Below, piece after piece: positions 1 through 64,000 of a stretch of 64,000 nt of DNA. The number at the start of each line of letters is the position of its first letter. The first letter of the stretch is position 1. The DNA is from a virus: the IMG/VR virus record IMGVR_UViG_3300031963_000107, positions 1 to 64,000 of that record, one strand, 5' to 3'. The position numbers and the translations under genes were made by a program. Below the pieces are notes generated by a model. It saw only the letters and a program-made list of their open reading frames with translations. It was not told the DNA's origin and did no database searches.

Positions 1-28
1 CTAAAATTTTAATTAATTAAAATTTTAG
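1..28. repeat. Perfect 28-bp AT-rich palindrome at window edge
   Basis: Bases 1-28 read the same on both strands, with arms built from CTAAAATTTTAATT. It lies between the window edge and the minus-strand RusA-type gene. It could be a weak bidirectional terminator or a structural/origin element. It has no flanking T-run beyond its own sequence, so its function is not established. Confidence 0.6.
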
Positions 29-107
29 GTTAGCAAGAAATAAATATTATGTTAAATAGAGTATGTGTGTATATAATACTCATAGACGCGGAGTCTTTGG
101 CGAAAGT

Positions 108-569
108 CTATTCTTTGGGGGAGGGGAGAGCAAGAACTTCTTCGTAGTCTTTGTGGGAAATCTCAATCCATCCTGATTCAAAATCAACCCATCTTTTTTG
201 TATTTCCAAGTGCGCAATTTGTTTGTCTTCTACCATTAAAGAATCTAATGCGGCTTTGGTTAGGTTGTCTATGTCAGGTTTGGATTGGTGGAATCTGCCG
301 TGATGTAATTTCTTTTTTTTCTTTGACCAAGAAGGTGGTACTGGAATAAAAAAAGTTATGGAAGCTCCTATTGGGGGAAGGATAAATTGCTTGGCTTTGG
401 CTTCAGCTAAAAGGTCAACTTTGTATTTGTTGTATTTTTCTAATCGGAGTAGTCTGCTTAAACCGGAGGGGCGTAATTTTTCTCTTGGGATTCTAAAAAA
501 TATGGAATCACCTTGAGTTGCCCTAACGTGGGTTTGAGGGGTTATGTTGAGTATTACTTTTTTTAACAT
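108..569 (-). CDS. rusA: RusA-family Holliday junction resolvase
   Basis: A protein of 153 residues. RusA enzymes are small homodimeric nucleases that cleave Holliday junctions during phage recombination. The diagnostic segment is KPDIDN at residues 97-102, followed by K105 and the acidic residues D109, E114 and D115. This matches the family pattern of paired aspartates, a lysine and a further aspartate for metal binding. The N-terminal half is less conserved and basic. The gene is the last of the minus-strand block and overlaps the preceding small gene by 7 bases, so they are probably co-translated. It would fit with the exonuclease at 2418-3137 in a recombination module. The family call is confident; cleavage specificity is unknown. 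Confidence 0.85.
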   Translation of the reverse strand: MLKKVILNITPQTHVRATQGDSIFFRIPREKLRPSGLSRLLRLEKYNKYKVDLLAEAKAKQFILPPIGASITFFIPVPPSWSKKKKKLHHGRFHQSKPDIDNLTKAALDSLMVEDKQIAHLEIQKRWVDFESGWIEISHKDYEEVLALPSPKE

Positions 570-736
570 TCTACTTCTGTTATTTTGTAATGCTTTTTTA
601 GGTCTTTTTCTATTTGCTTTTGCAAGACAATTGAAATATATCCCTTTGTTGTTTGTCCAGTTTTTGCTGTAATTAATTTAATACAATTTAAAATTTCTTT
701 TTCTACTCTAAATGACTCTGTGGTATTTTGTTTCAT
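563..736 (-). CDS. Small ribbon-helix-helix-like protein
   Basis: I start this at the ATG at 736, giving 57 residues. The open frame continues upstream only to a TTG at 784, which would add 16 residues including a CxxC. The sequence has a short beta-like segment (ESFRVEKE) followed by two predicted helices, typical of Arc/MetJ-type ribbon-helix-helix DNA-binding proteins. It overlaps the start of the RusA-type gene, implying translational coupling. A regulatory role is inferred from fold resemblance only. Confidence 0.5.
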   Translation of the reverse strand: MKQNTTESFRVEKEILNCIKLITAKTGQTTKGYISIVLQKQIEKDLKKHYKITEVEC

Positions 737-820
737 ATTGTGGTATTTATTACACAAGGTACAATATGTTATAACATTTACCAAATAATTATTAAGAAAG
801 TGTAGCGTTACGCTTTACAA

Positions 821-848
821 AAACAAAAAACCTCCTTTTTAGGGGAGG
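821..848 (-). terminator. Rho-independent terminator
   Basis: Read on the minus strand, CCTCC and GGAGG form a 5-bp stem around a CTAAAAA-type loop, followed immediately by TTTTTT. It sits just after the stop of the minus-strand lysozyme-like gene and would end that transcript or partly insulate the RusA pair downstream. Confidence 0.7.
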
Positions 849-872
849 CTTCGCATAAGAAATTGAACACTT

Positions 873-1583
873 TTATCTGATATTCTTTATGTAATTGGCT
901 AATTGTTCGTCCTTTCTTAAAACATTATCTCTTAAATCCAAAACCCTTTTACCGTATAATGGATTCTTCCTCATGTCAATACCTTCTTTTGGTAATGGAA
1001 CTCCATATATGCTTTGCATTGCAAAACCGTGATATCCTTTTTCTGTATTAGGTGTAATTTTTCCTAGACCATTGTAGACTTGCATTTTTGTATACGGGTC
1101 TTTTATTCCTAATTTATCAGCATATTGCATTTTTGTAGCAAATGCTCTAGCAAACATATCGTAATTATCTGACTCATCATCTGAACCCATTTTGGTTGGA
1201 ATTAACTCATTCATATTCATTTTTCCGTGACCTATGTTTTCATTTCCGGCTCTTTTAGAAGTGCCTAGTCCTGTTTCTTGCAAATCAACGGCTAATAAAT
1301 CATAAGGGTCTTGATTGTATCTTTTGGCTGCTTTTACAATATTTAATATTCTTTCTGATGGATATTTTCCGCCTATTAAATCTCTATTGGAGTCTATTGC
1401 TTTACCTGTTGTTGCGCTTACCTTTCTAGTATCTTTTAACTCATAATCTTTTGGCATTACAAGTCCTTTCTTTGCAACCGGTGCTGTAGGTGTAACGCTA
1501 AATACCTTTTTAAGAAAATCCATTATTGGATTGCCTTCGTTTTCGCTATGAATTGTTTCTGATATTGCGTCTAACTCTGCCAT
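873..1583 (-). CDS. Lysozyme/lytic-transglycosylase-like protein
   Basis: A protein of 236 residues. The N-terminal 70 residues are polar and linker-like. From about residue 75 the sequence resembles the lysozyme-like fold: an alpha-helical segment ends in DLQETGLGTS, where the glutamate is the candidate general acid, then the later MQVYNGLGKI segment resembles the second active-site region of Slt-type enzymes. No signal peptide or membrane segment is visible. It lies in the recombination/small-gene block, well away from the lysis cassette at 58.6-60.4 kb. It could therefore be a virion-associated muralytic factor used during entry. It begins 3 bases after... that is, just upstream in transcription is the DUF6321-like gene, whose stop is at 1586. 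Fold assignment is by eye and moderate. Confidence 0.5.
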   Translation of the reverse strand: MAELDAISETIHSENEGNPIMDFLKKVFSVTPTAPVAKKGLVMPKDYELKDTRKVSATTGKAIDSNRDLIGGKYPSERILNIVKAAKRYNQDPYDLLAVDLQETGLGTSKRAGNENIGHGKMNMNELIPTKMGSDDESDNYDMFARAFATKMQYADKLGIKDPYTKMQVYNGLGKITPNTEKGYHGFAMQSIYGVPLPKEGIDMRKNPLYGKRVLDLRDNVLRKDEQLANYIKNIR

Positions 1584-1585
1584 TG

Positions 1586-1876
1586 TTAAGATTTTTTATG
1601 TCTATTTGCAAACATTCTTGCTTGTGCAATTGAGCTAAATCCCCACGCTTTTAATGCTAATGCTTTTCTTGTAGGCTCACCATTGGGTTTTTTCATTGCG
1701 CCTTTCATTCCGGCAAATCTTGCGGCAAAAGATACTCTGCGTGGGTTGTCACCTGACTTTACAGGAGCTTTCAGGTTACCTCCGGTTTCGGCATTATATG
1801 ATGCTCTGCCTTTTTCGTTCAGTCCTCCTTTCGGATTTTTGCCTTCTGCCCTTGTCCAAGCTGGTGTCTTACGCAT
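1586..1876 (-). CDS. Conserved small phage protein (DUF6321-like)
   Basis: A basic protein of 96 residues. It opens with TPAWTRAEGKNPKGGLNEKG, a pattern I recognise from a widespread family of small phage proteins annotated as DUF6321. The central part carries the paired arginines and RFAGMKG segment of that family, and the C-terminus is a basic KALALKAWG helix region. The ATG overlaps the stop of the preceding 45-residue gene as TAATG, so the two are translationally coupled. These two small proteins often occur together in phage genomes. The molecular function is unknown. Confidence 0.65.
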   Translation of the reverse strand: MRKTPAWTRAEGKNPKGGLNEKGRASYNAETGGNLKAPVKSGDNPRRVSFAARFAGMKGAMKKPNGEPTRKALALKAWGFSSIAQARMFANRHKKS

Positions 1877-2013
1877 TACTTTTTTTCTTTTGCTTTAATC
1901 TTTTTTTCTTGCTCAAGCATTTCTTTTGTTGGCTTTTTACCTGAACCTGATTTAGCTCTGATATTATTCCAAAGGCTATTCGCAACTCCTAGTTTGTTTA
2001 ATTTCCCTTTCAT
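1876..2013 (-). CDS. Conserved 45-residue basic phage protein
   Basis: A short ORF from an ATG at 2013 to a TAA at 1876-1878. The product contains ANSLWNNIRAKSGSGKKPT followed by a lysine/glutamate helix. I recognise this as a small phage protein family with the pattern LW-N-I-AK and a GS/KKPT motif. It is usually found beside the DUF6321-like gene, as here. The TAATG overlap with the next gene supports it being real. Function unknown; possibly a virion or DNA-binding accessory protein. Confidence 0.65.
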   Translation of the reverse strand: MKGKLNKLGVANSLWNNIRAKSGSGKKPTKEMLEQEKKIKAKEKK

Positions 2014-2022
2014 ACCACTAAA

Positions 2023-2421
2023 TTAAGGATTTCCTAATATATTTGGTTCATTTTTTGTATCAATTATATCAATAAGTGGCTTTCCACCGGTGTCTATTAT
2101 TTCAACTTTTTCACCCGAAAGCATAGCATCTATCGTTTCCTCTATGATTTCTCGCTGTTCTGGGGTCAATAGGGCGACTTTCTCGTTAATAGCAGGCACT
2201 GCAAAGACATCACTTAAAATCTCCTTCTTTATGCCATCTCTGACCGCCTGTGTTATATGCGGATGTGTTATGGTATCTTTAAATATCCAATTAATTTTAT
2301 TTACATGGTTTAAGAATAACCTAGCGCCACTTGATTCAGGGTATTGTCTAATAAAATCATCGTAATGCTCTTTAGCCATTTTCAAATGCTGTATTGCACT
2401 TACTATGTTTGCTCCGTTCAT
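2023..2421 (-). CDS. Hypothetical protein
   Basis: A soluble protein of 132 residues, probably alpha-helical. It is not assigned to a named family. The N-terminal 90 residues look like a helical bundle (QHLKMAKEHYDDFIRQYPES at the start). The C-terminal 35 residues (DTGGKPLIDIIDTKNEPN) look extended. Its start overlaps the stop of the exonuclease-like gene by 4 bases, so it probably belongs to the same recombination operon. Function unknown. Confidence 0.6.
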   Translation of the reverse strand: MNGANIVSAIQHLKMAKEHYDDFIRQYPESSGARLFLNHVNKINWIFKDTITHPHITQAVRDGIKKEILSDVFAVPAINEKVALLTPEQREIIEETIDAMLSGEKVEIIDTGGKPLIDIIDTKNEPNILGNP

Positions 2422-3137
2422 TTATTAAAGTTTAAATGCTTGTATTCTAATTCTTGTAAAAATGTTCTCGCTTTGAGAACTTTTGCTTTTGCTTTTTCAA
2501 TCAATTCCTCGTTTCTGTAAACTGGAAATAAAAGCACTCTTTCTTCTAATGGGGTATTAGAGAATATCATGTTCTTTTCTTTCTCATTCCATTCTTTTAT
2601 AAATTCAGGCGACTCTTCGCTAACAACATCCATCTTTCTTAATAAAGAATATTTTGCTGAATTTCTAATATGCTCTGGTGTGTCAATCAAGCAATAAGCA
2701 ACGCAAGCTTTTTCTAATCCTAACAAATCCATATATCCGTTTACCTGCGCCTCGTATGTTGAATCTAATTTATCAGGTATATTTGAAAGGAATGTAATCC
2801 AATCCCAACTTGACTTTGTATCATATACCATTTCATCAATAACATCAGGAGTGCCTATAAAAAAATCATTACTAAATACTTCAGTGTTTTTACTTAATGG
2901 TCTTTTAATAGTAAGTGATAACATATCTATTGCTTCCGGCTCTACTGTATTGCCTTTGTCTGTGTATTTGTTATCAATCTCTTTTTTAAACCCGTATTTT
3001 TTATTTGCATACACTTCTATCAAATGCGTCTTTGCTGTTTTAGAAAGTTCGCCAGATTCTTTATCTGCTTTAGATACAGGTTCGGTTAATAATTTACCAA
3101 TGCTACTGCAATGAATGAGTGTGTTATAAAATTCCAT
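2418..3137 (-). CDS. PD-(D/E)XK exonuclease, YqaJ/RecB/Cas4-like
   Basis: A protein of 239 residues with the restriction-endonuclease-like core of phage recombination exonucleases. Visible motifs are the early acidic helix VEPEA (E66, E68), GTPD with D98, the DTK catalytic pair D106/K108 followed by SSWDW, and the YEAQ helix with Q131. This set matches the YqaJ-type viral recombinase family that resects double-stranded ends. It overlaps its upstream neighbour (3137-3505) by one base and the downstream hypothetical gene by four bases, indicating one operon. The 3137-3505 product is a candidate partner, for example an annealing accessory. Nuclease family is confident; polarity of digestion is not predictable. 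Confidence 0.82.
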   Translation of the reverse strand: MEFYNTLIHCSSIGKLLTEPVSKADKESGELSKTAKTHLIEVYANKKYGFKKEIDNKYTDKGNTVEPEAIDMLSLTIKRPLSKNTEVFSNDFFIGTPDVIDEMVYDTKSSWDWITFLSNIPDKLDSTYEAQVNGYMDLLGLEKACVAYCLIDTPEHIRNSAKYSLLRKMDVVSEESPEFIKEWNEKEKNMIFSNTPLEERVLLFPVYRNEELIEKAKAKVLKARTFLQELEYKHLNFNK

Positions 3138-3505
3138 TATTTTATGCTTTTTAGTTTTTTGTTATAGTGTTCTAGTAATTCAGGATTGCTTTTGGACATT
3201 AATTCCCAAGATTTTAATTCTGCCCTTGTTTTACAAGCATCAATAAATTCTTTAGTTTTTTCAGTTAATGTTTTCTTTGATTGTGTTGGAATAGTTTCTA
3301 TTTCGATTTGGTCTTCATAGAAATAACCTAAATCTTTTAGTTTTGCCACATTTTCTTTGTGGTATTCTTCTACTAATGATTTAGCGGTTTCCAAAGCTTC
3401 TTTAGCATCTTCTCCGGCGTTAATAGCCACTTCTACGCCAATCTTTTCTGAAGCGTAGTTTCCTAAATTGAATGTTCTTTGATAATTGATTACTTGGATG
3501 TGCAT
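3137..3505 (-). CDS. Conserved Bacteroidota phage protein upstream of exonuclease
   Basis: A protein of 122 residues. The first half reads as a small alpha/beta domain (RTFNLGNYASEKIGVEVAI, then an amphipathic helix GEDAKEALETAKSLVEEY). The second half is a helix-rich tail ending in a lysine-rich C-terminus. I recognise the NLGNY-SEKIGVE pattern from unannotated phage proteins next to recombination nucleases, but no function is known to me. It overlaps the exonuclease gene by one base, so stoichiometric co-expression is likely. Confidence 0.6.
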   Translation of the reverse strand: MHIQVINYQRTFNLGNYASEKIGVEVAINAGEDAKEALETAKSLVEEYHKENVAKLKDLGYFYEDQIEIETIPTQSKKTLTEKTKEFIDACKTRAELKSWELMSKSNPELLEHYNKKLKSIK

Positions 3506-3525
3506 AGCAGTTGTGTGTTTTAAAA

Positions 3526-3600
3526 AATTGGTAGCAATCTCATCATTAATTGCCTTTCTTTTTTATGAAAGAGCTTAAGTGTAGAAATTGCGTACCAATT
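3526..3600. repeat. Long hairpin in leader between minus-strand genes
   Basis: AATTGGTAGCAAT at 3526-3538 is complementary to ATTGCGTACCAATT at 3587-3600, with one extra base. Inside the loop, CTTTC and GAAAG can form a second small stem. The element lies in the 5-prime leader of the 3137-3505 gene and downstream of the 3626-3823 gene. It could act as a structured leader or attenuator; no poly-T run follows on either strand. Confidence 0.5.
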
Positions 3601-3625
3601 GGGGGATTTGATTTTTAGTTGAAGC

Positions 3626-3823
3626 CTATCTTACTCTTATTACCTGTGTTGTGTTTTCAATGACTTTTATCTTAAAGATTTTGTCTTTATGGTCTTCTTT
3701 TCTTTTTAGATTTGAAATCATTACAGCAATGGAAGTATAGGGGTTGTCAAATTCAATAATTTCATTCACTTCTAATGAAGAAACTTTACTTGAAACCGAA
3801 TCTGGGTTAATGTGTCTTGCCAT
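3626..3823 (-). CDS. Hypothetical small protein
   Basis: A protein of 65 residues, first gene of the minus-strand block. It begins MARHINPDSV, has a segment EIIEFDNPYTSIAVMISNLKRK, and ends in a beta-like FKIKVIENTTQVIRVR. The arrangement resembles small DNA-associated or regulatory phage proteins, but no family is recognised. A minus-strand TAACTTTG element (3840-3847) lies 17 bases ahead of the ATG, consistent with its own promoter, although the matching -33 element is poor. Confidence 0.5.
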   Translation of the reverse strand: MARHINPDSVSSKVSSLEVNEIIEFDNPYTSIAVMISNLKRKEDHKDKIFKIKVIENTTQVIRVR

Positions 3824-4780
3824 TTTTGATAATTTTTAACAAAGTTAAGTTAATTATTTTAAATTAAAAAACTATTTTTAAATTAATTTTGTTGTCTAAT
3901 AGGGCAACTTTTGTTTACCAAAACGGGAACTTTGTTTCTTATTTGCATGAATTTTACATTAGGATTCATGCAATAGTTTATAAAATGGAAATATATGTCT
4001 AGTTTTTGATATTAAAAACTTGACAATATCCGAATTAGTGTCACCGATTTATATAAATATGTGACAAAGTGATGGTCAATTCGGAGTTTACTTGTATTAA
4101 AATAATGGTAGTAATACTACTACTATTATCAAAAAATGCAACTTGTTCAAGTTTTGATAGTGTTCACGGAACATGAACAATGGTAATAAGTGAACATAGT
4201 AAAGCCATTACTTTACTTTAAGGGGGGTAAAGTAAAACTAAAACTTTACTATTTTACTTTACTCAATGGAGTGAGTAATTTTACTCAATGAGCCGTAAAT
4301 GATTGATAAACGGCTCAAGATTGATTGATAAATGCACATCATAAAGTGCGTTATATGTCGCATATTGCCACCATTAGTTCCATTAATGACCACTTATGTG
4401 GGATATTTCCATCGCAAATCCGGCAAATGCCTATAAACATTCGCTTTAGCGAAAAAAAATTCCAGAACGCTTGGAGGAAGAGGGGGTAACGCCCAGAATC
4501 AGGGGGCGGTCGAGCGAAAGGGGAAGTCGAGCAAATCAAGGTACGGGGGTTCGGTTTTTGGTTTTCGGATTCGGTTTATAGTGTAGTATAATTAATATGT
4601 TCCCGACCTGCATACAAAGTAATATGGTATTGAGTTTGGTATGTGTTAGCGGATTGATGAAGGGGGGATATATTACACGCAATTATTGACGGGGAAATAT
4701 GTTAAAATGATATGTTAAAACTTTAACAAACCTTTAACTTTTGTGTTGATTGTGGTATGAATTAGGGGGTGTAAATTAAT

Positions 4781-4837
4781 AATGTAGCTACATTTCTTGG
4801 TTTTAATTTAATTATTGTGTATATTTGTAGCTACAAA
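4781..4837. promoter_or_regulatory. Twin palindromic operator flanking the RHH promoter
   Basis: Two 14-bp perfect palindromes share the core TGTAGCTACA: 4781-4794 (core 4783-4792) and 4824-4837 (core 4826-4835). One lies just upstream of the -33 element and the other overlaps the end of the -7 element and the start of transcription. Their centres are 43 bp apart, close to four helical turns, so two dimers would face the same side of the DNA. The obvious ligand is the RHH protein encoded directly downstream, which would make this an autoregulatory switch. That pairing is inferred. Confidence 0.65.
4797..4827 (+). promoter_or_regulatory. Bacteroidota-type promoter of the RHH gene
   Basis: TTGG at 4797-4800, a spacer of exactly 19 bases, then TATATTTG at 4820-4827 match the Bacteroidota primary sigma consensus (TTTG/TTG, N19-21, TAnnTTTG). 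The ATG of the RHH gene follows 18 bases later, so the leader is very short. Confidence 0.75.
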
Positions 4838-4845
4838 CAATAAAT

Positions 4846-5187
4846 ATGGCAAAAAGTAAACCAATCGGAGTTAGATTTGACTTGGAAAAGTTAGAAATGA
4901 TTCAAAAAGAACAGAATTTAACTTCCATGCAATCTGTTTTAGATTATCTTATGGATTTTTATTTGGCACATAACCAATCTGATAAAATAATTGCAGAATT
5001 AGATAAAATTAAAACGAAAAGAGGCGCACCATTTAAAAATATGCCTCCTTATGGCACCACAGGAACCTCAAATTTAGCAGATATGTTAGCGAATGATACA
5101 GTTACCGCAAAAAACACAATAACGCCGCCAAAGGGCTTAAAGGGGATAGATTTGGTTATTTGGAAATCTGAAAATAATTTAAAATAA
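4846..5187 (+). CDS. Ribbon-helix-helix transcriptional regulator
   Basis: A protein of 113 residues. The first 45 residues have the ribbon-helix-helix layout: a short strand (KPIGVRFD), a helix (LEKLEMIQKEQ) and a second helix after a turn (SMQSVLDYLMDFYLA). Such proteins bind palindromic operators as dimers. The C-terminal part is polar, with proline-rich stretches, and is probably disordered. The gene stands alone on the plus strand between two minus-strand blocks, has its own promoter flanked by two palindromes, and ends at a strong terminator. This is the architecture of an autoregulated phage regulator controlling the divergent region. Confidence 0.7.
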   Translation: MAKSKPIGVRFDLEKLEMIQKEQNLTSMQSVLDYLMDFYLAHNQSDKIIAELDKIKTKRGAPFKNMPPYGTTGTSNLADMLANDTVTAKNTITPPKGLKGIDLVIWKSENNLK

Positions 5188-5258
5188 AATAATTAAATTT
5201 TTAAAAAAATACTACTTTTACAAAGTTCTGTGTTTTTTTGATTGATTTTTAGTTGAAG

Positions 5259-5284
5259 CCCTCCTTTTTAGGAGGGTTTTTTTA
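5259..5284 (+). terminator. Rho-independent terminator
   Basis: CCCTCC (5259-5264) pairs with GGAGGG (5271-5276) across a TTTTTA loop and is followed by eight T residues. It ends the RHH transcript. The preceding 19 bases (5242-5260) are an exact copy of 3608-3626. Confidence 0.85.
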
Positions 5285-5791
5285 TTTGTTTTGATTATAA
5301 TATTCAATCAACACTTGCGGTATTTTTCTTCTTTCTTCTTCAGCAACATTTGGGTATATTTTTATAAACTTTTCTATTATTTCATCAAAACAATTCATAT
5401 CTATAAGGTCGATTATGCTATTATCAAAATTAGTATGGCAACTATTACCCCAAAAGCAAAGTTCAATCCAATTGTCTGGATGCGTAGCAACTGATGGAAA
5501 TAATCTTTTTGGCAATATATGCGCTATACTATAATGAAATTTTTCATCATCTTTTTTTGATGATGGATTATTACAATTAGAGCATATCCCTTTCATTTCT
5601 TTTCTACGTTCCTTAAACCAATCCCACAACTGCTCTTTGTCTTCTTTTATATTTTCGTGCCTATATTTTATAATTCTATTAGCTGTATCTTCAAGTGTTG
5701 CGTGTTTTTTACATCTACTTTTGCTAAAATTATAATCATAACAACCACATTTAAGTTGCTTTTTCTTAACTATTATTGTGCTATATGTCAT
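5282..5791 (-). CDS. HNH endonuclease-like protein
   Basis: A protein of 169 residues. The N-terminus has a cysteine/histidine cluster (C15, C17, C27, H30). The nuclease core follows: CSNC zinc-type cysteines at 70 and 73, the AHILPK segment with H91, HPDN with N107, and LC-x5-CH with C112, C118 and H119. This is the beta-beta-alpha metal HNH arrangement with structural zinc. It may act in recombination or junction processing, in the manner of NinG-type proteins, or as a free-standing nuclease. It overlaps the upstream nuclease-like gene by 11 bases in the minus-strand operon that starts at 6391. Confidence 0.75.
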   Translation of the reverse strand: MTYSTIIVKKKQLKCGCYDYNFSKSRCKKHATLEDTANRIIKYRHENIKEDKEQLWDWFKERRKEMKGICSNCNNPSSKKDDEKFHYSIAHILPKRLFPSVATHPDNWIELCFWGNSCHTNFDNSIIDLIDMNCFDEIIEKFIKIYPNVAEEERRKIPQVLIEYYNQNK

Positions 5792-6170
5792 TTTGTTTGT
5801 TATTTGCTATATCGTTTAGTAATCTTGTTAATGGAATTAAAAACCCCTTGGAAGTATTATTATCGCCTCCATTTTTTAGAAATATACTTTGTTTAAAATA
5901 AACTCTGCAAACTTCTTTTAAAGCTTTAGTTGGCAATATTAATGAAGAGTCAAGTTCACTCATTCTGTAAATCCAATAGTCTGCAGTAGTAGTCGCTAGT
6001 CCACTTGGCTTATCTCTTGATTCATATTCAATAAATAAATTTCCTGTTTTATGTATTAACCTATCGTTTTTTACTTCAATAAGTTTACCATTAGAAAATA
6101 ATTCATTTATCCAATCTTCAGCTTTTTCGCCAAAATTCAAATCATGCGTAAAACTAGATGAGTATTTCAT
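5781..6170 (-). CDS. PD-(D/E)XK-like small nuclease
   Basis: A protein of 129 residues with the layout of compact restriction-endonuclease-like phage enzymes. It has an early acidic helix (GEKAEDW), the E32-V-K34 catalytic-type pair in KLIEVKND, the strand NLFIEYES, then KPSGLATTTADYW. I recognise the last two segments as a signature of unannotated phage endonuclease-like proteins. It shares one base with the upstream gene and 11 with the HNH gene, indicating one tightly packed operon of two nucleases. Substrate unknown; a role in junction resolution or host DNA breakdown is inference. Confidence 0.6.
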   Translation of the reverse strand: MKYSSSFTHDLNFGEKAEDWINELFSNGKLIEVKNDRLIHKTGNLFIEYESRDKPSGLATTTADYWIYRMSELDSSLILPTKALKEVCRVYFKQSIFLKNGGDNNTSKGFLIPLTRLLNDIANNKQNDI

Positions 6171-6391
6171 TATTTAAAAGTTTGATTGTAGTATCTTTCT
6201 CCCCAAGTTGTTTTATCTTCAAATGCTGAATTACAAGCATCTATTATCTGCTCTTTTTCTTTTATAATTAAAGATTTAGAGTATTCAATAGTACCTTCTA
6301 TTGCAGCACACGCTTGTAACATTTGTGCATCAGATAGTACTTTATATCTTAATTCTAAATCATCTAACATTAATTGCATTGCTGTTTTCAT
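6170..6391 (-). CDS. Conserved small Bacteroidota phage protein
   Basis: A protein of 73 residues, entirely helical in appearance. It ends with the pattern KEKEQIIDACNSAF-x-GERYYNQTF, very characteristic of small Bacteroidota phage/prophage ORFs whose function is unknown. First gene of a three-gene minus-strand operon, with a well-formed promoter directly upstream. Confidence 0.65.
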   Translation of the reverse strand: MKTAMQLMLDDLELRYKVLSDAQMLQACAAIEGTIEYSKSLIIKEKEQIIDACNSAFEDKTTWGERYYNQTFK

Positions 6392-6407
6392 AGGTTATTT
6401 GTTTTAG

Positions 6408-6437
6408 CAAAGATAATTAATTTAATTAAAACACAAA
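6408..6437 (-). promoter_or_regulatory. Promoter for the minus-strand nuclease operon
   Basis: On the minus strand TTTG (6434-6437) is followed after 18 bases by TATCTTTG (6408-6415), matching the Bacteroidota consensus. It drives the 6391-5282 genes and is back-to-back with the plus-strand promoter at 6464-6494. Confidence 0.6.
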
Positions 6438-6463
6438 ATAATTTTAAAAAAAAGTTAAAAATA

Positions 6464-6494
6464 TTTGGGGATATAAAAAATAAGACTATTTTTG
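6464..6494 (+). promoter_or_regulatory. Promoter for the replication operon
   Basis: TTTG (6464-6467), 19-base spacer, TATTTTTG (6487-6494): an exact fit to the Bacteroidota promoter consensus. The first ATG of the replication operon lies 25 bases downstream. Confidence 0.75.
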
Positions 6495-6519
6495 TTCCTC
6501 AATAATCAAAAACAAATTT

Positions 6520-6717
6520 ATGGAAATCAAAACTGAATTAAGACTCCACGAGAGAATTAAAGAGGCTTTAGATGGGCGTACACAAAGGTGGTTATCACTA
6601 AATGCTAAAATCCCAGAATCGGAATTATCACGAAAGATGCAAGGTAAATTATTATTTACCGATGCTGAAATAACTCGTATTAACGAGGCTTTGAAAACCG
6701 ATTTTATTAACGATTAA
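6520..6717 (+). CDS. Small helix-turn-helix regulator
   Basis: A protein of 65 residues. The segment RTQRWLSLNAKIPESELSRK reads as a helix-turn-helix with the recognition helix at ESELSRKMQGK, followed by a third helix (DAEITRINEAL), similar to Cro/CI-type domains. It is the first gene of the replication operon and sits directly downstream of the promoter pair, so it is placed to regulate them. Target unknown. Confidence 0.6.
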   Translation: MEIKTELRLHERIKEALDGRTQRWLSLNAKIPESELSRKMQGKLLFTDAEITRINEALKTDFIND

Positions 6718-6727
6718 TTACAAAAAG

Positions 6728-7423
6728 ATGGCTAAAAGATTTACCGATACTGAAAAGTGGAAGAAGCCCTTTATAAGGGGCTTACAAGGTGCTTATAAGC
6801 TCCTTTGGTTATATATCTGCGATGATTGCGACCACGCAGGTATTTGGCAAGTGGACATAGAGGTTGCAGCAATAAGAATTGGTGAAAAAATAGATTCAAA
6901 AGAAGCAATTAAAAGTTTTGATGAGAAAATTATAATTTTTGATAAAGGTAATAAGTGGTTTATACCATCTTTTTTAGAATTTCAGTACCCATCTGGTTTA
7001 AATCCCGACAATAGAGCGCACAATTCTGTAATCATATTGCTTGAAAAATATAATTTAAGAATATCTAAAGATAAGCCCCTTATAAGCCCCTCGGAAGGGT
7101 CTATGGATATGGATATGGTTAAGGATATGGATAAGGATAAAGTTAAAGGAGAAAAAAAAGTAAAATTTAAAGAAAATATTTTATTGACACAAAAAGAGCA
7201 TTTACAACTTATTGCGGAATTTGGTGAAAATGTAAATGATTTTTATGAATATTTGTCAGCGTATAAAATAGAAAAGTCATACAAAACAAAATCAGATTAC
7301 CTAACTATCAAGAGATGGGTCGTAGATGCTATTTTAAAGCAAAATAAGACAGCTTTTCCTAAGATTGGTAATAAGTATCAGAACGAATTAGAAACCGCTA
7401 GAAACGCCTTTAAACCAATATAA
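6728..7423 (+). CDS. Replication initiator/DnaD-like protein
   Basis: A protein of 231 residues. The N-terminal 100 residues resemble the winged-helix domain of phage replisome organisers (GAYKLLWLYICDDCDHAGIW is typical of Bacteroidota phage proteins of this class). The middle contains an Asp/Lys/Met-rich linker at about 125-145. The C-terminal 80 residues include the pattern KSYKTKSDYLTIKRWV, common in DnaD/replication-O-like C-termini. It is followed after 3 bases by the primase-helicase, which supports a role in origin recognition and helicase loading. Family by resemblance; moderately sure. Confidence 0.6.
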   Translation: MAKRFTDTEKWKKPFIRGLQGAYKLLWLYICDDCDHAGIWQVDIEVAAIRIGEKIDSKEAIKSFDEKIIIFDKGNKWFIPSFLEFQYPSGLNPDNRAHNSVIILLEKYNLRISKDKPLISPSEGSMDMDMVKDMDKDKVKGEKKVKFKENILLTQKEHLQLIAEFGENVNDFYEYLSAYKIEKSYKTKSDYLTIKRWVVDAILKQNKTAFPKIGNKYQNELETARNAFKPI

Positions 7424-7426
7424 ACG

Positions 7427-9286
7427 ATGATTACCATTTTTAAGAACATTTTTTCCAAAGAACCAAATTACATTTCAGTTGAATCTGCGTTAAAAAGAAT
7501 ACAGCAGGGTAAAAGTAAAACAACCGTAGAGGAAATTAGAAAAACGATTGATAAAGAGAAAGCAAATAAGATAAAATTAAACCTTCCGTCTATTTGCTTT
7601 AGTGGAAAATTTGGAGCGGATAGAACCGATGTCCAATTAATTCAACATAGTGGTTTTGTTGTGCTTGATTTTGACAATATCTTTGAATTACGAGAAAAGC
7701 AAACTGAAATTATATCAAATCCATTTGTTTATGCTTGTTGGATTAGTCCTTCTGGAAATGGTTTAAAGGCATTGGTAAAAATAGCCAATGGGGCAAAACA
7801 TAGAGAACACTTTCAAGCATTACAAGAAGTTTTTCCCGAAATTGACCGAAGTGGGATTAATGTAAGTCGGGTTTGTTACGAGAGTTATGATACTGAAATT
7901 TACATAAACGAAAATGCTGAAGTATTTAAGAAAATTAAGAAAACAGAGAAAGTTGTTGTTTATGAAAAGAATGATGATGATGAAAAGACATTTAAAAATA
8001 TTGTTACTTGGCTTTCAAATAAAAACGAGGCTTTTGTAACAGGAGAAAGGAATAATTTTATATTTAAATTAGCATCCGCATGTTGCCGATTTGGTATTAA
8101 TGAAATGACAGCTAATTCAATGATTCATAGTGAGTTTTTAACTAATTCGGAGTTTACAAAAAGCGAAGCAGATAGAGCAATTCGTTCTGCATACAAGGCA
8201 AATTCTGGTAATTTTGGTAGCGCATCTTTTGACAAAGAGATTTTAGTTGATAAAGTTTCTAGGAGAGAGGTTGAAGTTGAGAAGGCTGTATTTGATGAAG
8301 GGTTAAAGTTGAAGGATGTTATTTACGGAATTGATGTAAAGGAGCAAGCCTTAAAAATTTATGATGAAGGATATGCTAGGGTTGATGGCATTGGAGTTCC
8401 TGAATTAGATGAAAGATTTAAACCAAAGAGAGGGGAAATTACCGTACTTACAGGAATAGGAAACTATGGTAAATCTTCATTTAAAAAATGGTATCAAGCT
8501 ATGAGGATAATGTTGTACGGAGAGAAGTTTGCTACATTTTCACCTGAAGATAATCCACCTGAAGAATACTACCACGACTTTGTTGAGATAATATTAGGAT
8601 GTGATTGCAGTCCTGCAAATCCACATAGACCAAGTAAGCAGGTTTACGAATATGTTTACGATTTAGTTTGCCATCATGTGTTTTATGTTTATCCAAAAGA
8701 TGTATCACCTACGCCTCAATACATAATGGAAGTGTTTTTAGAATTGATTGTTAAGGAGAATGTTGATGGAGTTGATATTGACCCTTTTAACCAATTGACA
8801 AATGAATATCAAAAGTTTCAAAGAAGTGATAAATATTTGGAGTGGGTGTTATCAGTGTTTTCAAGATTCTCTCAAATCAATAATATTTTCTTTTGGATTG
8901 TTGCGCATCCAACAAAAATGCAAAAAGCAGCAGATGGAAATTATCCATGTCCAGATGTATTTGATTTAACTGATGGAGCTATGTGGAATAATAAGATGGA
9001 TAATATCCTTGTGTATCATAGACCTTTTGCTCAAACAGACCCTCAAAATCCGTCTTGTGAATTTCATAGTAAAAAAATTAGAAGGCAAAAGATTGTTGGT
9101 AAAAAAGGCTTTATTTTGTTCCAAATGTTTTTCCAAACTAGAAGATTTTTATTTAATGGATTGGATTCATTGCAGAAAATTATAAACGACAAAAATATAA
9201 TTTTAAGACCAGATGTTGCAGTGCAAAAGACATTTGATAATTGGGTTCCTTATAAAGATGAAAATGGTGAAGAAGTAAATTTTTAA
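7427..9286 (+). CDS. Primase-helicase (BT4734/VirE-type N-terminus, DnaB-like C-terminus)
   Basis: A protein of 619 residues. Residues 1-165 resemble the BT4734/VirE N-terminal primase-like domain (VVLDFDN, then WISPSGNGLKALVKI, then SRVCYESYD). Residues about 185-260 look like a primase C-terminal helical domain. From about 300 there is a RecA/DnaB-like motor: Walker A GIGNYGKSS with G343, K349 and S350, and a Walker B-like VDGVDID strand with D450 and D452. The enzyme would unwind the phage replication fork and prime synthesis. No polymerase gene was seen, so the host polymerase is probably recruited. It lies between the initiator-like gene and SSB in one operon. Confidence 0.85.
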   Translation: MITIFKNIFSKEPNYISVESALKRIQQGKSKTTVEEIRKTIDKEKANKIKLNLPSICFSGKFGADRTDVQLIQHSGFVVLDFDNIFELREKQTEIISNPFVYACWISPSGNGLKALVKIANGAKHREHFQALQEVFPEIDRSGINVSRVCYESYDTEIYINENAEVFKKIKKTEKVVVYEKNDDDEKTFKNIVTWLSNKNEAFVTGERNNFIFKLASACCRFGINEMTANSMIHSEFLTNSEFTKSEADRAIRSAYKANSGNFGSASFDKEILVDKVSRREVEVEKAVFDEGLKLKDVIYGIDVKEQALKIYDEGYARVDGIGVPELDERFKPKRGEITVLTGIGNYGKSSFKKWYQAMRIMLYGEKFATFSPEDNPPEEYYHDFVEIILGCDCSPANPHRPSKQVYEYVYDLVCHHVFYVYPKDVSPTPQYIMEVFLELIVKENVDGVDIDPFNQLTNEYQKFQRSDKYLEWVLSVFSRFSQINNIFFWIVAHPTKMQKAADGNYPCPDVFDLTDGAMWNNKMDNILVYHRPFAQTDPQNPSCEFHSKKIRRQKIVGKKGFILFQMFFQTRRFLFNGLDSLQKIINDKNIILRPDVAVQKTFDNWVPYKDENGEEVNF

Positions 9287-9303
9287 TATAAAAAACAAAA
9301 ACA

Positions 9304-9645
9304 ATGATTAGAATTTCTGTAATCGGAAGGCTTGGGCAAGATGCTCAAGTAAACAATGTAAATGGTAAAAGTGTAATTAATTTCTCTGTAGCTTACAGCG
9401 AAAAGTTTAAAAACCAACAAGGGGAAGATACCGAAAGAACAACTTGGGTTTCTTGCGCTTATTGGACAGATAAACTCAATGTAGCAAACTATTTAAAGAA
9501 AGGAACGCTAGTTTATACAGAGGGTAAACCTGAAGCAAAGTCTTATCAAAACAATAAGACAAATGAAAATGTTCCTCAATTACATTGTAGAGTATCAACA
9601 ATACAATTATTATCAAGTAGTAATAAAGAAGAAAACAATTTTTAA
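9304..9645 (+). CDS. ssb: Single-stranded DNA-binding protein
   Basis: A protein of 113 residues with the OB-fold SSB pattern: N-terminal VIGRLGQDAQV, then FSVAYSEKF, TTWVSCAYW, and VYTEGKPEAKSY. The acidic C-terminal tip is reduced to NKEENNF but keeps a terminal phenylalanine, the feature used to contact replication partners. It directly follows the primase-helicase and overlaps the next small gene by one base. The leader is A-rich with no Shine-Dalgarno sequence. Confidence 0.92.
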   Translation: MIRISVIGRLGQDAQVNNVNGKSVINFSVAYSEKFKNQQGEDTERTTWVSCAYWTDKLNVANYLKKGTLVYTEGKPEAKSYQNNKTNENVPQLHCRVSTIQLLSSSNKEENNF

Positions 9646-9869
9646 TGTATATTCACGAATTAAACAACCCAATAGATGTTGAAACTCCCCTCGGATACGG
9701 AAAAGCAATCGCATGGATTGACTACGGCAGTGACACAAACACTGTTTGGAAAGTCATACTATACCACAACAGCATGGTGCGGAACTTTTACGACGACGAC
9801 ATACTTGTTTACCCCAATAAAATGGACGGCGGCGAATTAGATAAAGATTATTTCAAAAACAAAAAATAA
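9645..9869 (+). CDS. Small conserved phage protein
   Basis: A protein of 74 residues, beta-rich in appearance (DVETPLGYGKAIAWIDYGSD, then TVWKVILYHNSMVRNFYDDD). The spacing suggests a small SH3/KOW-like barrel of a type common in Bacteroidota phages. It is coupled to SSB upstream and to a 39-residue basic gene downstream through one-base overlaps. Base composition is slightly richer in C at third positions than neighbours. Function unknown. Confidence 0.6.
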   Translation: MYIHELNNPIDVETPLGYGKAIAWIDYGSDTNTVWKVILYHNSMVRNFYDDDILVYPNKMDGGELDKDYFKNKK

Positions 9870-9988
9870 TGGCAAAACTAACCAATTCATCCAAAGTTAC
9901 ATTTGGAACAAAAAAATCAGGAAGAGCAAAAAAATCTTACAATAAAAGTAATCCAAGACCAAAGGCTTACCGAGGTCAAGGGCGTTAA
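9869..9988 (+). CDS. Conserved 39-residue basic phage protein
   Basis: A short ORF starting at a TAATG junction. The product is highly basic and contains KVTFGTKKSGRAKKSYNK and ends PKAYRGQGR. I recognise this as a conserved tiny phage protein with a KVTFG...KKYRGQGR pattern. It has no acidic residues, suggesting nucleic-acid or virion association. Function unknown. Confidence 0.65.
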   Translation: MAKLTNSSKVTFGTKKSGRAKKSYNKSNPRPKAYRGQGR

Positions 9989-10019
9989 TTAATTAAAAAA
10001 CACAAAAATTAAATTAAAA

Positions 10020-10280
10020 ATGAAATTTAAACCATTAAACAAAAGGGTATTGGTAAAGCTTGACGAAGCAAAAATGCAAACAGATGCGGGAATCTATCTT
10101 CCGCAAACGGCTCAAAATGATTTTTCAACAGGCAAAGTAATTGCTGTTGGAACTGAAGCTGCGCTTGTTAAAGAAGGCGATAGAATAATGTTTGCCCATA
10201 GCGTAGGGGTCGATATTGAAGTAGATGGAGAGAAGTTGAGGTTAATACCAGACGAAAGTTATATTGACGCTGTGATTTAA
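10020..10280 (+). CDS. groES: GroES-type co-chaperonin
   Basis: A protein of 86 residues matching the GroES fold: KPLNKRVLVKLDEA at the start, a mobile loop with GIYLPQTA (the GIxLP anchor that docks on GroEL), GKVIAVGTEA, EGDRIMFAHSVG, and the C-terminal strand SYIDAVI. Phage co-chaperonins replace host GroES on GroEL to fold capsid proteins. It ends just before a terminator and is followed by a second, longer GroES-like gene. Confidence 0.9.
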   Translation: MKFKPLNKRVLVKLDEAKMQTDAGIYLPQTAQNDFSTGKVIAVGTEAALVKEGDRIMFAHSVGVDIEVDGEKLRLIPDESYIDAVI

Positions 10281-10285
10281 TTTAA

Positions 10286-10323
10286 AAAAATGCCTTCAAA
10301 ATTTTTGGGGGCATTTTAATTTT
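10286..10323 (+). terminator. Rho-independent terminator
   Basis: AAAAATGCC pairs with GGCATTTT around a TTCAAAATTTTTGG loop and is followed by T-rich sequence. It separates the replication/GroES operon from the virion genes. Confidence 0.75.
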
Positions 10324-10347
10324 TAATAAATAAAAAAGTCTAATTTT

Positions 10348-11196
10348 ATGCCATATATGCAAGCACAACCGGTAAATCATATTTTTTTAAGTTTAACAAA
10401 ACCTATTCAAGATACAATTAAAGTAGGTGATTTAGAGTTATATCTTGACGGGTCATATAGACCCGAATGGAACGCTACAGTAGTAGGTGAAATTTATGGA
10501 TTGCCAAAAAATCCAAAGGGAGATAATTCTAAAGTTGTTTCTAAACTTAAAAATGGAGATAAGGTTTTATTTGATTATTCCGTAGTCGCAGAAAGAAAAT
10601 TTGAATCAGATGGCGGAAGTTTTACGGAAATAACAAAAGATAGTCCTTATTATCAAAAGTTTACAAATGGCAAAGGAGAGAGATTGCTTATTGTAGCAAT
10701 GCCGGGGAAGATAACTCATATTTGGGTAGGTACATTGCATGATAAAAGAGGTAATTTTGTTGACGGATGTCAAGGGTCTGAACATGATTTAAGTAGATGG
10801 AAGTCTCAATTTAGTTTTGGAGAAACGCAAAAGTTTTTATTTAAAAATTTAATTGACATAAACGACAAAGATGTTTGGAAAGCTGATTACAGAGATATAT
10901 ATGCCAAAATAGTTAAGGATGAGCTTATAACAGTTGGGGATAGAGTTATTTTAGAACCAATTGATGAAAACATACCAAAAGATGTAATTAAACAAATGGG
11001 TATTGTTGATACTATTGAAGCAAAAGTTAGATTAGGAGATAGAGCAAAAGTGTTATCAGCTCCAGATGATTCTAACTTAAAAAAAGGAGATATTATTGGT
11101 TTTGAACCACAATATCTTGAGAAATATGAATACGGAGATAAATCTTATTATTTAATAAAATCCCATAGAGCATTGGGAATTTGGGAGGAAAATTAA
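10348..11196 (+). CDS. Tandem GroES-like protein (two co-chaperonin-like domains)
   Basis: A protein of 282 residues. Residues 10-130 follow the order of a GroES barrel: PIQDTIKVG, a loop, TVVGEIYGLPKN, LKNGDKVLFDYSVV, then ERLLIVAMPGKITHIWVG. Residues 195-280 show the same order again: TVGDRVILEPID, EAKVRLGDRAKVLSAPDD, LKKGDIIGFEPQYLEKYEYG, YYLIKSHRALGIW. Neither copy has a clear GIxLP mobile loop, so it may not dock on GroEL in the usual way. It sits directly after a canonical GroES gene and before neck proteins. It may be a paired co-chaperonin or a virion protein that has reused the fold. This is pattern reading, not a search result. Confidence 0.5.
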   Translation: MPYMQAQPVNHIFLSLTKPIQDTIKVGDLELYLDGSYRPEWNATVVGEIYGLPKNPKGDNSKVVSKLKNGDKVLFDYSVVAERKFESDGGSFTEITKDSPYYQKFTNGKGERLLIVAMPGKITHIWVGTLHDKRGNFVDGCQGSEHDLSRWKSQFSFGETQKFLFKNLIDINDKDVWKADYRDIYAKIVKDELITVGDRVILEPIDENIPKDVIKQMGIVDTIEAKVRLGDRAKVLSAPDDSNLKKGDIIGFEPQYLEKYEYGDKSYYLIKSHRALGIWEEN

Positions 11197-11197
11197 T

Positions 11198-11845
11198 ATG
11201 GCATATAATTTAAACGAGATATACAACTTTATGGTCTTCATTGTGCGTAAAGAAAGAGGTGTATTTGTTACAATACCTGAATTTGAGTCAACACTTGATA
11301 ACGCACAAATAGAAGCTGTATCAGGTTGGTTTGAGCAGTATGGCGCAACGCAAAAGATTCATGACGCAATTAGAAAGCTTCGTTCACAAGTTCAATTTAC
11401 TTCTGCATCAGACGGACAGGTTAATTTTGCTTCTGACTATTTGCATATGATTGGCGGCGCATATACCGTTACAGGTAGCAGTATAAATGCAGTAAGATTT
11501 GTAAACGAAGACGAAATAGCGTTAGCTTTAAAGAGCCAATTAAGACCTGTAAGCACATCGTTACCAATAGCAAAGGATACGGCAACCGGATTTCAAATAT
11601 ACCCGCAAGTTGCTCAAACTGGTTTTTATAATTACTTGAGAAGACCGTTAAAGCCTGTTTATGGATATACTCAAGCACCCGGTTCTAGAACATTAACATA
11701 TGACAACGCTACAAGTACACAATTAGAATTTACGGATGTTTATATTAATAATATTATTTCAATAGCATTAAAGTTTTGGGGCATCAATATGGCTGAACAG
11801 GATATACAGGCATTTGCACAAAATCAAACGCAAGAAACTAAATAA
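11198..11845 (+). CDS. Virion neck/ring-type protein
   Basis: A protein of 215 residues and first of three similarly sized proteins followed by a very large tail/neck protein. It starts with an alpha-helical region (YNFMVFIVRKERGVF, SGWFEQYGATQKIHDAIRKL) and continues as a beta-rich domain. The order of three 200-260 residue proteins before a giant beta protein resembles the ring proteins preceding the muzzle in crAss-like podoviruses. That comparison is from gene order and size only. Spacing to neighbours is 1-2 bases, so this is a single virion operon. Confidence 0.5.
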   Translation: MAYNLNEIYNFMVFIVRKERGVFVTIPEFESTLDNAQIEAVSGWFEQYGATQKIHDAIRKLRSQVQFTSASDGQVNFASDYLHMIGGAYTVTGSSINAVRFVNEDEIALALKSQLRPVSTSLPIAKDTATGFQIYPQVAQTGFYNYLRRPLKPVYGYTQAPGSRTLTYDNATSTQLEFTDVYINNIISIALKFWGINMAEQDIQAFAQNQTQETK

Positions 11846-11847
11846 AA

Positions 11848-12489
11848 ATGGCTAATAGCACTAAATACCTTTTGGCTGAACAAGTACAAACCCGACTAGC
11901 CGGCGGATTCAGGGACGCAAGTCAACCTGTACAAAATGTAGATATAGTTAAAGCGATAGAGCAGATTATCAACTCTATGTTTCAAATGCAGTATTACAAT
12001 GCTACATTGCCAACAGGAGAAACTATTCCAGATAATTTAATGATAGCTTTTTATGAAAATATACCTGTAACAACTCTTGGTGATAAATCGCAAGCCGAGT
12101 TGCCAATTATCCCAATTTCTTTACCAAGAAATATGGGTGTTTATAGGGTTACAGACGATAAAGATAATGATTTTATTCCTGTCCCATTAGGGCAAGGAGC
12201 ATTGTTGAGGGCTGATAAATTATTGAATGATTTGCTTGGTAATGTTTGGTTTGAAATAAGAAAAAATGTTGTTATTTTTTCAAAAGATATTTTATTGCTT
12301 GGCATTGATACGGTAAATATGTATTTGATTGTAATGGATATATCATTGTATTCAAACACTGACCCATTGCCAATACCTGCAAGTATGGAAGAGGAAATTG
12401 TAGAGAAGGCGTTTGCTAAATTTGCTACAGTTATTCCGGAAACAGGTTTAGTTAACAATTATAGTTCAGCAACACAAAAAATTAATTAG
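11848..12489 (+). CDS. Virion neck/ring-type protein
   Basis: A protein of 213 residues. It has an N-terminal helical part (LLAEQVQTRLAGGF, VKAIEQIINSMFQMQYY) and a beta-rich centre (IPISLPRNMGVYRV, GNVWFEIRKNVVIFS). It ends with a helix and a polar tail. No cysteines or catalytic motifs stand out. Its position in the ring-protein series suggests a head-to-tail connector or tail-hub component. Confidence 0.5.
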   Translation: MANSTKYLLAEQVQTRLAGGFRDASQPVQNVDIVKAIEQIINSMFQMQYYNATLPTGETIPDNLMIAFYENIPVTTLGDKSQAELPIIPISLPRNMGVYRVTDDKDNDFIPVPLGQGALLRADKLLNDLLGNVWFEIRKNVVIFSKDILLLGIDTVNMYLIVMDISLYSNTDPLPIPASMEEEIVEKAFAKFATVIPETGLVNNYSSATQKIN

Positions 12490-12491
12490 AA

Positions 12492-13286
12492 ATGACCACA
12501 GCAAGTTTAGATTATATAGTTAAGAATTTCCTTTTAAAAAAAGGATATCCATTGCATTGGTATATGCAATTTATGGTTTACGCATCAGACTGTCTTCGTG
12601 ATATAACATTTGATGATTTGCGTGTTATAAATACAAAAATACTTCCTGTTAATCAGGCTATTAATACAGCAGAATTACCAGAAGATTATCAAGATTATGT
12701 AAATGTCAGCGTTATGGTTGGACAAAGAATACGACCATTAGTGCCTACTTTAACATTAAATCCATTAACAAGTTTAGATACAAATAGCAATTTTAACCCA
12801 CAAGATTGGACAGATAACTTAACGCCTCCGGATTCAAACAACGGACAAGCTCAATTGTATTATGGCGCATTGCCGTATGCTCAATGGTTTACGGTTCATT
12901 ATAATGATTTTGGTGAAAATATTGGTAGATTTTTTGGTTTAGGTGCAGGGTATCAAGAAGATACTTTTCAAGTTTTTAAAGAAAGAAATCAAATTCAAAT
13001 AGACCAAAAATTATATGTTGAAAATGTAGTATTGCAATATATTTCAGATGGTCAGTCAGCAGATGCTGCAACATTAGTAGACCCATATGCAATAAAAACA
13101 ATTCAAGCTTATATTGATTCTCAATTAAAAGCTCATAATAGAAATTATAATATGGGTGAAAAGCAATTAGCTCAAAATGAATACATTCGTGAAAGAAAGA
13201 TATTGAGAGCAAGAAAAGCTGATTGGAGTGTTGAGAAAATTAAAAGAATTGTACAAAAGAATACAATGGCAGCGCCTAAATCATAA
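12492..13286 (+). CDS. Virion neck/ring-type protein
   Basis: A protein of 264 residues. The N-terminal region (ASLDYIVKNFLLKKGYPLHWYMQFMVYASDCLRDI) is helical and of the type seen in phage adaptor proteins. The central part (ELPEDYQDYVNVSVMVGQRIRPLVPT) is the beta segment usual in this class. The C-terminus is a basic helix (EYIRERKILRARKADWS), which could contact DNA or portal. It directly precedes the 1185-residue protein. A connector/ring role is inferred from context. Confidence 0.5.
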   Translation: MTTASLDYIVKNFLLKKGYPLHWYMQFMVYASDCLRDITFDDLRVINTKILPVNQAINTAELPEDYQDYVNVSVMVGQRIRPLVPTLTLNPLTSLDTNSNFNPQDWTDNLTPPDSNNGQAQLYYGALPYAQWFTVHYNDFGENIGRFFGLGAGYQEDTFQVFKERNQIQIDQKLYVENVVLQYISDGQSADAATLVDPYAIKTIQAYIDSQLKAHNRNYNMGEKQLAQNEYIRERKILRARKADWSVEKIKRIVQKNTMAAPKS

Positions 13287-13291
13287 TAGAA

Positions 13292-16200
13292 ATGTTAAGA
13301 GATAAAAAATTATTTACCGGCGGAACAAATCAAGATGACTCATTGCATTTATTGGATAATGCTCAATACTTGAGGCTAATGAACGGGCGTGTTGGTATTA
13401 CTCAATATGGTAAAAATTATCGAGTAGAAGGCGTACCCGGAACTACCTCTATAACGCAGTCAGTATATCCTCCTTATGGAACAAATATATGTATAGGAAG
13501 TTGTGTTGACATTGAAGGTCAAAGATTGCTTTGGTTTGTATATAATACATTTGATGACCACGGAATTTATGCATTTGATTTTGCAACTTCTACAACATAT
13601 GCTGTATTGTATGATAGTCAGGTTCAGGGCGGATTGAATTTTAATAAAAATCATAGAATTGACAAAAATTGTAAGGTTAATCAAGGTTTACTTTATTGGA
13701 CAGATAATTATAATGAGCCTAAAAAAATTAATATTGATAGTGGTATAAAATTAAATTACCCAGCATATGTTACAGATGCCAGAGCTTATACAAGCTTAAC
13801 CGATTCTTATGAGATTATGTTAATAAGAAGACCCCCGGTGTACGCCCCTTCAATAGTAAAACAATACGACAATCAGTTTATAAATAATTTTATAGCAAAT
13901 CGTTCTTGGTTATTTGCGTGGCAATATGTTTATTTTGATGGAGAAGAAAGCGTTCTTGGTGAATATTCAGTTGCTTCTATGTTAAATCTAGTAGAGTTGG
14001 GTGTGCCAGAGTTGTATAATCATATATATTGTACCCTAAATTTATTAGAAAAAATACCACAAACTGCAAGAATAATAAGACTTATTGCTAAAGATGAACT
14101 TACTAATTCTGCAAATGTAATTAAGACATTTGATAAATTAGTAAACGAACAACCATTCATAGCTCATAACAGCGGAGCAACACAGCTTTCTTTTGATTAT
14201 TACGGAGATGTAACAGGAGCTACTATTCCTACTTCAATTGCTTCAAAGCCATTTGATAGCGTTCCCTTACTTTCAACTACAATGGAAAGCGCAACAAATA
14301 GAATGTTTTTGGCTAATAACCTATCCGGTTATGACACTCCAACTACAACATCGTTAGCTGTAACTCAAACAACAGCAATAGCCGGTGCTAATAAAAGATT
14401 TTTTAAAAGCGAATCTTCTTATCAATTGGGTGTTGCTTTTTATGATAAAGCAAGAAGAAAATGCGGTGTTGTAACTAAAAATGATAATATTACCACTACT
14501 CCTCCAAAAGTGTTTACTCCAAATAGTAATTTTAATGTAATTCCTATAATAGCAAATTACGACTTTGCTGTTGACAATAACTTTGAATTTGATGTTGTGC
14601 AATTGGGTAATTTTACCGCAAGCGGCGGCGCGCCCGGAAATGGAACTTCATTTACAGCTACATCCTCTTTTACTGCTGATATGTCTGTAAATATAATTGG
14701 TAATGTAACAGCATTATCGCCCGGATTTACAGTGTTTAGAATAAGAATAATTAAAAATTATGGTTTACCGGCTATTGCAGAACAATTTTTTGATACAGCA
14801 TCAATGGGATTGCCATATTATTTTAATTCTACCTTGACTTTAAACAATTATGCTATAACAATTGGTGATGTATTCCAAGTTCAATTTATAAGCGCGGGTA
14901 TTTGCGAATTGGAATGTTATGGTGGCTCACCTTTTACAATAGCATCAGCTAGTACCGCATCAAGCAATGTATTAACACTTAATTGGGCATTAAATAATAA
15001 CAATACGTTAAATGAAATACCTAGTTGGGCTTATTATTATTCTATTTTAAGAACAGGAAATTTAAAAACAAGATATTTTATAGATTCTTACAGTAGCACT
15101 AATAAATATGCATCTAAAAATGTAACTGTTACATCTCCAAATTTTGCTACTTATACTTATTCGGATACTTGGAACGCTACTACAACAAATGCAATTGCGA
15201 TAGATACAACTATATTGTTACAATCGGGATTAGGTTATAATTATACAGAAGGGGATGTATGCGTGCTTATTAATAGTAGCAGTGTAAGATACGAGTTGCC
15301 AGTCATAGGTCAAGATGGAGCGTATATATTATTAAAATCAACCTATTTAGTAAACTCATTACTAAATATTCCGTACATATACGAAATATATACTCCATAC
15401 ATAAGGGGAGAAAATGAACCTTTTTACGAAGTTGGTAATGCATACCCAATAACAAATGCAGGAACCGTTAATAGGCAATATTCTACATTATCTGGTAGTT
15501 TAATAGGGGATGTTTTTGTATTTCAAAGACAATTTAATTCTTCCGTATATTACTATGTAGAAGCAATGTCGCCAAATGACCTTTTTTATAAAAATTGGTT
15601 TACAGACGAGGGGTTTGTTAATTTTGTTATTTTATTAGGGCAAAATAGAAACGAACATGAGATTAGATATTCTAATGTGTTTACAGCCGGAACTGAAAAT
15701 AATGGGTTGAGTACATTTGAGGCTTTAAATTATAAAACAATTCCATTAGGTACAGGTAGCATACAAAAGCTACAATTAGCATCAAAAACAACAGAGCAGG
15801 GTGTTATAATGTTATCAATTGGCTCTTTCCAAACTGCATCATGCTACTTGGGTGAAGTTCAATTAGTTGGTTCTTCTTCTAATTCGTCTTTAGTTCAAGA
15901 TGTTGCTGTAATAGGTACGGTCAATGTATTGAAAGGAATGTTTGGAACTACTGCTCCCGAAACGGTGGTAGAATATTTAGGAGTAATATTTTGGTATGAT
16001 TTGAATAACGGAACTATTGTTCAGTATAGCTCAAATGGGCTATTCCCAGTAAGCTCTTATAAGCAAGAGAAATTGTTTAAGAATTATGCAAAAGGATATT
16101 TAGCAGCAAGCGAGGGTAATTTAGATAATATCAATGGATTTCATCATATACCAACATATGTTGACCCTTACCACAAAGAGCTTGGCGTAACATTGCCCGG

Positions 16201-16849
16201 CTTGATTTATGAAAACTATGCCGACACACTGCCTAGTTACTCTTCGGTGCCATCTTACGCTTCTTCTATTATCAATAGATTTGATATGTCTGACGGGTTG
16301 GCTAAAACAGTAACTTTTAATATTCAAGAAAACAAATGGGTAAGTGATTATCAATTCATTGCAGAACAATACGACTATTTTGACAATAGAATGTTTGGAT
16401 GGAAAAATGGCGCTTTATATGAATTTAATACAAATAGCTCTACATGGAACACTTGGTTTGGACAACAATACCCTGTAAGAATATGTTGGGTTTTAAATAA
16501 ACCGTTGAGCGGATTAAAAGATATGGCTGAAATTGTAATAGAAGGCAGTCAAGCGCCTAATTTTACGGTTATTTACACGACATTGCCAAATACTCAAATT
16601 ACTGATTTAACAAGTTCTGATTTTATAAATCAAGAAGGTATTTTGTATGCTAGAATATTGAGGGATAGGTTGTCGCCAAATACAACAGGAACGGCTGACC
16701 AAAAACTTAATACCGGAGATGTTGTGCTTTCTCAAATACCTCAAATTATGACCGAATTTCAATCTTACGAATCAATAATTTATGTTAATTTTGTTGATGT
16801 AGGGTTTAATTTATCAAGAGGGCAAAATTTTATTCTAGGAAATCAATAA
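13292..16849 (+). CDS. Very large tail/neck protein (muzzle/stabilization-like)
   Basis: A protein of 1185 residues, beta-rich with many short Ser/Thr/Asn/Tyr-containing strands and no membrane segment. The opening KKLFTGGTNQDDSLHLLDNAQYLRLMNGRVG is typical of large podoviral tail-tube/stabilization proteins that encode the nozzle. Size and placement after three ring-type genes and before internal virion genes match the muzzle of crAss-like phages and the nozzle of T7-like phages. No enzyme motif was seen. Role inferred from size, composition and position. Confidence 0.55.
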   Translation: MLRDKKLFTGGTNQDDSLHLLDNAQYLRLMNGRVGITQYGKNYRVEGVPGTTSITQSVYPPYGTNICIGSCVDIEGQRLLWFVYNTFDDHGIYAFDFATSTTYAVLYDSQVQGGLNFNKNHRIDKNCKVNQGLLYWTDNYNEPKKINIDSGIKLNYPAYVTDARAYTSLTDSYEIMLIRRPPVYAPSIVKQYDNQFINNFIANRSWLFAWQYVYFDGEESVLGEYSVASMLNLVELGVPELYNHIYCTLNLLEKIPQTARIIRLIAKDELTNSANVIKTFDKLVNEQPFIAHNSGATQLSFDYYGDVTGATIPTSIASKPFDSVPLLSTTMESATNRMFLANNLSGYDTPTTTSLAVTQTTAIAGANKRFFKSESSYQLGVAFYDKARRKCGVVTKNDNITTTPPKVFTPNSNFNVIPIIANYDFAVDNNFEFDVVQLGNFTASGGAPGNGTSFTATSSFTADMSVNIIGNVTALSPGFTVFRIRIIKNYGLPAIAEQFFDTASMGLPYYFNSTLTLNNYAITIGDVFQVQFISAGICELECYGGSPFTIASASTASSNVLTLNWALNNNNTLNEIPSWAYYYSILRTGNLKTRYFIDSYSSTNKYASKNVTVTSPNFATYTYSDTWNATTTNAIAIDTTILLQSGLGYNYTEGDVCVLINSSSVRYELPVIGQDGAYILLKSTYLVNSLLNIPYIYEIYTPYIRGENEPFYEVGNAYPITNAGTVNRQYSTLSGSLIGDVFVFQRQFNSSVYYYVEAMSPNDLFYKNWFTDEGFVNFVILLGQNRNEHEIRYSNVFTAGTENNGLSTFEALNYKTIPLGTGSIQKLQLASKTTEQGVIMLSIGSFQTASCYLGEVQLVGSSSNSSLVQDVAVIGTVNVLKGMFGTTAPETVVEYLGVIFWYDLNNGTIVQYSSNGLFPVSSYKQEKLFKNYAKGYLAASEGNLDNINGFHHIPTYVDPYHKELGVTLPGLIYENYADTLPSYSSVPSYASSIINRFDMSDGLAKTVTFNIQENKWVSDYQFIAEQYDYFDNRMFGWKNGALYEFNTNSSTWNTWFGQQYPVRICWVLNKPLSGLKDMAEIVIEGSQAPNFTVIYTTLPNTQITDLTSSDFINQEGILYARILRDRLSPNTTGTADQKLNTGDVVLSQIPQIMTEFQSYESIIYVNFVDVGFNLSRGQNFILGNQ

Positions 16850-16874
16850 ATTGTTTAATTTTAAATAAAAAATT

Positions 16875-17447
16875 ATGTCATTCATAGGAGCAGGAGCAAT
16901 ACTAGGTGGCGTTGGAGCATTAGGTAAATCAATATATGGTATTACCCAAATGAGCAAGGCTAATAAAATCAACCCGGAGTGGGCTAAATATGAAAAAAAT
17001 CCATTAGCAGAGCAAAACTTAGGAGCAGTAAGAAATTTGTTTTATGGTAGAAATCGCGCGTTTACACAAGCGCAAGCTAACATTGGGCAAGCTCAAGCAA
17101 ACCAAATAGCTAACGCTCAACGAAATGCAACCGATTCTGCTACCTTGTTAGCTACAGGAGCGGGCGCAGCTGGGCAAGCTGAACTTGCTTTTTCTAATTT
17201 AGCTGGTCAAGAACAACAACAACAAGCAGGCGTTTTGGATAATTTAAGTAGAGCTTACGCAATGTCTATTAACGAGGGGGATAAAGTGCAGGCAAATAAA
17301 TTAATGAAATATCAACTTGACGCTCAAGCTCAATCGGCATTAAGAGAATCCGGCATGGGTAATATATTTGGCGGCGTTAGTGATATTGCTGGCGGGTTAA
17401 TGCAGTATGGCAATTATAAGAATATAGCAGACGCTTTAAAAAAATAA
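16875..17447 (+). CDS. Small internal virion/ejection protein
   Basis: A protein of 190 residues. It has a glycine-rich hydrophobic N-terminus (FIGAGAILGGVGALGKSIYG) and another glycine-rich hydrophobic stretch near the C-terminus (NIFGGVSDIAGGLMQYG). Between them is an Ala/Gln/Asn-rich helical core (QAQANIGQAQANQIANAQ). This layout resembles T7 gp14-type ejected proteins that insert in the host envelope. It is followed by two progressively larger genes, as in the gp14-gp15-gp16 series. Inference from layout and context. Confidence 0.55.
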   Translation: MSFIGAGAILGGVGALGKSIYGITQMSKANKINPEWAKYEKNPLAEQNLGAVRNLFYGRNRAFTQAQANIGQAQANQIANAQRNATDSATLLATGAGAAGQAELAFSNLAGQEQQQQAGVLDNLSRAYAMSINEGDKVQANKLMKYQLDAQAQSALRESGMGNIFGGVSDIAGGLMQYGNYKNIADALKK

Positions 17448-17449
17448 AT

Positions 17450-19006
17450 ATGGCAGAGAATTTAGGTAGTTACGCAGTAAATCTTCCAAAAATATTTCAA
17501 TCGCCGGGAGAAGCTTTGCAGTCCGCAACAGGAACGGCAGAAAGATTATTGCAAATGAAACAAGCCGAAGATGCTAGAAGTCAAGCGGCGGCAGAAAGGA
17601 AAGCCAAAGAACTAGAGGGTGATAGATTAAGGGGTATGGCGATAATTGAGTCTGGGGTTAAATTAGATAAATTACCTCCTGATGAACAAGCTTATCTTGT
17701 AGGGCAAGAAGCTGTGTCTAAATTAAAATCTAATTTAATGACACAATTAAATAATAAAACAATTGACCCTATTGCATTGCAAATTCAAGTAGATAATGGA
17801 ATGAAGGGCATTACAAATGCATCAAATACATTTATTTTAGAGCATAATCAAGCTGATGAAATTGCAAATCAAATTGCAAGAGATAATCCTTCAGTAGATA
17901 TAGCATCACTTAAAAAAGATTTAAGAGATGATGTTAGAAATAGAAGAATTGCACAAGGGCAGTTTGTTGACCCTACTCAAGTGCAACCATCTTCTCTTAT
18001 ATCTCAAGTAACAAATCCGGAAAATTTATCAAAATACATTACAGAATATAACGCCTTGGATAAGGTCATGAGTAGTAAGCAGTCTAGTACGCCTATTAGG
18101 GCTAAACTTGGGACGCCTCAAGAGCATACTATTTATGGAGGGCAAGTTGGATTTTGGGCTAAACCAACATTTGAAACAGACCCTATGGGTTTTATAAAAA
18201 AAGGTGGAAAAACTCCATCTATGACAAATACCGGTACAGAAATAGCAAATGAGCCATTGCCCGCTAATTCATTAAAAGGAGTTGATAAACCATTAGATAT
18301 GGTTCCAGAGGGTGTGTATCAAAAATTTACAACTGATGGCGGTAATCAAGCTAAATCTGAAATTTCCGCATTGGCGCAAAAGCAATTCCCAACTTATAAA
18401 AATTTTACTCCACAAGAGAAAGAATTTGCTAATAGAAATGCTTTATATAATTATTTGAAAAATAAAGATAGAGATGGCTTTGCAGGAATAGGCGAAGTTG
18501 GATATAATCCTCCTCCATCATATGCTGGTCAAAAACCAACAGAAGGAGAGAGGAAGGCAGCTAAAATTGGGGAATATTTAGATACATTTACAAATGCTAT
18601 TAAATCTAGTGATGTAGATAATATAAAGGCTTTAGCTGGTAAGCTTTATGGTTTAGGTGGCGGCAAATCAAAATTTTCAAAAATAGAAGTATATAAAAGA
18701 CCTGATGGTACAGTTACTGGAGTGCAATTAAAATATATAGATAGCAAAGGCAAAATGGCAGGCGGCGATATTATTAAAGCAGATGACCCATATTTGAGAG
18801 ATAAGCTTCAAGGTTCTTATCAGCAAATATCAGGTAGTGAAAGCGCAGCCGAAATTGAAAATTTACCGAAATCGGGGGAAAAAACAAAGCCAAAACCATC
18901 TGCGAATAATAAAATTACCGTAATTTTAAATGGTGAAGAAGGTGTTATAGATGCATCTCAATGGGAAGCTTTTAGAAAGAAATATCCAACAGCAAAAAGA
19001 AAATAA
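17450..19006 (+). CDS. Medium internal virion protein
   Basis: A soluble protein of 518 residues with Ala/Gln/Lys-rich helices in the first third (RLLQMKQAEDARSQAAAERK suggests a coiled coil at about residues 30-60). The centre is mixed. The C-terminal domain (NNKITVILNGEEGVIDASQWEAF) is small and beta-rich and precedes a basic end. Position between the gp14-like protein and the giant polyvalent protein suggests it is packaged inside the capsid and ejected. No enzymatic motif seen. Confidence 0.5.
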   Translation: MAENLGSYAVNLPKIFQSPGEALQSATGTAERLLQMKQAEDARSQAAAERKAKELEGDRLRGMAIIESGVKLDKLPPDEQAYLVGQEAVSKLKSNLMTQLNNKTIDPIALQIQVDNGMKGITNASNTFILEHNQADEIANQIARDNPSVDIASLKKDLRDDVRNRRIAQGQFVDPTQVQPSSLISQVTNPENLSKYITEYNALDKVMSSKQSSTPIRAKLGTPQEHTIYGGQVGFWAKPTFETDPMGFIKKGGKTPSMTNTGTEIANEPLPANSLKGVDKPLDMVPEGVYQKFTTDGGNQAKSEISALAQKQFPTYKNFTPQEKEFANRNALYNYLKNKDRDGFAGIGEVGYNPPPSYAGQKPTEGERKAAKIGEYLDTFTNAIKSSDVDNIKALAGKLYGLGGGKSKFSKIEVYKRPDGTVTGVQLKYIDSKGKMAGGDIIKADDPYLRDKLQGSYQQISGSESAAEIENLPKSGEKTKPKPSANNKITVILNGEEGVIDASQWEAFRKKYPTAKRK

Positions 19007-19008
19007 AA

Positions 19009-22000
19009 ATGCCAGAAGAACAAAATAATCCGTTTGCAGAATTTGGTGGTGAAGTAATAAAAAAGAAAACAAATCCGTTTGCTGAATTTGGCGGCGAATT
19101 AAAAAAAAAAGACCAACCTACACGTTCAGGATATTCGGTTACACCATTACCATCTCAAGATAAATTTGATATAGGAGAAGAAGTGGCTACTATTGGATAT
19201 AAAAGTCCAATAGGTAAAGCTATTCAGAAAGATAAGATAAAGGGTAGTAATATAGCGGGAGTATATAATACATTGGTTGGAAGTTTATCGTCAATTATAG
19301 GAGGCGGTGTTTATATGGCTGATATACTTGGCGCTCAACCTTATATGCCATTAAGCGTTAGAATTGCTAATGCAGATGCAGATAGAAAGAAAGCTGTTAG
19401 TTTCATAGAGCAAGCAAGAATAGAAAAAGGCTTTCCATTAATAACCCCCGGCGGAGTAGATTGGATTAGCTCAAGCAAAGAATTTGAACAGCAACAAGGT
19501 GAATTTGACATTACTCCAAAAGATGGTGGAGGTTTATTTAGTGGAGTAGATTTTGAAGATGTTAGAGGGTTAGCTTTTCAAGCGCCTAAAACACTAGTAG
19601 AAATGGCTGCCGGCGGCTTGTCTGGTGGTTTGACATTTGCCCAACAATCAATTAATGATAATGCAAAAGAATTAGAAGAAAGCGGAGCCGGTAATAAATT
19701 AACTGATGTTCAAAAAGTAGGATATTTATTTACTCAAGCGGCAGCTCAAGCAGCTCTTGAAAAATTTTCTATAGATAAAATATTAAAAAATACAGGTTTA
19801 GCTAAAAGTATAGAAAAGAAAATTACCGCAGAGGTTATTGAGGGGTTTGCTCAAAAAGGCATAAAAGCTACTGCAAAAGAGATTCAGGATGAGATGGTTA
19901 AAAAAGCAGCTAAACTATCTACCAAATTAAAAAATGTAGGTATAAAAGGAGTAGAAAGTGCTTTTGTAGAAGGAAGTACAGAGGGGATTCAGCAAGCCGC
20001 TTCCGATGCTATAAAAGTAGCAACTAATAAAATAGCGAAAAATGAAGTTTTTGATGAGGAGGATATAAATAAAAATTTTTGGAAAAATGTTGTAAATAAT
20101 ACTGTTATGGGCGCTGCAATGGGAGGGGTAGCAGGCGCAGGGTTACAAGGTTTAGGTAGTACAGATAAAGCAATTAGACAAGAAATTGCAAATGAAACTG
20201 ATTTGCAAAATATACAAGAGCAAATAAGCAAGCAGGTAGAAGAAGGTAATTTAACCCCGGAAGATGCAGAAGCGGCAAATATCACAGCACAACAATACGC
20301 AGAAATTGCAGGGAAGATTCCTACAACAGTATCGAAAGAAGATAAGTATAAAATTATAGGTGGTATTTCTCAAAGAAATAGCTTACAACAAGATTTGCAA
20401 AAAGCTCGTGAAGAGATGATGGATGTTGACCCTATATTTAGAAAAGAAAAGCAAGACCAAATTGATTTAATACAAGCTAAAATAGATGAAACAGGTGATT
20501 ATTTAGAAGGTCTTGCAACAGGAAAGAAGCCAAGATACATTAAAAGAGATGGTAGAAAAGGAGAAGAAACTACCTATTATAAAGTTGATGAAAATGGAGA
20601 TAGTACTCCAATAAGTCAAGCTCGTTATGATTTAGCCAAAGCAATTAAAAAAGAAGATAGCAGAAAAAAAGCTCCTATTGATGAAAACAGACGCAGAAGA
20701 GTAGAGCAATTTGATATATTATATGGTGTAAAATCAAACAATCCAGAATTTGATTTTCCTAATTCATTTGAAGAGTTTAATAAGAAAATAGATAGCGACC
20801 CTAACTATTTATCTGATTTATACAAGAGAGCAAAAAAGTACAAAGAAACAGGAGAAATTGCCGAAGATGAAATGGGTACAGAAGCATCTTTTATAGAAGC
20901 TATAAATCCGCCTGTAGAAAAAGATATTACAATAGGTGAGGTTGTAGATAAAAAGGGTACATACAAAAACGAAAAAGGAACTTTCTTGCAAGAAGGGGAT
21001 AATATCGTATTTAAGAATGAAGCTTCAGGAGAAAAGTATGAAGTAGGTAAGGCGGCTGAAATACAAGAGAAACCAGCATCTGAATTTGACATTAAATATG
21101 ATGAATCTTTAGTTGCAATTGACGATAAAGGCAATATAAGTGTAAGAGAAAAACCTTACATAAACAGATACTCAAATCCATTAAAGGCTATTAATAAGGA
21201 TGAAAATGGAAATATAGTTTCCGTTAATTTAGAAACAGCTGATGGTAAAAAGAGAACATTTAAGGGAAGTATAGCTGAAGATATAGCTTATCAAATAAAC
21301 TTAAAAGAGAAAAGCAAAGAAGCGCCTAAAGTTGAACCTAAAGCTGAACAAGTTATTGAAAAGCCTGCTCAAGTAGTTAAGCCGGTTAAACCAGTTGTTG
21401 AAGTAAAAGAAGAAATTGAAGAAGAAATTGAGCCGGTTGAAGTAAAGGAAAAGCCTAAAACTAAAGTTGAAGAAATTAAAACTAAAATAAAATCTAAATT
21501 AGAAAGTTTTAAAGAAAGGTTTGCTCCTGTAAAGAAAACATCTACTCAAGGTGAAAAAATTGCTGAAGCTAAAGATGTTTATAAGAAATTAAAAGAAATG
21601 GATGCTGCTACTGATGCAGAGCAAATTGGATTAAGATATTTAGCAGATGGAGGTACGGTTAGTCAGGCTGCAATTAATGAAATTGCGGGCAGTACTGCTA
21701 CCAATAGGGCTACATTAAACACCGGAAGAAAAGTTAAGACAAAATCAGAGGAAGCTAAAGCTAGAGATTATGTTGCGGGTGATGAATCTTTAGATGATTT
21801 GGCGCATAGATTATGGGAAGCAAACAAGCAAAGAGTTCCTGAAGATAAAATAAAGGAAGCTTTAATGGAAGAGATTGGAAATAACAATACAAAATTTGAT
21901 GCAGCTAAAGCTTATTTAGAAAGATATAGTCCTGAATATACTCAACAATCATATGAGGACAGAATGAGCGAGCAAATGCAAGCTGAAGAAGAAGAGTTTA

Positions 22001-25000
22001 GAAGAAAATTAGAAGAAGAAGGATTGGAAGAAGCTCCATTTGCTGTTAGAGAAACAACTACAGAAGATGTAGAAGCAATGCAAGAAATTGTAGCTGATTA
22101 TGTAAAAGATGGAGTTACAGCATTGGATGACATTAAAAGAGAAATAGCAAAAGAATTAGGATACAACACAAAGGCATTAAGACAAATTGTTGAAGATGCT
22201 TATAATAGATATACTACAACAACAGAGGTTGCCCCTTCAGAGGTTTTAGGCGCTATTACGGATAGGATTGGCAATAAGATGAAGCAGATGTTTGGTAAGG
22301 CAGCTCAAGCGCCGGTTATACTTGATGATGCTAATTCTATGCTTGATAAGGCAGCTGAATTTGGGGCAAGTGGTGATGTTATAGAATTCCAAAAAGAACA
22401 AGCAAAACAACGAAAAGGCGCATCCGTATCAGATAAAACTGCTATGAATGATTTAAGGTCAAAGACAGAAGATAAAGCTAAAATTAGCATTATTGATGCA
22501 GCTGAAAAAATGATAACAACCTTAAAGTCGGTGTTGCCTAATTTTGATATTGTAATACATGGTAGCAATGAAAGTTATAACGCAGCCATGAAAGATGCTA
22601 AAGGACAATTATTTGGGGCAGGCAACTTTAGCTATTCTAAAAAGAAAGGTGAATATTCAGGTCGTATTGATATTAATTTAAACAAAGCGAATAATAGAAC
22701 AGTAGCGCACGAAATAGCTCATGGAGTTATGTTAAAGGCATTTGGTGACAATCCCAAATTGTTTAAAGAATTTAAGGAGAAAATATCATCTGTATTGAAT
22801 GAAAGCGCTAATCAAACATTAATTGATTTTGCTGATAGGGCTACTTATGCAAAAAATGATACTTACGAGGAGTATTTAGCAGAATTAATAGCTATGTTAG
22901 CTGAACAGGAAACTAAATTATCTACAAGTACATTCCAAAAAATTGCTGCTATTATAAATGATATAATAGAAAAGATAACAAATGGCGCATTTAAACCATT
23001 TGAAAATATTAAAAGCACAAAGCAGGTTGTTGACTTTTTTAATGACATATCAGAGTCTATTCGCAAAGGAGAGGCAATAAATATTGAAAACATTAAAACC
23101 GCAGAAGAATTAAAAAAGCAGGCTAAATTAGAATTAGAAGATTTTGAAAGAATTGCCACAGAAAGCATTGCAGATATTGCTCGTATCTTTGGTATGGATT
23201 TGGGTAGCCCGGTAACTTCAAAAGCTCAATCTCCTGTTCAAGAGCTTCCTCGACCTGTTGTTAATGGATTTGATATTTTAAAGAAAAAATTTGGCGAAAC
23301 AGCAGCTAAAACAATAAGAAGTAAAATACCTATTGCATTAGATTATCCTACCGAATTTGTTGATTTTATAACAGCAAAAATACCAATAAAGGAAGATGTT
23401 TCATTTATTGTAGATAAAATGGGCGATAATTTGGATGGTTTATTTAGAATAGCGATTCAAAAGAATTCTGACGCCGCAGATGCAAAGGGTAAAACTCCAG
23501 AAGAATTATCAAAAGAAGCGGGATATGTGTTTCATAGACCAAGTACGGCTGACGATATATTGGTATTTAAAAAGGATTTTAAAAATGCAGAATTATTATG
23601 CACATATAATAATGTTGAAGGCAGAGCGCGTAAGAATTTTATATTTTGGTTAAGAAGGAATGAGGCAGAAACAGTATTGCATGCAAACGAAGTAACGCAA
23701 GCATATTTAAAAGAAGAATCAGAGGGTGCTATTTTATGGCGTAATTATTTAGATAAAAAAGGTTTAAAAAAAGAAGATGGCTCATATGATTTATTAAATG
23801 TAGAACCAAAAAGAGAAGACCCTTATGGAACATCTTCAATGAGCGTTCAAATAGGAAGAACTGGCGACGACCTTTCGGTTGGAGCAATTTCAATAAAAAA
23901 TAGATATAACCATACCGTATCATCTCCAGATAATACATTTGATAATGAATTAGATAATATAATAAAAGGACTTGAAAAAGCTATATATGGCATAGAAGGG
24001 GTTCCTGAAAAAAGAAAAGCAAGTGGACGCGCATCACTTCCTGATTACATACAAAAAGACAATCAAGGTAGATTATTTAAATATGACCAAGAGATTAATG
24101 GTGTTTATATTAGCAAAAATGGATACTATGATGGGAATTTGCATATAATAGATAAGTCTACGCAAAAAATTGTTGACGATTATTTAATTGATTCAAAAAA
24201 TAAGACTGCAACTTCTGTAGCAAATAACAGAAATCTGATAACGCTGGGTGATATTAATAAAATTTCTTTTGACAAGAATACTGTAAAAATTCAATCAGAT
24301 AAAGGTTCCTTAATTCTTGAGCTTGTTGATGGGGTGCTTGATAAAATAAGTGGCGATATTACAAGGGTAGAGAATTCATTCATGTTTTACAATAAATCTT
24401 TGACTAGTATTGATTTGCCATCGGTTAAATCTATTGGTAATGATTTTCTTTATTTAAATGAAACCTTAAGAAGCGTTAATTTGCCATTAGTTGAACGTAT
24501 TGGCGATGAGTTTCTTTACCGTAATCTTTCTTTAGAAAGTATTGATTTGCCATTAGTTAGTGTTATTGGTGGTCAATTTATTAGTAGAAATGAATCATCT
24601 TTAAAAAATGTTAATCTACCTTCTGCTGTAATTATTGGCGATGAGTTTCTTAAATATAATGAATCTTTAGAAAATCTTAATTTGCCATCTGCGCAAATGA
24701 TTGGTTATAATTTTCTTTATAACAATGAATATTTAACAAGTGTCAATTTGCCAAATATTGCGGCTATTGGCGAAAGCTTTATGCGAAGAAATCAATCTTT
24801 AAAAAATATTGATTTCCCGTTACTTAAAAAAGTTCAGTCAAATTTTTTATCTAGAAATGAAAATATAGAAGAAGTTAATCTTCCATTAGCAACTGAAATT
24901 GGCTCTGGTTTTTTAACTAATAATAAATATTTAAAAAAAATAAATTTACCATTAGTAAAATCAATTGAAAGTGAATTCCTTCCTCTAAACAATCTTTTAG

Positions 25001-28000
25001 AAGAAATTAATTTGCCTTTGGTGGAAAAAATAGGTTCTGAATTTCTTCTTTACAACGAGTCTTTAACAACAATAAGTTTACCGTCTGTTAAAAATATTGG
25101 CAGTAAATTTATGCAATCTAGCGTTTTAACTAGTATTGATTTGCCATTAGTGGAAAGCATTGACCGCGAGTTTCTTTATGATAATCGCAGGTTAGAAAGT
25201 ATTAGCTTGCCCTCTGTTGAAATAATAGGCGCTGATTTTTTGTATAGAAATCAATACATAACAAATGTTGAATTGCCTTTGCTAAAATATGCAGGCAACA
25301 GATTTTTAAGTAGTGCTAAAGATTTAACAAATATAAAATTACCATCTATTAAAACAATTGGTGATAAATTTCTTTATTTAAACAAATCATTAACTAATAT
25401 TGATTTGCCTTTGGTTGAAACAATTGGGGAGGAGTTTTTATATGGTAATGAATCTATATCAAATATAAATTTACCGTTAGTTAAAATAATTGGAAGTGAT
25501 TTTCTTCATAATAATCAATCTTTAACAAGTTTAGATTTGCCTTTAGTTGAAGGCGTTGGGTATAATTTTATTTTTGAAAATAAATCTTTAGCAAAAGTTA
25601 ATCTTCCATCTGTTATATACATTCGAAGTTCATTTCTTAAATACAATGAAGCATTAACTAGCATTGATTTACCATTAGCTGAATCTATCGGGAATCAATT
25701 TCTTTTTTTTAATGAATCTTTAGAAAGTGTTAATTTGCCAAATGTTGTGCTTGTTGGAGCTGATTTTCTTTATAGTAATGAATCTTTTTTAGAAACTCTT
25801 AAATTACCAAATGTTATAAAAATAGGTAGTGATTTTCTTCATTATAATAATTCTTTAACAACTCTTGAATTGCCAAAAGTTGAAAATATAGATGATGATT
25901 TTCTTTTTAATAATATGTCTTTAGAAAATTTAGAATTGCCATCTATTAAAATTTTAAGCCCCAACGGATTTCTTCCTAAAAATAAAGTTTTAGCTGATAA
26001 GGTTTTAGCAAGCATAGAGTCGACTGAAGTAAGGTCAAAAGCGCAAATGCCAATGTTTATGGCTAATCAAAATGGCGAAGATATATTAGGATTTTCTTAT
26101 GACAATAGAATGTATTTAAACAAAGAAAAACTTAATCCTAATACCATAATACATGAAGCAGGTCATATTTGGACAGAGTGGGTTAAGAACAATGATACTA
26201 AATTGTATGATAAGGGCATGGAATTGGTTGAAAAGTCACCATACTTGCAAAAAGCGAAGAATAGTAAATTTTACCAAGAACAAGCAGATAAATTAGCTAC
26301 AGAAGAGCAAAGAGAGGCTTACTTTAAACACGAAGCATTAGCTATGGCTATTGGTGATAAGGGAGCGCAATTTGTATTAGAGAGCAAAAAAGAATCATTC
26401 CAAGATTGGTTAAAAACTTTATGGACTAAAATAAAGAACTTAACAGGATTTAAAGATTTGACAGCAGAAGAGTTCCAAAACTTGACTTTTGAGCAATTTT
26501 CTAAAATGGCTGTTAAAGAAATTTTAGGAACAGAAGGTGCAGTTGACAAGTTAAATTCAATAAAGAGTTTTAGAAATAAAAAGAAATTTATAAAAGACAA
26601 CTTAAAATACGAATCAAATAAGAATGCAATAGACGAACTTGATTTTACAGAAGAAGATTTCATTGAAATCGCAAAGTCAAACTTTGATTTATCAACCTTT
26701 AAAAATATAAAAGATGCCGTACAAAAGCGAAGCACAAAGAAAGTACTTCAACCAAAACAAGGAGAAGATGGAGAAACAAGGGGTGGACGTAGACGAGTGG
26801 AACCAAGAGTCGAAGGGGAAAGAATTACCGATGAAGAAGGCGAAGCCACACAGCCCAAAGGTATTACGCAAATCCCAGAAGAAATTCAAGGTGTAGGATT
26901 AGAAAATCAAGATATAGATTATGTCCGCATAACAAAAGCGGAATTAAGCAAATTAAGAGAAAGTCTTGGACTACCTGCGTATAAAGGATTGCCTATTGAG
27001 AATCGTGAAATGTTAAGAGAAGCAGCTCAAGAAATGATTAAGAAAGGCGTAAGTGTTGAATCTTTATACGATAAAATTAGAAGAGGAGATGCTTTGTCTA
27101 ATTACGAAAATGCATTTATGGCTGAATACAGGGCTGCATTAGATTTGGAATTAAAAAATAATCCTTCTCAAGAGCTATTAAAAAAGATTGCAGAATTTGC
27201 TGACATATTCCAACAGGGAGCATCTTTAGCAGGTAAGGCATTAGAAAGTTTAAAAATAATGAAGAAGCTCAATGAAGCTAATACATTATCAAACTTTTTA
27301 TTGACTAGGCAAGAAGATAAAGGGTTTCCGTTGACTCCTAAAATGATGGTGGAAGAAACTGCCAAATTTGAAAAAGTACAAAAAGCGAAAAAGGAGTTAA
27401 AAGAATCTGTTGAAAATGATATTGAAAACCAAATTAAAACAGAAGCTGAAAACGAGTTAAAAAAAGAAGGGAAAGCAAAAGTTAAAAAATCTCACGAAGA
27501 ATTTGTAAAAGAAAGAAAAGCTGCGTTGGCGGCTGCAAGAGAGGCTGTAAAAAAAGTCAGCAAAGGTGATGGTGGGTTAATGGTTTCTGCGCCGTATTTG
27601 CCTCAATTAATTGCAGTAGCTCCACATATGAATAAATATGTTAAAAGCTTATTTGCTGAAGGCGTTTCTAAATTAGATGATATTGTTACTGAAGTGCATA
27701 AAGAGTTTTCTGAACTAGTTGAGGGATTAACAAAAAGAGATGTATTGGATGTAATTGCCGGTAAATATAATCTTAAAAAAAGAACGTCTGATGAAATAAA
27801 CGCAGGATTAAGATTATTGCGCAGAGAGGCTGAATTATTGGCATTATTAGAAAAAGCTAGGTTGGGAGAAGAAGAGGTTAAATCTGAAAGCCAAATGGCA
27901 GAAAAGGGCAAAAGAGTGCAAGAGTTAGAAAGAAAGGTAAAAGAAGTTAAAGCACTAAATAAAGCTAAAGAATTAGCAGAAGAGGGTGTTGAAGAAAAAT

Positions 28001-29682
28001 CTCCGACCATTGGCAAAGACGGAGTGACCGATGCTGATTATAATCAAAAAAGACAAAAATATTTAGATAGAAAAATTAAAAAATTAGAAGACGATTTAAA
28101 AAATAAAAATTACGATAAAGAGGCAAAAGAAACTATAAAATATAAAGTTTCTGATAAAACCAAAAAAATGACAGATAGGGTAATTGAACTTGAAAAAGCC
28201 ATTGCCCTAGATAGATATAAAGACCAGACTAATAAATTAAGCAAATGGGAAAAAGCTTGGGATAAAATTCAAAGCGTATTGGGAGTGAGAAGGATTGTTC
28301 AAACTGCCGTGGATGCTTCTATTTGGTTTAGGCAATTGGCAAAATTAACATTGAACCCTAGAAAATGGGATATTGCAAGGAAATTTATATTTGCCGGAGC
28401 GCAATCTGTATTTAGTCAAAAGAACTACGATAGATTAATGTACGGAATACATCAAGCACCTGATTTTGAAGAGTCAGTAAAAGATGGCATTAGGTACAAT
28501 GAGCTAGATAGTATTGACCCTAAAAAGCAAAACGAAATGTTCCCTAAAAGTTTTGTATTTAAAATACCTATTTTAAGGGAATTGATAACTGCATCACAAA
28601 GAATAGCGGATGCATCTTTAAATGTCGCTAGATATGAATTGTATAATAAATACAAAAAAGAGTTATTAAGAAAAGGAATAACTAGAGAAAGCGACCCTAA
28701 TGAATACGAGCAAATGGCTAAACTTGTGATGAATAGTACAGGTAGTGGGAATATGCTTGAAATTTTAGAGTCAAGAAAAGCGGAAAAAGTTATGGGTTCT
28801 TTATTTTATGGAGCTAGATTAATGGCTGCAAATATGAACACCCTGAATCCGGCTTATTATGTTAGGATGCCTAAAGAAGTTAGAAAAATGGCAATGAAGG
28901 ATTTGGCATCATATACAACTACCGTAATAGCTACAACATTAGCTTTTGCAGCAGCAGGTGGTGCTGTATCAATGGACCCAGACGAACCCGAATTCTTGCA
29001 AGTTAGATTTAATGGTAAAGTTTATGATTTTACAGCAGGGCAAGCCGCTTATATTAGAACATTCTTAAGATGGGTTGAATTTGGTTATGCTAGAGCCGCT
29101 AAAAGCAAATTTGAAGCTAATGAAGCAGGAGCTTTTGCTTGGAGGTCAACTTTAAGCTTTTTTAGAAATAAATTAGCCCCAAATAATGCCTATTTAATAA
29201 GTGCGGCTACAGGTAAGAATTCCATAGGTCAAGATTTTGACCCAATGGAAATAGTTCATGTATATCCAATGTATGCTGACGATGCATACGAGGCTGCAAA
29301 AGAAGATGGTTTTGTATCATTATTAACCGTATTGATGCCAAATATTTTAGGAATAGGATATTCTAGTTATTATTCAGATAAGGCAATGAAGCCTATGGAT
29401 GAGGTAATAAATAGGGCGCAAAATAGTGATGAGTTGAACCCTGAATCAATTAAAAAGGGAATAACTAAAAAAGAGTTTGAAGAATTTGCTAAATTGCGTG
29501 ATAAATTAATTGCAGAAAAAATTGCCGAATTGTATCAAGAAGGTGTATATGATGCGGAAACACAAGAATATGTGCCAATTAAAAAATCAACACCAGAAAA
29601 TATTACAGCGGCTATTATGCAAGCAAAGTCAGCTGCAACAAAAGAAGCTAAATCTGAATTCAACGCAGATGAGGAAGAATAA
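19009..29682 (+). CDS. Giant polyvalent internal virion protein: two zincin motifs and LRR array
   Basis: A protein of 3557 residues, by far the largest product here. Visible elements: an exact nine-residue duplication NPFAEFGGE at 7-15 and 22-30; Gly-rich hydrophobic stretches at about 86-110 and 358-383; a zincin metallopeptidase motif HEIAH at 1234-1238; an unassigned domain at about 1440-1780; about 24 leucine-rich repeats of 22 residues at 1784-2329; a second zincin motif HEAGH at 2382-2386; a polar linker at about 2569-2629; charged coiled-coil regions at about 2760-3040; a helical domain to the end with a hydrophobic stretch at about 3300-3322. The mosaic fits phage polyvalent proteins, which are packaged and delivered with the DNA. 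It precedes the terminase genes. Enzymatic targets are unknown. Confidence 0.7.
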   Translation: MPEEQNNPFAEFGGEVIKKKTNPFAEFGGELKKKDQPTRSGYSVTPLPSQDKFDIGEEVATIGYKSPIGKAIQKDKIKGSNIAGVYNTLVGSLSSIIGGGVYMADILGAQPYMPLSVRIANADADRKKAVSFIEQARIEKGFPLITPGGVDWISSSKEFEQQQGEFDITPKDGGGLFSGVDFEDVRGLAFQAPKTLVEMAAGGLSGGLTFAQQSINDNAKELEESGAGNKLTDVQKVGYLFTQAAAQAALEKFSIDKILKNTGLAKSIEKKITAEVIEGFAQKGIKATAKEIQDEMVKKAAKLSTKLKNVGIKGVESAFVEGSTEGIQQAASDAIKVATNKIAKNEVFDEEDINKNFWKNVVNNTVMGAAMGGVAGAGLQGLGSTDKAIRQEIANETDLQNIQEQISKQVEEGNLTPEDAEAANITAQQYAEIAGKIPTTVSKEDKYKIIGGISQRNSLQQDLQKAREEMMDVDPIFRKEKQDQIDLIQAKIDETGDYLEGLATGKKPRYIKRDGRKGEETTYYKVDENGDSTPISQARYDLAKAIKKEDSRKKAPIDENRRRRVEQFDILYGVKSNNPEFDFPNSFEEFNKKIDSDPNYLSDLYKRAKKYKETGEIAEDEMGTEASFIEAINPPVEKDITIGEVVDKKGTYKNEKGTFLQEGDNIVFKNEASGEKYEVGKAAEIQEKPASEFDIKYDESLVAIDDKGNISVREKPYINRYSNPLKAINKDENGNIVSVNLETADGKKRTFKGSIAEDIAYQINLKEKSKEAPKVEPKAEQVIEKPAQVVKPVKPVVEVKEEIEEEIEPVEVKEKPKTKVEEIKTKIKSKLESFKERFAPVKKTSTQGEKIAEAKDVYKKLKEMDAATDAEQIGLRYLADGGTVSQAAINEIAGSTATNRATLNTGRKVKTKSEEAKARDYVAGDESLDDLAHRLWEANKQRVPEDKIKEALMEEIGNNNTKFDAAKAYLERYSPEYTQQSYEDRMSEQMQAEEEEFRRKLEEEGLEEAPFAVRETTTEDVEAMQEIVADYVKDGVTALDDIKREIAKELGYNTKALRQIVEDAYNRYTTTTEVAPSEVLGAITDRIGNKMKQMFGKAAQAPVILDDANSMLDKAAEFGASGDVIEFQKEQAKQRKGASVSDKTAMNDLRSKTEDKAKISIIDAAEKMITTLKSVLPNFDIVIHGSNESYNAAMKDAKGQLFGAGNFSYSKKKGEYSGRIDINLNKANNRTVAHEIAHGVMLKAFGDNPKLFKEFKEKISSVLNESANQTLIDFADRATYAKNDTYEEYLAELIAMLAEQETKLSTSTFQKIAAIINDIIEKITNGAFKPFENIKSTKQVVDFFNDISESIRKGEAINIENIKTAEELKKQAKLELEDFERIATESIADIARIFGMDLGSPVTSKAQSPVQELPRPVVNGFDILKKKFGETAAKTIRSKIPIALDYPTEFVDFITAKIPIKEDVSFIVDKMGDNLDGLFRIAIQKNSDAADAKGKTPEELSKEAGYVFHRPSTADDILVFKKDFKNAELLCTYNNVEGRARKNFIFWLRRNEAETVLHANEVTQAYLKEESEGAILWRNYLDKKGLKKEDGSYDLLNVEPKREDPYGTSSMSVQIGRTGDDLSVGAISIKNRYNHTVSSPDNTFDNELDNIIKGLEKAIYGIEGVPEKRKASGRASLPDYIQKDNQGRLFKYDQEINGVYISKNGYYDGNLHIIDKSTQKIVDDYLIDSKNKTATSVANNRNLITLGDINKISFDKNTVKIQSDKGSLILELVDGVLDKISGDITRVENSFMFYNKSLTSIDLPSVKSIGNDFLYLNETLRSVNLPLVERIGDEFLYRNLSLESIDLPLVSVIGGQFISRNESSLKNVNLPSAVIIGDEFLKYNESLENLNLPSAQMIGYNFLYNNEYLTSVNLPNIAAIGESFMRRNQSLKNIDFPLLKKVQSNFLSRNENIEEVNLPLATEIGSGFLTNNKYLKKINLPLVKSIESEFLPLNNLLEEINLPLVEKIGSEFLLYNESLTTISLPSVKNIGSKFMQSSVLTSIDLPLVESIDREFLYDNRRLESISLPSVEIIGADFLYRNQYITNVELPLLKYAGNRFLSSAKDLTNIKLPSIKTIGDKFLYLNKSLTNIDLPLVETIGEEFLYGNESISNINLPLVKIIGSDFLHNNQSLTSLDLPLVEGVGYNFIFENKSLAKVNLPSVIYIRSSFLKYNEALTSIDLPLAESIGNQFLFFNESLESVNLPNVVLVGADFLYSNESFLETLKLPNVIKIGSDFLHYNNSLTTLELPKVENIDDDFLFNNMSLENLELPSIKILSPNGFLPKNKVLADKVLASIESTEVRSKAQMPMFMANQNGEDILGFSYDNRMYLNKEKLNPNTIIHEAGHIWTEWVKNNDTKLYDKGMELVEKSPYLQKAKNSKFYQEQADKLATEEQREAYFKHEALAMAIGDKGAQFVLESKKESFQDWLKTLWTKIKNLTGFKDLTAEEFQNLTFEQFSKMAVKEILGTEGAVDKLNSIKSFRNKKKFIKDNLKYESNKNAIDELDFTEEDFIEIAKSNFDLSTFKNIKDAVQKRSTKKVLQPKQGEDGETRGGRRRVEPRVEGERITDEEGEATQPKGITQIPEEIQGVGLENQDIDYVRITKAELSKLRESLGLPAYKGLPIENREMLREAAQEMIKKGVSVESLYDKIRRGDALSNYENAFMAEYRAALDLELKNNPSQELLKKIAEFADIFQQGASLAGKALESLKIMKKLNEANTLSNFLLTRQEDKGFPLTPKMMVEETAKFEKVQKAKKELKESVENDIENQIKTEAENELKKEGKAKVKKSHEEFVKERKAALAAAREAVKKVSKGDGGLMVSAPYLPQLIAVAPHMNKYVKSLFAEGVSKLDDIVTEVHKEFSELVEGLTKRDVLDVIAGKYNLKKRTSDEINAGLRLLRREAELLALLEKARLGEEEVKSESQMAEKGKRVQELERKVKEVKALNKAKELAEEGVEEKSPTIGKDGVTDADYNQKRQKYLDRKIKKLEDDLKNKNYDKEAKETIKYKVSDKTKKMTDRVIELEKAIALDRYKDQTNKLSKWEKAWDKIQSVLGVRRIVQTAVDASIWFRQLAKLTLNPRKWDIARKFIFAGAQSVFSQKNYDRLMYGIHQAPDFEESVKDGIRYNELDSIDPKKQNEMFPKSFVFKIPILRELITASQRIADASLNVARYELYNKYKKELLRKGITRESDPNEYEQMAKLVMNSTGSGNMLEILESRKAEKVMGSLFYGARLMAANMNTLNPAYYVRMPKEVRKMAMKDLASYTTTVIATTLAFAAAGGAVSMDPDEPEFLQVRFNGKVYDFTAGQAAYIRTFLRWVEFGYARAAKSKFEANEAGAFAWRSTLSFFRNKLAPNNAYLISAATGKNSIGQDFDPMEIVHVYPMYADDAYEAAKEDGFVSLLTVLMPNILGIGYSSYYSDKAMKPMDEVINRAQNSDELNPESIKKGITKKEFEEFAKLRDKLIAEKIAELYQEGVYDAETQEYVPIKKSTPENITAAIMQAKSAATKEAKSEFNADEEE
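24358..25993 (+). repeat. Array of about 24 leucine-rich repeats (66-bp units) inside the polyvalent gene
   Basis: The coding sequence repeats a 22-residue unit with consensus IGxxFLYxNxSLxSIDLPLV. I count 24 to 25 units; one has a one-residue insertion and one is shortened. The DNA copies have diverged, so this is not a recent expansion. The unit resembles BspA/TpLRR-type repeats, a solenoid used for protein or surface binding. Confidence 0.85.
26714..26896 (+). CDS. Overprinted small conserved phage protein inside the giant gene
   Basis: A protein of 60 residues read in the +1 frame relative to the 3557-residue gene. It begins MPYKSEAQRKYF, continues with DVDEWNQESKGKELP and has a very basic end. 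I recognise MPxKSxAQRRYF as a widespread family of tiny phage proteins, so this frame carries real homology. The host frame over the same DNA encodes a low-complexity linker (QGEDGETRGGRRRVEPRVEG), as expected if that frame was overprinted. Lysine codons here are mostly AAG while the genome favours AAA, another sign of dual constraint. Function unknown; expression not shown. Confidence 0.65.
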   Translation: MPYKSEAQRKYFNQNKEKMEKQGVDVDEWNQESKGKELPMKKAKPHSPKVLRKSQKKFKV

Positions 29683-29695
29683 CTAAAAACAAAAC

Positions 29696-30007
29696 ATGGA
29701 AACACTAGAAGAACTAAAACACAAACTTTCACTTTATGAACAAAATGGCGCAGCCAAATTATTTTACGCTTTAAATAGGAAGGCGAATGAGATGGCTGAT
29801 TTATTGAATAAAACCAATATAAGCAATTTGTTACTTGATGACCCTAAAGACAAAACATTTGAAAGACTAAAAGTTATCTGGAACGACAGCGCTAGTATTT
29901 CCGCAGCCATTAAGGAATTAGGCATTTCGGCGGGCGTTACTGGAGATGAGCATAAAGATGTAGTCAAAAAACCATTTGTTGAAACTATAGCAGAGTCAAG
30001 AAGATAA
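29696..30007 (+). CDS. Candidate small terminase subunit/TerL accessory
   Basis: A protein of 103 residues, helical and charged. The C-terminal half contains DSASISAAIKELGISAG, which could be a short DNA-binding helix pair. The stop overlaps the ATG of the large terminase by one base (TAATG), a typical terS-terL arrangement. The sequence does not show an obvious TerS motif, so the call rests on position, size and coupling. Confidence 0.5.
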   Translation: METLEELKHKLSLYEQNGAAKLFYALNRKANEMADLLNKTNISNLLLDDPKDKTFERLKVIWNDSASISAAIKELGISAGVTGDEHKDVVKKPFVETIAESRR

Positions 30008-32055
30008 TGTCTGATAAAATAAAAATATACGGGGTAGAAATTAATCTACCTCCCGTCCCTGATGAAATTGAAGATTGGGGAGCTGATATTGCTAGTGAGC
30101 AGTATTGGAGAAGAAGAGAATTGCCTAAATTTTTTGAATCGGTAGAATACGATAAAGAGGGTAATGCGCTATTAGATTTAGAGCAATCTGAATTTGCAGC
30201 AAGAGAGGTAGATAGATGTAGAAAGGGGTTTTGGTTTTATAATAATGGAGTGCCAACTTTTCTTACAGGTAAACACTATTTTTATCTTCAATGGTGGAAA
30301 TTAGAGGATGATATCTATGGTGATTTCAGGGATGCAGATAGACGTTATTTCTTGTTTTTAGACCATTGGGAAAAGACTCCTTGGTGTCTAGGTGTTGTTA
30401 GGGGTAAAAAGCGTAGAGAGGGTGCAACATCGCAAGCAACATCAAATATCGTTTATGAGTGTATCTTCTATAAAAATAGCTTTTGCGGATTAACAAGCAA
30501 AACGCAGATAGATGCTAAAGCTGCATTTACAAACATGATTTCTTTTGGATACAGGCAGTTGCCCGTATTTTTAAAGCCAAAGCAATTAAATAACAAAGAC
30601 AGCGTAAGTGAACTTGTATTTGCGCATAAGTCTGTAGAAGTAAAGGGTGGAAAAGGAAGTACAATTGATACAGATACCGGACATAGGTCTAAAATTGATT
30701 ATAGAGCGCCATCCTTGAACTCTTATGACTCCGGAAGGTTAAGTCGTGGATTGTTTGACGAAGGCGGAAAATGGGCAAAAGAAAACCCATTCTCGACATT
30801 TATATCAATTGTAAGCAAGACACTTGTAAAAGGTGCTAAAAGGGTGGGATTTATAGAATGTCCATCAACATCTAATTCAATGACTAGTGGAGGAGAAGAA
30901 TTTAAGATTGTCTGGGATAACGCAGACCATACTAAATACCCAAAAACTCCTAATAGACTTGCTAAATACTTTTCTCCGGCTTATGACGGGTACTTGGGTT
31001 TTATAGATAGATATGGGATGAGTGTTATTGACCCGCCAAACGAAGAGCAATATAAATTTTTAGTTGAAAACTATGTAGGCGCAGGTGACCTGAATGAAGA
31101 GGATATTAAATTAGGTGCAAAAGAATATTTAAAAGAAAAAAGAAAGATTTTAGAAAGCGTACAATTAGAGGAAGAGATAAGGATGAACCCGTTTGATGAA
31201 AGGGAGATGTTTATGCTTCGGAATAATAATTGCCATTTTGATGCTGTATTATTGAACGACTTGTATGAGATATCTAAAATAAACGAAAAGGAAGTATTAG
31301 AATATGGCAATTGGGCATGGAAAGATGGTAAACCTTTTACAGAAGCTGAATGGCATCCTACAACTAAAGAAAACGCAAGATGGACTATAGCTAAAAACTT
31401 TAAACGACCTGAAGGTGAAACATACATAACTAGGGGGTCTTTGTTTTTACCTAAAAATCCTGTTCAATTTATTATGGGATGTGACCCGTTTCAGAATTCA
31501 GTTGTTGAATATGGCGAAGGTTCTAAAGCCACAAGCTTGGTGTTAAATAGATATGACATAGGTAACAATGACCCAGTGTATAACATGATGTTTGTTAGTA
31601 AGTATCATGCAAGACCTAGAATGGTAGAGTTATTCCATATGGATATGGTTTTACAATGCTTTGCTTATGGCGGACAGATGTTGATAGAGGCTAAAATGGA
31701 TGGGGGTTTGCGTAAGTTCTTTATAGATAATAATTGCGAAGGCTTTCTAATGAGATTGCCCGATAAAGCAAATTATGGTATTGACCCTAATGCTGATAAT
31801 AAAGCACTTATGGTAAATCTATGGGAGCAGTATATCTTAACGCATGGCAAAGAGGGCAAATTGATATATCCGGAATTGATAGACGATAAATATGATGGGC
31901 TTCTTAAGTTTAACGTAAATGAAACCGAAGTAAGTGACCTTGTAATGGGAGGCGGGTGGACGCTTGTTGCTGACTATTTTAAACGAGCAATTTTTAAGAA
32001 GTCAGAAGATAGAATTAAGATAACAGACTTTTTTAAACAAACAAAAATAGCATAA
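30007..32055 (+). CDS. terL: Terminase large subunit
   Basis: A protein of 682 residues, the ATP-driven DNA packaging motor and nuclease. The Walker A-like segment is GKKRREGATS at 133-142: it keeps the basic RRxG and T/S of terminases but has alanine (A140) where lysine is usual. Walker B is GLFDEGG with D251 and E252. The C-terminal RNase-H-like nuclease begins FIMGCDPFQ with D493, and further acidic residues occur near VSDLVMGGG. Segments NNGVPTFLTGKHYFYLQWW and DADRRYFLFLDHW are typical of Bacteroidota phage terminases. The next gene starts exactly at its stop. Confidence 0.88.
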   Translation: MSDKIKIYGVEINLPPVPDEIEDWGADIASEQYWRRRELPKFFESVEYDKEGNALLDLEQSEFAAREVDRCRKGFWFYNNGVPTFLTGKHYFYLQWWKLEDDIYGDFRDADRRYFLFLDHWEKTPWCLGVVRGKKRREGATSQATSNIVYECIFYKNSFCGLTSKTQIDAKAAFTNMISFGYRQLPVFLKPKQLNNKDSVSELVFAHKSVEVKGGKGSTIDTDTGHRSKIDYRAPSLNSYDSGRLSRGLFDEGGKWAKENPFSTFISIVSKTLVKGAKRVGFIECPSTSNSMTSGGEEFKIVWDNADHTKYPKTPNRLAKYFSPAYDGYLGFIDRYGMSVIDPPNEEQYKFLVENYVGAGDLNEEDIKLGAKEYLKEKRKILESVQLEEEIRMNPFDEREMFMLRNNNCHFDAVLLNDLYEISKINEKEVLEYGNWAWKDGKPFTEAEWHPTTKENARWTIAKNFKRPEGETYITRGSLFLPKNPVQFIMGCDPFQNSVVEYGEGSKATSLVLNRYDIGNNDPVYNMMFVSKYHARPRMVELFHMDMVLQCFAYGGQMLIEAKMDGGLRKFFIDNNCEGFLMRLPDKANYGIDPNADNKALMVNLWEQYILTHGKEGKLIYPELIDDKYDGLLKFNVNETEVSDLVMGGGWTLVADYFKRAIFKKSEDRIKITDFFKQTKIA

Positions 32056-32681
32056 TGGCTTGGATTGATTTTTTTACGAAGATATTCGTTATAAATTTAC
32101 CAGAAAGGACTGATAGGTTATTAGATATAGCCGGCGAGTTAGATAAGTGGAATATCCCATATGAGTTAGTTAATGCTATTAAGCATGAAAAAGGAGCAGA
32201 AGGACTACGCCTTACAGTACAGGGCATATTTGAGAAAGCGGTTGAAAATAAATGGGATTCAGTATTGATTTTTGAAGATGACGCAATGTTTGTTGAGTCA
32301 TGTGGCAATCCTAATGAAACAATGGAAAAGGTAGTAAAACAACTACCCGAAGCTTGGCATATATTGCTATTAGGAGCGCAAGTTACTGGTGGTTTTAGGG
32401 CGAGAACATCCCCTAATTTATTAAGAGTAGAGAAAGCTTTTGCTACCCACGCTTGGGCTTTGTCATTGCAAGGGATGAAAGAAATATTAATTCAGGGCTT
32501 ATACGCTCCGATAGACAATTGCATTGTTGAAAAAATACAACCTATGCAACAAACTTACATAACATATCCGTTACTTTGCACACAGAAAGAAGGGATGTCT
32601 GATATAGGTGGTCAGTTTATAGATTGGCGACCATTCATAGAAAATAGATACTATCAAAAACTAGGAGAAATACAACCATGA
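32055..32681 (+). CDS. Glycosyltransferase family 25-like
   Basis: A protein of 208 residues. FVINLPERTDRL at residues 11-22 is the GT25 N-terminal signature. LIFEDDAMF at about 71-79 holds the metal-binding acidic triad E74-D75-D76. THAWALS further on matches the family. GT25 enzymes include LPS beta-galactosyltransferases and the collagen hydroxylysine galactosyltransferase family. Overlaps the terminase stop by one base and the next glycosyltransferase by four, so it is translated with the packaging genes. Donor and acceptor unknown; glycosylation of virion proteins or of host surface glycans are both possible. Confidence 0.8.
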   Translation: MAWIDFFTKIFVINLPERTDRLLDIAGELDKWNIPYELVNAIKHEKGAEGLRLTVQGIFEKAVENKWDSVLIFEDDAMFVESCGNPNETMEKVVKQLPEAWHILLLGAQVTGGFRARTSPNLLRVEKAFATHAWALSLQGMKEILIQGLYAPIDNCIVEKIQPMQQTYITYPLLCTQKEGMSDIGGQFIDWRPFIENRYYQKLGEIQP

Positions 32682-33373
32682 GAACCTTATCAATTTGCAT
32701 ACCTACTTGGAATAGAGTAGAAATGACATTAAATAGTTTTAAAGAAGTTTACAATGATGATAGGGTAGAAGCTATTGTTATCGTAGATGATGCAAGTGAT
32801 GAACATATTTATAACAAATTAAAGGCGGAGTGTGATAAGTTATCTAAAGTTAAATTATATAGAAATTTGACTAATAGGGATTGTTATGCTAATAAGTATG
32901 TATCTATTAGCCTATCCCCTACTGATTATTGTATCATATTAGACTCTGATAATCAAATAGATACATTATATCTTGATAAAATTTTTGAACAAGAATGGGC
33001 AGAAGGTATGATTTTAGCTCCCGATTGGGCAAAGCCAACGTTCAATTATACAGAGTATTCTAATTTAATAATTAGCAAAGACAACTTAAAAGAATATATA
33101 GATAAGCCAATGTTTGAAACCTGCTTAAATTGTATGAATTATTTTGTAAACAAAAATGCTTATTGCGATGTTTGGGATGCTACAATAGACCCCGTAACAA
33201 GTGATAGTTTATTTCAAAATTACAATTGGCTAATGTCAGGTAGGTATATTCATATTGTTCACGGATTAAGGTATGAGCATTTGGTTCACAATCAATCTCA
33301 TTATATAAATAATGTTCAAAGAACAGGTGATTTTAGAGAAATATTAATAGAAAAGATTAGGAAATTAAATTAA
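32678..33373 (+). CDS. Glycosyltransferase family 2-like
   Basis: A protein of 231 residues with the GT-A fold opening SICIPTWNRVEMTLNSF, nucleotide-binding VIVDDASDE, and a DSD-type metal site in CIILDSDNQID. The C-terminal half is shorter than in many GT2 enzymes and lacks membrane segments. It is coupled by a 4-base overlap to the GT25 gene. Donor sugar not predictable from sequence. Confidence 0.8.
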   Translation: MRTLSICIPTWNRVEMTLNSFKEVYNDDRVEAIVIVDDASDEHIYNKLKAECDKLSKVKLYRNLTNRDCYANKYVSISLSPTDYCIILDSDNQIDTLYLDKIFEQEWAEGMILAPDWAKPTFNYTEYSNLIISKDNLKEYIDKPMFETCLNCMNYFVNKNAYCDVWDATIDPVTSDSLFQNYNWLMSGRYIHIVHGLRYEHLVHNQSHYINNVQRTGDFREILIEKIRKLN

Positions 33374-33390
33374 ATTAATTAATTTTACTT

Positions 33391-34128
33391 ATGGTATCTT
33401 TTACAAACGCAGGAAGAATGGGTAATTGGCTTTTTGAAGCAGCTACAGCAATGGCTTACGCTTTGAAGCATGATTTAGATTTTACCGTTCCAAAAGAAAG
33501 TACGAATCCTAAATGGAATCCTATTTATTGTCCACATTTAGTAAACTTTAGCTTCAATCCTGATATTGAAAAAATACAATTATGGGAAGGCAGGCATTCA
33601 TACGAAGAATTGCCATTTGAAGAATCTTGGAGAGATAAAAATATAATCATTGAAGGCTATAGGCAAACAGCAAAATACTTTGATGAATACAGAAGTGAGA
33701 TTTTATATTTATTAAAATTTGATTGGGTAAAGAAAGAAGGATATGTCGCAGTTCATGTAAGAAGAGGGGATTATTTGGAATTAAGACAAAAACATCCAGA
33801 GGTAACGGTAGAATGGTACGAGAAAGCAATGAGCATGTTTCCTGATTGTAAATTTAAGTTTTTTTCAGATGATATAGCTTGGTGTCAAAAAGCGTTTGCC
33901 CATAGAAGTGATTGCGAATACTCTGGAAACACAGATGAGCAAAGTGATTTAATAGAAATGAGTTGGTGTGAGCATCAAATATGTAGTCCATCTACATTTA
34001 GTTGGTGGGGAGCTTATTTAAACAGAAATGAAAATAAAAAAGTAATATTCCCGCAATTTTGGTTTAGTGAAGGATGGTGCGGATTAGACACAAGCGATAT
34101 TGTAAAACCTGAATGGGTAAAATTATGA
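33391..34128 (+). CDS. GT11-type alpha-1,2-fucosyltransferase-like
   Basis: A protein of 245 residues. The N-terminus GRMGNWLFEAATAMAYA is the GT11 substrate-binding start. HVRRGDY at 122-128 is the family hallmark motif that binds GDP-fucose. The C-terminal STFSWWGAYL motif is also diagnostic. The enzyme would transfer fucose, or a related GDP-sugar such as GDP-L-galactose, through an alpha-1,2 linkage. The neighbouring GDP-mannose epimerase supports a GDP-sugar donor. The stop overlaps the next ATG as ATGA. Confidence 0.88.
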   Translation: MVSFTNAGRMGNWLFEAATAMAYALKHDLDFTVPKESTNPKWNPIYCPHLVNFSFNPDIEKIQLWEGRHSYEELPFEESWRDKNIIIEGYRQTAKYFDEYRSEILYLLKFDWVKKEGYVAVHVRRGDYLELRQKHPEVTVEWYEKAMSMFPDCKFKFFSDDIAWCQKAFAHRSDCEYSGNTDEQSDLIEMSWCEHQICSPSTFSWWGAYLNRNENKKVIFPQFWFSEGWCGLDTSDIVKPEWVKL

Positions 34129-34712
34129 GTGAATTAATTATGTTTGATTTTCAGCACTTCTATCAAAGAATTGCGAAAGAGCTTCCTGACGATTGCAAAG
34201 TTTGCGAAGTTGGAGTTGCCAATGGCGATAGTGCTATTTATTTAGCACAAGAAATAAATAGACTTGGTAAAAAGTTTAAGTTGTATATGGTAGATAATAT
34301 GGATTATGGCGGTTATTTACAAATGAAAACTATTTACCAAAACATTATAAAAAGCGGGCTAGGTGAATTTATTGAAGTAGTTCCATTTGAAAGTTTAGAG
34401 GCGGTAAAATTATTTAATGATGGTTATCTTGATTTTTGTTACATTGATTCGTCACATACTTACGAAGAAACTAAAAAAGAAATAAAAGCTTGGTATCCAA
34501 AGGTAAAAGATGAAAACATATTAGCAGGGCATGATTACAATGCTCCTGAAGTAATGAGAGCGGTTGACGAAGTAGTCCCTAAAGTTTTTTTAAGAGATGA
34601 ATTAAATGGGCAGACTTTTAATCCGGAAGATATTTTACATTCAGAAGATACTTTGAATAATTGGGGATTATGGTGGTTTAAAAAACAATGGTATTTAAAA
34701 TTAAATAAATAA
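34125..34712 (+). CDS. Class I SAM-dependent methyltransferase (Methyltransf_24-like)
   Basis: I start at 34125, where ATGA overlaps the previous stop; an in-frame ATG at 34113 would add 4 residues. The product has about 195 residues. Motif I is KVCEVGVANGDSA, followed by an acidic strand LYMVDNMDYGG. Then come LDFCYIDSSHTYEETKKEI and AGHDYN, which match the family of small sugar/glycan methyltransferases often annotated Methyltransf_24. A role in capping or decorating the glycan made by neighbouring transferases is inferred. Confidence 0.75.
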   Translation: MSELIMFDFQHFYQRIAKELPDDCKVCEVGVANGDSAIYLAQEINRLGKKFKLYMVDNMDYGGYLQMKTIYQNIIKSGLGEFIEVVPFESLEAVKLFNDGYLDFCYIDSSHTYEETKKEIKAWYPKVKDENILAGHDYNAPEVMRAVDEVVPKVFLRDELNGQTFNPEDILHSEDTLNNWGLWWFKKQWYLKLNK

Positions 34713-34714
34713 AC

Positions 34715-35722
34715 ATGAAAACAGCTTTAGTTTGCGGAGCAGGAGGATTTATTGGTAGCCATATGGTTAAAAGATTAAAAAAGGATGGCTATTGGGTAAG
34801 AGGGGTAGATTTAAAATACCCAGAACATTCTGAAACAAAAGCAGATGAATTTATTGTTGGTGATTTAAGAGATGAGCAATTAGTTAGCAGGGTTTTGTGG
34901 TCGCCAAAACAACATAATTTACTAGATAAGGATAATGCATTTGATTTAGTAATTCAAATGGCGGCGGATATGGGTGGCGCAGGGTATATTTTTTCAGGAG
35001 ATAATGATGCAAATGTTATGCATAACTCTGCATTGGTAAATTTAAATATTGCATTTTACGCTTCCAAATGTGGCGTTAAAAAATTATTCTTTTCATCAAG
35101 CGCTTGCGCATACCCACAAGAAATACAAGAGTCTACAGACAACAAAGGTTTAAAAGAAAGTGATTGTTTCCCGGCTAACCCAGACAGTCCTTATGGATGG
35201 GAAAAGATATTTAGTGAAATATTATTTGATTCTTTTTACAGAAATTATGGTCTTGATATAAGAATAGCTAGATTTCATAATATATTTGGAGAAGATGGTA
35301 CATGGAGTGGTGGTAAAGAAAAAGCACCAGCAGCTGTTACTAGAAAAGTATGCGAAACTGAAGATGGGGGAGAAATAGAAATATGGGGAGATGGTTTGCA
35401 AACAAGGTCTTTTTTATACATAGATGAATGTATAGAAGGCGTAATGAGATTGCTTGAATCTGATTATAGAAAGCCAGTTAATATTGGTTCTGATGAAATT
35501 ATATCTATTAACGATTTAGCTAAATTAGTAATTAGCATTTCGGGTAAAAATATAAAAATTAAAAATATAGAATCTAACGCAATAGGCGTAAGGGGAAGAA
35601 ATTCAAATAATGAGTTAATACAAGAAGTTTTAGGGTGGCGACCATCAAAGCCTTTAAAAACAGGGTTAGAAAATTTATATGTTTGGATAGATAATCAAGT
35701 TAATAAAAACGCAAGTATATGA
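34715..35722 (+). CDS. GDP-mannose 3,5-epimerase-like enzyme
   Basis: A protein of 335 residues of the extended short-chain dehydrogenase family. The NAD-binding motif is GAGGFIGSH at 8-16. SSACAYP contains C131, YGWEK contains Y160 and K164, and GGKEKAPAA contains K203. The plant GDP-mannose 3,5-epimerase catalytic set (C145, Y174, K178, K217) has the same spacing of 29, 4 and 39 residues. Further family matches are AADMGG, RFHNIFGEDGTW, WGDGLQTRSF and GVRGRNS. It would convert GDP-D-mannose to GDP-L-galactose/GDP-L-gulose. It is placed between the methyltransferases in a glycosylation cluster that includes a GDP-sugar-using GT11. Confidence 0.88.
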   Translation: MKTALVCGAGGFIGSHMVKRLKKDGYWVRGVDLKYPEHSETKADEFIVGDLRDEQLVSRVLWSPKQHNLLDKDNAFDLVIQMAADMGGAGYIFSGDNDANVMHNSALVNLNIAFYASKCGVKKLFFSSSACAYPQEIQESTDNKGLKESDCFPANPDSPYGWEKIFSEILFDSFYRNYGLDIRIARFHNIFGEDGTWSGGKEKAPAAVTRKVCETEDGGEIEIWGDGLQTRSFLYIDECIEGVMRLLESDYRKPVNIGSDEIISINDLAKLVISISGKNIKIKNIESNAIGVRGRNSNNELIQEVLGWRPSKPLKTGLENLYVWIDNQVNKNASI

Positions 35723-36354
35723 TGATTTCATTTGACTATTTAGTCAACAAGCATAAGTTAGATATAAACGGTGTATTGCATTTGGGAGCTTCTACCGGAC
35801 AGGAAAGAGATGTCTATGACAGTTATTGCAAGGGAAAGGTTATATGGGTAGAGGCTATACCCAAAGTTTATTTAGACCTTCAGCAAAATATAAAACTATA
35901 CCCACAACAAACAGCATATAATGCTTGCTTGAGTAATGTGGATGGCGATGAAGTAGTATTTAATGTTTCAAATAATGAAAGCCAAAGTTCATCTATTTTG
36001 GAGTTAGGTGTTCATGCATTGATTCACCCGGAAGTGCATTATGTAGAGCAAATAGCCATGAGAACGGAAAGGGTAGATACATTGCTAAAAAATGTAGATG
36101 TATCAGGTATTAACTTTTTAAACGTTGATTTACAAGGTGCGGAACATTTGGCAATAGAAGGGATGGGCGATTTGATTAAGAATATTGATTACGCATTACT
36201 TGAGGTAAATATGAGGGAAACTTATAAAGGGTGTATGTTGATAGAGGAACTTGATTATTTTATGCTGCAAAGAGGATTTGAAAGAGTTGAAACAGGAGAA
36301 TGGGTAGCCGAAACATGGACAGACGCATTATACATCCGAAAATACAAAATATGA
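35719..36354 (+). CDS. FkbM-family methyltransferase
   Basis: A protein of 211 residues. It has HLGASTGQERDVY as motif I, VIWVEAIPKVYLDLQQN, ACLSNVDGDEVVFNV, SSSILELG and a conserved core INFLNVDLQGAEHLAIEGM. This is the FkbM O-methyltransferase pattern, frequent in polysaccharide and flagellin glycan clusters. ATGATGA at the start overlaps the previous stop; either ATG is possible. It overlaps the next gene by 4 bases. Likely O-methylates a sugar of the phage-specified glycan. Confidence 0.82.
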   Translation: MMISFDYLVNKHKLDINGVLHLGASTGQERDVYDSYCKGKVIWVEAIPKVYLDLQQNIKLYPQQTAYNACLSNVDGDEVVFNVSNNESQSSSILELGVHALIHPEVHYVEQIAMRTERVDTLLKNVDVSGINFLNVDLQGAEHLAIEGMGDLIKNIDYALLEVNMRETYKGCMLIEELDYFMLQRGFERVETGEWVAETWTDALYIRKYKI

Positions 36355-37154
36355 TACACATACCAGAAGAATTTACTCCAACAATAAATACAATATACCC
36401 TTGGGAGAATGATATTATATTTGAAGATTGGGTTTCACACGAGCATATACCTAATACGGAAAGGCATTATCTTCCGATTCAATGGACAGCATATCATGTT
36501 AATAATAATTATGGGAATAATTCTGTAGCGAGAAAACAATTGCAAGATTATGTAGATAAGTTACCTAAAGATTTAAAGTATTGGACTATCTGCCAATATG
36601 ATGACGGAGTAATGACAGATTTTAAAGATTTGGATATTCTAGTCTTTAGTATGAGTAAAAAGACAGGGGTAGAAATACCTTTATTGTGTAAGCCACACTC
36701 ATATAGATGGAATGGGAAGAAGTCTATTCTTGCATCTTTTATTGGCACACATACTCATCCGATTAGGGAAAATGTATTTAATATAAAAAATAAGGATTAT
36801 TACGTTTCGGACAAAGAGCATAATATACAAGATTTTTGCGATATAATTTCTCATTCATTATTTGGATTATGTCCAAGAGGGTATGGCTTAAATAGTTTTA
36901 GAATAGCAGAATGTATGCAATATGAAACTATTCCTGTATATATTTCTGATGAATTCATTGGCTGTTTTGATGCTAATTTTGAAGATTATGGAATTGTGAT
37001 AGAAGAAAAAGATGCAAATAAAATAGAAGAAATTCTAAAAGGTTATACCGATTTGCAGATAGTTGATAAGCAGTTGAAAATCAAAGAGATATACAATGAG
37101 TATTATACATACGAAGGAGCTTTTAACAAGATTAAAAACATTATATGCAAATAG
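36351..37154 (+). CDS. Exostosin/GT47-like glycosyltransferase
   Basis: I place the start at 36351, where ATGA overlaps the FkbM stop, giving 267 residues. The open frame extends to 36300 but the extra part lies inside the upstream gene. The diagnostic C-terminal segment is LFGLCPRGYGLNSFRIAEC followed by ETIPVYISD, the exostosin-domain nucleotide-sugar binding signature. The middle has a short SFIGTHTHPIREN motif typical of such phage/host GT47-like proteins. Donor unknown. Overlaps the next transferase by 10 bases. Confidence 0.75.
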   Translation: MIHIPEEFTPTINTIYPWENDIIFEDWVSHEHIPNTERHYLPIQWTAYHVNNNYGNNSVARKQLQDYVDKLPKDLKYWTICQYDDGVMTDFKDLDILVFSMSKKTGVEIPLLCKPHSYRWNGKKSILASFIGTHTHPIRENVFNIKNKDYYVSDKEHNIQDFCDIISHSLFGLCPRGYGLNSFRIAECMQYETIPVYISDEFIGCFDANFEDYGIVIEEKDANKIEEILKGYTDLQIVDKQLKIKEIYNEYYTYEGAFNKIKNIICK

Positions 37155-37690
37155 CAGTGATTCATAATTTTGATTCGGCTGCTAGATTTGATATGTTAAT
37201 GCAGGAATTTAAGACTCAAGGCATAAGAGATTTTAAATTTTTCCCGGCAGTTCATGATAGTCATTCGGTTAAGAAAGCTATAAATTTAGCGCACAAGCAA
37301 TGCGTTAAGTACGCTTTAGATAATAGTTTACCTGAAATATGCATAATGGAAGACGATGTTCGTTTTACTAACAAGGATAGTTTTTCTTATTTTTTAGAGC
37401 ATAAACCTGAAGATTTTGATGTATATTTAAGTGGTATTTATTTAGGAGAGATTTTGGAGGATAATTCGGTAAAAGAATTTTCCGGATTTCATTGTTATAT
37501 TGTAAATAAAAGATTCTACGAAACGTACTTATCATTGCCTGATGATGCTCACATTGACAGAGCGTTGGCGGGTCTTGGAAAGTATTATGTATCTAGCCCT
37601 TTTGTAGCAATTCAGCACAATGGATTTTCCTATAATACAAAAATGGAAATGAATTATGATGACCTTTTAATAGGAAGAGAATTATATTAA
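37145..37690 (+). CDS. GT25-like glycosyltransferase, short
   Basis: A protein of 181 residues. It carries ICIMEDDVRF, equivalent to the acidic metal site of GT25 enzymes, followed by FSGFHCYIVNKRFYE and HIDRAL. It is shorter than the GT25-like protein at 32055 and lacks its NLPERTDRL start, so it represents a divergent subfamily. Last gene of the eight-gene glycosylation island. After it comes a 72-base AT-rich gap with a promoter candidate for the portal operon. Confidence 0.65.
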   Translation: MQIAVIHNFDSAARFDMLMQEFKTQGIRDFKFFPAVHDSHSVKKAINLAHKQCVKYALDNSLPEICIMEDDVRFTNKDSFSYFLEHKPEDFDVYLSGIYLGEILEDNSVKEFSGFHCYIVNKRFYETYLSLPDDAHIDRALAGLGKYYVSSPFVAIQHNGFSYNTKMEMNYDDLLIGRELY

Positions 37691-37708
37691 TTTAATTAAT
37701 AAATATAT

Positions 37709-37741
37709 TTTGTTTTTTTTATTTACTTTTAATTAATTTTG
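37709..37741 (+). promoter_or_regulatory. Candidate promoter upstream of portal gene
   Basis: TTTG (37709-37712) and TAATTTTG (37734-37741) are separated by 21 bases, at the upper end of the Bacteroidota spacing. The portal ATG follows 21 bases later. It would allow capsid genes to be transcribed independently of terminase and glycosylation genes. Confidence 0.5.
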
Positions 37742-37762
37742 GTAATAAATTTTATTTAGTTA

Positions 37763-40129
37763 ATGCAACAAGCTACAAATACATACCCTAATCAACAGAT
37801 TGACCCAAGGGAAAAAGGATATGATTGGATACTTCAATATTGCAAAGCGGCATGGGGTGATTCCCGTGGTTATGTGCCAAATAATATGTTGAATTTTGGT
37901 CAATCAAAAATGAATGAAATAAGAGAGTATGCATTAGGAAGACAAAGTACTACAAAGTATAAAAAACTTTTAAATGTAGATGAGCAAACAGATAAGACAT
38001 GGCTTAATACGGATTGGACTCCGCCATCATTTTTAACAAAGTATAGAGAGATAGCTATTTCAAAACTTGTTCAAAGGCGTTATGATTTGCAAGCGTTTGC
38101 AGTTGACCCTTTAGCTAAAAGTGAAGAAGATGAACGCTTTAATGAAATGAAGGTTAAAGTAATGATGCGTGAAGCTGCAATTAAAGCAGGTAATGAGCAA
38201 TTAGCTAATAGTCCAGTATTAAAGCCAATGGAAGGCGAGCCTGAAGATATGGAGCAGTTGTTAATGGAACAACAATTTGGCTACAAACATGTTATGGCAA
38301 TGGAGGCAGAATGTGCTATCGCTTTAACGATGTATAAAAATAAATTTGACGAAAAAAGAAAAAGAACTATTGAAAATTTATTTGATTTTGGTATTGGTGG
38401 ATATACTGAATATATAGATGAGAATGGTGCGGTAAATGTGAGAGAGGTTAATCCAGAAAATTTAGTATTATCATATTGCGCAAAAAATGATTTTTCCGAT
38501 TTGGTACATTTTGGAGAAGTTAGAGAAGTATATGTAGGGGACTTGGCACCTTATTTTTCCCCCGACCAATTAAACTTGATAGTTCAATCTGTAGCCGGAC
38601 GCTTTGGTAATCCATCTAACTTTATGTATGGCACAGATTATTCAAAATATTGGAATCGTTTTAAGGTGCTTATTTTAGACTTTGAATTCCTATCATGGAA
38701 TGATTACACTTATAAAGAAGAAATAGATAACAGAGGCAATGCTCGTTTTGGTAAAACAAAGTATCAGGATTTAAATAAAGCGGATTTAGCGGTAAATGAA
38801 AAAGGGACTATTGAAAAATTTGATTACGCAGGTTCTGTACCTAGTTTAGTTGACTCAAAGAGTAAAGGTCAAGCCGAGCCTGTATATATGCCTGTTACTA
38901 AAAAGGTTGTTTATAAGTGTAAGTGGTTGATTCAAACTGATTATATGTACGATTGGGGGATGTCTGAAAATCAAATTAGAAAACCTTCGTCTTGGTGGGA
39001 TACTAAATTGAATATCCAATTATACTCATGGAATTTTTATAAAATGCGTTTTGCAGGTATTACAGAAAGATTGATTCCATTAGAAGATAAAGCGTGTTTG
39101 GCTTGGTTTAGGCTTCAAAATATGTCTAATAAATTAATTCCATATTTAATAAATATAGATTTAAATGCATTAGAAGGAGTTGATTTTGGAGGCGGTGGGG
39201 ATAAGATGAATCCGACAAAGGTTATGGATTTTATATTTTCTAATTTTGTTGTACCTTATCGCTCAACAGACTTATTAAGTCAAAATCCAAACTATAAGCC
39301 AGTCAGTATTGAAGCTTCGGGGCAATTAGCCGTATTTGGTCAATTGTATCAAGAGTTACAAAATACCATTGATATGATGCGTCAAATATCAGGATTAAAT
39401 GAATTGACAGATGGCTCTACTCCAAATGCAAAAACATTAGTTCCAGTTGCAAATGCTGCAATGGAAAGTACTAATAATGCCTTATACTTATTGAGTTTTG
39501 CAGATAAGCAATTGGTGCAAAATGTTGCAGATGCTATTGTTGCAAAAGTGCAAATAGCTGTTAAATTAGGTAAGGTAGAAGGTTATGGTAGAGCGTTAGG
39601 TACGGAAACTGTTAAATTTTTCCAAATCAATCCTGATATATCTATTCATGAATTTGGTATATTTATTGAAGATAGTCCAGCTGATTATGAAAGACAGCAG
39701 TTGATACAAGAATTAAATATTAGAGATTCTCAAGGACTTATTGAACCGGAAGACAAAATACTTGTAATGAGTTGTCGTAATTTAAAAATGGCAGCAATGA
39801 TACTTGCATATAAGATTAAGAAGCGTAGAGAGAAGATGCAAGAATATGAATTGCAAAAAGTAAGAGAAGCCGCTCAAGGTAATGCAATGGCAGTTCAAAC
39901 AGCTGAACAAGAAAAGCGTCTTACATTGCAAGACCAATTAAATGCAGATATAGCTAAAATTAATGCTGAAAAACAATGGGAATATATTATTCAAATGGGT
40001 AAGAAGGATAAAGATATTCAAGAAGCTGAAATACAAAAAGAAGCAAAAGTTATTGCTCAAAGAATAGCAGCAGATGCTAGAATAGCGGTAAGCGACAAAA
40101 AGCAAGTACAAACAATGAAAACAAAATAA
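37763..40129 (+). CDS. Portal protein
   Basis: A protein of 788 residues, in the size range of podoviral and crAss-like portals. The first 130 residues are helical. The stem/crown part contains long Gln/Glu/Lys-rich helices at the C-terminus (about residues 690-785), suitable for the barrel. Segments such as FGIGGYTEYIDENGAVNVREVNPENL and ISGLNELTDGSTPNAKTLVPVANAAMESTNNAL are typical of phage portals. It is followed after one base by a ferritin-like gene, then scaffold and capsid genes, which fits the portal position. Confidence 0.75.
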   Translation: MQQATNTYPNQQIDPREKGYDWILQYCKAAWGDSRGYVPNNMLNFGQSKMNEIREYALGRQSTTKYKKLLNVDEQTDKTWLNTDWTPPSFLTKYREIAISKLVQRRYDLQAFAVDPLAKSEEDERFNEMKVKVMMREAAIKAGNEQLANSPVLKPMEGEPEDMEQLLMEQQFGYKHVMAMEAECAIALTMYKNKFDEKRKRTIENLFDFGIGGYTEYIDENGAVNVREVNPENLVLSYCAKNDFSDLVHFGEVREVYVGDLAPYFSPDQLNLIVQSVAGRFGNPSNFMYGTDYSKYWNRFKVLILDFEFLSWNDYTYKEEIDNRGNARFGKTKYQDLNKADLAVNEKGTIEKFDYAGSVPSLVDSKSKGQAEPVYMPVTKKVVYKCKWLIQTDYMYDWGMSENQIRKPSSWWDTKLNIQLYSWNFYKMRFAGITERLIPLEDKACLAWFRLQNMSNKLIPYLINIDLNALEGVDFGGGGDKMNPTKVMDFIFSNFVVPYRSTDLLSQNPNYKPVSIEASGQLAVFGQLYQELQNTIDMMRQISGLNELTDGSTPNAKTLVPVANAAMESTNNALYLLSFADKQLVQNVADAIVAKVQIAVKLGKVEGYGRALGTETVKFFQINPDISIHEFGIFIEDSPADYERQQLIQELNIRDSQGLIEPEDKILVMSCRNLKMAAMILAYKIKKRREKMQEYELQKVREAAQGNAMAVQTAEQEKRLTLQDQLNADIAKINAEKQWEYIIQMGKKDKDIQEAEIQKEAKVIAQRIAADARIAVSDKKQVQTMKTK

Positions 40130-40130
40130 A

Positions 40131-40625
40131 ATGGTAAAATCTTTATTATCGAAAAGTATGAAAAGCGTCTTGCAAGAGGCGTTATATTTAGAATTGTATC
40201 AGTCTAATCTTTGGAAAGCTTTGGCTAACCAAATGCAACAATATGGCTTTTTTGGTACGCAAAAGTATTTTTTAACAGAAAGCGCTGAAGAATTAACGCA
40301 TTATCAAATGCATGTTGAATTCCAAAATGACATGGGTGATTGCGCTGACATGCCTTCAATTGAAGCTATTAAAGATAAAGTAAAAACTATTGGCGAATCT
40401 TTAGAAATAGGATACGAAATGGAGCTTGAAGTGTATAATAAATATAAAGAATTTTACAAAAAAGCAGAGGATGAAGATTGTGTAGTAGGGCAATTCTTAT
40501 TACAATTCTTGGAAATACAAAGAAAGGCAGTAGGTCATTATGGTGATTTACTTGCAAAATATGAAATAGCTGAAGCAACTAAAGAGATATTAGAATTTGA
40601 CCAACATATCAACGATGTTCCTTAA
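40131..40625 (+). CDS. Ferritin-like protein
   Basis: A protein of 164 residues with a four-helix ferritin layout. LELY (E21), EELTH (E54 and H57), MELE (E98) and EIQRK (Q130) correspond to E. coli FtnA E17, E50, H53, E94 and Q127. The spacings 33, 3 and 41 between the first three and fourth sites agree with FtnA. NDMGD before the third helix is also ferritin-like. This predicts a working di-iron ferroxidase centre. It is translated directly after portal and before scaffold. It may be a virion component, iron scavenger or oxidative-stress protein; no experimental basis here. Confidence 0.78.
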   Translation: MVKSLLSKSMKSVLQEALYLELYQSNLWKALANQMQQYGFFGTQKYFLTESAEELTHYQMHVEFQNDMGDCADMPSIEAIKDKVKTIGESLEIGYEMELEVYNKYKEFYKKAEDEDCVVGQFLLQFLEIQRKAVGHYGDLLAKYEIAEATKEILEFDQHINDVP

Positions 40626-40656
40626 ATATATAATTTCGTAACGAAAAAACACAAAC

Positions 40657-41799
40657 ATGTCAGAAGAGCAAAATCAACAAACAACACAGGAAGAAACAAA
40701 ACCGGTTTACAAGGCTAGTACCGGTATTCCAAGCGTAGATGATTACAGAGAAGCCGAAAGTCATAACTTTAAAGCCGAAGAGAACGAAGCGCAGGTAGAA
40801 ACGCAAACGCAAATTCAAAATGAGGACACCGCAGCAGTTAGTAATAATACGCCACCTGAAGAAAATGCATCTTCATTCACAATGCCATCACTTGATGGAA
40901 CAGATGTAGAAGAAGCTAATTCAGCAAGCGCAACAATTGCCGATTGGAAGGAAGAGTTAAAAAAAGCAAATCCAAAAGATATTCTAAAAGAATTAGGATA
41001 TGACGATTTTTTAGCAGAATTTGCAGAGTACAGAAAGAATGGAGGAGATGCGTATAAATATTTAGAAGCAAGAGCATTTGATTGGGATACAGTTTCACAT
41101 CAAGATTTAATTTTAGATGAATTAAAGTCGCAATATCCACATCTAACTGAAGATAAAGTTGAAAGACTATATCAGTCTAAATACAAGCAATCAGATATGG
41201 CATCTGATGAAGATAGAGAAATTGGATTAATTCAATTAGAGGCAGACGCAGAACTTGTAAGACAAAAAAGAGTTACCGAACAGAAGCAATTCCAAATACC
41301 AGACCCTGCAAGAACGCAAGAGGCGAATACGCAGGCAATGTACGAGGAGCAGCGGAAGTTAGAAATAGACCAATCACAAAAGATTATTCAATTTTTTCAG
41401 GAACACGAAGCCACTAAAAACTTATATCAAAGCAAGAGAGTTGCTATTGATTTGGGTGATAATGGTAAATTCAATTTCAACATTGATAAACCTGAAAATC
41501 TAATGTCAGTAGCGTTAGATTCAGAAAAATGGCAAAGAGCAATATCAGTAAATCCGCAAGAGGCAGATGTGAGCAAGCTTATTCCAGATGTCGCTAAATT
41601 GCAAAAAATTGCATTAGTGGCAATGAATCCAAACTACGAGAGAGATTTAGTGAACTATGGTAAATCATTGGGGCTGAAAGCTATTGTGGAAGAAGGGCAG
41701 AACGCACGAAGACCAATAGGTAATACACCTGCCCAACCCAATGAATCGTTTGCTGAAGCTATTAAAACAAGAGCTAAAGTAAGCACACTAGGCAGGTAG
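40657..41799 (+). CDS. Scaffold-like protein
   Basis: A protein of 380 residues. The first 90 residues are acidic and Gln/Thr/Ser/Asn-rich (disordered). The rest is charged and helical (about 100-260), with a short beta segment (VAIDLGDNGKFNFNIDKPENL) near residue 270, and the end is basic. Acidic, helical and directly before the major capsid gene is the usual profile of a scaffolding protein. No protease motif was seen. Leader is A-rich (AAAAAACACAAAC before the ATG). Confidence 0.65.
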   Translation: MSEEQNQQTTQEETKPVYKASTGIPSVDDYREAESHNFKAEENEAQVETQTQIQNEDTAAVSNNTPPEENASSFTMPSLDGTDVEEANSASATIADWKEELKKANPKDILKELGYDDFLAEFAEYRKNGGDAYKYLEARAFDWDTVSHQDLILDELKSQYPHLTEDKVERLYQSKYKQSDMASDEDREIGLIQLEADAELVRQKRVTEQKQFQIPDPARTQEANTQAMYEEQRKLEIDQSQKIIQFFQEHEATKNLYQSKRVAIDLGDNGKFNFNIDKPENLMSVALDSEKWQRAISVNPQEADVSKLIPDVAKLQKIALVAMNPNYERDLVNYGKSLGLKAIVEEGQNARRPIGNTPAQPNESFAEAIKTRAKVSTLGR

Positions 41800-41829
41800 A
41801 ATTTATTTTACCTTTAAAAACAAAACAAA

Positions 41830-43182
41830 ATGGCAAATATTGGAAATATAACCAAAGCCTACGTCAGCGCTATTGACCCAGTGCTTGATACGAGAGAGAT
41901 TAACAAATTAGTTACCGACATCCAAAACGAAGATGCGTTAACCGACATTTTATGGTTGGGAGATAGAAAAAAACCAATCGCTACAGGTCAACCTTTGTAC
42001 TACACATTTGTAAACGAAAGTTTATTCAAATTGTTAGATACAACAGGTGGAACAGTTAATGGTTCAGGTACAACTTCATTAAACTTCACTTGTACAGCAG
42101 CGACTTCAGGTCAAGCTCGTAAAGATGATTTAGTGTTAGTTCCTACTGGTGCTATTTCTGCAATCGTTACAAACGTAGTATCTACTTCAGGTATTGATAC
42201 AGTGTATGTTAAAACAGTTTCTGGAGCTAATGCTACTTTAACTGCTGGAGATAAATTATCTTTATTCTCTGTTGCAGTTGGTGAGAACTCTGTTTCTCAA
42301 AGTAACTTACGTTTCGGTTTGACTCGTTACACTAACAAGTATCAAATCTTTAGAGAGATTTCTAAAATTACAGACGTACAAAACGCTGCTACAATCGAGG
42401 TTGAATTTAACGGACAAAACAAGTTTATCGTTAAAGACCATTTAGAGAAAGCAATCCGTTTAAAAGGACAAATCAATGCTGCTTATATCGCAGGTGATAT
42501 GTCAGTTACAACTTTCAGCGATAGCAACCCTATCTTGACTGATGCTAACACTTCTGGCGGAGATGGTGGTGGACCGGTACAAACTACTCGTGGATTGAAC
42601 AAATACATTGAAATGTATGGTTCTACATTAGTAAATGGTACTTTAGGTACAGTACAACAAACAAATATTGATAACGCTTTAGATGTGTTGATTTCTCAAC
42701 GCTCTCCTAAAGATTATTTAGTATTTGGTTCTTCTGCTGCAAAGCGTGCGCATGATACATATTGGAAGGCTTTAGGTTCTTCTGGTGTTCAATCAGTACG
42801 TATTGTAGTTGATGGTAAAGAATTAGATTTGACTGTAGACAAAGTTAGCTACGGTGGATTTGATTTACATTACATGGCAATGCCAATCCAAGACCAACCG
42901 GTATTATTCAGCCAAACTACTATCAATAAGAGTGTTTACTACATTCCTTATAACAATAGAGTTAAAGTTGAAGGCGGTGGTTACGATTCAGCAATGCGTG
43001 TAAGATACGTACCTGCTCAAACCAAGTACGGTAATGACATGATTGGTGAAATCCATACAGGAGCATTATCTCCTGTTAATCCTAACGGAGATGCGATGAA
43101 CTGGACATGTTCTTGGACAACTGCTCAAGGTCTTGAGTGTTTAGGTGTTCAACATTTCTTGCGTCAACAAGTATTATCTTAA
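41830..43182 (+). CDS. Major capsid protein
   Basis: A protein of 450 residues. It follows the scaffold-like gene and is closed by a strong terminator. It has a balanced alpha/beta composition with an N-terminal helix region (DTREINKLVTDIQNEDALTDILWLGDRKKP) and central segments like RFGLTRYTNKYQIFREISKIT, typical of HK97-fold phage capsids in this lineage. Codon choice is visibly biased to CGT, AAC, TTC and GAC compared with neighbours, as expected for the most strongly translated gene. Fold is inferred from context. Confidence 0.78.
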   Translation: MANIGNITKAYVSAIDPVLDTREINKLVTDIQNEDALTDILWLGDRKKPIATGQPLYYTFVNESLFKLLDTTGGTVNGSGTTSLNFTCTAATSGQARKDDLVLVPTGAISAIVTNVVSTSGIDTVYVKTVSGANATLTAGDKLSLFSVAVGENSVSQSNLRFGLTRYTNKYQIFREISKITDVQNAATIEVEFNGQNKFIVKDHLEKAIRLKGQINAAYIAGDMSVTTFSDSNPILTDANTSGGDGGGPVQTTRGLNKYIEMYGSTLVNGTLGTVQQTNIDNALDVLISQRSPKDYLVFGSSAAKRAHDTYWKALGSSGVQSVRIVVDGKELDLTVDKVSYGGFDLHYMAMPIQDQPVLFSQTTINKSVYYIPYNNRVKVEGGGYDSAMRVRYVPAQTKYGNDMIGEIHTGALSPVNPNGDAMNWTCSWTTAQGLECLGVQHFLRQQVLS

Positions 43183-43191
43183 TACAAACTA

Positions 43192-43225
43192 AAAGGGGCG
43201 GTGTAAAAAGCCGCCCTTTATTTTC
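43192..43225 (+). terminator. Rho-independent terminator after capsid gene
   Basis: GGGCGG at 43196-43201 pairs with CCGCCC at 43211-43216 around a TGTAAAAAG loop, extended by A-T pairs, then TTTATTTTC. This is the most GC-rich stem in the window. Confidence 0.85.
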
Positions 43226-43244
43226 ATAATAAAAAACACACAAT

Positions 43245-44147
43245 ATGCAAGTAGTTGGAAAATTCAACGCAATTTCAGAGGAATTGAAAAATCAAATTCC
43301 TGCGTTAGAGGTTGGTCAAACAATCACATTTGAAATGCTTACCGGTCAAAAAAACAATGACCCTGATGAAAAAGAAAGACAAAAAAATCCTATGCTTTAT
43401 CCTAAAGCAAATATTCCTTTAAGGGATAGAATTAAAGACCCTTATATAAAAGAAGGAAGCTCTTGGGTAGATATAGTAGTTGCTGACTCATGGGATAGAG
43501 ATGGTAATCCTAGAGAAAGATTTTTTATGCCGGGGATTAGTGATGGCTCTGGAGATTTTAAATTCGGAGGTAAGTTTTCATTAACCGGCGGTAATCAAAA
43601 AGATGAAGAGCTGTATGAGTTTTTAATGATTTCAAATTGGAATCAAGATAGTATTATAGGAGAAGGAGGAAGAGATAAAAGCAAAGCTCCTATGTGCAAA
43701 GTTATTAATCAAAAAGTTACAAGTCAGAAAGTTATGACTGGCTTTAATACATTAAAAGAGGCAATTAATATTGTTACCAAATTAAAACCTTCCGAAGCTC
43801 GTCAAATTGGTGCATCATTAAATTGGAATGAGTTTACTGATGATGAAGTTATTTTAGCTCAAGTAGCTGATTTAGCTCGTACTAAACCTGAAGAGTTTTT
43901 AAGAGTTTATAATGACCCTAATAAACCAATTAAAGCATCTGTTAGAAAAGCATTAGATTCTGATGTTCTTAAATTTGATATTGCAACAGGAAAAGTTACT
44001 CTTGGTTCTCAAGAAATAACAACTATATCAAAAGAAGATAGAGGAAATGTTACAGAAGCTTTAACTCAATTTATTAATTCTGCAAAGAATGGTAAACAAG
44101 TTTTAGATAATATTAATAAACAATTAACTGAACCAGAAACGGTATAA
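43245..44147 (+). CDS. Capsid-associated protein
   Basis: A protein of 300 residues. The N-terminal half is beta-rich with low-complexity turns (DSWDRDGNPRERFFMPGISDGSGDFKFGGKF). The C-terminal half is helical. It lies alone between two terminators immediately after the capsid gene, the common position of decoration or minor capsid proteins. No family is recognised. Confidence 0.5.
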   Translation: MQVVGKFNAISEELKNQIPALEVGQTITFEMLTGQKNNDPDEKERQKNPMLYPKANIPLRDRIKDPYIKEGSSWVDIVVADSWDRDGNPRERFFMPGISDGSGDFKFGGKFSLTGGNQKDEELYEFLMISNWNQDSIIGEGGRDKSKAPMCKVINQKVTSQKVMTGFNTLKEAINIVTKLKPSEARQIGASLNWNEFTDDEVILAQVADLARTKPEEFLRVYNDPNKPIKASVRKALDSDVLKFDIATGKVTLGSQEITTISKEDRGNVTEALTQFINSAKNGKQVLDNINKQLTEPETV

Positions 44148-44167
44148 TTAATTTAATTATTTATAAG

Positions 44168-44205
44168 AAAGCTCTTACTTAAAAAAAGTAGGAGCTTTTT
44201 ATTTA
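44168..44205 (+). terminator. Rho-independent terminator
   Basis: AAAGCTCTTACTT pairs with AAGTAGGAGCTTT with one mismatch, around an A-run loop, and ends in TTTTTATTTAT. It closes the capsid-associated gene. Confidence 0.85.
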
Positions 44206-44247
44206 TAATACTATTATTTTTTGGTATTTTTGGTAAAAGTTTATATT

Positions 44248-44784
44248 ATGCCTTTAGTACCAAATTTTACAGTAGCGCAATATGTATCAAATCCAAGTTT
44301 AATTGTATTTACGGATACTAGCACTGGAACAGACGCTTCAGTAACTGTGCGATATGTATATATGCAAAAGTCGGATGGAACATATCTTGTTCAAGAAGGA
44401 ACAACAACAAATTATGAGATATGGTCTTTAGCGAGTGGCAATACAATTAGTTTTGATGTCCTTGATAAAGATTATGCATTAAATATTACAGTAGAATGGA
44501 GAAGCGCAACTTCTACATTAGGTGATAGTGTAGTGTTGTATAACAAAAGTGCATCGTATTGTTTTTCAACATATGCAAAAATATATAACACAAAATTATC
44601 AAAAGCGCAAGTATCAAGTCCTAGTTTATTAGATGGCGCTAATTGGTTAGCTACTAAAAAAGCATTAAATACTTATATAGACGCTGCTGACGATGCAGTG
44701 TCATTTGGCGCAGGTATTACAATTGCGCAATTATCTTTAAATAAAGCGAAGTTCATTATTGACAATCCTAAATTAGTATTCTAA
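44248..44784 (+). CDS. Virion structural protein (head-tail or fibre base)
   Basis: Start at the ATG at 44248 (178 residues); the frame also opens at a TTG at 44221 but that overlaps a TATTTTTG element (44225-44232) that looks like a promoter -7 region. The N-terminal 100 residues are a beta-sandwich-like domain (PNFTVAQYVSNPSLIVFTDTS). The C-terminal part is helical. It couples by TAATG to the next gene and precedes the fibres. Function inferred from context only. Confidence 0.45.
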   Translation: MPLVPNFTVAQYVSNPSLIVFTDTSTGTDASVTVRYVYMQKSDGTYLVQEGTTTNYEIWSLASGNTISFDVLDKDYALNITVEWRSATSTLGDSVVLYNKSASYCFSTYAKIYNTKLSKAQVSSPSLLDGANWLATKKALNTYIDAADDAVSFGAGITIAQLSLNKAKFIIDNPKLVF

Positions 44785-45302
44785 TGTTAAATACAGTAGA
44801 TGTTATAGAGATAGCAAAGGTTACAGTATCTGTTGTTATAAAAGCTATTGAATTAAATCAAGAGAATGATATTGAATTACCTAATAAAATTTCTATAGAG
44901 GCTCGTGCATTAGAGTGGGTTAATTCTACAAATTATACAGGAATAAATCTAGCGGGATTTACTGAATATGTTTATGGTATGTGTGGCGGATACGCATTTG
45001 AGGCAGAAGCTTTAATGGGGCTTGCAGGATACGTAGTTGACCCTTCTAGTGGTGGTGGCGCAAGAGTTCCTGAACAATTTAGTGCATTTGCAAGTACCGG
45101 AAGTGTATCTATTGTATTTGCTCAAGCTATTGGAAAAACATTGCTTTATGCAAGTAGAGGTGGTATAGATGTAGGAGAAATAATTTTATCAGGAGTGCCT
45201 GTATTGAATCAGGTTAGGTGGGATATTGCAACAGGAACTTTAACAGTTGCTGCGACAGTTCCTTTTGTAACGGGAGAATATGTAAAAATAATAGTATATT
45301 AA
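44784..45302 (+). CDS. Virion structural protein upstream of fibre gene
   Basis: A protein of 172 residues. The N-terminal half is helical (VIEIAKVTVSVVIKAIELN) and the C-terminal half is beta-rich with glycines (IVFAQAIGKTLLYASRGGIDVG, then VRWDIATGTLTVAATVPFV). This might be a small tail adaptor onto which the fibre docks. It is coupled to its upstream neighbour and lies 10 bases ahead of the first collagen-like fibre. Confidence 0.45.
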   Translation: MLNTVDVIEIAKVTVSVVIKAIELNQENDIELPNKISIEARALEWVNSTNYTGINLAGFTEYVYGMCGGYAFEAEALMGLAGYVVDPSSGGGARVPEQFSAFASTGSVSIVFAQAIGKTLLYASRGGIDVGEIILSGVPVLNQVRWDIATGTLTVAATVPFVTGEYVKIIVY

Positions 45303-45312
45303 ATTTAGCTTA

Positions 45313-48300
45313 ATGGCAATACAATCAATAATTACAGGTGATTTTAAAATAAGGGACTTAAACGGAGTTCTTATTGCCAATGATGGTATAGTAACTTCTG
45401 TTGGGAATATAACTTCTGGAACAGCTGGTACTAGTGGTACGTCAGGTTCAGCCGGCACTTCAGGTACAGCAGGCACTAGTGGTTTCGCAGGAACAAGTGC
45501 AAGAATTGTTTTTAATTATGTGGCGACAGCGGGACAAACTACTTTTAATGTGCCTAGTGGTTATGAGAATGGGATGATAGATGTTTTTGTGAATGGGGTA
45601 AAATTATTTCCAAGCGATTATACAGCGACAGATGGCTTCAATGTAATACTTAATAATCCTCTTCAAGTAGGTGATAATGTAGAGATAGATAATTTTGTAT
45701 CTAGCTATGTGGCATCTTCAGGTACTTCTGGCTCAAGTGGTACAGTTGGTACTTCAGGAACAACAGGAACTTCTGGTATTGGTGGTGATAAATATTACAC
45801 CGTATCAGTTTCAATATTTACTTTAGGAACGGGTGGTTACTTAATGGTTTCACCCGGTTTATCATACTCTCCTGCACAATCAATTATAGTAGTACATGAT
45901 AATACTCACTTCCAAGAATGTGAGGTTGTGTCTTATAATGTGGTTACAGGGGAAATAGTTTTTGGCGACCCTAATAGGGTTGTTGGAAGCGGTACTTTTT
46001 CTAGTTGGGTAGTAAACCTAGATGGTGCTTCGGGTGGTGATGGTTCTTCAGGAACATCGGGTTCAAGTGGTTCATCTGCTACTTCAGGTTCATCAGGAAC
46101 ATCGGCTACTTCAGGAACTTCTGCTACTTCAGGAACTTCAGGTTCAAGTGGTAGTAGTGGCTCAAGTGGAAGCAGTGGAACTTCAGGTTCATCAGGAACT
46201 TCTGCAACTAGCGGTAGTTCGGGAACATCAGCAACTAGCGGTTCTTCAGGGACTTCAGGTGTTGATGGTACTTCAGGTATTAATGGTACTAGTGGTTCTT
46301 CAGGAACGAGTGGTAGTAGTGGTACTAGCGGAACAACAGGGACTTCAGGTACGACAGGTACTAGCGGAACAGCAGGTACAACAGGTACTTCAGGTCTTTC
46401 AGGAGATAGATATAGAACAACATCCACTACAACTTTTACTTTAGGTAATGCAGGGAATTTAACAGTAGGAACACTATTGGGATATAGCCCTGCTCAATCA
46501 ATTATAGTGGTTTATGACCCATCAAACTTTCAAGAGTGCGAGGTGGTGTCTTATGATGCTAATACGGGCGTTTTAGTATTCCTTGCTCCTACTAGAACAG
46601 TAGGTAGTGGAACTTATAGCGCTTGGACAGTTAACTTGGATGGGGCGAGTGGTGGTGATGGCTCAAGTGGTACGAGCGGTAGTTCGGGTACTTCAGGTAC
46701 AACAGGAACATCGGGAACTACTGGGACAAGCGGTACAACAGGAACATCGGGAACTACTGGGACAAGCGGTACAAGTGGAACAACAGGTACTAGCGGGGTG
46801 AGTGGTATATCTGCAGGTCAGGTTTATTATTTTAACCAAAGCCAATCTTCAGATGTTTCTCCTTATAAAGTGCTATCACCTTATCCATCAGGAGCGGTTG
46901 AGCAAATAGTGCCTAAAACATTGACCAATAATCAACAAAATGTATTGGTTTCAAGTTTTTTAACGCCAGAACTAGACTTTGCAGTTATCCCTGCAGGTAC
47001 ACAAAGATTCCATTTTCATTTCTTGAAACAAGCAAGTAATGATAACATTCAAACTTATGCTACCATACAATTAGCTGATTCTACAGGTACACCTATCGGG
47101 TCAATATTAAGTACTGGTAATTCTGAAATTGGATGGGTTGATGCGGTTACTCCGGTAGAGGTAACAGCGGATTTAACATTGCCAACGATAGGTATTGACC
47201 CTACTAATAGGATGATAGCCAAAATATATGTAAGTAATAACGATAGTACTACTCATATTGTAAATTGGTACACAGAAGGAACATCTTATTATTCTTTTGT
47301 ATTGACTTCAGTAGGTCAAATAGCGGGTACTTCAGGCTCTTCTGGAACGAGTGGTACAACGGGTACATCGGGTTCATCGGGAACAACAGGTACAAGTGGA
47401 ACGACAGGAACAAGTGGTACAACGGGAACTTCAGGGACTACAGGAACATCAGGTTCTAGTGGCTCTAGTGGCTCTAGTGGTAGCTCTGGCTCAAGTGGTT
47501 CAAGCGGAACAAGTGGTCTTTCAGGTACTTCAGGAGCGCAAGGAACAAGTGGAACAACTCCCGTAGGTGTAATTACAGGTTCAGGAACAACAAACTACCT
47601 ACCTAAATTTACAGGTGCAAGTACAATAGGGAATAGTTTAGTATATGATAATGGTACTAATGTTGGAATAGGAACTGTTAGTCCTACTGCATTATTGCAT
47701 TTAAGCGGAGCAAATACTGCATATAGAGGTCAATTAACAATTCAATCAACTGATTATGCTCAAATAACATTTTATAAAGGAGCAACAACCAATACTGATT
47801 TAAACGCATCTATATTTTCAAACATTACTACTTCCGAATTTGTAATTAGAAATAATGCAAATGCAGCAATGATATTTGATACTAATGCTACCGAAAGAAT
47901 GCGTATTACAAGCACAGGCAATTTAGGATTAGGAGTTACACCGAGTGCGTCGTGGATTGGAGATGTAAAAGCTATTCAAATTGGTAATGCTGGCTCGCAA
48001 ATATCTGCAAGCAATGAAGCATATAGTGGAGGAAATAATTTATGGTTAAGCAATAACTCATATCAAAACAGTTCAGTTCAAGATATTTATATGAGAAGTG
48101 CAAGTGCTGGAATGTATTGGATTAATGGAAATATCCACAAATGGTTCAATGCCCCTTCAGGAACGGCAGGTGCAGCTATTACTTTCACCCAAGCAATGAC
48201 CTTAACGGCAGCAGGTAGATTACTTTTAGGCACTACTACTGAATCAACATACTTGCTAGATGTAAACGGAACGGGTAGGTTTAGTGATAATGTTTTAATA

Positions 48301-49737
48301 AACAATTCAGCATCTTTAAGTAAATTATCAATAAAAGGTTCAGGAAGTACAACAGGTTTAGACCTTTATGTTTTTGGTGCAAACGCAACTTTATCAAATC
48401 AAGATAATGGTAGTTTAGCTTTTGAAACAAATGGTACAACAAGACTTACCATAGCATCCACAGGAGCAGCTACATTCTCTAGTAGTGTAGGTATAGGAGC
48501 AAGTCCTGCTTCATTGTTGTATGCTTATTCATCAACAAGTACTGCTGAATTTAGATTAGAAAGAGGTGGAGTTGGTGATGTTGGAGCAAGATGGAAACGT
48601 AATGGTTCTGATTTAGGATATATTAGTAATGCAGATTGGATTATAGCAGGAACAAGTTCAACTGATTTTGGCGTAACGGCAGTAAATAATTTAATATTTG
48701 GAACTTCCGCTACCGAAAGAATGCGTATTACAAGTGGGGGTAATGTTGGTATAGGTGATGGAACAATTACTCCAACATCAATGTTGCATATATACAAATC
48801 AAGTGCTGTGGCGGATATAGCATTACAATCCGCAGGTGCTTCAGGTAAAAAATATATATTTCAAAGTAATACTGATGGCTCATTAGCATTTTACGATAGT
48901 AATGCTTCAGCAGAAAGAATGCGTATTACAAGTGGAGGTAATGTATTAATTGGAACTACTGATGATGGTGGAAGGCTTGTATCTTATTCTACAACCGCTG
49001 CAACACAAATTAAAGCAGCAGGAACTGCACCTGCAATTACTTTTAGCAACACAGTTCTATCACCAACAATAGGAGGTGTATTAGGAGTATGTACGGCAGC
49101 AAGTCAATTCTTTACAGGTACTGCTTCAAGTGATATGGTTCTTGCAAATCAGTTTACCGCAGGAGCATTAATATTTGGCACTTCTAATACTGAAGCAATG
49201 CGTATTACACCTGCAAGAAATGTTGGTATTGGTGATTCAACTAATGCATCATTTAAACTATCGGTAACAGGAACAGGAGGTGGTGTTATTGCTAACTCAA
49301 GTGGTGCGGGTGATGCAAATTTCTTATCAAATAGTAATTCTATTGGCAAACACTTTTTGGGATTAAGTGGTGCAAGTACTGTATTTTATGTAGCAAATAG
49401 TGGACAAATTTATTCTACTTCTACTTCTATTATTAGCATTTCGGATATTGCATATAAAGAAAATATAAAATCCCTTGAAACAGGATTGAAAGAAATAATG
49501 TCTTTAAAGCCTAGTAGATTTGATTGGAAAGAAGGTAGAGGTAATGGCAAAAAAAATGTTGCAGGATTTATTGCACAAGATTTAGAATTAATTTTACCTG
49601 ATTTAATTGATGAATATGAAAAAGAAATCGGTTCTAATGAGTCTTTAAAAGGAATTAGAATGACTGATTTAATACCAACAATGGTTAAAGCAATTCAAGA
49701 ATTAAAATTAGAAATAGAAACTTTAAAAAATAAATAA
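45313..49737 (+). CDS. Collagen-like tail fibre with S74 intramolecular chaperone
   Basis: A protein of 1474 residues. An N-terminal domain (1-35) is followed by blocks of Gly-X-Y repeats of GTSGSS type that contain no proline. Between blocks are two copies of an 84-residue knob domain (residues 158-241 and 364-447) and another beta domain (about 505-670). From about 790 to 1370 the protein has recurring ERMRITS-GGNVGIG segments typical of phage fibre shafts. The last 100 residues (from DIAYKENIKSLETGLKEI) are the S74 endosialidase-type chaperone, which trimerises the fibre and cleaves itself off. The Ser/Thr density makes the shaft a candidate glycosylation acceptor. Confidence 0.85.
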   Translation: MAIQSIITGDFKIRDLNGVLIANDGIVTSVGNITSGTAGTSGTSGSAGTSGTAGTSGFAGTSARIVFNYVATAGQTTFNVPSGYENGMIDVFVNGVKLFPSDYTATDGFNVILNNPLQVGDNVEIDNFVSSYVASSGTSGSSGTVGTSGTTGTSGIGGDKYYTVSVSIFTLGTGGYLMVSPGLSYSPAQSIIVVHDNTHFQECEVVSYNVVTGEIVFGDPNRVVGSGTFSSWVVNLDGASGGDGSSGTSGSSGSSATSGSSGTSATSGTSATSGTSGSSGSSGSSGSSGTSGSSGTSATSGSSGTSATSGSSGTSGVDGTSGINGTSGSSGTSGSSGTSGTTGTSGTTGTSGTAGTTGTSGLSGDRYRTTSTTTFTLGNAGNLTVGTLLGYSPAQSIIVVYDPSNFQECEVVSYDANTGVLVFLAPTRTVGSGTYSAWTVNLDGASGGDGSSGTSGSSGTSGTTGTSGTTGTSGTTGTSGTTGTSGTSGTTGTSGVSGISAGQVYYFNQSQSSDVSPYKVLSPYPSGAVEQIVPKTLTNNQQNVLVSSFLTPELDFAVIPAGTQRFHFHFLKQASNDNIQTYATIQLADSTGTPIGSILSTGNSEIGWVDAVTPVEVTADLTLPTIGIDPTNRMIAKIYVSNNDSTTHIVNWYTEGTSYYSFVLTSVGQIAGTSGSSGTSGTTGTSGSSGTTGTSGTTGTSGTTGTSGTTGTSGSSGSSGSSGSSGSSGSSGTSGLSGTSGAQGTSGTTPVGVITGSGTTNYLPKFTGASTIGNSLVYDNGTNVGIGTVSPTALLHLSGANTAYRGQLTIQSTDYAQITFYKGATTNTDLNASIFSNITTSEFVIRNNANAAMIFDTNATERMRITSTGNLGLGVTPSASWIGDVKAIQIGNAGSQISASNEAYSGGNNLWLSNNSYQNSSVQDIYMRSASAGMYWINGNIHKWFNAPSGTAGAAITFTQAMTLTAAGRLLLGTTTESTYLLDVNGTGRFSDNVLINNSASLSKLSIKGSGSTTGLDLYVFGANATLSNQDNGSLAFETNGTTRLTIASTGAATFSSSVGIGASPASLLYAYSSTSTAEFRLERGGVGDVGARWKRNGSDLGYISNADWIIAGTSSTDFGVTAVNNLIFGTSATERMRITSGGNVGIGDGTITPTSMLHIYKSSAVADIALQSAGASGKKYIFQSNTDGSLAFYDSNASAERMRITSGGNVLIGTTDDGGRLVSYSTTAATQIKAAGTAPAITFSNTVLSPTIGGVLGVCTAASQFFTGTASSDMVLANQFTAGALIFGTSNTEAMRITPARNVGIGDSTNASFKLSVTGTGGGVIANSSGAGDANFLSNSNSIGKHFLGLSGASTVFYVANSGQIYSTSTSIISISDIAYKENIKSLETGLKEIMSLKPSRFDWKEGRGNGKKNVAGFIAQDLELILPDLIDEYEKEIGSNESLKGIRMTDLIPTMVKAIQELKLEIETLKNK
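46036..46401 (+). repeat. Gly-X-Y (GTSGSS) coding repeat block, fibre 1
   Basis: Nine-base units coding for Gly-Ser/Thr-Ser, using varied synonymous codons, form the longest block of fibre 1. Shorter blocks lie at about 45415-45500, 45715-45783, 46655-46810 and 47326-47562. The repeats create long spurious open frames on other strands. Confidence 0.85.
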
Positions 49738-49738
49738 A

Positions 49739-50035
49739 ATGAAAGAAATTCAACCAATTCAAATGTGGCTTAATGGTCAATTCGTAGAAGGAATCTACTT
49801 AAACGCTTATGCAGTAAATGTAACTTTAGGAACAAGTGCAGTATTTTGTTATAACATCCTAGATGCTGCTCAACAAAGAGTTGCTGAAGGTAACCTAACT
49901 ATGACAGGCGAAGCGTACACTCAATGGACAATAGATAGCTATGCTTGGGATTGGATTGCTGCTCAACTTAACCTTACAATCATAGGGGATTATGTTCCAC
50001 CTGTGCCTGAAGTAGTTGCTGAAGTAACCGAATAG
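49739..50035 (+). CDS. Small fibre-associated protein
   Basis: A protein of 98 residues. It has IQMWLNGQFVEGIYLNAYAVNVTLG and AYTQWTIDSYAWDWIAAQLN, with a Pro/Val-rich tail. I recognise this as a small protein commonly found after tail-fibre genes in Bacteroidota phages. A role as a fibre assembly factor or tip component is possible but unproven. It starts one base after the fibre stop. Confidence 0.55.
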   Translation: MKEIQPIQMWLNGQFVEGIYLNAYAVNVTLGTSAVFCYNILDAAQQRVAEGNLTMTGEAYTQWTIDSYAWDWIAAQLNLTIIGDYVPPVPEVVAEVTE

Positions 50036-50046
50036 TACTAATTTTG
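50015..50046 (+). promoter_or_regulatory. Candidate promoter with shared leader
   Basis: GTTG (50015-50018), 20-base spacer, TAATTTTG (50039-50046), followed directly by GCAAAACCAATA. The same TAnnTTTG-GCAAAACCAATA module occurs on the minus strand at 58329-58310. It would drive the small genes from 50063. Confidence 0.5.
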
Positions 50047-50062
50047 GCAAAACCAATAACAT

Positions 50063-50149
50063 ATGTCAGCAATACCTTTAATAATAATTTTTATAATAGC
50101 AATATTAATAGGCTTAAAAACTGATAATGAAACAAGAAAAAAATGGTAA
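50063..50149 (+). CDS. Tiny single-span membrane peptide
   Basis: A short ORF of 28 residues from an ATG that follows a promoter-like element. Residues 4-19 (IPLIIIFIIAILIGLK) form one hydrophobic span, and the end is charged. Too short for family assignment. Support comes from the promoter and the next genes sharing leader sequences; could be chance. Confidence 0.35.
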   Translation: MSAIPLIIIFIIAILIGLKTDNETRKKW

Positions 50150-50177
50150 TAAAGAAAACCTATAACAAACCAATATT

Positions 50178-50366
50178 ATGACACCAAAAGAAAAAGCAGA
50201 AGAACTAATTGACAAATTTGAACACGAAACATATTCTTTGATTCAAGGTCAACTATCTAAACAATGTGCATTAATAGCGGCAGATGAGGTTATGCAAAAA
50301 ACACTTTGGGATAAAGGAGAACAAAGATTTTGGCAAGAAGTAAAACAAGAGATAGAAAACCTATAA
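50178..50366 (+). CDS. Small conserved Bacteroidota phage protein
   Basis: A protein of 62 residues starting MTPKEKAEELIDKFE, with KQCALIAADEV and ending WQEVKQEIENL. This is a very common small protein type in Bacteroidota phages, function unknown. The start is preceded by AAACCAATATT, which recurs at the minus-strand start at 58307. Confidence 0.7.
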   Translation: MTPKEKAEELIDKFEHETYSLIQGQLSKQCALIAADEVMQKTLWDKGEQRFWQEVKQEIENL

Positions 50367-50374
50367 CAATTAAT

Positions 50375-50530
50375 ATGAAGCCATTTGAAACAACAGATGA
50401 AACCGCAGCAAAGCATTTAACTATTGCTTTATTAATTATTGCTTTTATGTTTTCAGCATTATTAACTTTTATTATTTTGCATTTAGAACAAGACCATAAA
50501 ATTACAATAACTCAAACCTATAACAATTAA
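50375..50530 (+). CDS. Small single-span membrane protein
   Basis: I start at the ATG at 50375 (51 residues); the open frame reaches back to a TTG at 50330 inside the previous gene. Residues 15-37 (LTIALLIIAFMFSALLTFIIL) are one membrane span with an acidic N-terminus. Possibly a superinfection or lysis accessory; no specific evidence. Confidence 0.5.
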   Translation: MKPFETTDETAAKHLTIALLIIAFMFSALLTFIILHLEQDHKITITQTYNN

Positions 50531-50552
50531 CTATCTTTGTAAAAAAACAACT

Positions 50553-50726
50553 ATGAACAACGAACCAAAACAATTACCAGTACCATCATTAACAGCTGAA
50601 CAAGTTCAAGTATTGGTAAATTTTGCACTTGAAATGCCTACTAAATATGGTAGTGAAATTTTAAAAGTAATTGAAAAAGCAGCTTTTGATATAGAAAAGG
50701 CAGCTCAAGCTCCTAAAGTAGAATAA
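50553..50726 (+). CDS. Small conserved helical protein
   Basis: A short ORF of 57 residues. It begins with a Pro-rich start (KQLPVPSLTAEQVQVLV) and continues as one amphipathic helix ending in KAAQAPKVE. A TATCTTTG promoter-like element lies at 50532-50539, 13 bases before the ATG. The type is frequent next to phage fibres, function unknown. Confidence 0.5.
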   Translation: MNNEPKQLPVPSLTAEQVQVLVNFALEMPTKYGSEILKVIEKAAFDIEKAAQAPKVE

Positions 50727-50736
50727 AAAGAATAAA

Positions 50737-52725
50737 ATGAGTAAAAATACAGTCATCAGTGAAATAGCTAATGTATCAGGACTAGTAAAACAGGTTGGTA
50801 CAAGTGGTTTTTCAACTGCAATCCCAAATGTGGATTATCAACTACCAATTAGTTTAACCACATTCGGGGTGACTGGTCCCGCTACTTTCAGTAGTAATGT
50901 ATTAAACATTCCTATCTATGGCTCTAGTGGAACTACAGGTACTTCAGGTACTAGTGGAATAGGGACATCAGGCACTAGTGGTAATGGGACATCAGGCTCA
51001 TCTGGTTCTTCAGGGTCAAGTGGAAGCTCTGGCTCTTCGGGGTCAAGTGGTTCATCAGGCTCTTCAGGAACTAGTGGTATTAATGGTACTTCAGGGACAA
51101 CTGGCACCTCTGGAACTACTGGGACATCTGGTTCTAGTGGTTCTAGTGGAAGCTCTGGTTCTAGCGGTTCAAGTGGCTCAAGCGGAAGCTCTGGCTCTAG
51201 TGGCTCAAGCGGTTCATCGGGAACTACAGGTACTAGTGGCTCATCAGGGACAACAGGAACATCAGGTACTAGCGGTATCAATGGCGTTAGCGGAGATAGG
51301 TATTTAACCACTTCAGCTACATCTTTTACATTAGGTAACGCAGGAACAATATCAGTTGGTTTAGGATTAGCTTATAGCCCCGCTCAAACTGTTATCATTG
51401 TTTATAATGGAAGCAATTATCAAGAATCACCCGTAACATCATATTCTAGCGTAACAGGTAGTTTATCATTCGGCGCACCTATTTCAACAGTCGGTTCAGG
51501 TACTTATAATGCTTGGACAGTAAACCTTGCAGGTGCAAGTGGTGGAGATGGTAGCTCTGGTTCTAGTGGCACTTCTGGTGTTGCAGGTACAAGCGGTATT
51601 AATGGTACAAGCGGTATCAATGGCACAAGCGGATTGAGTGGTACAAGCGGATTGAGTGGTACAAGCGGTAATAATGGATTAAATGGCACAAGCGGATTAA
51701 CGGGAACATCAGGAATAAATGGTGTTAATGGCACATCAGGAATAAATGGTACTTCGGGTATCAATGGAATTAATGGCACTTCTGGAATTAACGGCATAAA
51801 CGGAACTTCAGGAAACAGCGGTTCAAGTGGTAGCAGCGGTTCAAGTGGCGTTAGTGGCTCATCTGGTTCTTCAGGAATTAATGGTGCAAATGGAACAAGT
51901 GGAATAAACGGAACAAGTGGAATAAACGGAACAGCAGGTATCAGTGGTACTTCAGGTGCAAATGGTACATCAGGAATTAATGGAATAAACGGAACTTCAG
52001 GTATAAATGGAATAAACGGGACTTCGGGTATAAATGGAGGTAATGGTACTTCAGGAACTTCAGGCGCACAAGGAGGTAATGGAACTTCGGGTATCAGTGG
52101 TAGTTCAGGAACTTCAGGGAATAGTGGCTCATCAGGAATAAATGGTACTTCTGGGAATAGCGGTTCATCAGGCACTTCTGGAAACAGTGGTTCAAGTGGT
52201 GTTAGTGGTTCTTCTGGTACTTCTGGCGTTAGTGGTTCATCGGGAGTTAGCGGTTCATCAGGAACTAGCGGAATTAATGGGGTCAATGGCACTTCAGGTA
52301 ATAGTGGTAGTTCAGGTACTTCAGGAGTTAATGGAACAGGATTTAATTCTATTTCACCAACCACCGCAAATGCAGTACTTACAGCCAATGGCACATCTAA
52401 TAGCGCAACAGCTAATACAGGAGTAACAATTAGCGGGTCTAATCTCACTGCTGGAGCATTTTTTGAGTCAAGTTCAGTATTAGGGAAAAATATAATAACT
52501 ACAAATCCAATAACTGCATTAAATATAGATGTAATAAAATATACCAGAAAAAATGATTTAAATAATGATATTAGATATGGCTATTCCGCAGAGCAAATAC
52601 ATTCTTTAATGCCTGAACTTACTGACAAGGATGTAACTGCGGTAAAATATTTAGATGTGCATACAATTTTAATTGCTAATTTGCAAAAGGAAATAAGAGA
52701 GTTAAAAGCAAAAATAAATAATTAA
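50737..52725 (+). CDS. Second collagen-like tail fibre with S74-type C-terminus
   Basis: A protein of 662 residues. The N-terminal 65 residues (TVISEIANVSGLVKQVGTSGF) probably bind the tail. GTSGSS-type Gly-X-Y repeats follow, then one copy of the 84-residue knob domain (186-269) homologous to the two in fibre 1, and a long second repeat block rich in GINGTSG. The C-terminal 60 residues (GYSAEQIHSLMPELT, then LIANLQKEIRELKAKI) resemble the end of an S74 chaperone with a trimeric coiled coil. Together with fibre 1 it would give the virion two receptor-binding fibres that share parts. Overlaps the GIY-YIG gene by one base. Confidence 0.82.
   Translation: MSKNTVISEIANVSGLVKQVGTSGFSTAIPNVDYQLPISLTTFGVTGPATFSSNVLNIPIYGSSGTTGTSGTSGIGTSGTSGNGTSGSSGSSGSSGSSGSSGSSGSSGSSGTSGINGTSGTTGTSGTTGTSGSSGSSGSSGSSGSSGSSGSSGSSGSSGSSGTTGTSGSSGTTGTSGTSGINGVSGDRYLTTSATSFTLGNAGTISVGLGLAYSPAQTVIIVYNGSNYQESPVTSYSSVTGSLSFGAPISTVGSGTYNAWTVNLAGASGGDGSSGSSGTSGVAGTSGINGTSGINGTSGLSGTSGLSGTSGNNGLNGTSGLTGTSGINGVNGTSGINGTSGINGINGTSGINGINGTSGNSGSSGSSGSSGVSGSSGSSGINGANGTSGINGTSGINGTAGISGTSGANGTSGINGINGTSGINGINGTSGINGGNGTSGTSGAQGGNGTSGISGSSGTSGNSGSSGINGTSGNSGSSGTSGNSGSSGVSGSSGTSGVSGSSGVSGSSGTSGINGVNGTSGNSGSSGTSGVNGTGFNSISPTTANAVLTANGTSNSATANTGVTISGSNLTAGAFFESSSVLGKNIITTNPITALNIDVIKYTRKNDLNNDIRYGYSAEQIHSLMPELTDKDVTAVKYLDVHTILIANLQKEIRELKAKINN
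50923..52338 (+). repeat. Gly-X-Y coding repeat blocks, fibre 2
   Basis: Two blocks of nine-base Gly-X-Y units, at about 50923-51290 and 51544-52338, flank the knob domain. The first is GSS-rich, the second GINGTSG-rich. They share stretches of near-identity with fibre 1 and are a likely substrate for recombination between the two genes. Confidence 0.85.
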
Positions 52726-53426
52726 TGCCCCATATTTATAGACATATTAGACTTGACAAAAACGAACCATTTTATGTTGGAATAGGTCTTGATGATATAC
52801 CTAAACGAGCATATGAAACAAAAAAAAGAAGAAGTCAATGGTGGAATAATATAGTTAATAAATATGGATATTCAGTTGATATTCTATTTGAAAATGTAAC
52901 CATAGACTTTGCTAAAGAAAAAGAAAAGGAATTTATATCGTTATACGGAAGGATAGATTTAGGAACAGGTACGCTATGTAATCAAACAAATGGTGGGGAT
53001 GGGATTAATGGTTGGAAGGCTAATGCTGAAAATAAAATCAATATGAGTAAGGCAGCTAAAATAAGGGGTACATCAATGCTTAATAATCCCGAAGTAATAG
53101 CAAAAAGAGCAAATTCTAATAGAGGTAAAAAAAGAACACCAGAACAATGTGAAAGATTAGCTGCTTGGCAAAGAGGAGTCTCTAAATCAAAAGAATTTAT
53201 AGATAACATGAGAAAAAGGATGCTAAGTCCCGAGTCTGTTGAAAAAAGCAGAAATCAGATTAATTGTAAAAAAGTTTTATGTTTAAATAATAATATCATA
53301 TATAGAAGTTGCGCTGAAGCTAGTAGGCAATTAGGCATTTCTCATTCTGGCGTATCTATGATTTGTACAGGTAGACTAGAAAGTATAAAAGGATATAAAT
53401 TTATTCATTATAAAGAATCTAAATAA
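52725..53426 (+). CDS. GIY-YIG homing endonuclease with NUMOD domains
   Basis: A protein of 233 residues. The N-terminus HIYRHIRLDKNEPFYVGIG is a variant GIY-YIG core, followed by a catalytic-type basic helix KRRSQWWNNIV. The middle has repeats of the NUMOD3 kind (MSKAAKIRGTSM, RGKKRTPEQCERLAAWQRG). The C-terminus (CAEASRQLGISHSGVSMIC) is a NUMOD1-type helix-turn-helix. This is the build of a free-standing homing endonuclease. It starts on the stop of fibre 2 and lies before the next tail gene, so it may have moved in with fibre sequences. Confidence 0.82.
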   Translation: MPHIYRHIRLDKNEPFYVGIGLDDIPKRAYETKKRRSQWWNNIVNKYGYSVDILFENVTIDFAKEKEKEFISLYGRIDLGTGTLCNQTNGGDGINGWKANAENKINMSKAAKIRGTSMLNNPEVIAKRANSNRGKKRTPEQCERLAAWQRGVSKSKEFIDNMRKRMLSPESVEKSRNQINCKKVLCLNNNIIYRSCAEASRQLGISHSGVSMICTGRLESIKGYKFIHYKESK

Positions 53427-53428
53427 AC

Positions 53429-55318
53429 ATGGCATATAGCGACTTACAACTTAACCAAACAGTAAGCTTTAATAACTTACAAAGTGGAGTAACGCAAGGT
53501 TACTTTGTCGCTAAAACAAGTATTCCTGTAAGCGCTAAACAAATAACAAAAACAGAGGCAAACACCTATGTTAATATAAATACTTCTCTTGCAAGTTATG
53601 CTGCCAAAGCATCCAATCAATTAGTAACTAGAGATAATTTGCAAGGATTAACTACTGTTTATCCATATACAATATATGCATTAGTTGGTTATGGGGGAGC
53701 CACTACTTGGACTGCATGGAAATCAATTGATGGCGGGAATAATTTTAATCAATTAACAGGGCTTTCTGCATCAGCTAGTTGGACAGAAATAGCAGGTAAT
53801 ATATCTGGAACACACATAGCTGTTGTAGATAATACTATAAACAATCAAGTTTATATTTCAAATAATTCTGGTTCTACATTTAGTGCAGTATCATTAAATA
53901 GTGCTAATTTTTATCCTTATGGAGTAGCAATGTCAAATGATGGGCAGTATATTGCTGTTTCAGGTTTTAGTATTGCTATAGATTCTACAAATACGGGATA
54001 TGCTAAAATAGCAGTTTCTACAAATTATGGTGCATCTTTTACTACTACATATGTGGATGGCACATTGCGCCCTTATGGTTTTAATTATGTCGCTGCCGGT
54101 CATTTATTAACTAATACAGGTAAAGTATCAATATCAGGAGATGGGCAATATGTAACTGCTGTTTTTGGGTATAGTGAATTTGTTGGATTTCCTTATAATT
54201 ACACTCGTCCTGTTAGTTTTAAAGTTGGTTCTAGTAATTCTGGAGCATCATGGTCAGCAAGCGGGACAAATTCATACGCATTTTATCAAGGAGTCGCTTT
54301 ATCAGGTACAGGACAATATCAATTTATAACATCATCTTGGCTTAATAAAAGTTTTGTATCAAGCAGTAATTTTGAAGTAGGTGTAAAGGGATACGTGTCT
54401 AGTAATTATGGTTCAACTTTATCAGAATCATTCTATGATTACCAAGACATACCTTTAAGTAATCAGCCATACCCTATTTTTGATTTCCCATACGCAGGCA
54501 TTTCAGAAAGTGGAAATTCTATGGTTGGCTCAACTCGCGCTCAAAACTATCTTACCCAAAGAAGGTACGCTTCAATAAATTATGGAGCTACATTTGCTAA
54601 AAGAAATGCTGTTTTGCCATTGGGCTTAGCTGTTAGTTTAACTACCGTTTCGGGAATTACAAATAGCTATGTAACAATTTTTGATTTTGATTCTCAATTT
54701 TCTTATAGTACAGATGGCGGAGTTGATGTTTGGTATCAAGTATCTACAGGTTATGCATATTTTAGACATATTTATAGAAAAGCATTAAACACACCTGCTT
54801 TACCTTACTCTTATACCTTATACTACAACACTAGCGTATCATTGCCAGCAATCAATGGATTTAGTACAGCAGTAGATGCTTGTGATTTAGCAACTAATTC
54901 ATTTGTAGTGTATTCCAATTCTAGTACCGTAGGTATTGGGATGAAACTTTATTATGATATTTATGGGATAACTCCAATAGTAGCTAATCCAAGTACAAGT
55001 TCAAATACGTATTATAGAATAAATGGAAATTCTGTACAATTTGGTAGTGATGGTTATACTATTAATTCAGTTGCAGCGTGTGCTTCTTTTATTACATACT
55101 ATGCAGATGAGTATGTGTGCGATGGAATTGATTGTACTTATGTACAAAGTAATGTATTAGTTGCTTTGCCAGATAGCTTTACTCCAGATTATACAAAATA
55201 CTATTTATTACAAGCAGGTGGACCGAGAATATTTTTCCTAGATACAACTACAACAGGAACAGGATTGATATTATCTACAACTAATTACGATTCTTGTTTA
55301 GAAATTTGCGGCGTTTAA
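53429..55318 (+). CDS. Tail protein with Asp-box-like repeats
   Basis: A protein of 629 residues, beta-rich. It contains recurring segments similar to Asp boxes of sialidase/BNR propellers: SIDGGNNF, NNSGSTF, STNYGASF, SSNYGSTL and SINYGATF, separated by strands such as MSNDGQYIAVSG. This suggests a beta-propeller in residues about 90-440, probably binding host glycans. The C-terminal 150 residues are a separate small domain with several cysteines. No catalytic sialidase residues were identified. It converges with and overlaps by 21 bases the minus-strand glycosyltransferase gene. Confidence 0.65.
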   Translation: MAYSDLQLNQTVSFNNLQSGVTQGYFVAKTSIPVSAKQITKTEANTYVNINTSLASYAAKASNQLVTRDNLQGLTTVYPYTIYALVGYGGATTWTAWKSIDGGNNFNQLTGLSASASWTEIAGNISGTHIAVVDNTINNQVYISNNSGSTFSAVSLNSANFYPYGVAMSNDGQYIAVSGFSIAIDSTNTGYAKIAVSTNYGASFTTTYVDGTLRPYGFNYVAAGHLLTNTGKVSISGDGQYVTAVFGYSEFVGFPYNYTRPVSFKVGSSNSGASWSASGTNSYAFYQGVALSGTGQYQFITSSWLNKSFVSSSNFEVGVKGYVSSNYGSTLSESFYDYQDIPLSNQPYPIFDFPYAGISESGNSMVGSTRAQNYLTQRRYASINYGATFAKRNAVLPLGLAVSLTTVSGITNSYVTIFDFDSQFSYSTDGGVDVWYQVSTGYAYFRHIYRKALNTPALPYSYTLYYNTSVSLPAINGFSTAVDACDLATNSFVVYSNSSTVGIGMKLYYDIYGITPIVANPSTSSNTYYRINGNSVQFGSDGYTINSVAACASFITYYADEYVCDGIDCTYVQSNVLVALPDSFTPDYTKYYLLQAGGPRIFFLDTTTTGTGLILSTTNYDSCLEICGV

Positions 55319-58117
55319 TTTATCTATAACCATTTGACCGGTAATTGATTTAGTACACTCAAATTGTCTATCAGTATCTTTGTAATCTTCACACCAATTC
55401 CAATCAGCAGGGTTTAGTCGGTATCTATTGAAGCATCCACTACATTTCCCTTCAGGTGCAGATATTCTAATGCAATCTTCAACTTCAGCAAAAGGCTCTG
55501 AAAATCCACTAATAATTGCAGTAGGAACACCTAATGACCAAGATAACCAAGACAGACCGCTCCCTATGCCTATAAATAGCTCCGATTTCAGCATTTCTTC
55601 CATAACTGACTCAATGCTACCATTGGGATGTAAAACCACGCCATTTGGCGCTATATTGCCCATGTAATCTATTCCTTCTTTAGATAATAGTTTAACCACA
55701 TATCCTTTTGATATTAGATAATCCACCACCTCTTGCCATCCTGTAGGGTTATTCCAATACTTTGCTTGAGCAGTTGAATGAATAGCTATAACCACTTGCT
55801 TCACTTTCTCCACCTCTTTTACCTTCATTTTGGCTCTTATTTCCTTGTACTCCAAGCCTAATATATTGGTAGCAGACTTCTGCATTGGTATTGTGTGTGG
55901 CACTTCGGGTTCCCTATCTTCATTATAAAACCATCCAACCCTATATAAACCATAGATATTTTGAACGACAGCTCCCGGCTTTACAAATTCTAATTCTGGA
56001 TAGTCAAAAATATCATTCCAGAATGTAGATACAATTACATGGCATTTATGTTTGTTTTTAAACTCTTGAGCATACGGAATCCATGCCAAAGTATCTCCTA
56101 ATGATTTACTTTCAAGCGTTATCAAGACTCTTTTACCTTCGTAGTTTAATGTGTTTTCGTGGATTAATTTACCTTCATCCCATATTTTAAGTTTCCAATT
56201 AGTAAACCATTGTCTGTTTAATTTAACCCAATTATTGACATCAATGTGGTTATTATAAACGCATCTGCCATTATCATCGTAGTATTCAATGTAGAATCTT
56301 TTATCTACTACTACCTTATTTTTTTGTTCGTCATTGGTATAATCTATTCCTTCAACATCTACCTTATTATTTTTCTTTAAATCTACCATTAAAAGCTCCT
56401 TAATATTATAATCACTTTGTTTTAGGAAATTATAAAATTTAACTTCCAATATATTAAATGAGGTGCCATTGGTATAATAGTCTTTTTTATCTTTAAATTT
56501 AGTTACAAAAGAATGTATAGCATCTATCCTAGCTGAAAAGAAAGCAGAGCAATACGAATCTTCCTCGTAGCTATTAGCCCCATATTTATAAACCACAAAA
56601 TCTTCCGTATCCAGTGCTTTTAAATTATCATTAATGGTAGCCTTTGAAAGTTCGTAATCATAGTTTACAATGTTTACTTTTTTATACCCTAATTTCTTCG
56701 CATATTCAACACCATTACGCATTAGAGTATATACACAATAGCCATGTTCTTTTTCAAATAATTCATATACCTTTTCTCCCTTTTCATTTGTATGGAAATG
56801 ATAAAAAGCTACGCCATACTTATCAAATTCATCCTTATAAAGCAATGGATTTTCTTTTGTGTAAATAACATAATCACATAACGATTGAGCATCTTCTTCT
56901 ACAGGATAGTTTACAGATAGGATAATATCAGTGTTCAATCTATTAAGGCAATTCTTTAATAGCTGTTTTCTAAAGTCATTATTAGGATGTGCAAGTACTA
57001 TGGACACTGCATCTTCATCCCTTTTATCTAGTAGGTTAACACCTTTAATCTCTAAAAAAGGTTGGTCAACAAAATGTTGAATTATAATAGGCTTTTGCTC
57101 TTTTAGTGGCAGTTCTAATAGCTTTTTATAGGCTTCTTCATGTCTTAATCCAAAGGTCAATGAGGTATTGTCAGTAGGTACTTTGTAATTACATTCTAAA
57201 GTATTTAAATCAGTATCAATAGGATTAATATAATCATCATACATACCCGCATATTGAGGAAGATTACGAGCAACAATAGGAAGCCCATGAGCAATAGCTT
57301 CACGCAATACTAGTGGATTAAGCTCCCAAGTAGAATTAAACATAAAGATATCAGCCGCAGACATGAAGGAGGATATGTCAGTTCTTTCTCCCCATACCTT
57401 AACATTATTAGGTAAATCATTCATCAATGGTCGCCAATAATCCTCAAAATTACCCGCTTGATTACCAATAAAATGAAACATCATATCAGGATACTTACGA
57501 GCAATTTCAATTCCTTCTTTTTGATTCTTGCCCGGAGTCCACAATCCTACATTTATAACATGCTTTTTAAGCATAGATAATCCTAGTTCATTCATTGCTT
57601 TTATGTAATCACCTTGAATAAATATTTTTTCATCAATTGGATAAGGTATAGTTACAAATTTAGCATCTAATCCTGCAAATATATTCTCATGCCAAGGGGT
57701 GCAAAAAGCATACATATCGGGATGAAAACGCTTTTCTTCATGCGGTCTAAAGTTAGAATTATGGCAAGTTTCAACGATATACCATTTTCTATCATTTCGG
57801 TATAAATCAGTGAAAAGCCTATCATTATTCATTGACTCTGGCATCTCATCTAGGTGAACAATATCTATTTCTTCAGTCCTTACAATTTCCATCACCCTCA
57901 TCTTATTCTCACCAAGACTAAAGAAATTATCCCCCACTAGCTTCATTATTTGGTTTCTTTGTACGGGGAAAATCTTCCCATAATCATCATATTCAGCAAC
58001 AAATATCTCAAAGGAGTCAGTATAATCTAATAAGGTTTGGATGCGTTTTAGCACGAATTGAGGCATCCCCCCTGTGCTACAATGTTGCATCAAGTAGAGC
58101 AGTTTAATCTTTTTCAT
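55298..58117 (-). CDS. Multi-domain glycosyltransferase: GT4-like plus TibC-like O-heptosyltransferase
   Basis: A protein of 939 residues. Residues 1-340 are a GT4/GT-B transferase (LLYLMQHCSTGGMPQFV start; donor motif ELNPLVLREAIAHGLPIV with the E-x7-E pattern). Residues about 360-600 form a middle region resembling a GT-A-like polysaccharide enzyme (MRNGVEYAKKLGYKKVNIVNYDYE). Residues about 640-939 match the TibC/BAHT autotransporter heptosyltransferase class: FIGIGSGLSWLSWSLGVP, ISGFSEP, and four cysteines C892, C895, C909 and C921 ending in FECTKSI, where TibC binds iron. Such enzymes O-glycosylate serines of repetitive adhesins. It is the only minus-strand gene facing the fibre genes. 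Confidence 0.75.
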   Translation of the reverse strand: MKKIKLLYLMQHCSTGGMPQFVLKRIQTLLDYTDSFEIFVAEYDDYGKIFPVQRNQIMKLVGDNFFSLGENKMRVMEIVRTEEIDIVHLDEMPESMNNDRLFTDLYRNDRKWYIVETCHNSNFRPHEEKRFHPDMYAFCTPWHENIFAGLDAKFVTIPYPIDEKIFIQGDYIKAMNELGLSMLKKHVINVGLWTPGKNQKEGIEIARKYPDMMFHFIGNQAGNFEDYWRPLMNDLPNNVKVWGERTDISSFMSAADIFMFNSTWELNPLVLREAIAHGLPIVARNLPQYAGMYDDYINPIDTDLNTLECNYKVPTDNTSLTFGLRHEEAYKKLLELPLKEQKPIIIQHFVDQPFLEIKGVNLLDKRDEDAVSIVLAHPNNDFRKQLLKNCLNRLNTDIILSVNYPVEEDAQSLCDYVIYTKENPLLYKDEFDKYGVAFYHFHTNEKGEKVYELFEKEHGYCVYTLMRNGVEYAKKLGYKKVNIVNYDYELSKATINDNLKALDTEDFVVYKYGANSYEEDSYCSAFFSARIDAIHSFVTKFKDKKDYYTNGTSFNILEVKFYNFLKQSDYNIKELLMVDLKKNNKVDVEGIDYTNDEQKNKVVVDKRFYIEYYDDNGRCVYNNHIDVNNWVKLNRQWFTNWKLKIWDEGKLIHENTLNYEGKRVLITLESKSLGDTLAWIPYAQEFKNKHKCHVIVSTFWNDIFDYPELEFVKPGAVVQNIYGLYRVGWFYNEDREPEVPHTIPMQKSATNILGLEYKEIRAKMKVKEVEKVKQVVIAIHSTAQAKYWNNPTGWQEVVDYLISKGYVVKLLSKEGIDYMGNIAPNGVVLHPNGSIESVMEEMLKSELFIGIGSGLSWLSWSLGVPTAIISGFSEPFAEVEDCIRISAPEGKCSGCFNRYRLNPADWNWCEDYKDTDRQFECTKSITGQMVIDKLNAANF

Positions 58118-58307
58118 TGTTATAGGTTTGGTTGTAGTATTTTTTTGGTTTATCGTTTATTAATGTAATCCAACAGAAAAAGAAAAAAATTGTTATTGCC
58201 CATTTATACATCTCAATAGGTTCATTATATCTAAAGTGGCTTGTTGCATATGCCCCCATCATAAAAATTTGCAAATAGGACATTGCTCTATAAAATATTT
58301 GTGTCAT
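58104..58307 (-). CDS. Small two-span membrane protein
   Basis: A protein of 67 residues with one clear hydrophobic span (YKWAITIFFFFCWITLI) and a weaker one near the N-terminus (MSYLQIFMMGAYATS). It ends in a charged tail. It overlaps the glycosyltransferase start by 14 bases and is the first gene of that minus-strand pair. It may anchor the enzyme to the membrane, which is speculative. Confidence 0.5.
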   Translation of the reverse strand: MTQIFYRAMSYLQIFMMGAYATSHFRYNEPIEMYKWAITIFFFFCWITLINDKPKKYYNQTYNNEKD

Positions 58308-58321
58308 AATATTGGTTTTGC

Positions 58322-58365
58322 CAAAGATATTAATTTAATTTAATTAAATAAATTATTTATCTTTG
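58322..58365. promoter_or_regulatory. Divergent -7 elements between glycosyltransferase pair and zinc-ribbon gene
   Basis: TATCTTTG occurs on the minus strand at 58322-58329 and on the plus strand at 58358-58365, separated by AT-rich repeats of TTAATTTAATT. Matching -33 boxes are weak on both sides. The plus-strand ATG is only 4 bases past its -7 element, so that transcript would be leaderless or nearly so. Confidence 0.5.
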
Positions 58366-58369
58366 TTTC

Positions 58370-58594
58370 ATGAATAAAGTAAAAGAAATATTGCTATCCT
58401 ATATGACTGCAATGAACCCAACAGATGAGCAGAAAGAGGTGGCTGAAAAAAGACTTGAGATATGTGCTGATTGTGAGTTTTGGGTAAAGGGAGCAGTAAG
58501 AGATTATTGTTCGGTATGTGGTTGTACGACATCCAAGAAAGTATTTTCACCTGTTGGTTCGGGAGCTTGCCCAAAGGGTAAATGGACTGAATGA
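58370..58594 (+). CDS. Small zinc-ribbon protein
   Basis: A protein of 74 residues with six cysteines: C32 and C35 (ICADCEFW), C47, C50 and C52 (DYCSVCGC), and C67 (ACPKGKW). The arrangement of two CxxC pairs plus a final GxCPxGKW is a recurrent small phage zinc-binding family. Function unknown; likely protein or nucleic-acid binding. Confidence 0.65.
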   Translation: MNKVKEILLSYMTAMNPTDEQKEVAEKRLEICADCEFWVKGAVRDYCSVCGCTTSKKVFSPVGSGACPKGKWTE

Positions 58595-58638
58595 GTAAAA
58601 AAGGTGGACAATATAGTTAAATATAATTAAATAATAAT

Positions 58639-58646
58639 TATATTTG
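58639..58646 (+). promoter_or_regulatory. Promoter -7 element before lysis region
   Basis: TATATTTG lies 13 bases before the ATG at 58660. The -33 position is not a clear TTTG. It could start a late transcript covering the membrane proteins, endolysin and downstream genes. Confidence 0.4.
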
Positions 58647-58659
58647 GTAAAAAATTGAC

Positions 58660-58845
58660 ATGACACAACATAATTTAGCGGACGCATCGGCATCTATAAG
58701 CATACTATCGGCAGTCGTTACTATTAGTTCCATTCAGCCATTTGTAAGCTTAACTGCTGGGTTAGTTGCTATTGTATCGGGTTTATTTGCAATGAGGTAC
58801 TATTATTGGAAAACCAAACACCTTAAAAAAGATGGCAAGCGCTAA
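58660..58845 (+). CDS. Small membrane protein, holin-like candidate
   Basis: A protein of 61 residues with two hydrophobic stretches (SISILSAVVTISSIQPF and LTAGLVAIVSGLFAM) and a basic C-terminal tail (RYYYWKTKHLKKDGK). Size, topology and position at the head of the lysis cassette fit a small holin. The stop overlaps the next ATG region by 14 bases. No direct family match. Confidence 0.5.
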   Translation: MTQHNLADASASISILSAVVTISSIQPFVSLTAGLVAIVSGLFAMRYYYWKTKHLKKDGKR

Positions 58846-59389
58846 AAACATTTTAATAGTTTTATTAATATTGGTTTTAGGTTTTTTTGTATTAGGTGAT
58901 TCCACTTACATAAAAAACGACCACATAATAACGAGGGTAGATACCTTAATAAAGGACACTACAATATACAAATATAAGAAAGGGAAAGACATCCCTTTTG
59001 TCGTTTTAGACACATTATTTTTGATAGACTCTCTCAAGATTCACGATACAGCATACATAGTTAAATATTACAATGAAGTAAAAGCATATACGGATACTTT
59101 ACGGATAGATACGGATAATTACGTACATATTAAAGATACAATATCACAAAACAAAATTTTAGGCAGAGGTTATGACGCACATTTCGTTCAGAAAACCATT
59201 ACAATTACGCACGACATTTACCACAAGCCTAAAAACGAATTGTATCTAGGACTTATAGGTGACTTAAGAAGATTTGACAATAGAATCGGAGTGGGAGTGG
59301 GTATTAATTACAAAAAACAAAATGAGTCCTATATAATAAATTACACAACTAATCAAATAAGTGTAGGACTTTATAAAAAACTATTTTAA
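58832..59389 (+). CDS. N-terminally anchored protein, spanin candidate (DUF6808-like)
   Basis: A protein of 185 residues. It has one N-terminal membrane segment (ILIVLLILVLGFFVLG), then an extended Asp/Thr/Lys-rich periplasmic stretch with repeated DTL/DT-I pairs, and a C-terminal beta-rich part (ELYLGLIGD, GVGVGINYK, ISVGLYKKL). The layout resembles DUF6808-type proteins of Bacteroidota phages. An inner-membrane anchor, a periplasmic bridge and an outer-membrane-like hairpin would suit a spanin. It sits between two holin-like genes and the endolysin. Confidence 0.5.
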   Translation: MASAKNILIVLLILVLGFFVLGDSTYIKNDHIITRVDTLIKDTTIYKYKKGKDIPFVVLDTLFLIDSLKIHDTAYIVKYYNEVKAYTDTLRIDTDNYVHIKDTISQNKILGRGYDAHFVQKTITITHDIYHKPKNELYLGLIGDLRRFDNRIGVGVGINYKKQNESYIINYTTNQISVGLYKKLF

Positions 59390-59390
59390 T

Positions 59391-59606
59391 ATGAAACAAT
59401 TTTTTACAGAAGATAACGGAAACTTAAGTATGAAAAGACTTTGCGGTCTTTTGTGCGTTGTAGCGTTATGCATTACAATGTATCGTAATTCATTTAGCCC
59501 ATTAGATAAAGCACCTAGTGAATCATTGGTTTGGGCGGTAGCAAGTTTGGCTTTTGGATGTCTTGGATTAACTACAGCTGAAAAAATATTTAAGAAAGAT
59601 GTTTAG
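59391..59606 (+). CDS. Holin-like membrane protein
   Basis: A protein of 71 residues with two membrane segments (LCGLLCVVALCITMY and LVWAVASLAFGCLGLTTA). The start FTEDNGNLSMKRLCG and the end TAEKIFKK match a Bacteroidota phage holin-like family I recognise. It overlaps the next membrane-protein gene by 8 bases and lies shortly before the endolysin. Confidence 0.65.
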   Translation: MKQFFTEDNGNLSMKRLCGLLCVVALCITMYRNSFSPLDKAPSESLVWAVASLAFGCLGLTTAEKIFKKDV

Positions 59607-59904
59607 TTATGGGAATTTATGGGTGATGGTTTCGGGCATATTATTGGGGCTTTCCATTATTATGTCATCGGTTTACTTTGTAAACAAAATGTTTGTCAAT
59701 GATACTAAAGATGTACTTGTTAGATTTATAATTTTAGTTTTTACTTCATTGGTGGCTCTTTTTGTTGTAGATAAAGTAATAGCGTTTAAAATAAAACTAT
59801 TAGCTGATGAAATTAATAAAGAATTATTTGATTTAATAAAGACACTAATATTAATGATATTTAGTTATTACTTTGGAACAAAAAATAATAAAAATGAAAA
59901 TTAG
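59599..59904 (+). CDS. Membrane protein, second holin/antiholin candidate
   Basis: A protein of 101 residues with three hydrophobic segments (LWVMVSGILLGLSIIMSSVYF, VRFIILVFTSLVALFVVDKV, LIKTLILMIFSYYFG). It ends in a polar SYYFGTKNNKNEN tail, common in holins. It overlaps the preceding holin-like gene by 8 bases and the endolysin by 11, consistent with a timed lysis cassette. Confidence 0.55.
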   Translation: MFSYGNLWVMVSGILLGLSIIMSSVYFVNKMFVNDTKDVLVRFIILVFTSLVALFVVDKVIAFKIKLLADEINKELFDLIKTLILMIFSYYFGTKNNKNEN

Positions 59905-60364
59905 CGAACATTTAGACTTATCAGAAGTAATCCGTAGCGAAACTGCAAAGCGTCATGGCATTTCAAATATGCCAACAGATGAACATATAGCTAATTTTAA
60001 ATTGTTAGCTGAAAATGTATTTGAAAAAGTGAGAAATCATTTTCGTTGTCCTATCCATATCAGTTCGGGATACAGAAGCAAAGAACTTAATGCTTGTACG
60101 CCGGGGGCTTCACCCACATCACAGCATAGTACAGGTGAGGCAATTGACATAGATATGGATGGTAGTGCAAATGGGGTTACCAACACAATGGTATTTAATT
60201 ACATCAAGGATAATTTAGAATTTGACCAATTAATATGGGAGTTTGGTACTAATGAAAATGCAGATTGGGTTCATGTTTCGTATGAGAGTACCGGTAAGCA
60301 AAGAAAACAAATTTTAAAAGCCACAAGAGTAAACGGAAAACCTCACTACCAACAATACAAGTAA
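59894..60364 (+). CDS. M15-family peptidase endolysin
   Basis: I start at the ATG at 59894 (156 residues); a TTG at 59873 would add 7 residues. Zinc ligands are visible as H78 in SQHSTGEAIDID, D85, and H127 in WVHVSY, with SGYRS and LIWEF in the expected places. M15 enzymes cut peptide crosslinks of peptidoglycan. There is no signal peptide, so release would depend on the holin-like proteins encoded immediately upstream. This is the main lysis enzyme of the phage. Confidence 0.9.
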   Translation: MKISEHLDLSEVIRSETAKRHGISNMPTDEHIANFKLLAENVFEKVRNHFRCPIHISSGYRSKELNACTPGASPTSQHSTGEAIDIDMDGSANGVTNTMVFNYIKDNLEFDQLIWEFGTNENADWVHVSYESTGKQRKQILKATRVNGKPHYQQYK

Positions 60365-60369
60365 CCTTT

Positions 60370-61377
60370 ATGGCTTCAAAAAATGGCAACACAAAAATAG
60401 CAAGAGAATATAGAACAAAATATCCCGACTATCCTACTAAAAAATTAGCTAGGATAATGTATGCTGAAAACAATTTAGCATTCCCAAATGAAGAATCTGC
60501 AAGGACTTGTTTAAGATATGTTGAAGGGAAGCAAGGCATACACTATAGAAAATATGCCACAAGCGTTGCCCCAGAATTAGTAAAAGACGAAGCCCGACCT
60601 CGCAATCCATACCATTTGCCCACATCAGATGAAACTATATTTGAACCATTTGTATTTAAAGGGCATAAAAAGATTTTAATATTATCTGATATCCATGTCC
60701 CTTATCATAGCATAGATGCAATTACGGCTGCCATCCAATACGCAAAGAAAACAAAACCCGATGCGTTATTATTGAATGGCGATACTATTGACTGCCATCG
60801 TTTAAGCAGATTTATTAAAGACCCAAAGAAAAGAAACTTTAAGCTAGAACTAGATACATTCAAAGCATTGTTTGATGTCTTTGAAAAGGAATTAAATTGT
60901 AAGATATATTTTAAGATAGGTAACCACGAGGAGAGATACGAGCATTTCCTTTACGAGAAAGCCGGTGAATTGGTAGGTATTGAGGAGTTTGAGTTTGAGA
61001 ATATCATTAAGGCAAGAGCCAGAGGAATAGAAATGATAGGGGATAAACGCCCTATGAAATTAAATAATCTGTGGGGGATTCATGGACATGAGTATGTCGG
61101 AGGGATTTCAGCACCCGTTAACCCTGCAAGGGGATTGTTTTTAAAAGCAAAGGTCAGCACTTTCCAAGGGCATAACCACCAAACATCAGAACATACAGAA
61201 CCTACCCTTACGGGCAAGATGGTAACTACTTGGTCATTGGGTTGCCTTTCTGAATTACACCCCGCCTATATGCCTCTAAATAAGTGGAATCATGGTTTTG
61301 CAGAGGTAGACCTTGACCCGAACGGAGAGGACTTTGAATTTAACAACAAAAGAATATTCAAAGGTAAAATTGTATAA
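60370..61377 (+). CDS. Calcineurin-like metallophosphoesterase with N-terminal HTH-like region
   Basis: A protein of 335 residues. Residues 1-60 look like a helix-turn-helix (KIAREYRTKYPDYPTKKLARIMY). The phosphoesterase core shows all standard motifs: SDIHVP (D107, H109), NGDTID, GNHE, HGHE and GHNH, which build the two-metal site. Substrate could be nucleic-acid ends, nucleotides or protein phosphates. It follows the endolysin by 5 bases and precedes a GNAT gene in the same late operon. Catalytic class is certain; biological role is not. Confidence 0.85.
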   Translation: MASKNGNTKIAREYRTKYPDYPTKKLARIMYAENNLAFPNEESARTCLRYVEGKQGIHYRKYATSVAPELVKDEARPRNPYHLPTSDETIFEPFVFKGHKKILILSDIHVPYHSIDAITAAIQYAKKTKPDALLLNGDTIDCHRLSRFIKDPKKRNFKLELDTFKALFDVFEKELNCKIYFKIGNHEERYEHFLYEKAGELVGIEEFEFENIIKARARGIEMIGDKRPMKLNNLWGIHGHEYVGGISAPVNPARGLFLKAKVSTFQGHNHQTSEHTEPTLTGKMVTTWSLGCLSELHPAYMPLNKWNHGFAEVDLDPNGEDFEFNNKRIFKGKIV

Positions 61378-61379
61378 CC

Positions 61380-61802
61380 ATGAAAACCATAAAGGTATTC
61401 AGCAGAGGCAAAGTGCTAAAGCCAAATCTTTACGAGCAAGTAATAGAATTAGACTATAAGGTATTTAGTGGGTGCAATGATGAGTTTAAATTAAATAGGG
61501 ATTGGTGGGTTATAGTTTCTGGAAACAAAATAATAGCTTATTGTGGATGCGGTTTTACTGAAGGTCTTTGCATTTTTGTAAGGGCGTGGGTTCATAAAGA
61601 TTACAGAGGGCAAGGTCTACAAAAGAAAATGATTAAGTTAAGAATCAAATCAGCCTATGATTGTCATATGGCTATAACATACACAAGTGTTGATAATTAC
61701 CCAAGCGTAAATAGTCTAATATCTCAAGGTTTTAAATTCTATTCTCCCGAATACGCATATGGTGGTAGGGAAATGCTTTACTTTCAAAAGTCAATAAATT
61801 AA
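61380..61802 (+). CDS. GNAT-family N-acetyltransferase
   Basis: A protein of 140 residues. The acetyl-CoA loop is VHKDYRGQGLQKKM, preceded by the beta-strand FVRAWV and followed by a C-terminal segment (NYPSVNSLISQGFKFY) typical of the fold. It starts 2 bases after the metallophosphoesterase and ends at a terminator, so the two are co-expressed late. Substrate unknown: a host protein, a toxin-like small molecule or a virion amino group are all possible. Confidence 0.8.
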   Translation: MKTIKVFSRGKVLKPNLYEQVIELDYKVFSGCNDEFKLNRDWWVIVSGNKIIAYCGCGFTEGLCIFVRAWVHKDYRGQGLQKKMIKLRIKSAYDCHMAITYTSVDNYPSVNSLISQGFKFYSPEYAYGGREMLYFQKSIN

Positions 61803-61833
61803 AACGCCCCCTAGAAAGGAGGCGAGTTTTACT
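61801..61833 (+). terminator. Rho-independent terminator of the late operon
   Basis: CGCC and GGCG (with an additional CT/AG pair) form a stem, flanked by AAAA before and TTTT after. It stands between converging plus and minus gene blocks. Confidence 0.6.
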
Positions 61834-61872
61834 AAAAAATCTATAATCATAACAACTATGGATACAAAGATA

Positions 61873-62019
61873 CTATATTTCGGGTTTAATAATTAATTCA
61901 TAAGAATCTATTCCATTAAGCTTTATTTCAACCATCCATATTTTATATATTCTTCTTCTATTATAACTATCATTATATCTGTATTCCCTTATTAGTTTGT
62001 CATTCTTGAATAACTGCAT
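61873..62019 (-). CDS. Small basic hypothetical protein
   Basis: The open frame runs back to an ATG at 62058 (61 residues) but that part overlaps the upstream ORF by 59 bases. I prefer the internal ATG at 62019 (48 residues), which leaves a 20-base overlap. The product is basic (LIREYRYNDSYNRRRIY) and then beta-like (WMVEIKLNGIDSYELIIKP). Function unknown; start uncertain. Confidence 0.4.
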   Translation of the reverse strand: MQLFKNDKLIREYRYNDSYNRRRIYKIWMVEIKLNGIDSYELIIKPEI

Positions 62020-62164
62020 TATTCCCTTCGCCCGATACCATTCTTTCTCTTTTTTCATCTTGTAGCTTTTTTATCTCCAATTTTAATTCTTTCACACGCT
62101 CTCTTAAAGTTTCATTTTCTATGGACAATAACATTGTTTGCTTTAATTCGTAGTTATTTTTCAT
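62000..62164 (-). CDS. Small coiled-coil protein
   Basis: An ORF of 54 residues. Residues 8-42 have a heptad pattern (LSIENETLRERVKELKLEIKK), indicating a coiled coil. It lies in the dense minus-strand series of small genes. Function unknown. Confidence 0.5.
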   Translation of the reverse strand: MKNNYELKQTMLLSIENETLRERVKELKLEIKKLQDEKRERMVSGEGNNAVIQE

Positions 62165-62165
62165 A

Positions 62166-62384
62166 TTATATAATTTCTAAAAAAGCTCTTTTATTTACAA
62201 ATGTTTCTATGATTTCACATTCTATATCGTGCATCTCTTTTTCATCAGTACTATCCTTTATAAGTCTAAATCTAAATAATCCTATAAGTACTTCACAACA
62301 ATCAAGCTGTTCGTTATTGGTGCATGAATTAATGCAATTAATCACCCATTTTACATTTCTTTGATTATAATTTTCTTCTTTCAT
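62166..62384 (-). CDS. Small conserved Bacteroidota phage protein
   Basis: A protein of 72 residues with the pattern WVINCINSCTNNEQLDCCEVLI in the middle, familiar from small phage proteins of this host group. Four cysteines might bind metal but spacing is irregular. Function unknown. Confidence 0.6.
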   Translation of the reverse strand: MKEENYNQRNVKWVINCINSCTNNEQLDCCEVLIGLFRFRLIKDSTDEKEMHDIECEIIETFVNKRAFLEII

Positions 62385-62400
62385 TTGTTTGTATTTTAAA

Positions 62401-62604
62401 TTAAAAATTCGCCAACACGGTTATAACATGGATTTTCCCTACTCTATTGTATTTTACCACTTCTGGTAAGGGTAATCCATTCTTAATTCTGTATTTAATG
62501 GCTTGTTGTGTTATTTGTTGATTAGGAAATTTTCTATTAGCCCTAAAGTGAGTTGGGTTTATTTTTTGAGAATATTCCATTAAACTAATTTGTTTAGTTT
62601 TCAT
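62401..62604 (-). CDS. Small HTH-like phage protein
   Basis: A protein of 67 residues. The pattern SLMEYSQKINPTHF and ITQQAIKYRIKNGLPLPEV resembles a MerR/excisionase-like helix-turn-helix common in Bacteroidota phage small genes. The end VGKIHVITVLA is beta-like. Predicted DNA-binding accessory. Confidence 0.6.
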   Translation of the reverse strand: MKTKQISLMEYSQKINPTHFRANRKFPNQQITQQAIKYRIKNGLPLPEVVKYNRVGKIHVITVLANF

Positions 62605-62790
62605 TTATTTTTCTATTGTTTTAATGGTTTCCTTTATTGTCCCCGTAGGGTTATCTTTTAATAAATCAAAAAATCCTTCAGCTTGTTTTAAATTTTCAGT
62701 AGCAGTATTGCTTACATATTTGCCATCCATTTCAACGGAATATAAAATTGTTCCGTTTATTTTTGTTTCTTTTACTAATTCTAGTTTCAT
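62605..62790 (-). CDS. Small conserved Bacteroidota phage protein
   Basis: A protein of 61 residues. It has LVKETKINGTILYSVEMDGKYV as an N-terminal beta sheet, followed by a helix (NLKQAEGFFDLLKDN). A common small phage protein type without known function. It stops one base before the next gene start. Confidence 0.6.
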   Translation of the reverse strand: MKLELVKETKINGTILYSVEMDGKYVSNTATENLKQAEGFFDLLKDNPTGTIKETIKTIEK

Positions 62791-62814
62791 TTTTTTTTTT
62801 TTGGTTTTTGTTTT

Positions 62815-62976
62815 TTAAAATTTATTAATTTGTTCTTGTTCTATTTGGTTTTCGGCTTCATTCCTTAATTTCCATTCATCTTCATCAATAACTTCCCAAT
62901 CGCAATGCTCGTGGCAATCGGGACATAATTCGTAAGTAATTTCACTTTCATAATTGCAACAGGTGTTTATTAACAT
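62815..62976 (-). CDS. Small cysteine-rich acidic protein
   Basis: A short ORF of 53 residues. It has CCNY near the start and CPDCHEHCDWE at residues 18-28, which can form a small zinc site, then an acidic helix to the end. It fits the gap between neighbouring minus-strand genes and has a regular start. Function unknown. Confidence 0.5.
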   Translation of the reverse strand: MLINTCCNYESEITYELCPDCHEHCDWEVIDEDEWKLRNEAENQIEQEQINKF

Positions 62977-62986
62977 AATTTGTTTT

Positions 62987-63646
62987 TTAAAATTTATATA
63001 CTTTAGTTTCCTTTCTACATTTTACTTGCCAATCGTGGTTATTTAATTCTTGAAATCCAAAAGCTAATTTGCTATCAATTTTTTTTATAACCAATCCTTC
63101 ATACATATCAGTTTTAACTATGTCTTGATACAATTTAGCAAACCCATTCATATAGGTGGGTGCTTTGTAAACATTGTGTAAATTAGTTAGACAAAGGTGT
63201 TCATAATATTCCAAGCCATCGCGGGTTATCCTTCCCCTTTCCGATGGATATGTTTTTTCGAGTAAGTTTAATCTTGTTATTAAATCGTCCCCTACTAAAT
63301 ATTGGTCTGCCCATACAAGTATGTCCCATATAATAAACTTATCCTTTTCTTTAGTGCCATTTTCCCCTAATTTACCCTTGTTAAGATATTCCCCCGTATA
63401 TACATACCATTGGTCGGAGTGTGCCAATCCCCTAAAGTCTATATCAGCACTATACCAAGATAAAGGTTGTTTATGGCGGTTATAAACATACAAGTCAGTG
63501 CCATTAGTAAAGACAATACAACAAGTTCCATTGTACTTCGGCTGTACTACATATTCCCCATTGTCAAAGGTGTGTAAATCCTTCGGGGGTATCTTAAATT
63601 CTGGACGGGGTGGGTATATGTAATTAAAATTTAAATAAGGTATCAT
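62987..63646 (-). CDS. Covalent nucleotidyltransferase, RNA/DNA ligase-like
   Basis: A protein of 219 residues. Motif I is PKYNG with K37 as the candidate adenylated lysine. VYTGEYL at about residue 82-88 corresponds to motif III. FIIWDILVW is motif IIIa-like, EGLVIKK near 183 is motif IV, and WQVKCRK near 207 is motif V. The protein is only the nucleotidyltransferase core, without an OB domain, as in small Rnl-type RNA ligases. No kinase-phosphatase partner was recognised nearby. It overlaps the upstream gene by 4 bases. Confidence 0.8.
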   Translation of the reverse strand: MIPYLNFNYIYPPRPEFKIPPKDLHTFDNGEYVVQPKYNGTCCIVFTNGTDLYVYNRHKQPLSWYSADIDFRGLAHSDQWYVYTGEYLNKGKLGENGTKEKDKFIIWDILVWADQYLVGDDLITRLNLLEKTYPSERGRITRDGLEYYEHLCLTNLHNVYKAPTYMNGFAKLYQDIVKTDMYEGLVIKKIDSKLAFGFQELNNHDWQVKCRKETKVYKF

Positions 63647-63882
63647 ATAAAGTATTTATCAAAGATTTCGTTAAAAATGGCTTGTCTATTAGAGGCTACA
63701 CAATTTATTTCTTCAATAAATTCTTCCCATTGGTCGTCTGTTATATAAACATCCCATTTATCTGCCACTGATTGCCACATTACCATAAAGTCTTCCATAT
63801 TTAAATAAGGTAAGTGGTTATCTTTAAACATTAGATACATAACTTCCCGTAACATTTGGTGTTTACTTAATTTCTTATCCAT
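63643..63882 (-). CDS. Hypothetical protein upstream of ligase
   Basis: A protein of 79 residues, helical with aromatic residues (LREVMYLMFKDNHLPYLNMEDFMVMW). It is coupled to the ligase-like gene by an ATGA overlap and may be its partner. No family recognised. Confidence 0.55.
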   Translation of the reverse strand: MDKKLSKHQMLREVMYLMFKDNHLPYLNMEDFMVMWQSVADKWDVYITDDQWEEFIEEINCVASNRQAIFNEIFDKYFI

Positions 63883-63980
63883 TGTATTATTCTTTTAATT
63901 TCAAAAAATAGGTTTGCAGTGCAAAGTAGTATAATTGCAATCGGTAGCCCAATGACTAATAATTTAATCATTTCGTACAT
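63867..63980 (-). CDS. Tiny single-span membrane protein
   Basis: An ORF of 37 residues starting at 63980, or 34 residues from the next in-frame ATG at 63971. Residues 5-23 (IKLLVIGLPIAIILLCTAN) form one membrane span, followed by a basic tail. It overlaps the next gene by 16 bases. Plausible but short. Confidence 0.4.
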   Translation of the reverse strand: MYEMIKLLVIGLPIAIILLCTANLFFEIKRIIQWIRN

Positions 63981-64000
63981 AAATATTGAGGTTGCTTTAA

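Follow-up and report, generated by a model that had tools for sequence, protein, structure and literature searches.

What does a phage glycosyltransferase encoded beside the tail genes modify, the surface of the host cell or the fibres of the phage itself? This question is raised by a 939-residue enzyme in the window, the analysed stretch of 64,000 nucleotides, which comprises bases 1-64000 of a virus record of 68,567 bases. The terminase and portal of this phage matched only flavobacterial phages (of Flavobacterium, Cellulophaga, Tenacibaculum and Maribacter) and one Caudoviricetes record. Because these matches come almost wholly from flavobacterial phages, this phage probably infects a member of the Flavobacteriia. 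The enzyme gene, its modules and its convergent neighbour are as follows:

53429..55318, plus strand: last gene on the tail side, 629 aa, in convergent orientation to the enzyme gene, 0 GxSG sites (ORF; site count)
55298..58117, minus strand: enzyme gene, three-module glycosyltransferase, 939 aa (ORF with ATG start; family, PDB and fold searches)
57068..58117, minus strand: N-terminal GT4 module, residues 1-350 (Pfam Glycos_transf_1, E 2e-11; pLDDT ~90; GT-B fold matches)
56312..57022, minus strand: middle GT-A-like module, residues 366-602 (absent from L006-L013; model pLDDT 89.6; Foldseek)
55301..56305, minus strand: C-terminal TibC-type heptosyltransferase module, residues 605-939 (TIGR04414 over cut-off; TibC crystal structure as first fold match)
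55355..55444, minus strand: iron-finger stretch with C892, C895, C909 and C921 (aligned to TibC C339, C342, C358 and C370)

The first-pass annotation had described an N-terminal GT4-like module, a middle GT-A-like region and a C-terminal TibC-like end with iron-binding cysteines, and had named an HMM domain search and structure prediction as the means of checking this. Both bore it out. The NCBIfam model hepto_Aah_TibC (TIGR04414) matched residues 589-935 with 237.7 bits (cut-off 200; E 1.9e-70), and a PDB sequence search returned TibC (4rap) with an E value of 3.9e-51. When the model of the whole protein was searched with Foldseek, the first match was again 4rap (E 5.1e-26, TM 0.80 by target length, 353 columns); the TibC fold, a beta-barrel with a GT-B catalytic domain, was recovered in the C-terminal module, and no unrelated fold was seen. 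As judged from its sequence, this module is a member of the TIGR04414 family, an assignment that claims family membership and not the full BAHT function. A chance pattern of cysteines is contradicted by the HMM and the fold.

The residues of the active site and the iron finger were compared using the TibC numbering of PMC4358343. The catalytic Asp-110 of TibC and the donor-site residues Thr-226, Lys-230 and Trp-305 correspond to D675, T782, K786 and W857, and these four positions together with the four cysteines are kept in 107-110 of 110 relatives, each cysteine in 109. The module also carries the motif FECTKSI. The beta-hairpin thumb contacts Phe-265, Val-266 and Phe-368, hydrophobic residues that build the TibC ring (PMC4358343), correspond to Y818, M819 and F919, all of them hydrophobic. 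Two further positions are changed. Arg-286, which is needed in TibC (PMC4358343), aligns with valine (V838), although the alignment could be shifted at that position, and arginine is kept there in only 9 of the 110 relatives; the donor site is therefore not identical to that of TibC. Pro-300, which sets stereoselectivity only and is serine in AAH (PMC4358343), is replaced by glycine. With both replacements, the donor may differ from that of TibC.

For the N-terminal module, the Pfam Glycos_transf_1 match covered residues 176-293, Foldseek found the GT-B structures PimB', MshA and BshA, and the EX7E pair E265/E273 was invariant in 12 relatives. For the middle module, Pfam and PDB searches, including a sequence profile against the PDB, gave no convincing match. 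The module was left unresolved by a whole-protein model built from 28 sequences and was modelled alone from a dedicated alignment (pLDDT 89.6, pTM 0.88). The first Foldseek match of this model was a putative nucleotide-diphospho-sugar transferase (E 9.8e-7), and the matches included GT-A enzymes and also nucleotidyltransferases; with a TM of ~0.5, the GT-A assignment is a tentative one, of fold class and not of CAZy family. An Asp within an N/E-Y-D motif is invariant. The module is present in the window phage and in its relatives L002-L005 (partial in L005), while in L006-L013 the GT4 module is joined straight to the TibC-type module. On this sequence comparison, the middle module is a clade-specific insertion, and comparable modules were also found in other multi-glycosyltransferase phage proteins.

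In the first-pass annotation the enzyme gene and the last tail gene were placed tail to tail, which is correct, as their 3' ends overlap by 21 bp, and the TibC-like end was said to face the fibre genes. One small correction concerns the adjoining tail gene: its GxSG sites were counted and none were found. The Ser-rich fibres, which are the proposed substrates, are encoded on the other side of that gene:

45313..49737, plus strand: large fibre, 1474 aa, 66 GxSG sites (PHROG tail fiber; site count)
50737..52725, plus strand: collagen-like fibre, 662 aa, 91 GxSG sites (Pfam Collagen, E 1.3e-51; PHROG tail fiber)

Small ORFs with a Y-R-H-I-R start recur between the fibre genes of the window (52725-53426) and of relatives (L002 13506-14195 and 17153-17896; L011 10902-11606), and the window copy has weak similarity to NUMOD/homing endonucleases. 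Upstream of the terminase, a single ORF of 3557 aa (19009-29682) contains a long run of leucine-rich-like repeats.

The link between the enzyme and GTSG repeats was tested in samples that had been chosen without reference to the enzyme. Among the matches listed, a TIGR04414 gene over the cut-off was present in 17 of 39 virus records of at least 30 kb picked by a GTSG DNA pattern, compared with 0 of 28 records picked by GPxG collagen repeats (Fisher 2.4e-5, kinship ignored), a control set that is higher in G+C and in which many of the repeats are short. In records of at least 15 kb picked by a fibre-chaperone motif, the matches listed gave a TIGR04414 gene in 1 of 49, and this sole positive record was one of only two with GTSG repeats, which lay ~300 bases from the gene. 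When the motif set was limited to at least 30 kb, the comparison was 17/39 versus 0/23 (p 8e-5), while GT2 genes, used as a control in the same size-matched sets, gave 10/39 versus 2/23 (p 0.18), both for the matches listed and with kinship ignored. Pure positional clustering of glycosyltransferases was rejected on the basis of this control. The two genes also lie close together: in ten large records, the gene was within 10 kb of GTSG repeats in 7, where 2.3 were expected (P 0.0013, for the positions listed and with kinship ignored). Of the viral clusters at 80% identity, 23/36 had a GTSG gene within 5 kb and 13/36 had none within that distance. The close relatives L006 and L007 had no GTSG gene in the flank examined. 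Behind the fibre genes of relatives (L006 11286-13448, L007 11280-13433, L010 10611-12755) are a gene for a sulfotransferase, an ORF that resembles P-loop kinases and another that resembles heptosyltransferases; the fibre glycans may be sulfated.

The same pairing was found in other phages and in cellular genomes. In Microcystis phage Mel-JY01, a frame of at least 1016 aa that reads as a GTSG fibre comes shortly before a 1226-aa multi-glycosyltransferase with a TibC end. In its record (L015 2-3052, plus strand; PP395634.1), antisense ORFs of the VPEVPLVP type are annotated over the fibre frame. In a 735-kb phage, two multi-glycosyltransferase genes, one of which ends in a TibC module, adjoin an oppositely oriented gene for a GTSG protein. 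In Methylobacter, Methylomicrobium and two Methylococcaceae MAGs, 13-110 bp separate the enzyme gene from GTSG-repeat protein genes, and in a Polaromonas MAG the gap is 8 bp. These methanotroph and Polaromonas repeat proteins have hydrophobic, signal-like N-termini, as judged from sequence:

L097 8824-9705, L098 11028-11336, L099 8846-9817, L100 11124-11825 and L101 8769-9719: bacterial GTSG-repeat proteins beside a standalone TibC-type gene

The C-terminal alignment, scanned against IMG/VR, found relatives encoded in at least 584 stretches, and the same alignment with near-identical patterns returned 17 loci from 84,980 species-representative genomes, counts that reflect what the patterns reach and not all members. 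A tree of 51 rows placed the 36 viral rows and nine cellular ones on one side of a branch (99/96), with E. coli TibC, Lentisphaerota, a selenomonad MAG and one further bacterium on the other side; the methanotroph group, together with the Polaromonas MAG, was nested among the viral rows. TibC-type genes were also seen in two contigs binned as archaea (L104 and L105; Pacearchaeota and Nitrosotalea), which are maybe misbinned phage contigs, and L105 also has a GTSG-repeat ORF.

ADP-heptose is made by HldE, and HldE-like genes were found directly behind the TibC gene in relatives. In L019, L027 and L031, the TibC gene is followed by overlapping or abutting ORFs of 127-129 aa and 248-251 aa. The smaller ORF had its best family match, with E values of 5e-32 to 2e-26, in the adenylyltransferase domain of HldE, and the larger, with 1e-31 to 2e-25, in the HldE kinase domain; all of these matches were below the curated cut-offs. 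Further records of this group have both HldE-like matches side by side, and the 735-kb phage encodes a near full-length homologue of the HldE kinase elsewhere in its genome (306 bits; cut-off 345). The nucleotidyltransferase of a 998-aa ORF in L019 was dropped as the HldE part; it is NMN-adenylyltransferase-like, and the small 127-129-aa ORF was preferred. GmhA was not found in any relative tested, so a complete phage pathway to ADP-heptose is not claimed. The split-HldE-like genes of the relatives lend support to heptose as the probable donor sugar. HldE-like donor genes were also sought in the window phage and none were found; without donor genes of its own, this phage would depend on ADP-heptose of the host. 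The window does have a second set of sugar genes:

32055..37690, plus strand: second glycan cassette of eight genes, GT25, GT2, GT11, methyltransferase (Methyltransf_24), epimerase, FkbM, GT47 and GT25 (Pfam)

This cassette may contribute to the same glycan as the 939-residue enzyme. It lies between the terminase and portal genes, which adjoin in a Flavobacterium phage (H10, H20).

Taken together, we consider it fairly likely that the enzyme is a phage protein O-glycosyltransferase that puts heptose on the phage's own Gly-X-Ser fibres, and that the fused modules extend the sugar. In the scheme that we infer for the substrate, the sugar, the order of transfer and the oligomeric state, the collagen-like tail fibres would be decorated inside the infected cell, ahead of assembly. 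Working probably as an iron-finger-dependent oligomer, the C-terminal TibC-type module would move heptose from ADP-heptose, probably derived from the host, to the serines of GTSG and GSSG sites. Further sugars would then be added to the heptose by the GT4 module and by the GT-A-like module inserted in this clade, an extension suggested by their fusion to the TibC-type module. The specific association of TibC-type genes with GTSG-repeat genes, in phages as well as methanotrophs, supports the phage-fibre substrate that the first-pass annotation had proposed. That annotation had named Ser/Thr-rich fibres as the acceptor, and of this the serine part stands and the threonine part does not: because the characterised TibC glycosylates a number of serines in its substrate but leaves threonines unmodified (PMC4358343), 'Ser/Thr' should read 'Ser'.

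Other explanations of the locus were weighed against this one. The enzyme could modify the LPS or another surface glycan of the host, as in superinfection exclusion or serotype change, in which case its position near the fibres would reflect a clustering of host-interaction genes. A published account of pelagimyophages reads the glycosyltransferases and rfaE of their fibre region in this manner (PMC7029224), Pfam Glyco_transf_9 relates TibC to LPS heptosyltransferases, and variable glycosyltransferases, methyltransferases and sulfotransferases lie near the fibres of relatives. However, the fold, iron finger and residues specific to TibC speak for a protein as the acceptor, the association among the matches listed holds for GTSG repeats but neither for GPxG collagen nor for fibres generally, nor is it shared by the common GT2 genes, and the methanotroph relatives pair with GTSG-repeat proteins that are not of phage origin. 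Modification of the host surface is thus unlikely. Glycosylation of DNA was rejected because the closest family modifies protein.

It is less probable again, at something near the level of an outside chance, that a phage fibre or virion protein is the substrate and the sugar is not heptose, with the changes at Arg-286 and Pro-300 marking a changed donor. The valine and glycine at these positions, the rarity of the arginine among the relatives, and a window phage that lacks HldE-like genes but encodes an epimerase and further sugar-related functions at 32055-37690 are all consistent with a different sugar, but the ADP-heptose site retains its Asp, Thr, Lys and Trp, and in relatives the TibC gene is directly followed by genes for an HldE-like kinase and an HldE-like adenylyltransferase. 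Gene exchange is free in the tail regions of environmental phages and the middle module comes and goes among close relatives, as might be expected if the gene were a passenger, a mobile glycosyltransferase cassette with no role in the fibres. Such a passenger is very improbable, since the catalytic and iron residues are strongly kept and the link between TibC-type genes and GTSG repeats recurs in unrelated genomes of ~30 to 735 kb as well as in cellular genomes.

Heptosylation of the fibres by the phage is the most economical reading. Because TibC-type genes sit beside Ser-rich collagen-like fibre genes across many unrelated phages, phages with this pair probably use heptose-based sugars to cover fibres of their own. 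Glycosylated collagen-like proteins (PMC8968730) offer an analogy from which one may speculate that the sugar coat helps the proline-poor Gly-X-Ser repeats to form or keep a stable fibre, or that it shields the fibre. More tentatively, phages could be a major reservoir of TibC-type enzymes that hyper-heptosylate Gly-X-Ser fibres, some with split HldE-like genes, and the coat could be needed for the proline-poor repeats to make stable fibres, which would amount to glycosylated collagen in a phage version; we regard this stronger version as possible but doubtful.

TibC-type heptosyltransferases are helpers of bacterial adhesins. If our reading is true, phages too carry them widely (at least 584 stretches), and the GTSG fibres that are common among environmental phages would be glycoproteins, which would change the view of how these fibres bind hosts and resist attack. 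Some phage glycosyltransferases that are now read as LPS-modifying would have to be reassigned.

Among known systems, TibC/AAH (BAHT, TIGR04414; PDB 4rap and 4rb4; eLife 2014, PMC4358343) is alike in HMM, fold and the catalytic Asp, Thr, Lys and Trp, and has the four iron cysteines and the hydrophobic thumb tip in common with the window module. In contrast to TibC/AAH, the window enzyme is a phage gene product in which the module is fused behind GT4 and GT-A-like modules and Arg-286 and Pro-300 are replaced; no neighbouring autotransporter was found by it, and phage tail genes and Gly-X-Ser fibres are there instead. The TibC paper makes no mention of phages (PMC4358343), and the open-access full texts found to name the TIGR04414 family deal with bacterial proteins, the phage form being apparently unreported. 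Mycobacteriophages likewise glycosylate their own virion proteins (Freeman et al. 2023, Cell Host Microbe, as cited in PMC12619734), but the glycans are at the C-termini of capsid and tail tube subunits, and the available part of PMC12619734 mentions neither a TibC-type module nor a GTSG fibre. Glycosylated bacterial collagen-like proteins of the BclA type likewise carry sugar on collagen-like repeats, where it is proposed to serve hydration and stability; these are bacterial spore proteins, and no link to TibC-type enzymes is described in the available part of PMC8968730. The host recognition clusters of pelagimyophages likewise combine glycosyltransferases and rfaE with tail fibres, but they are read as modifying the host O-chain, and TibC-type modules and GTSG fibres are not discussed in the part of PMC7029224 available. 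The enzyme family is known, and what appears to be new is its phage form, the fusion architecture and the apparent collagen-like substrate.
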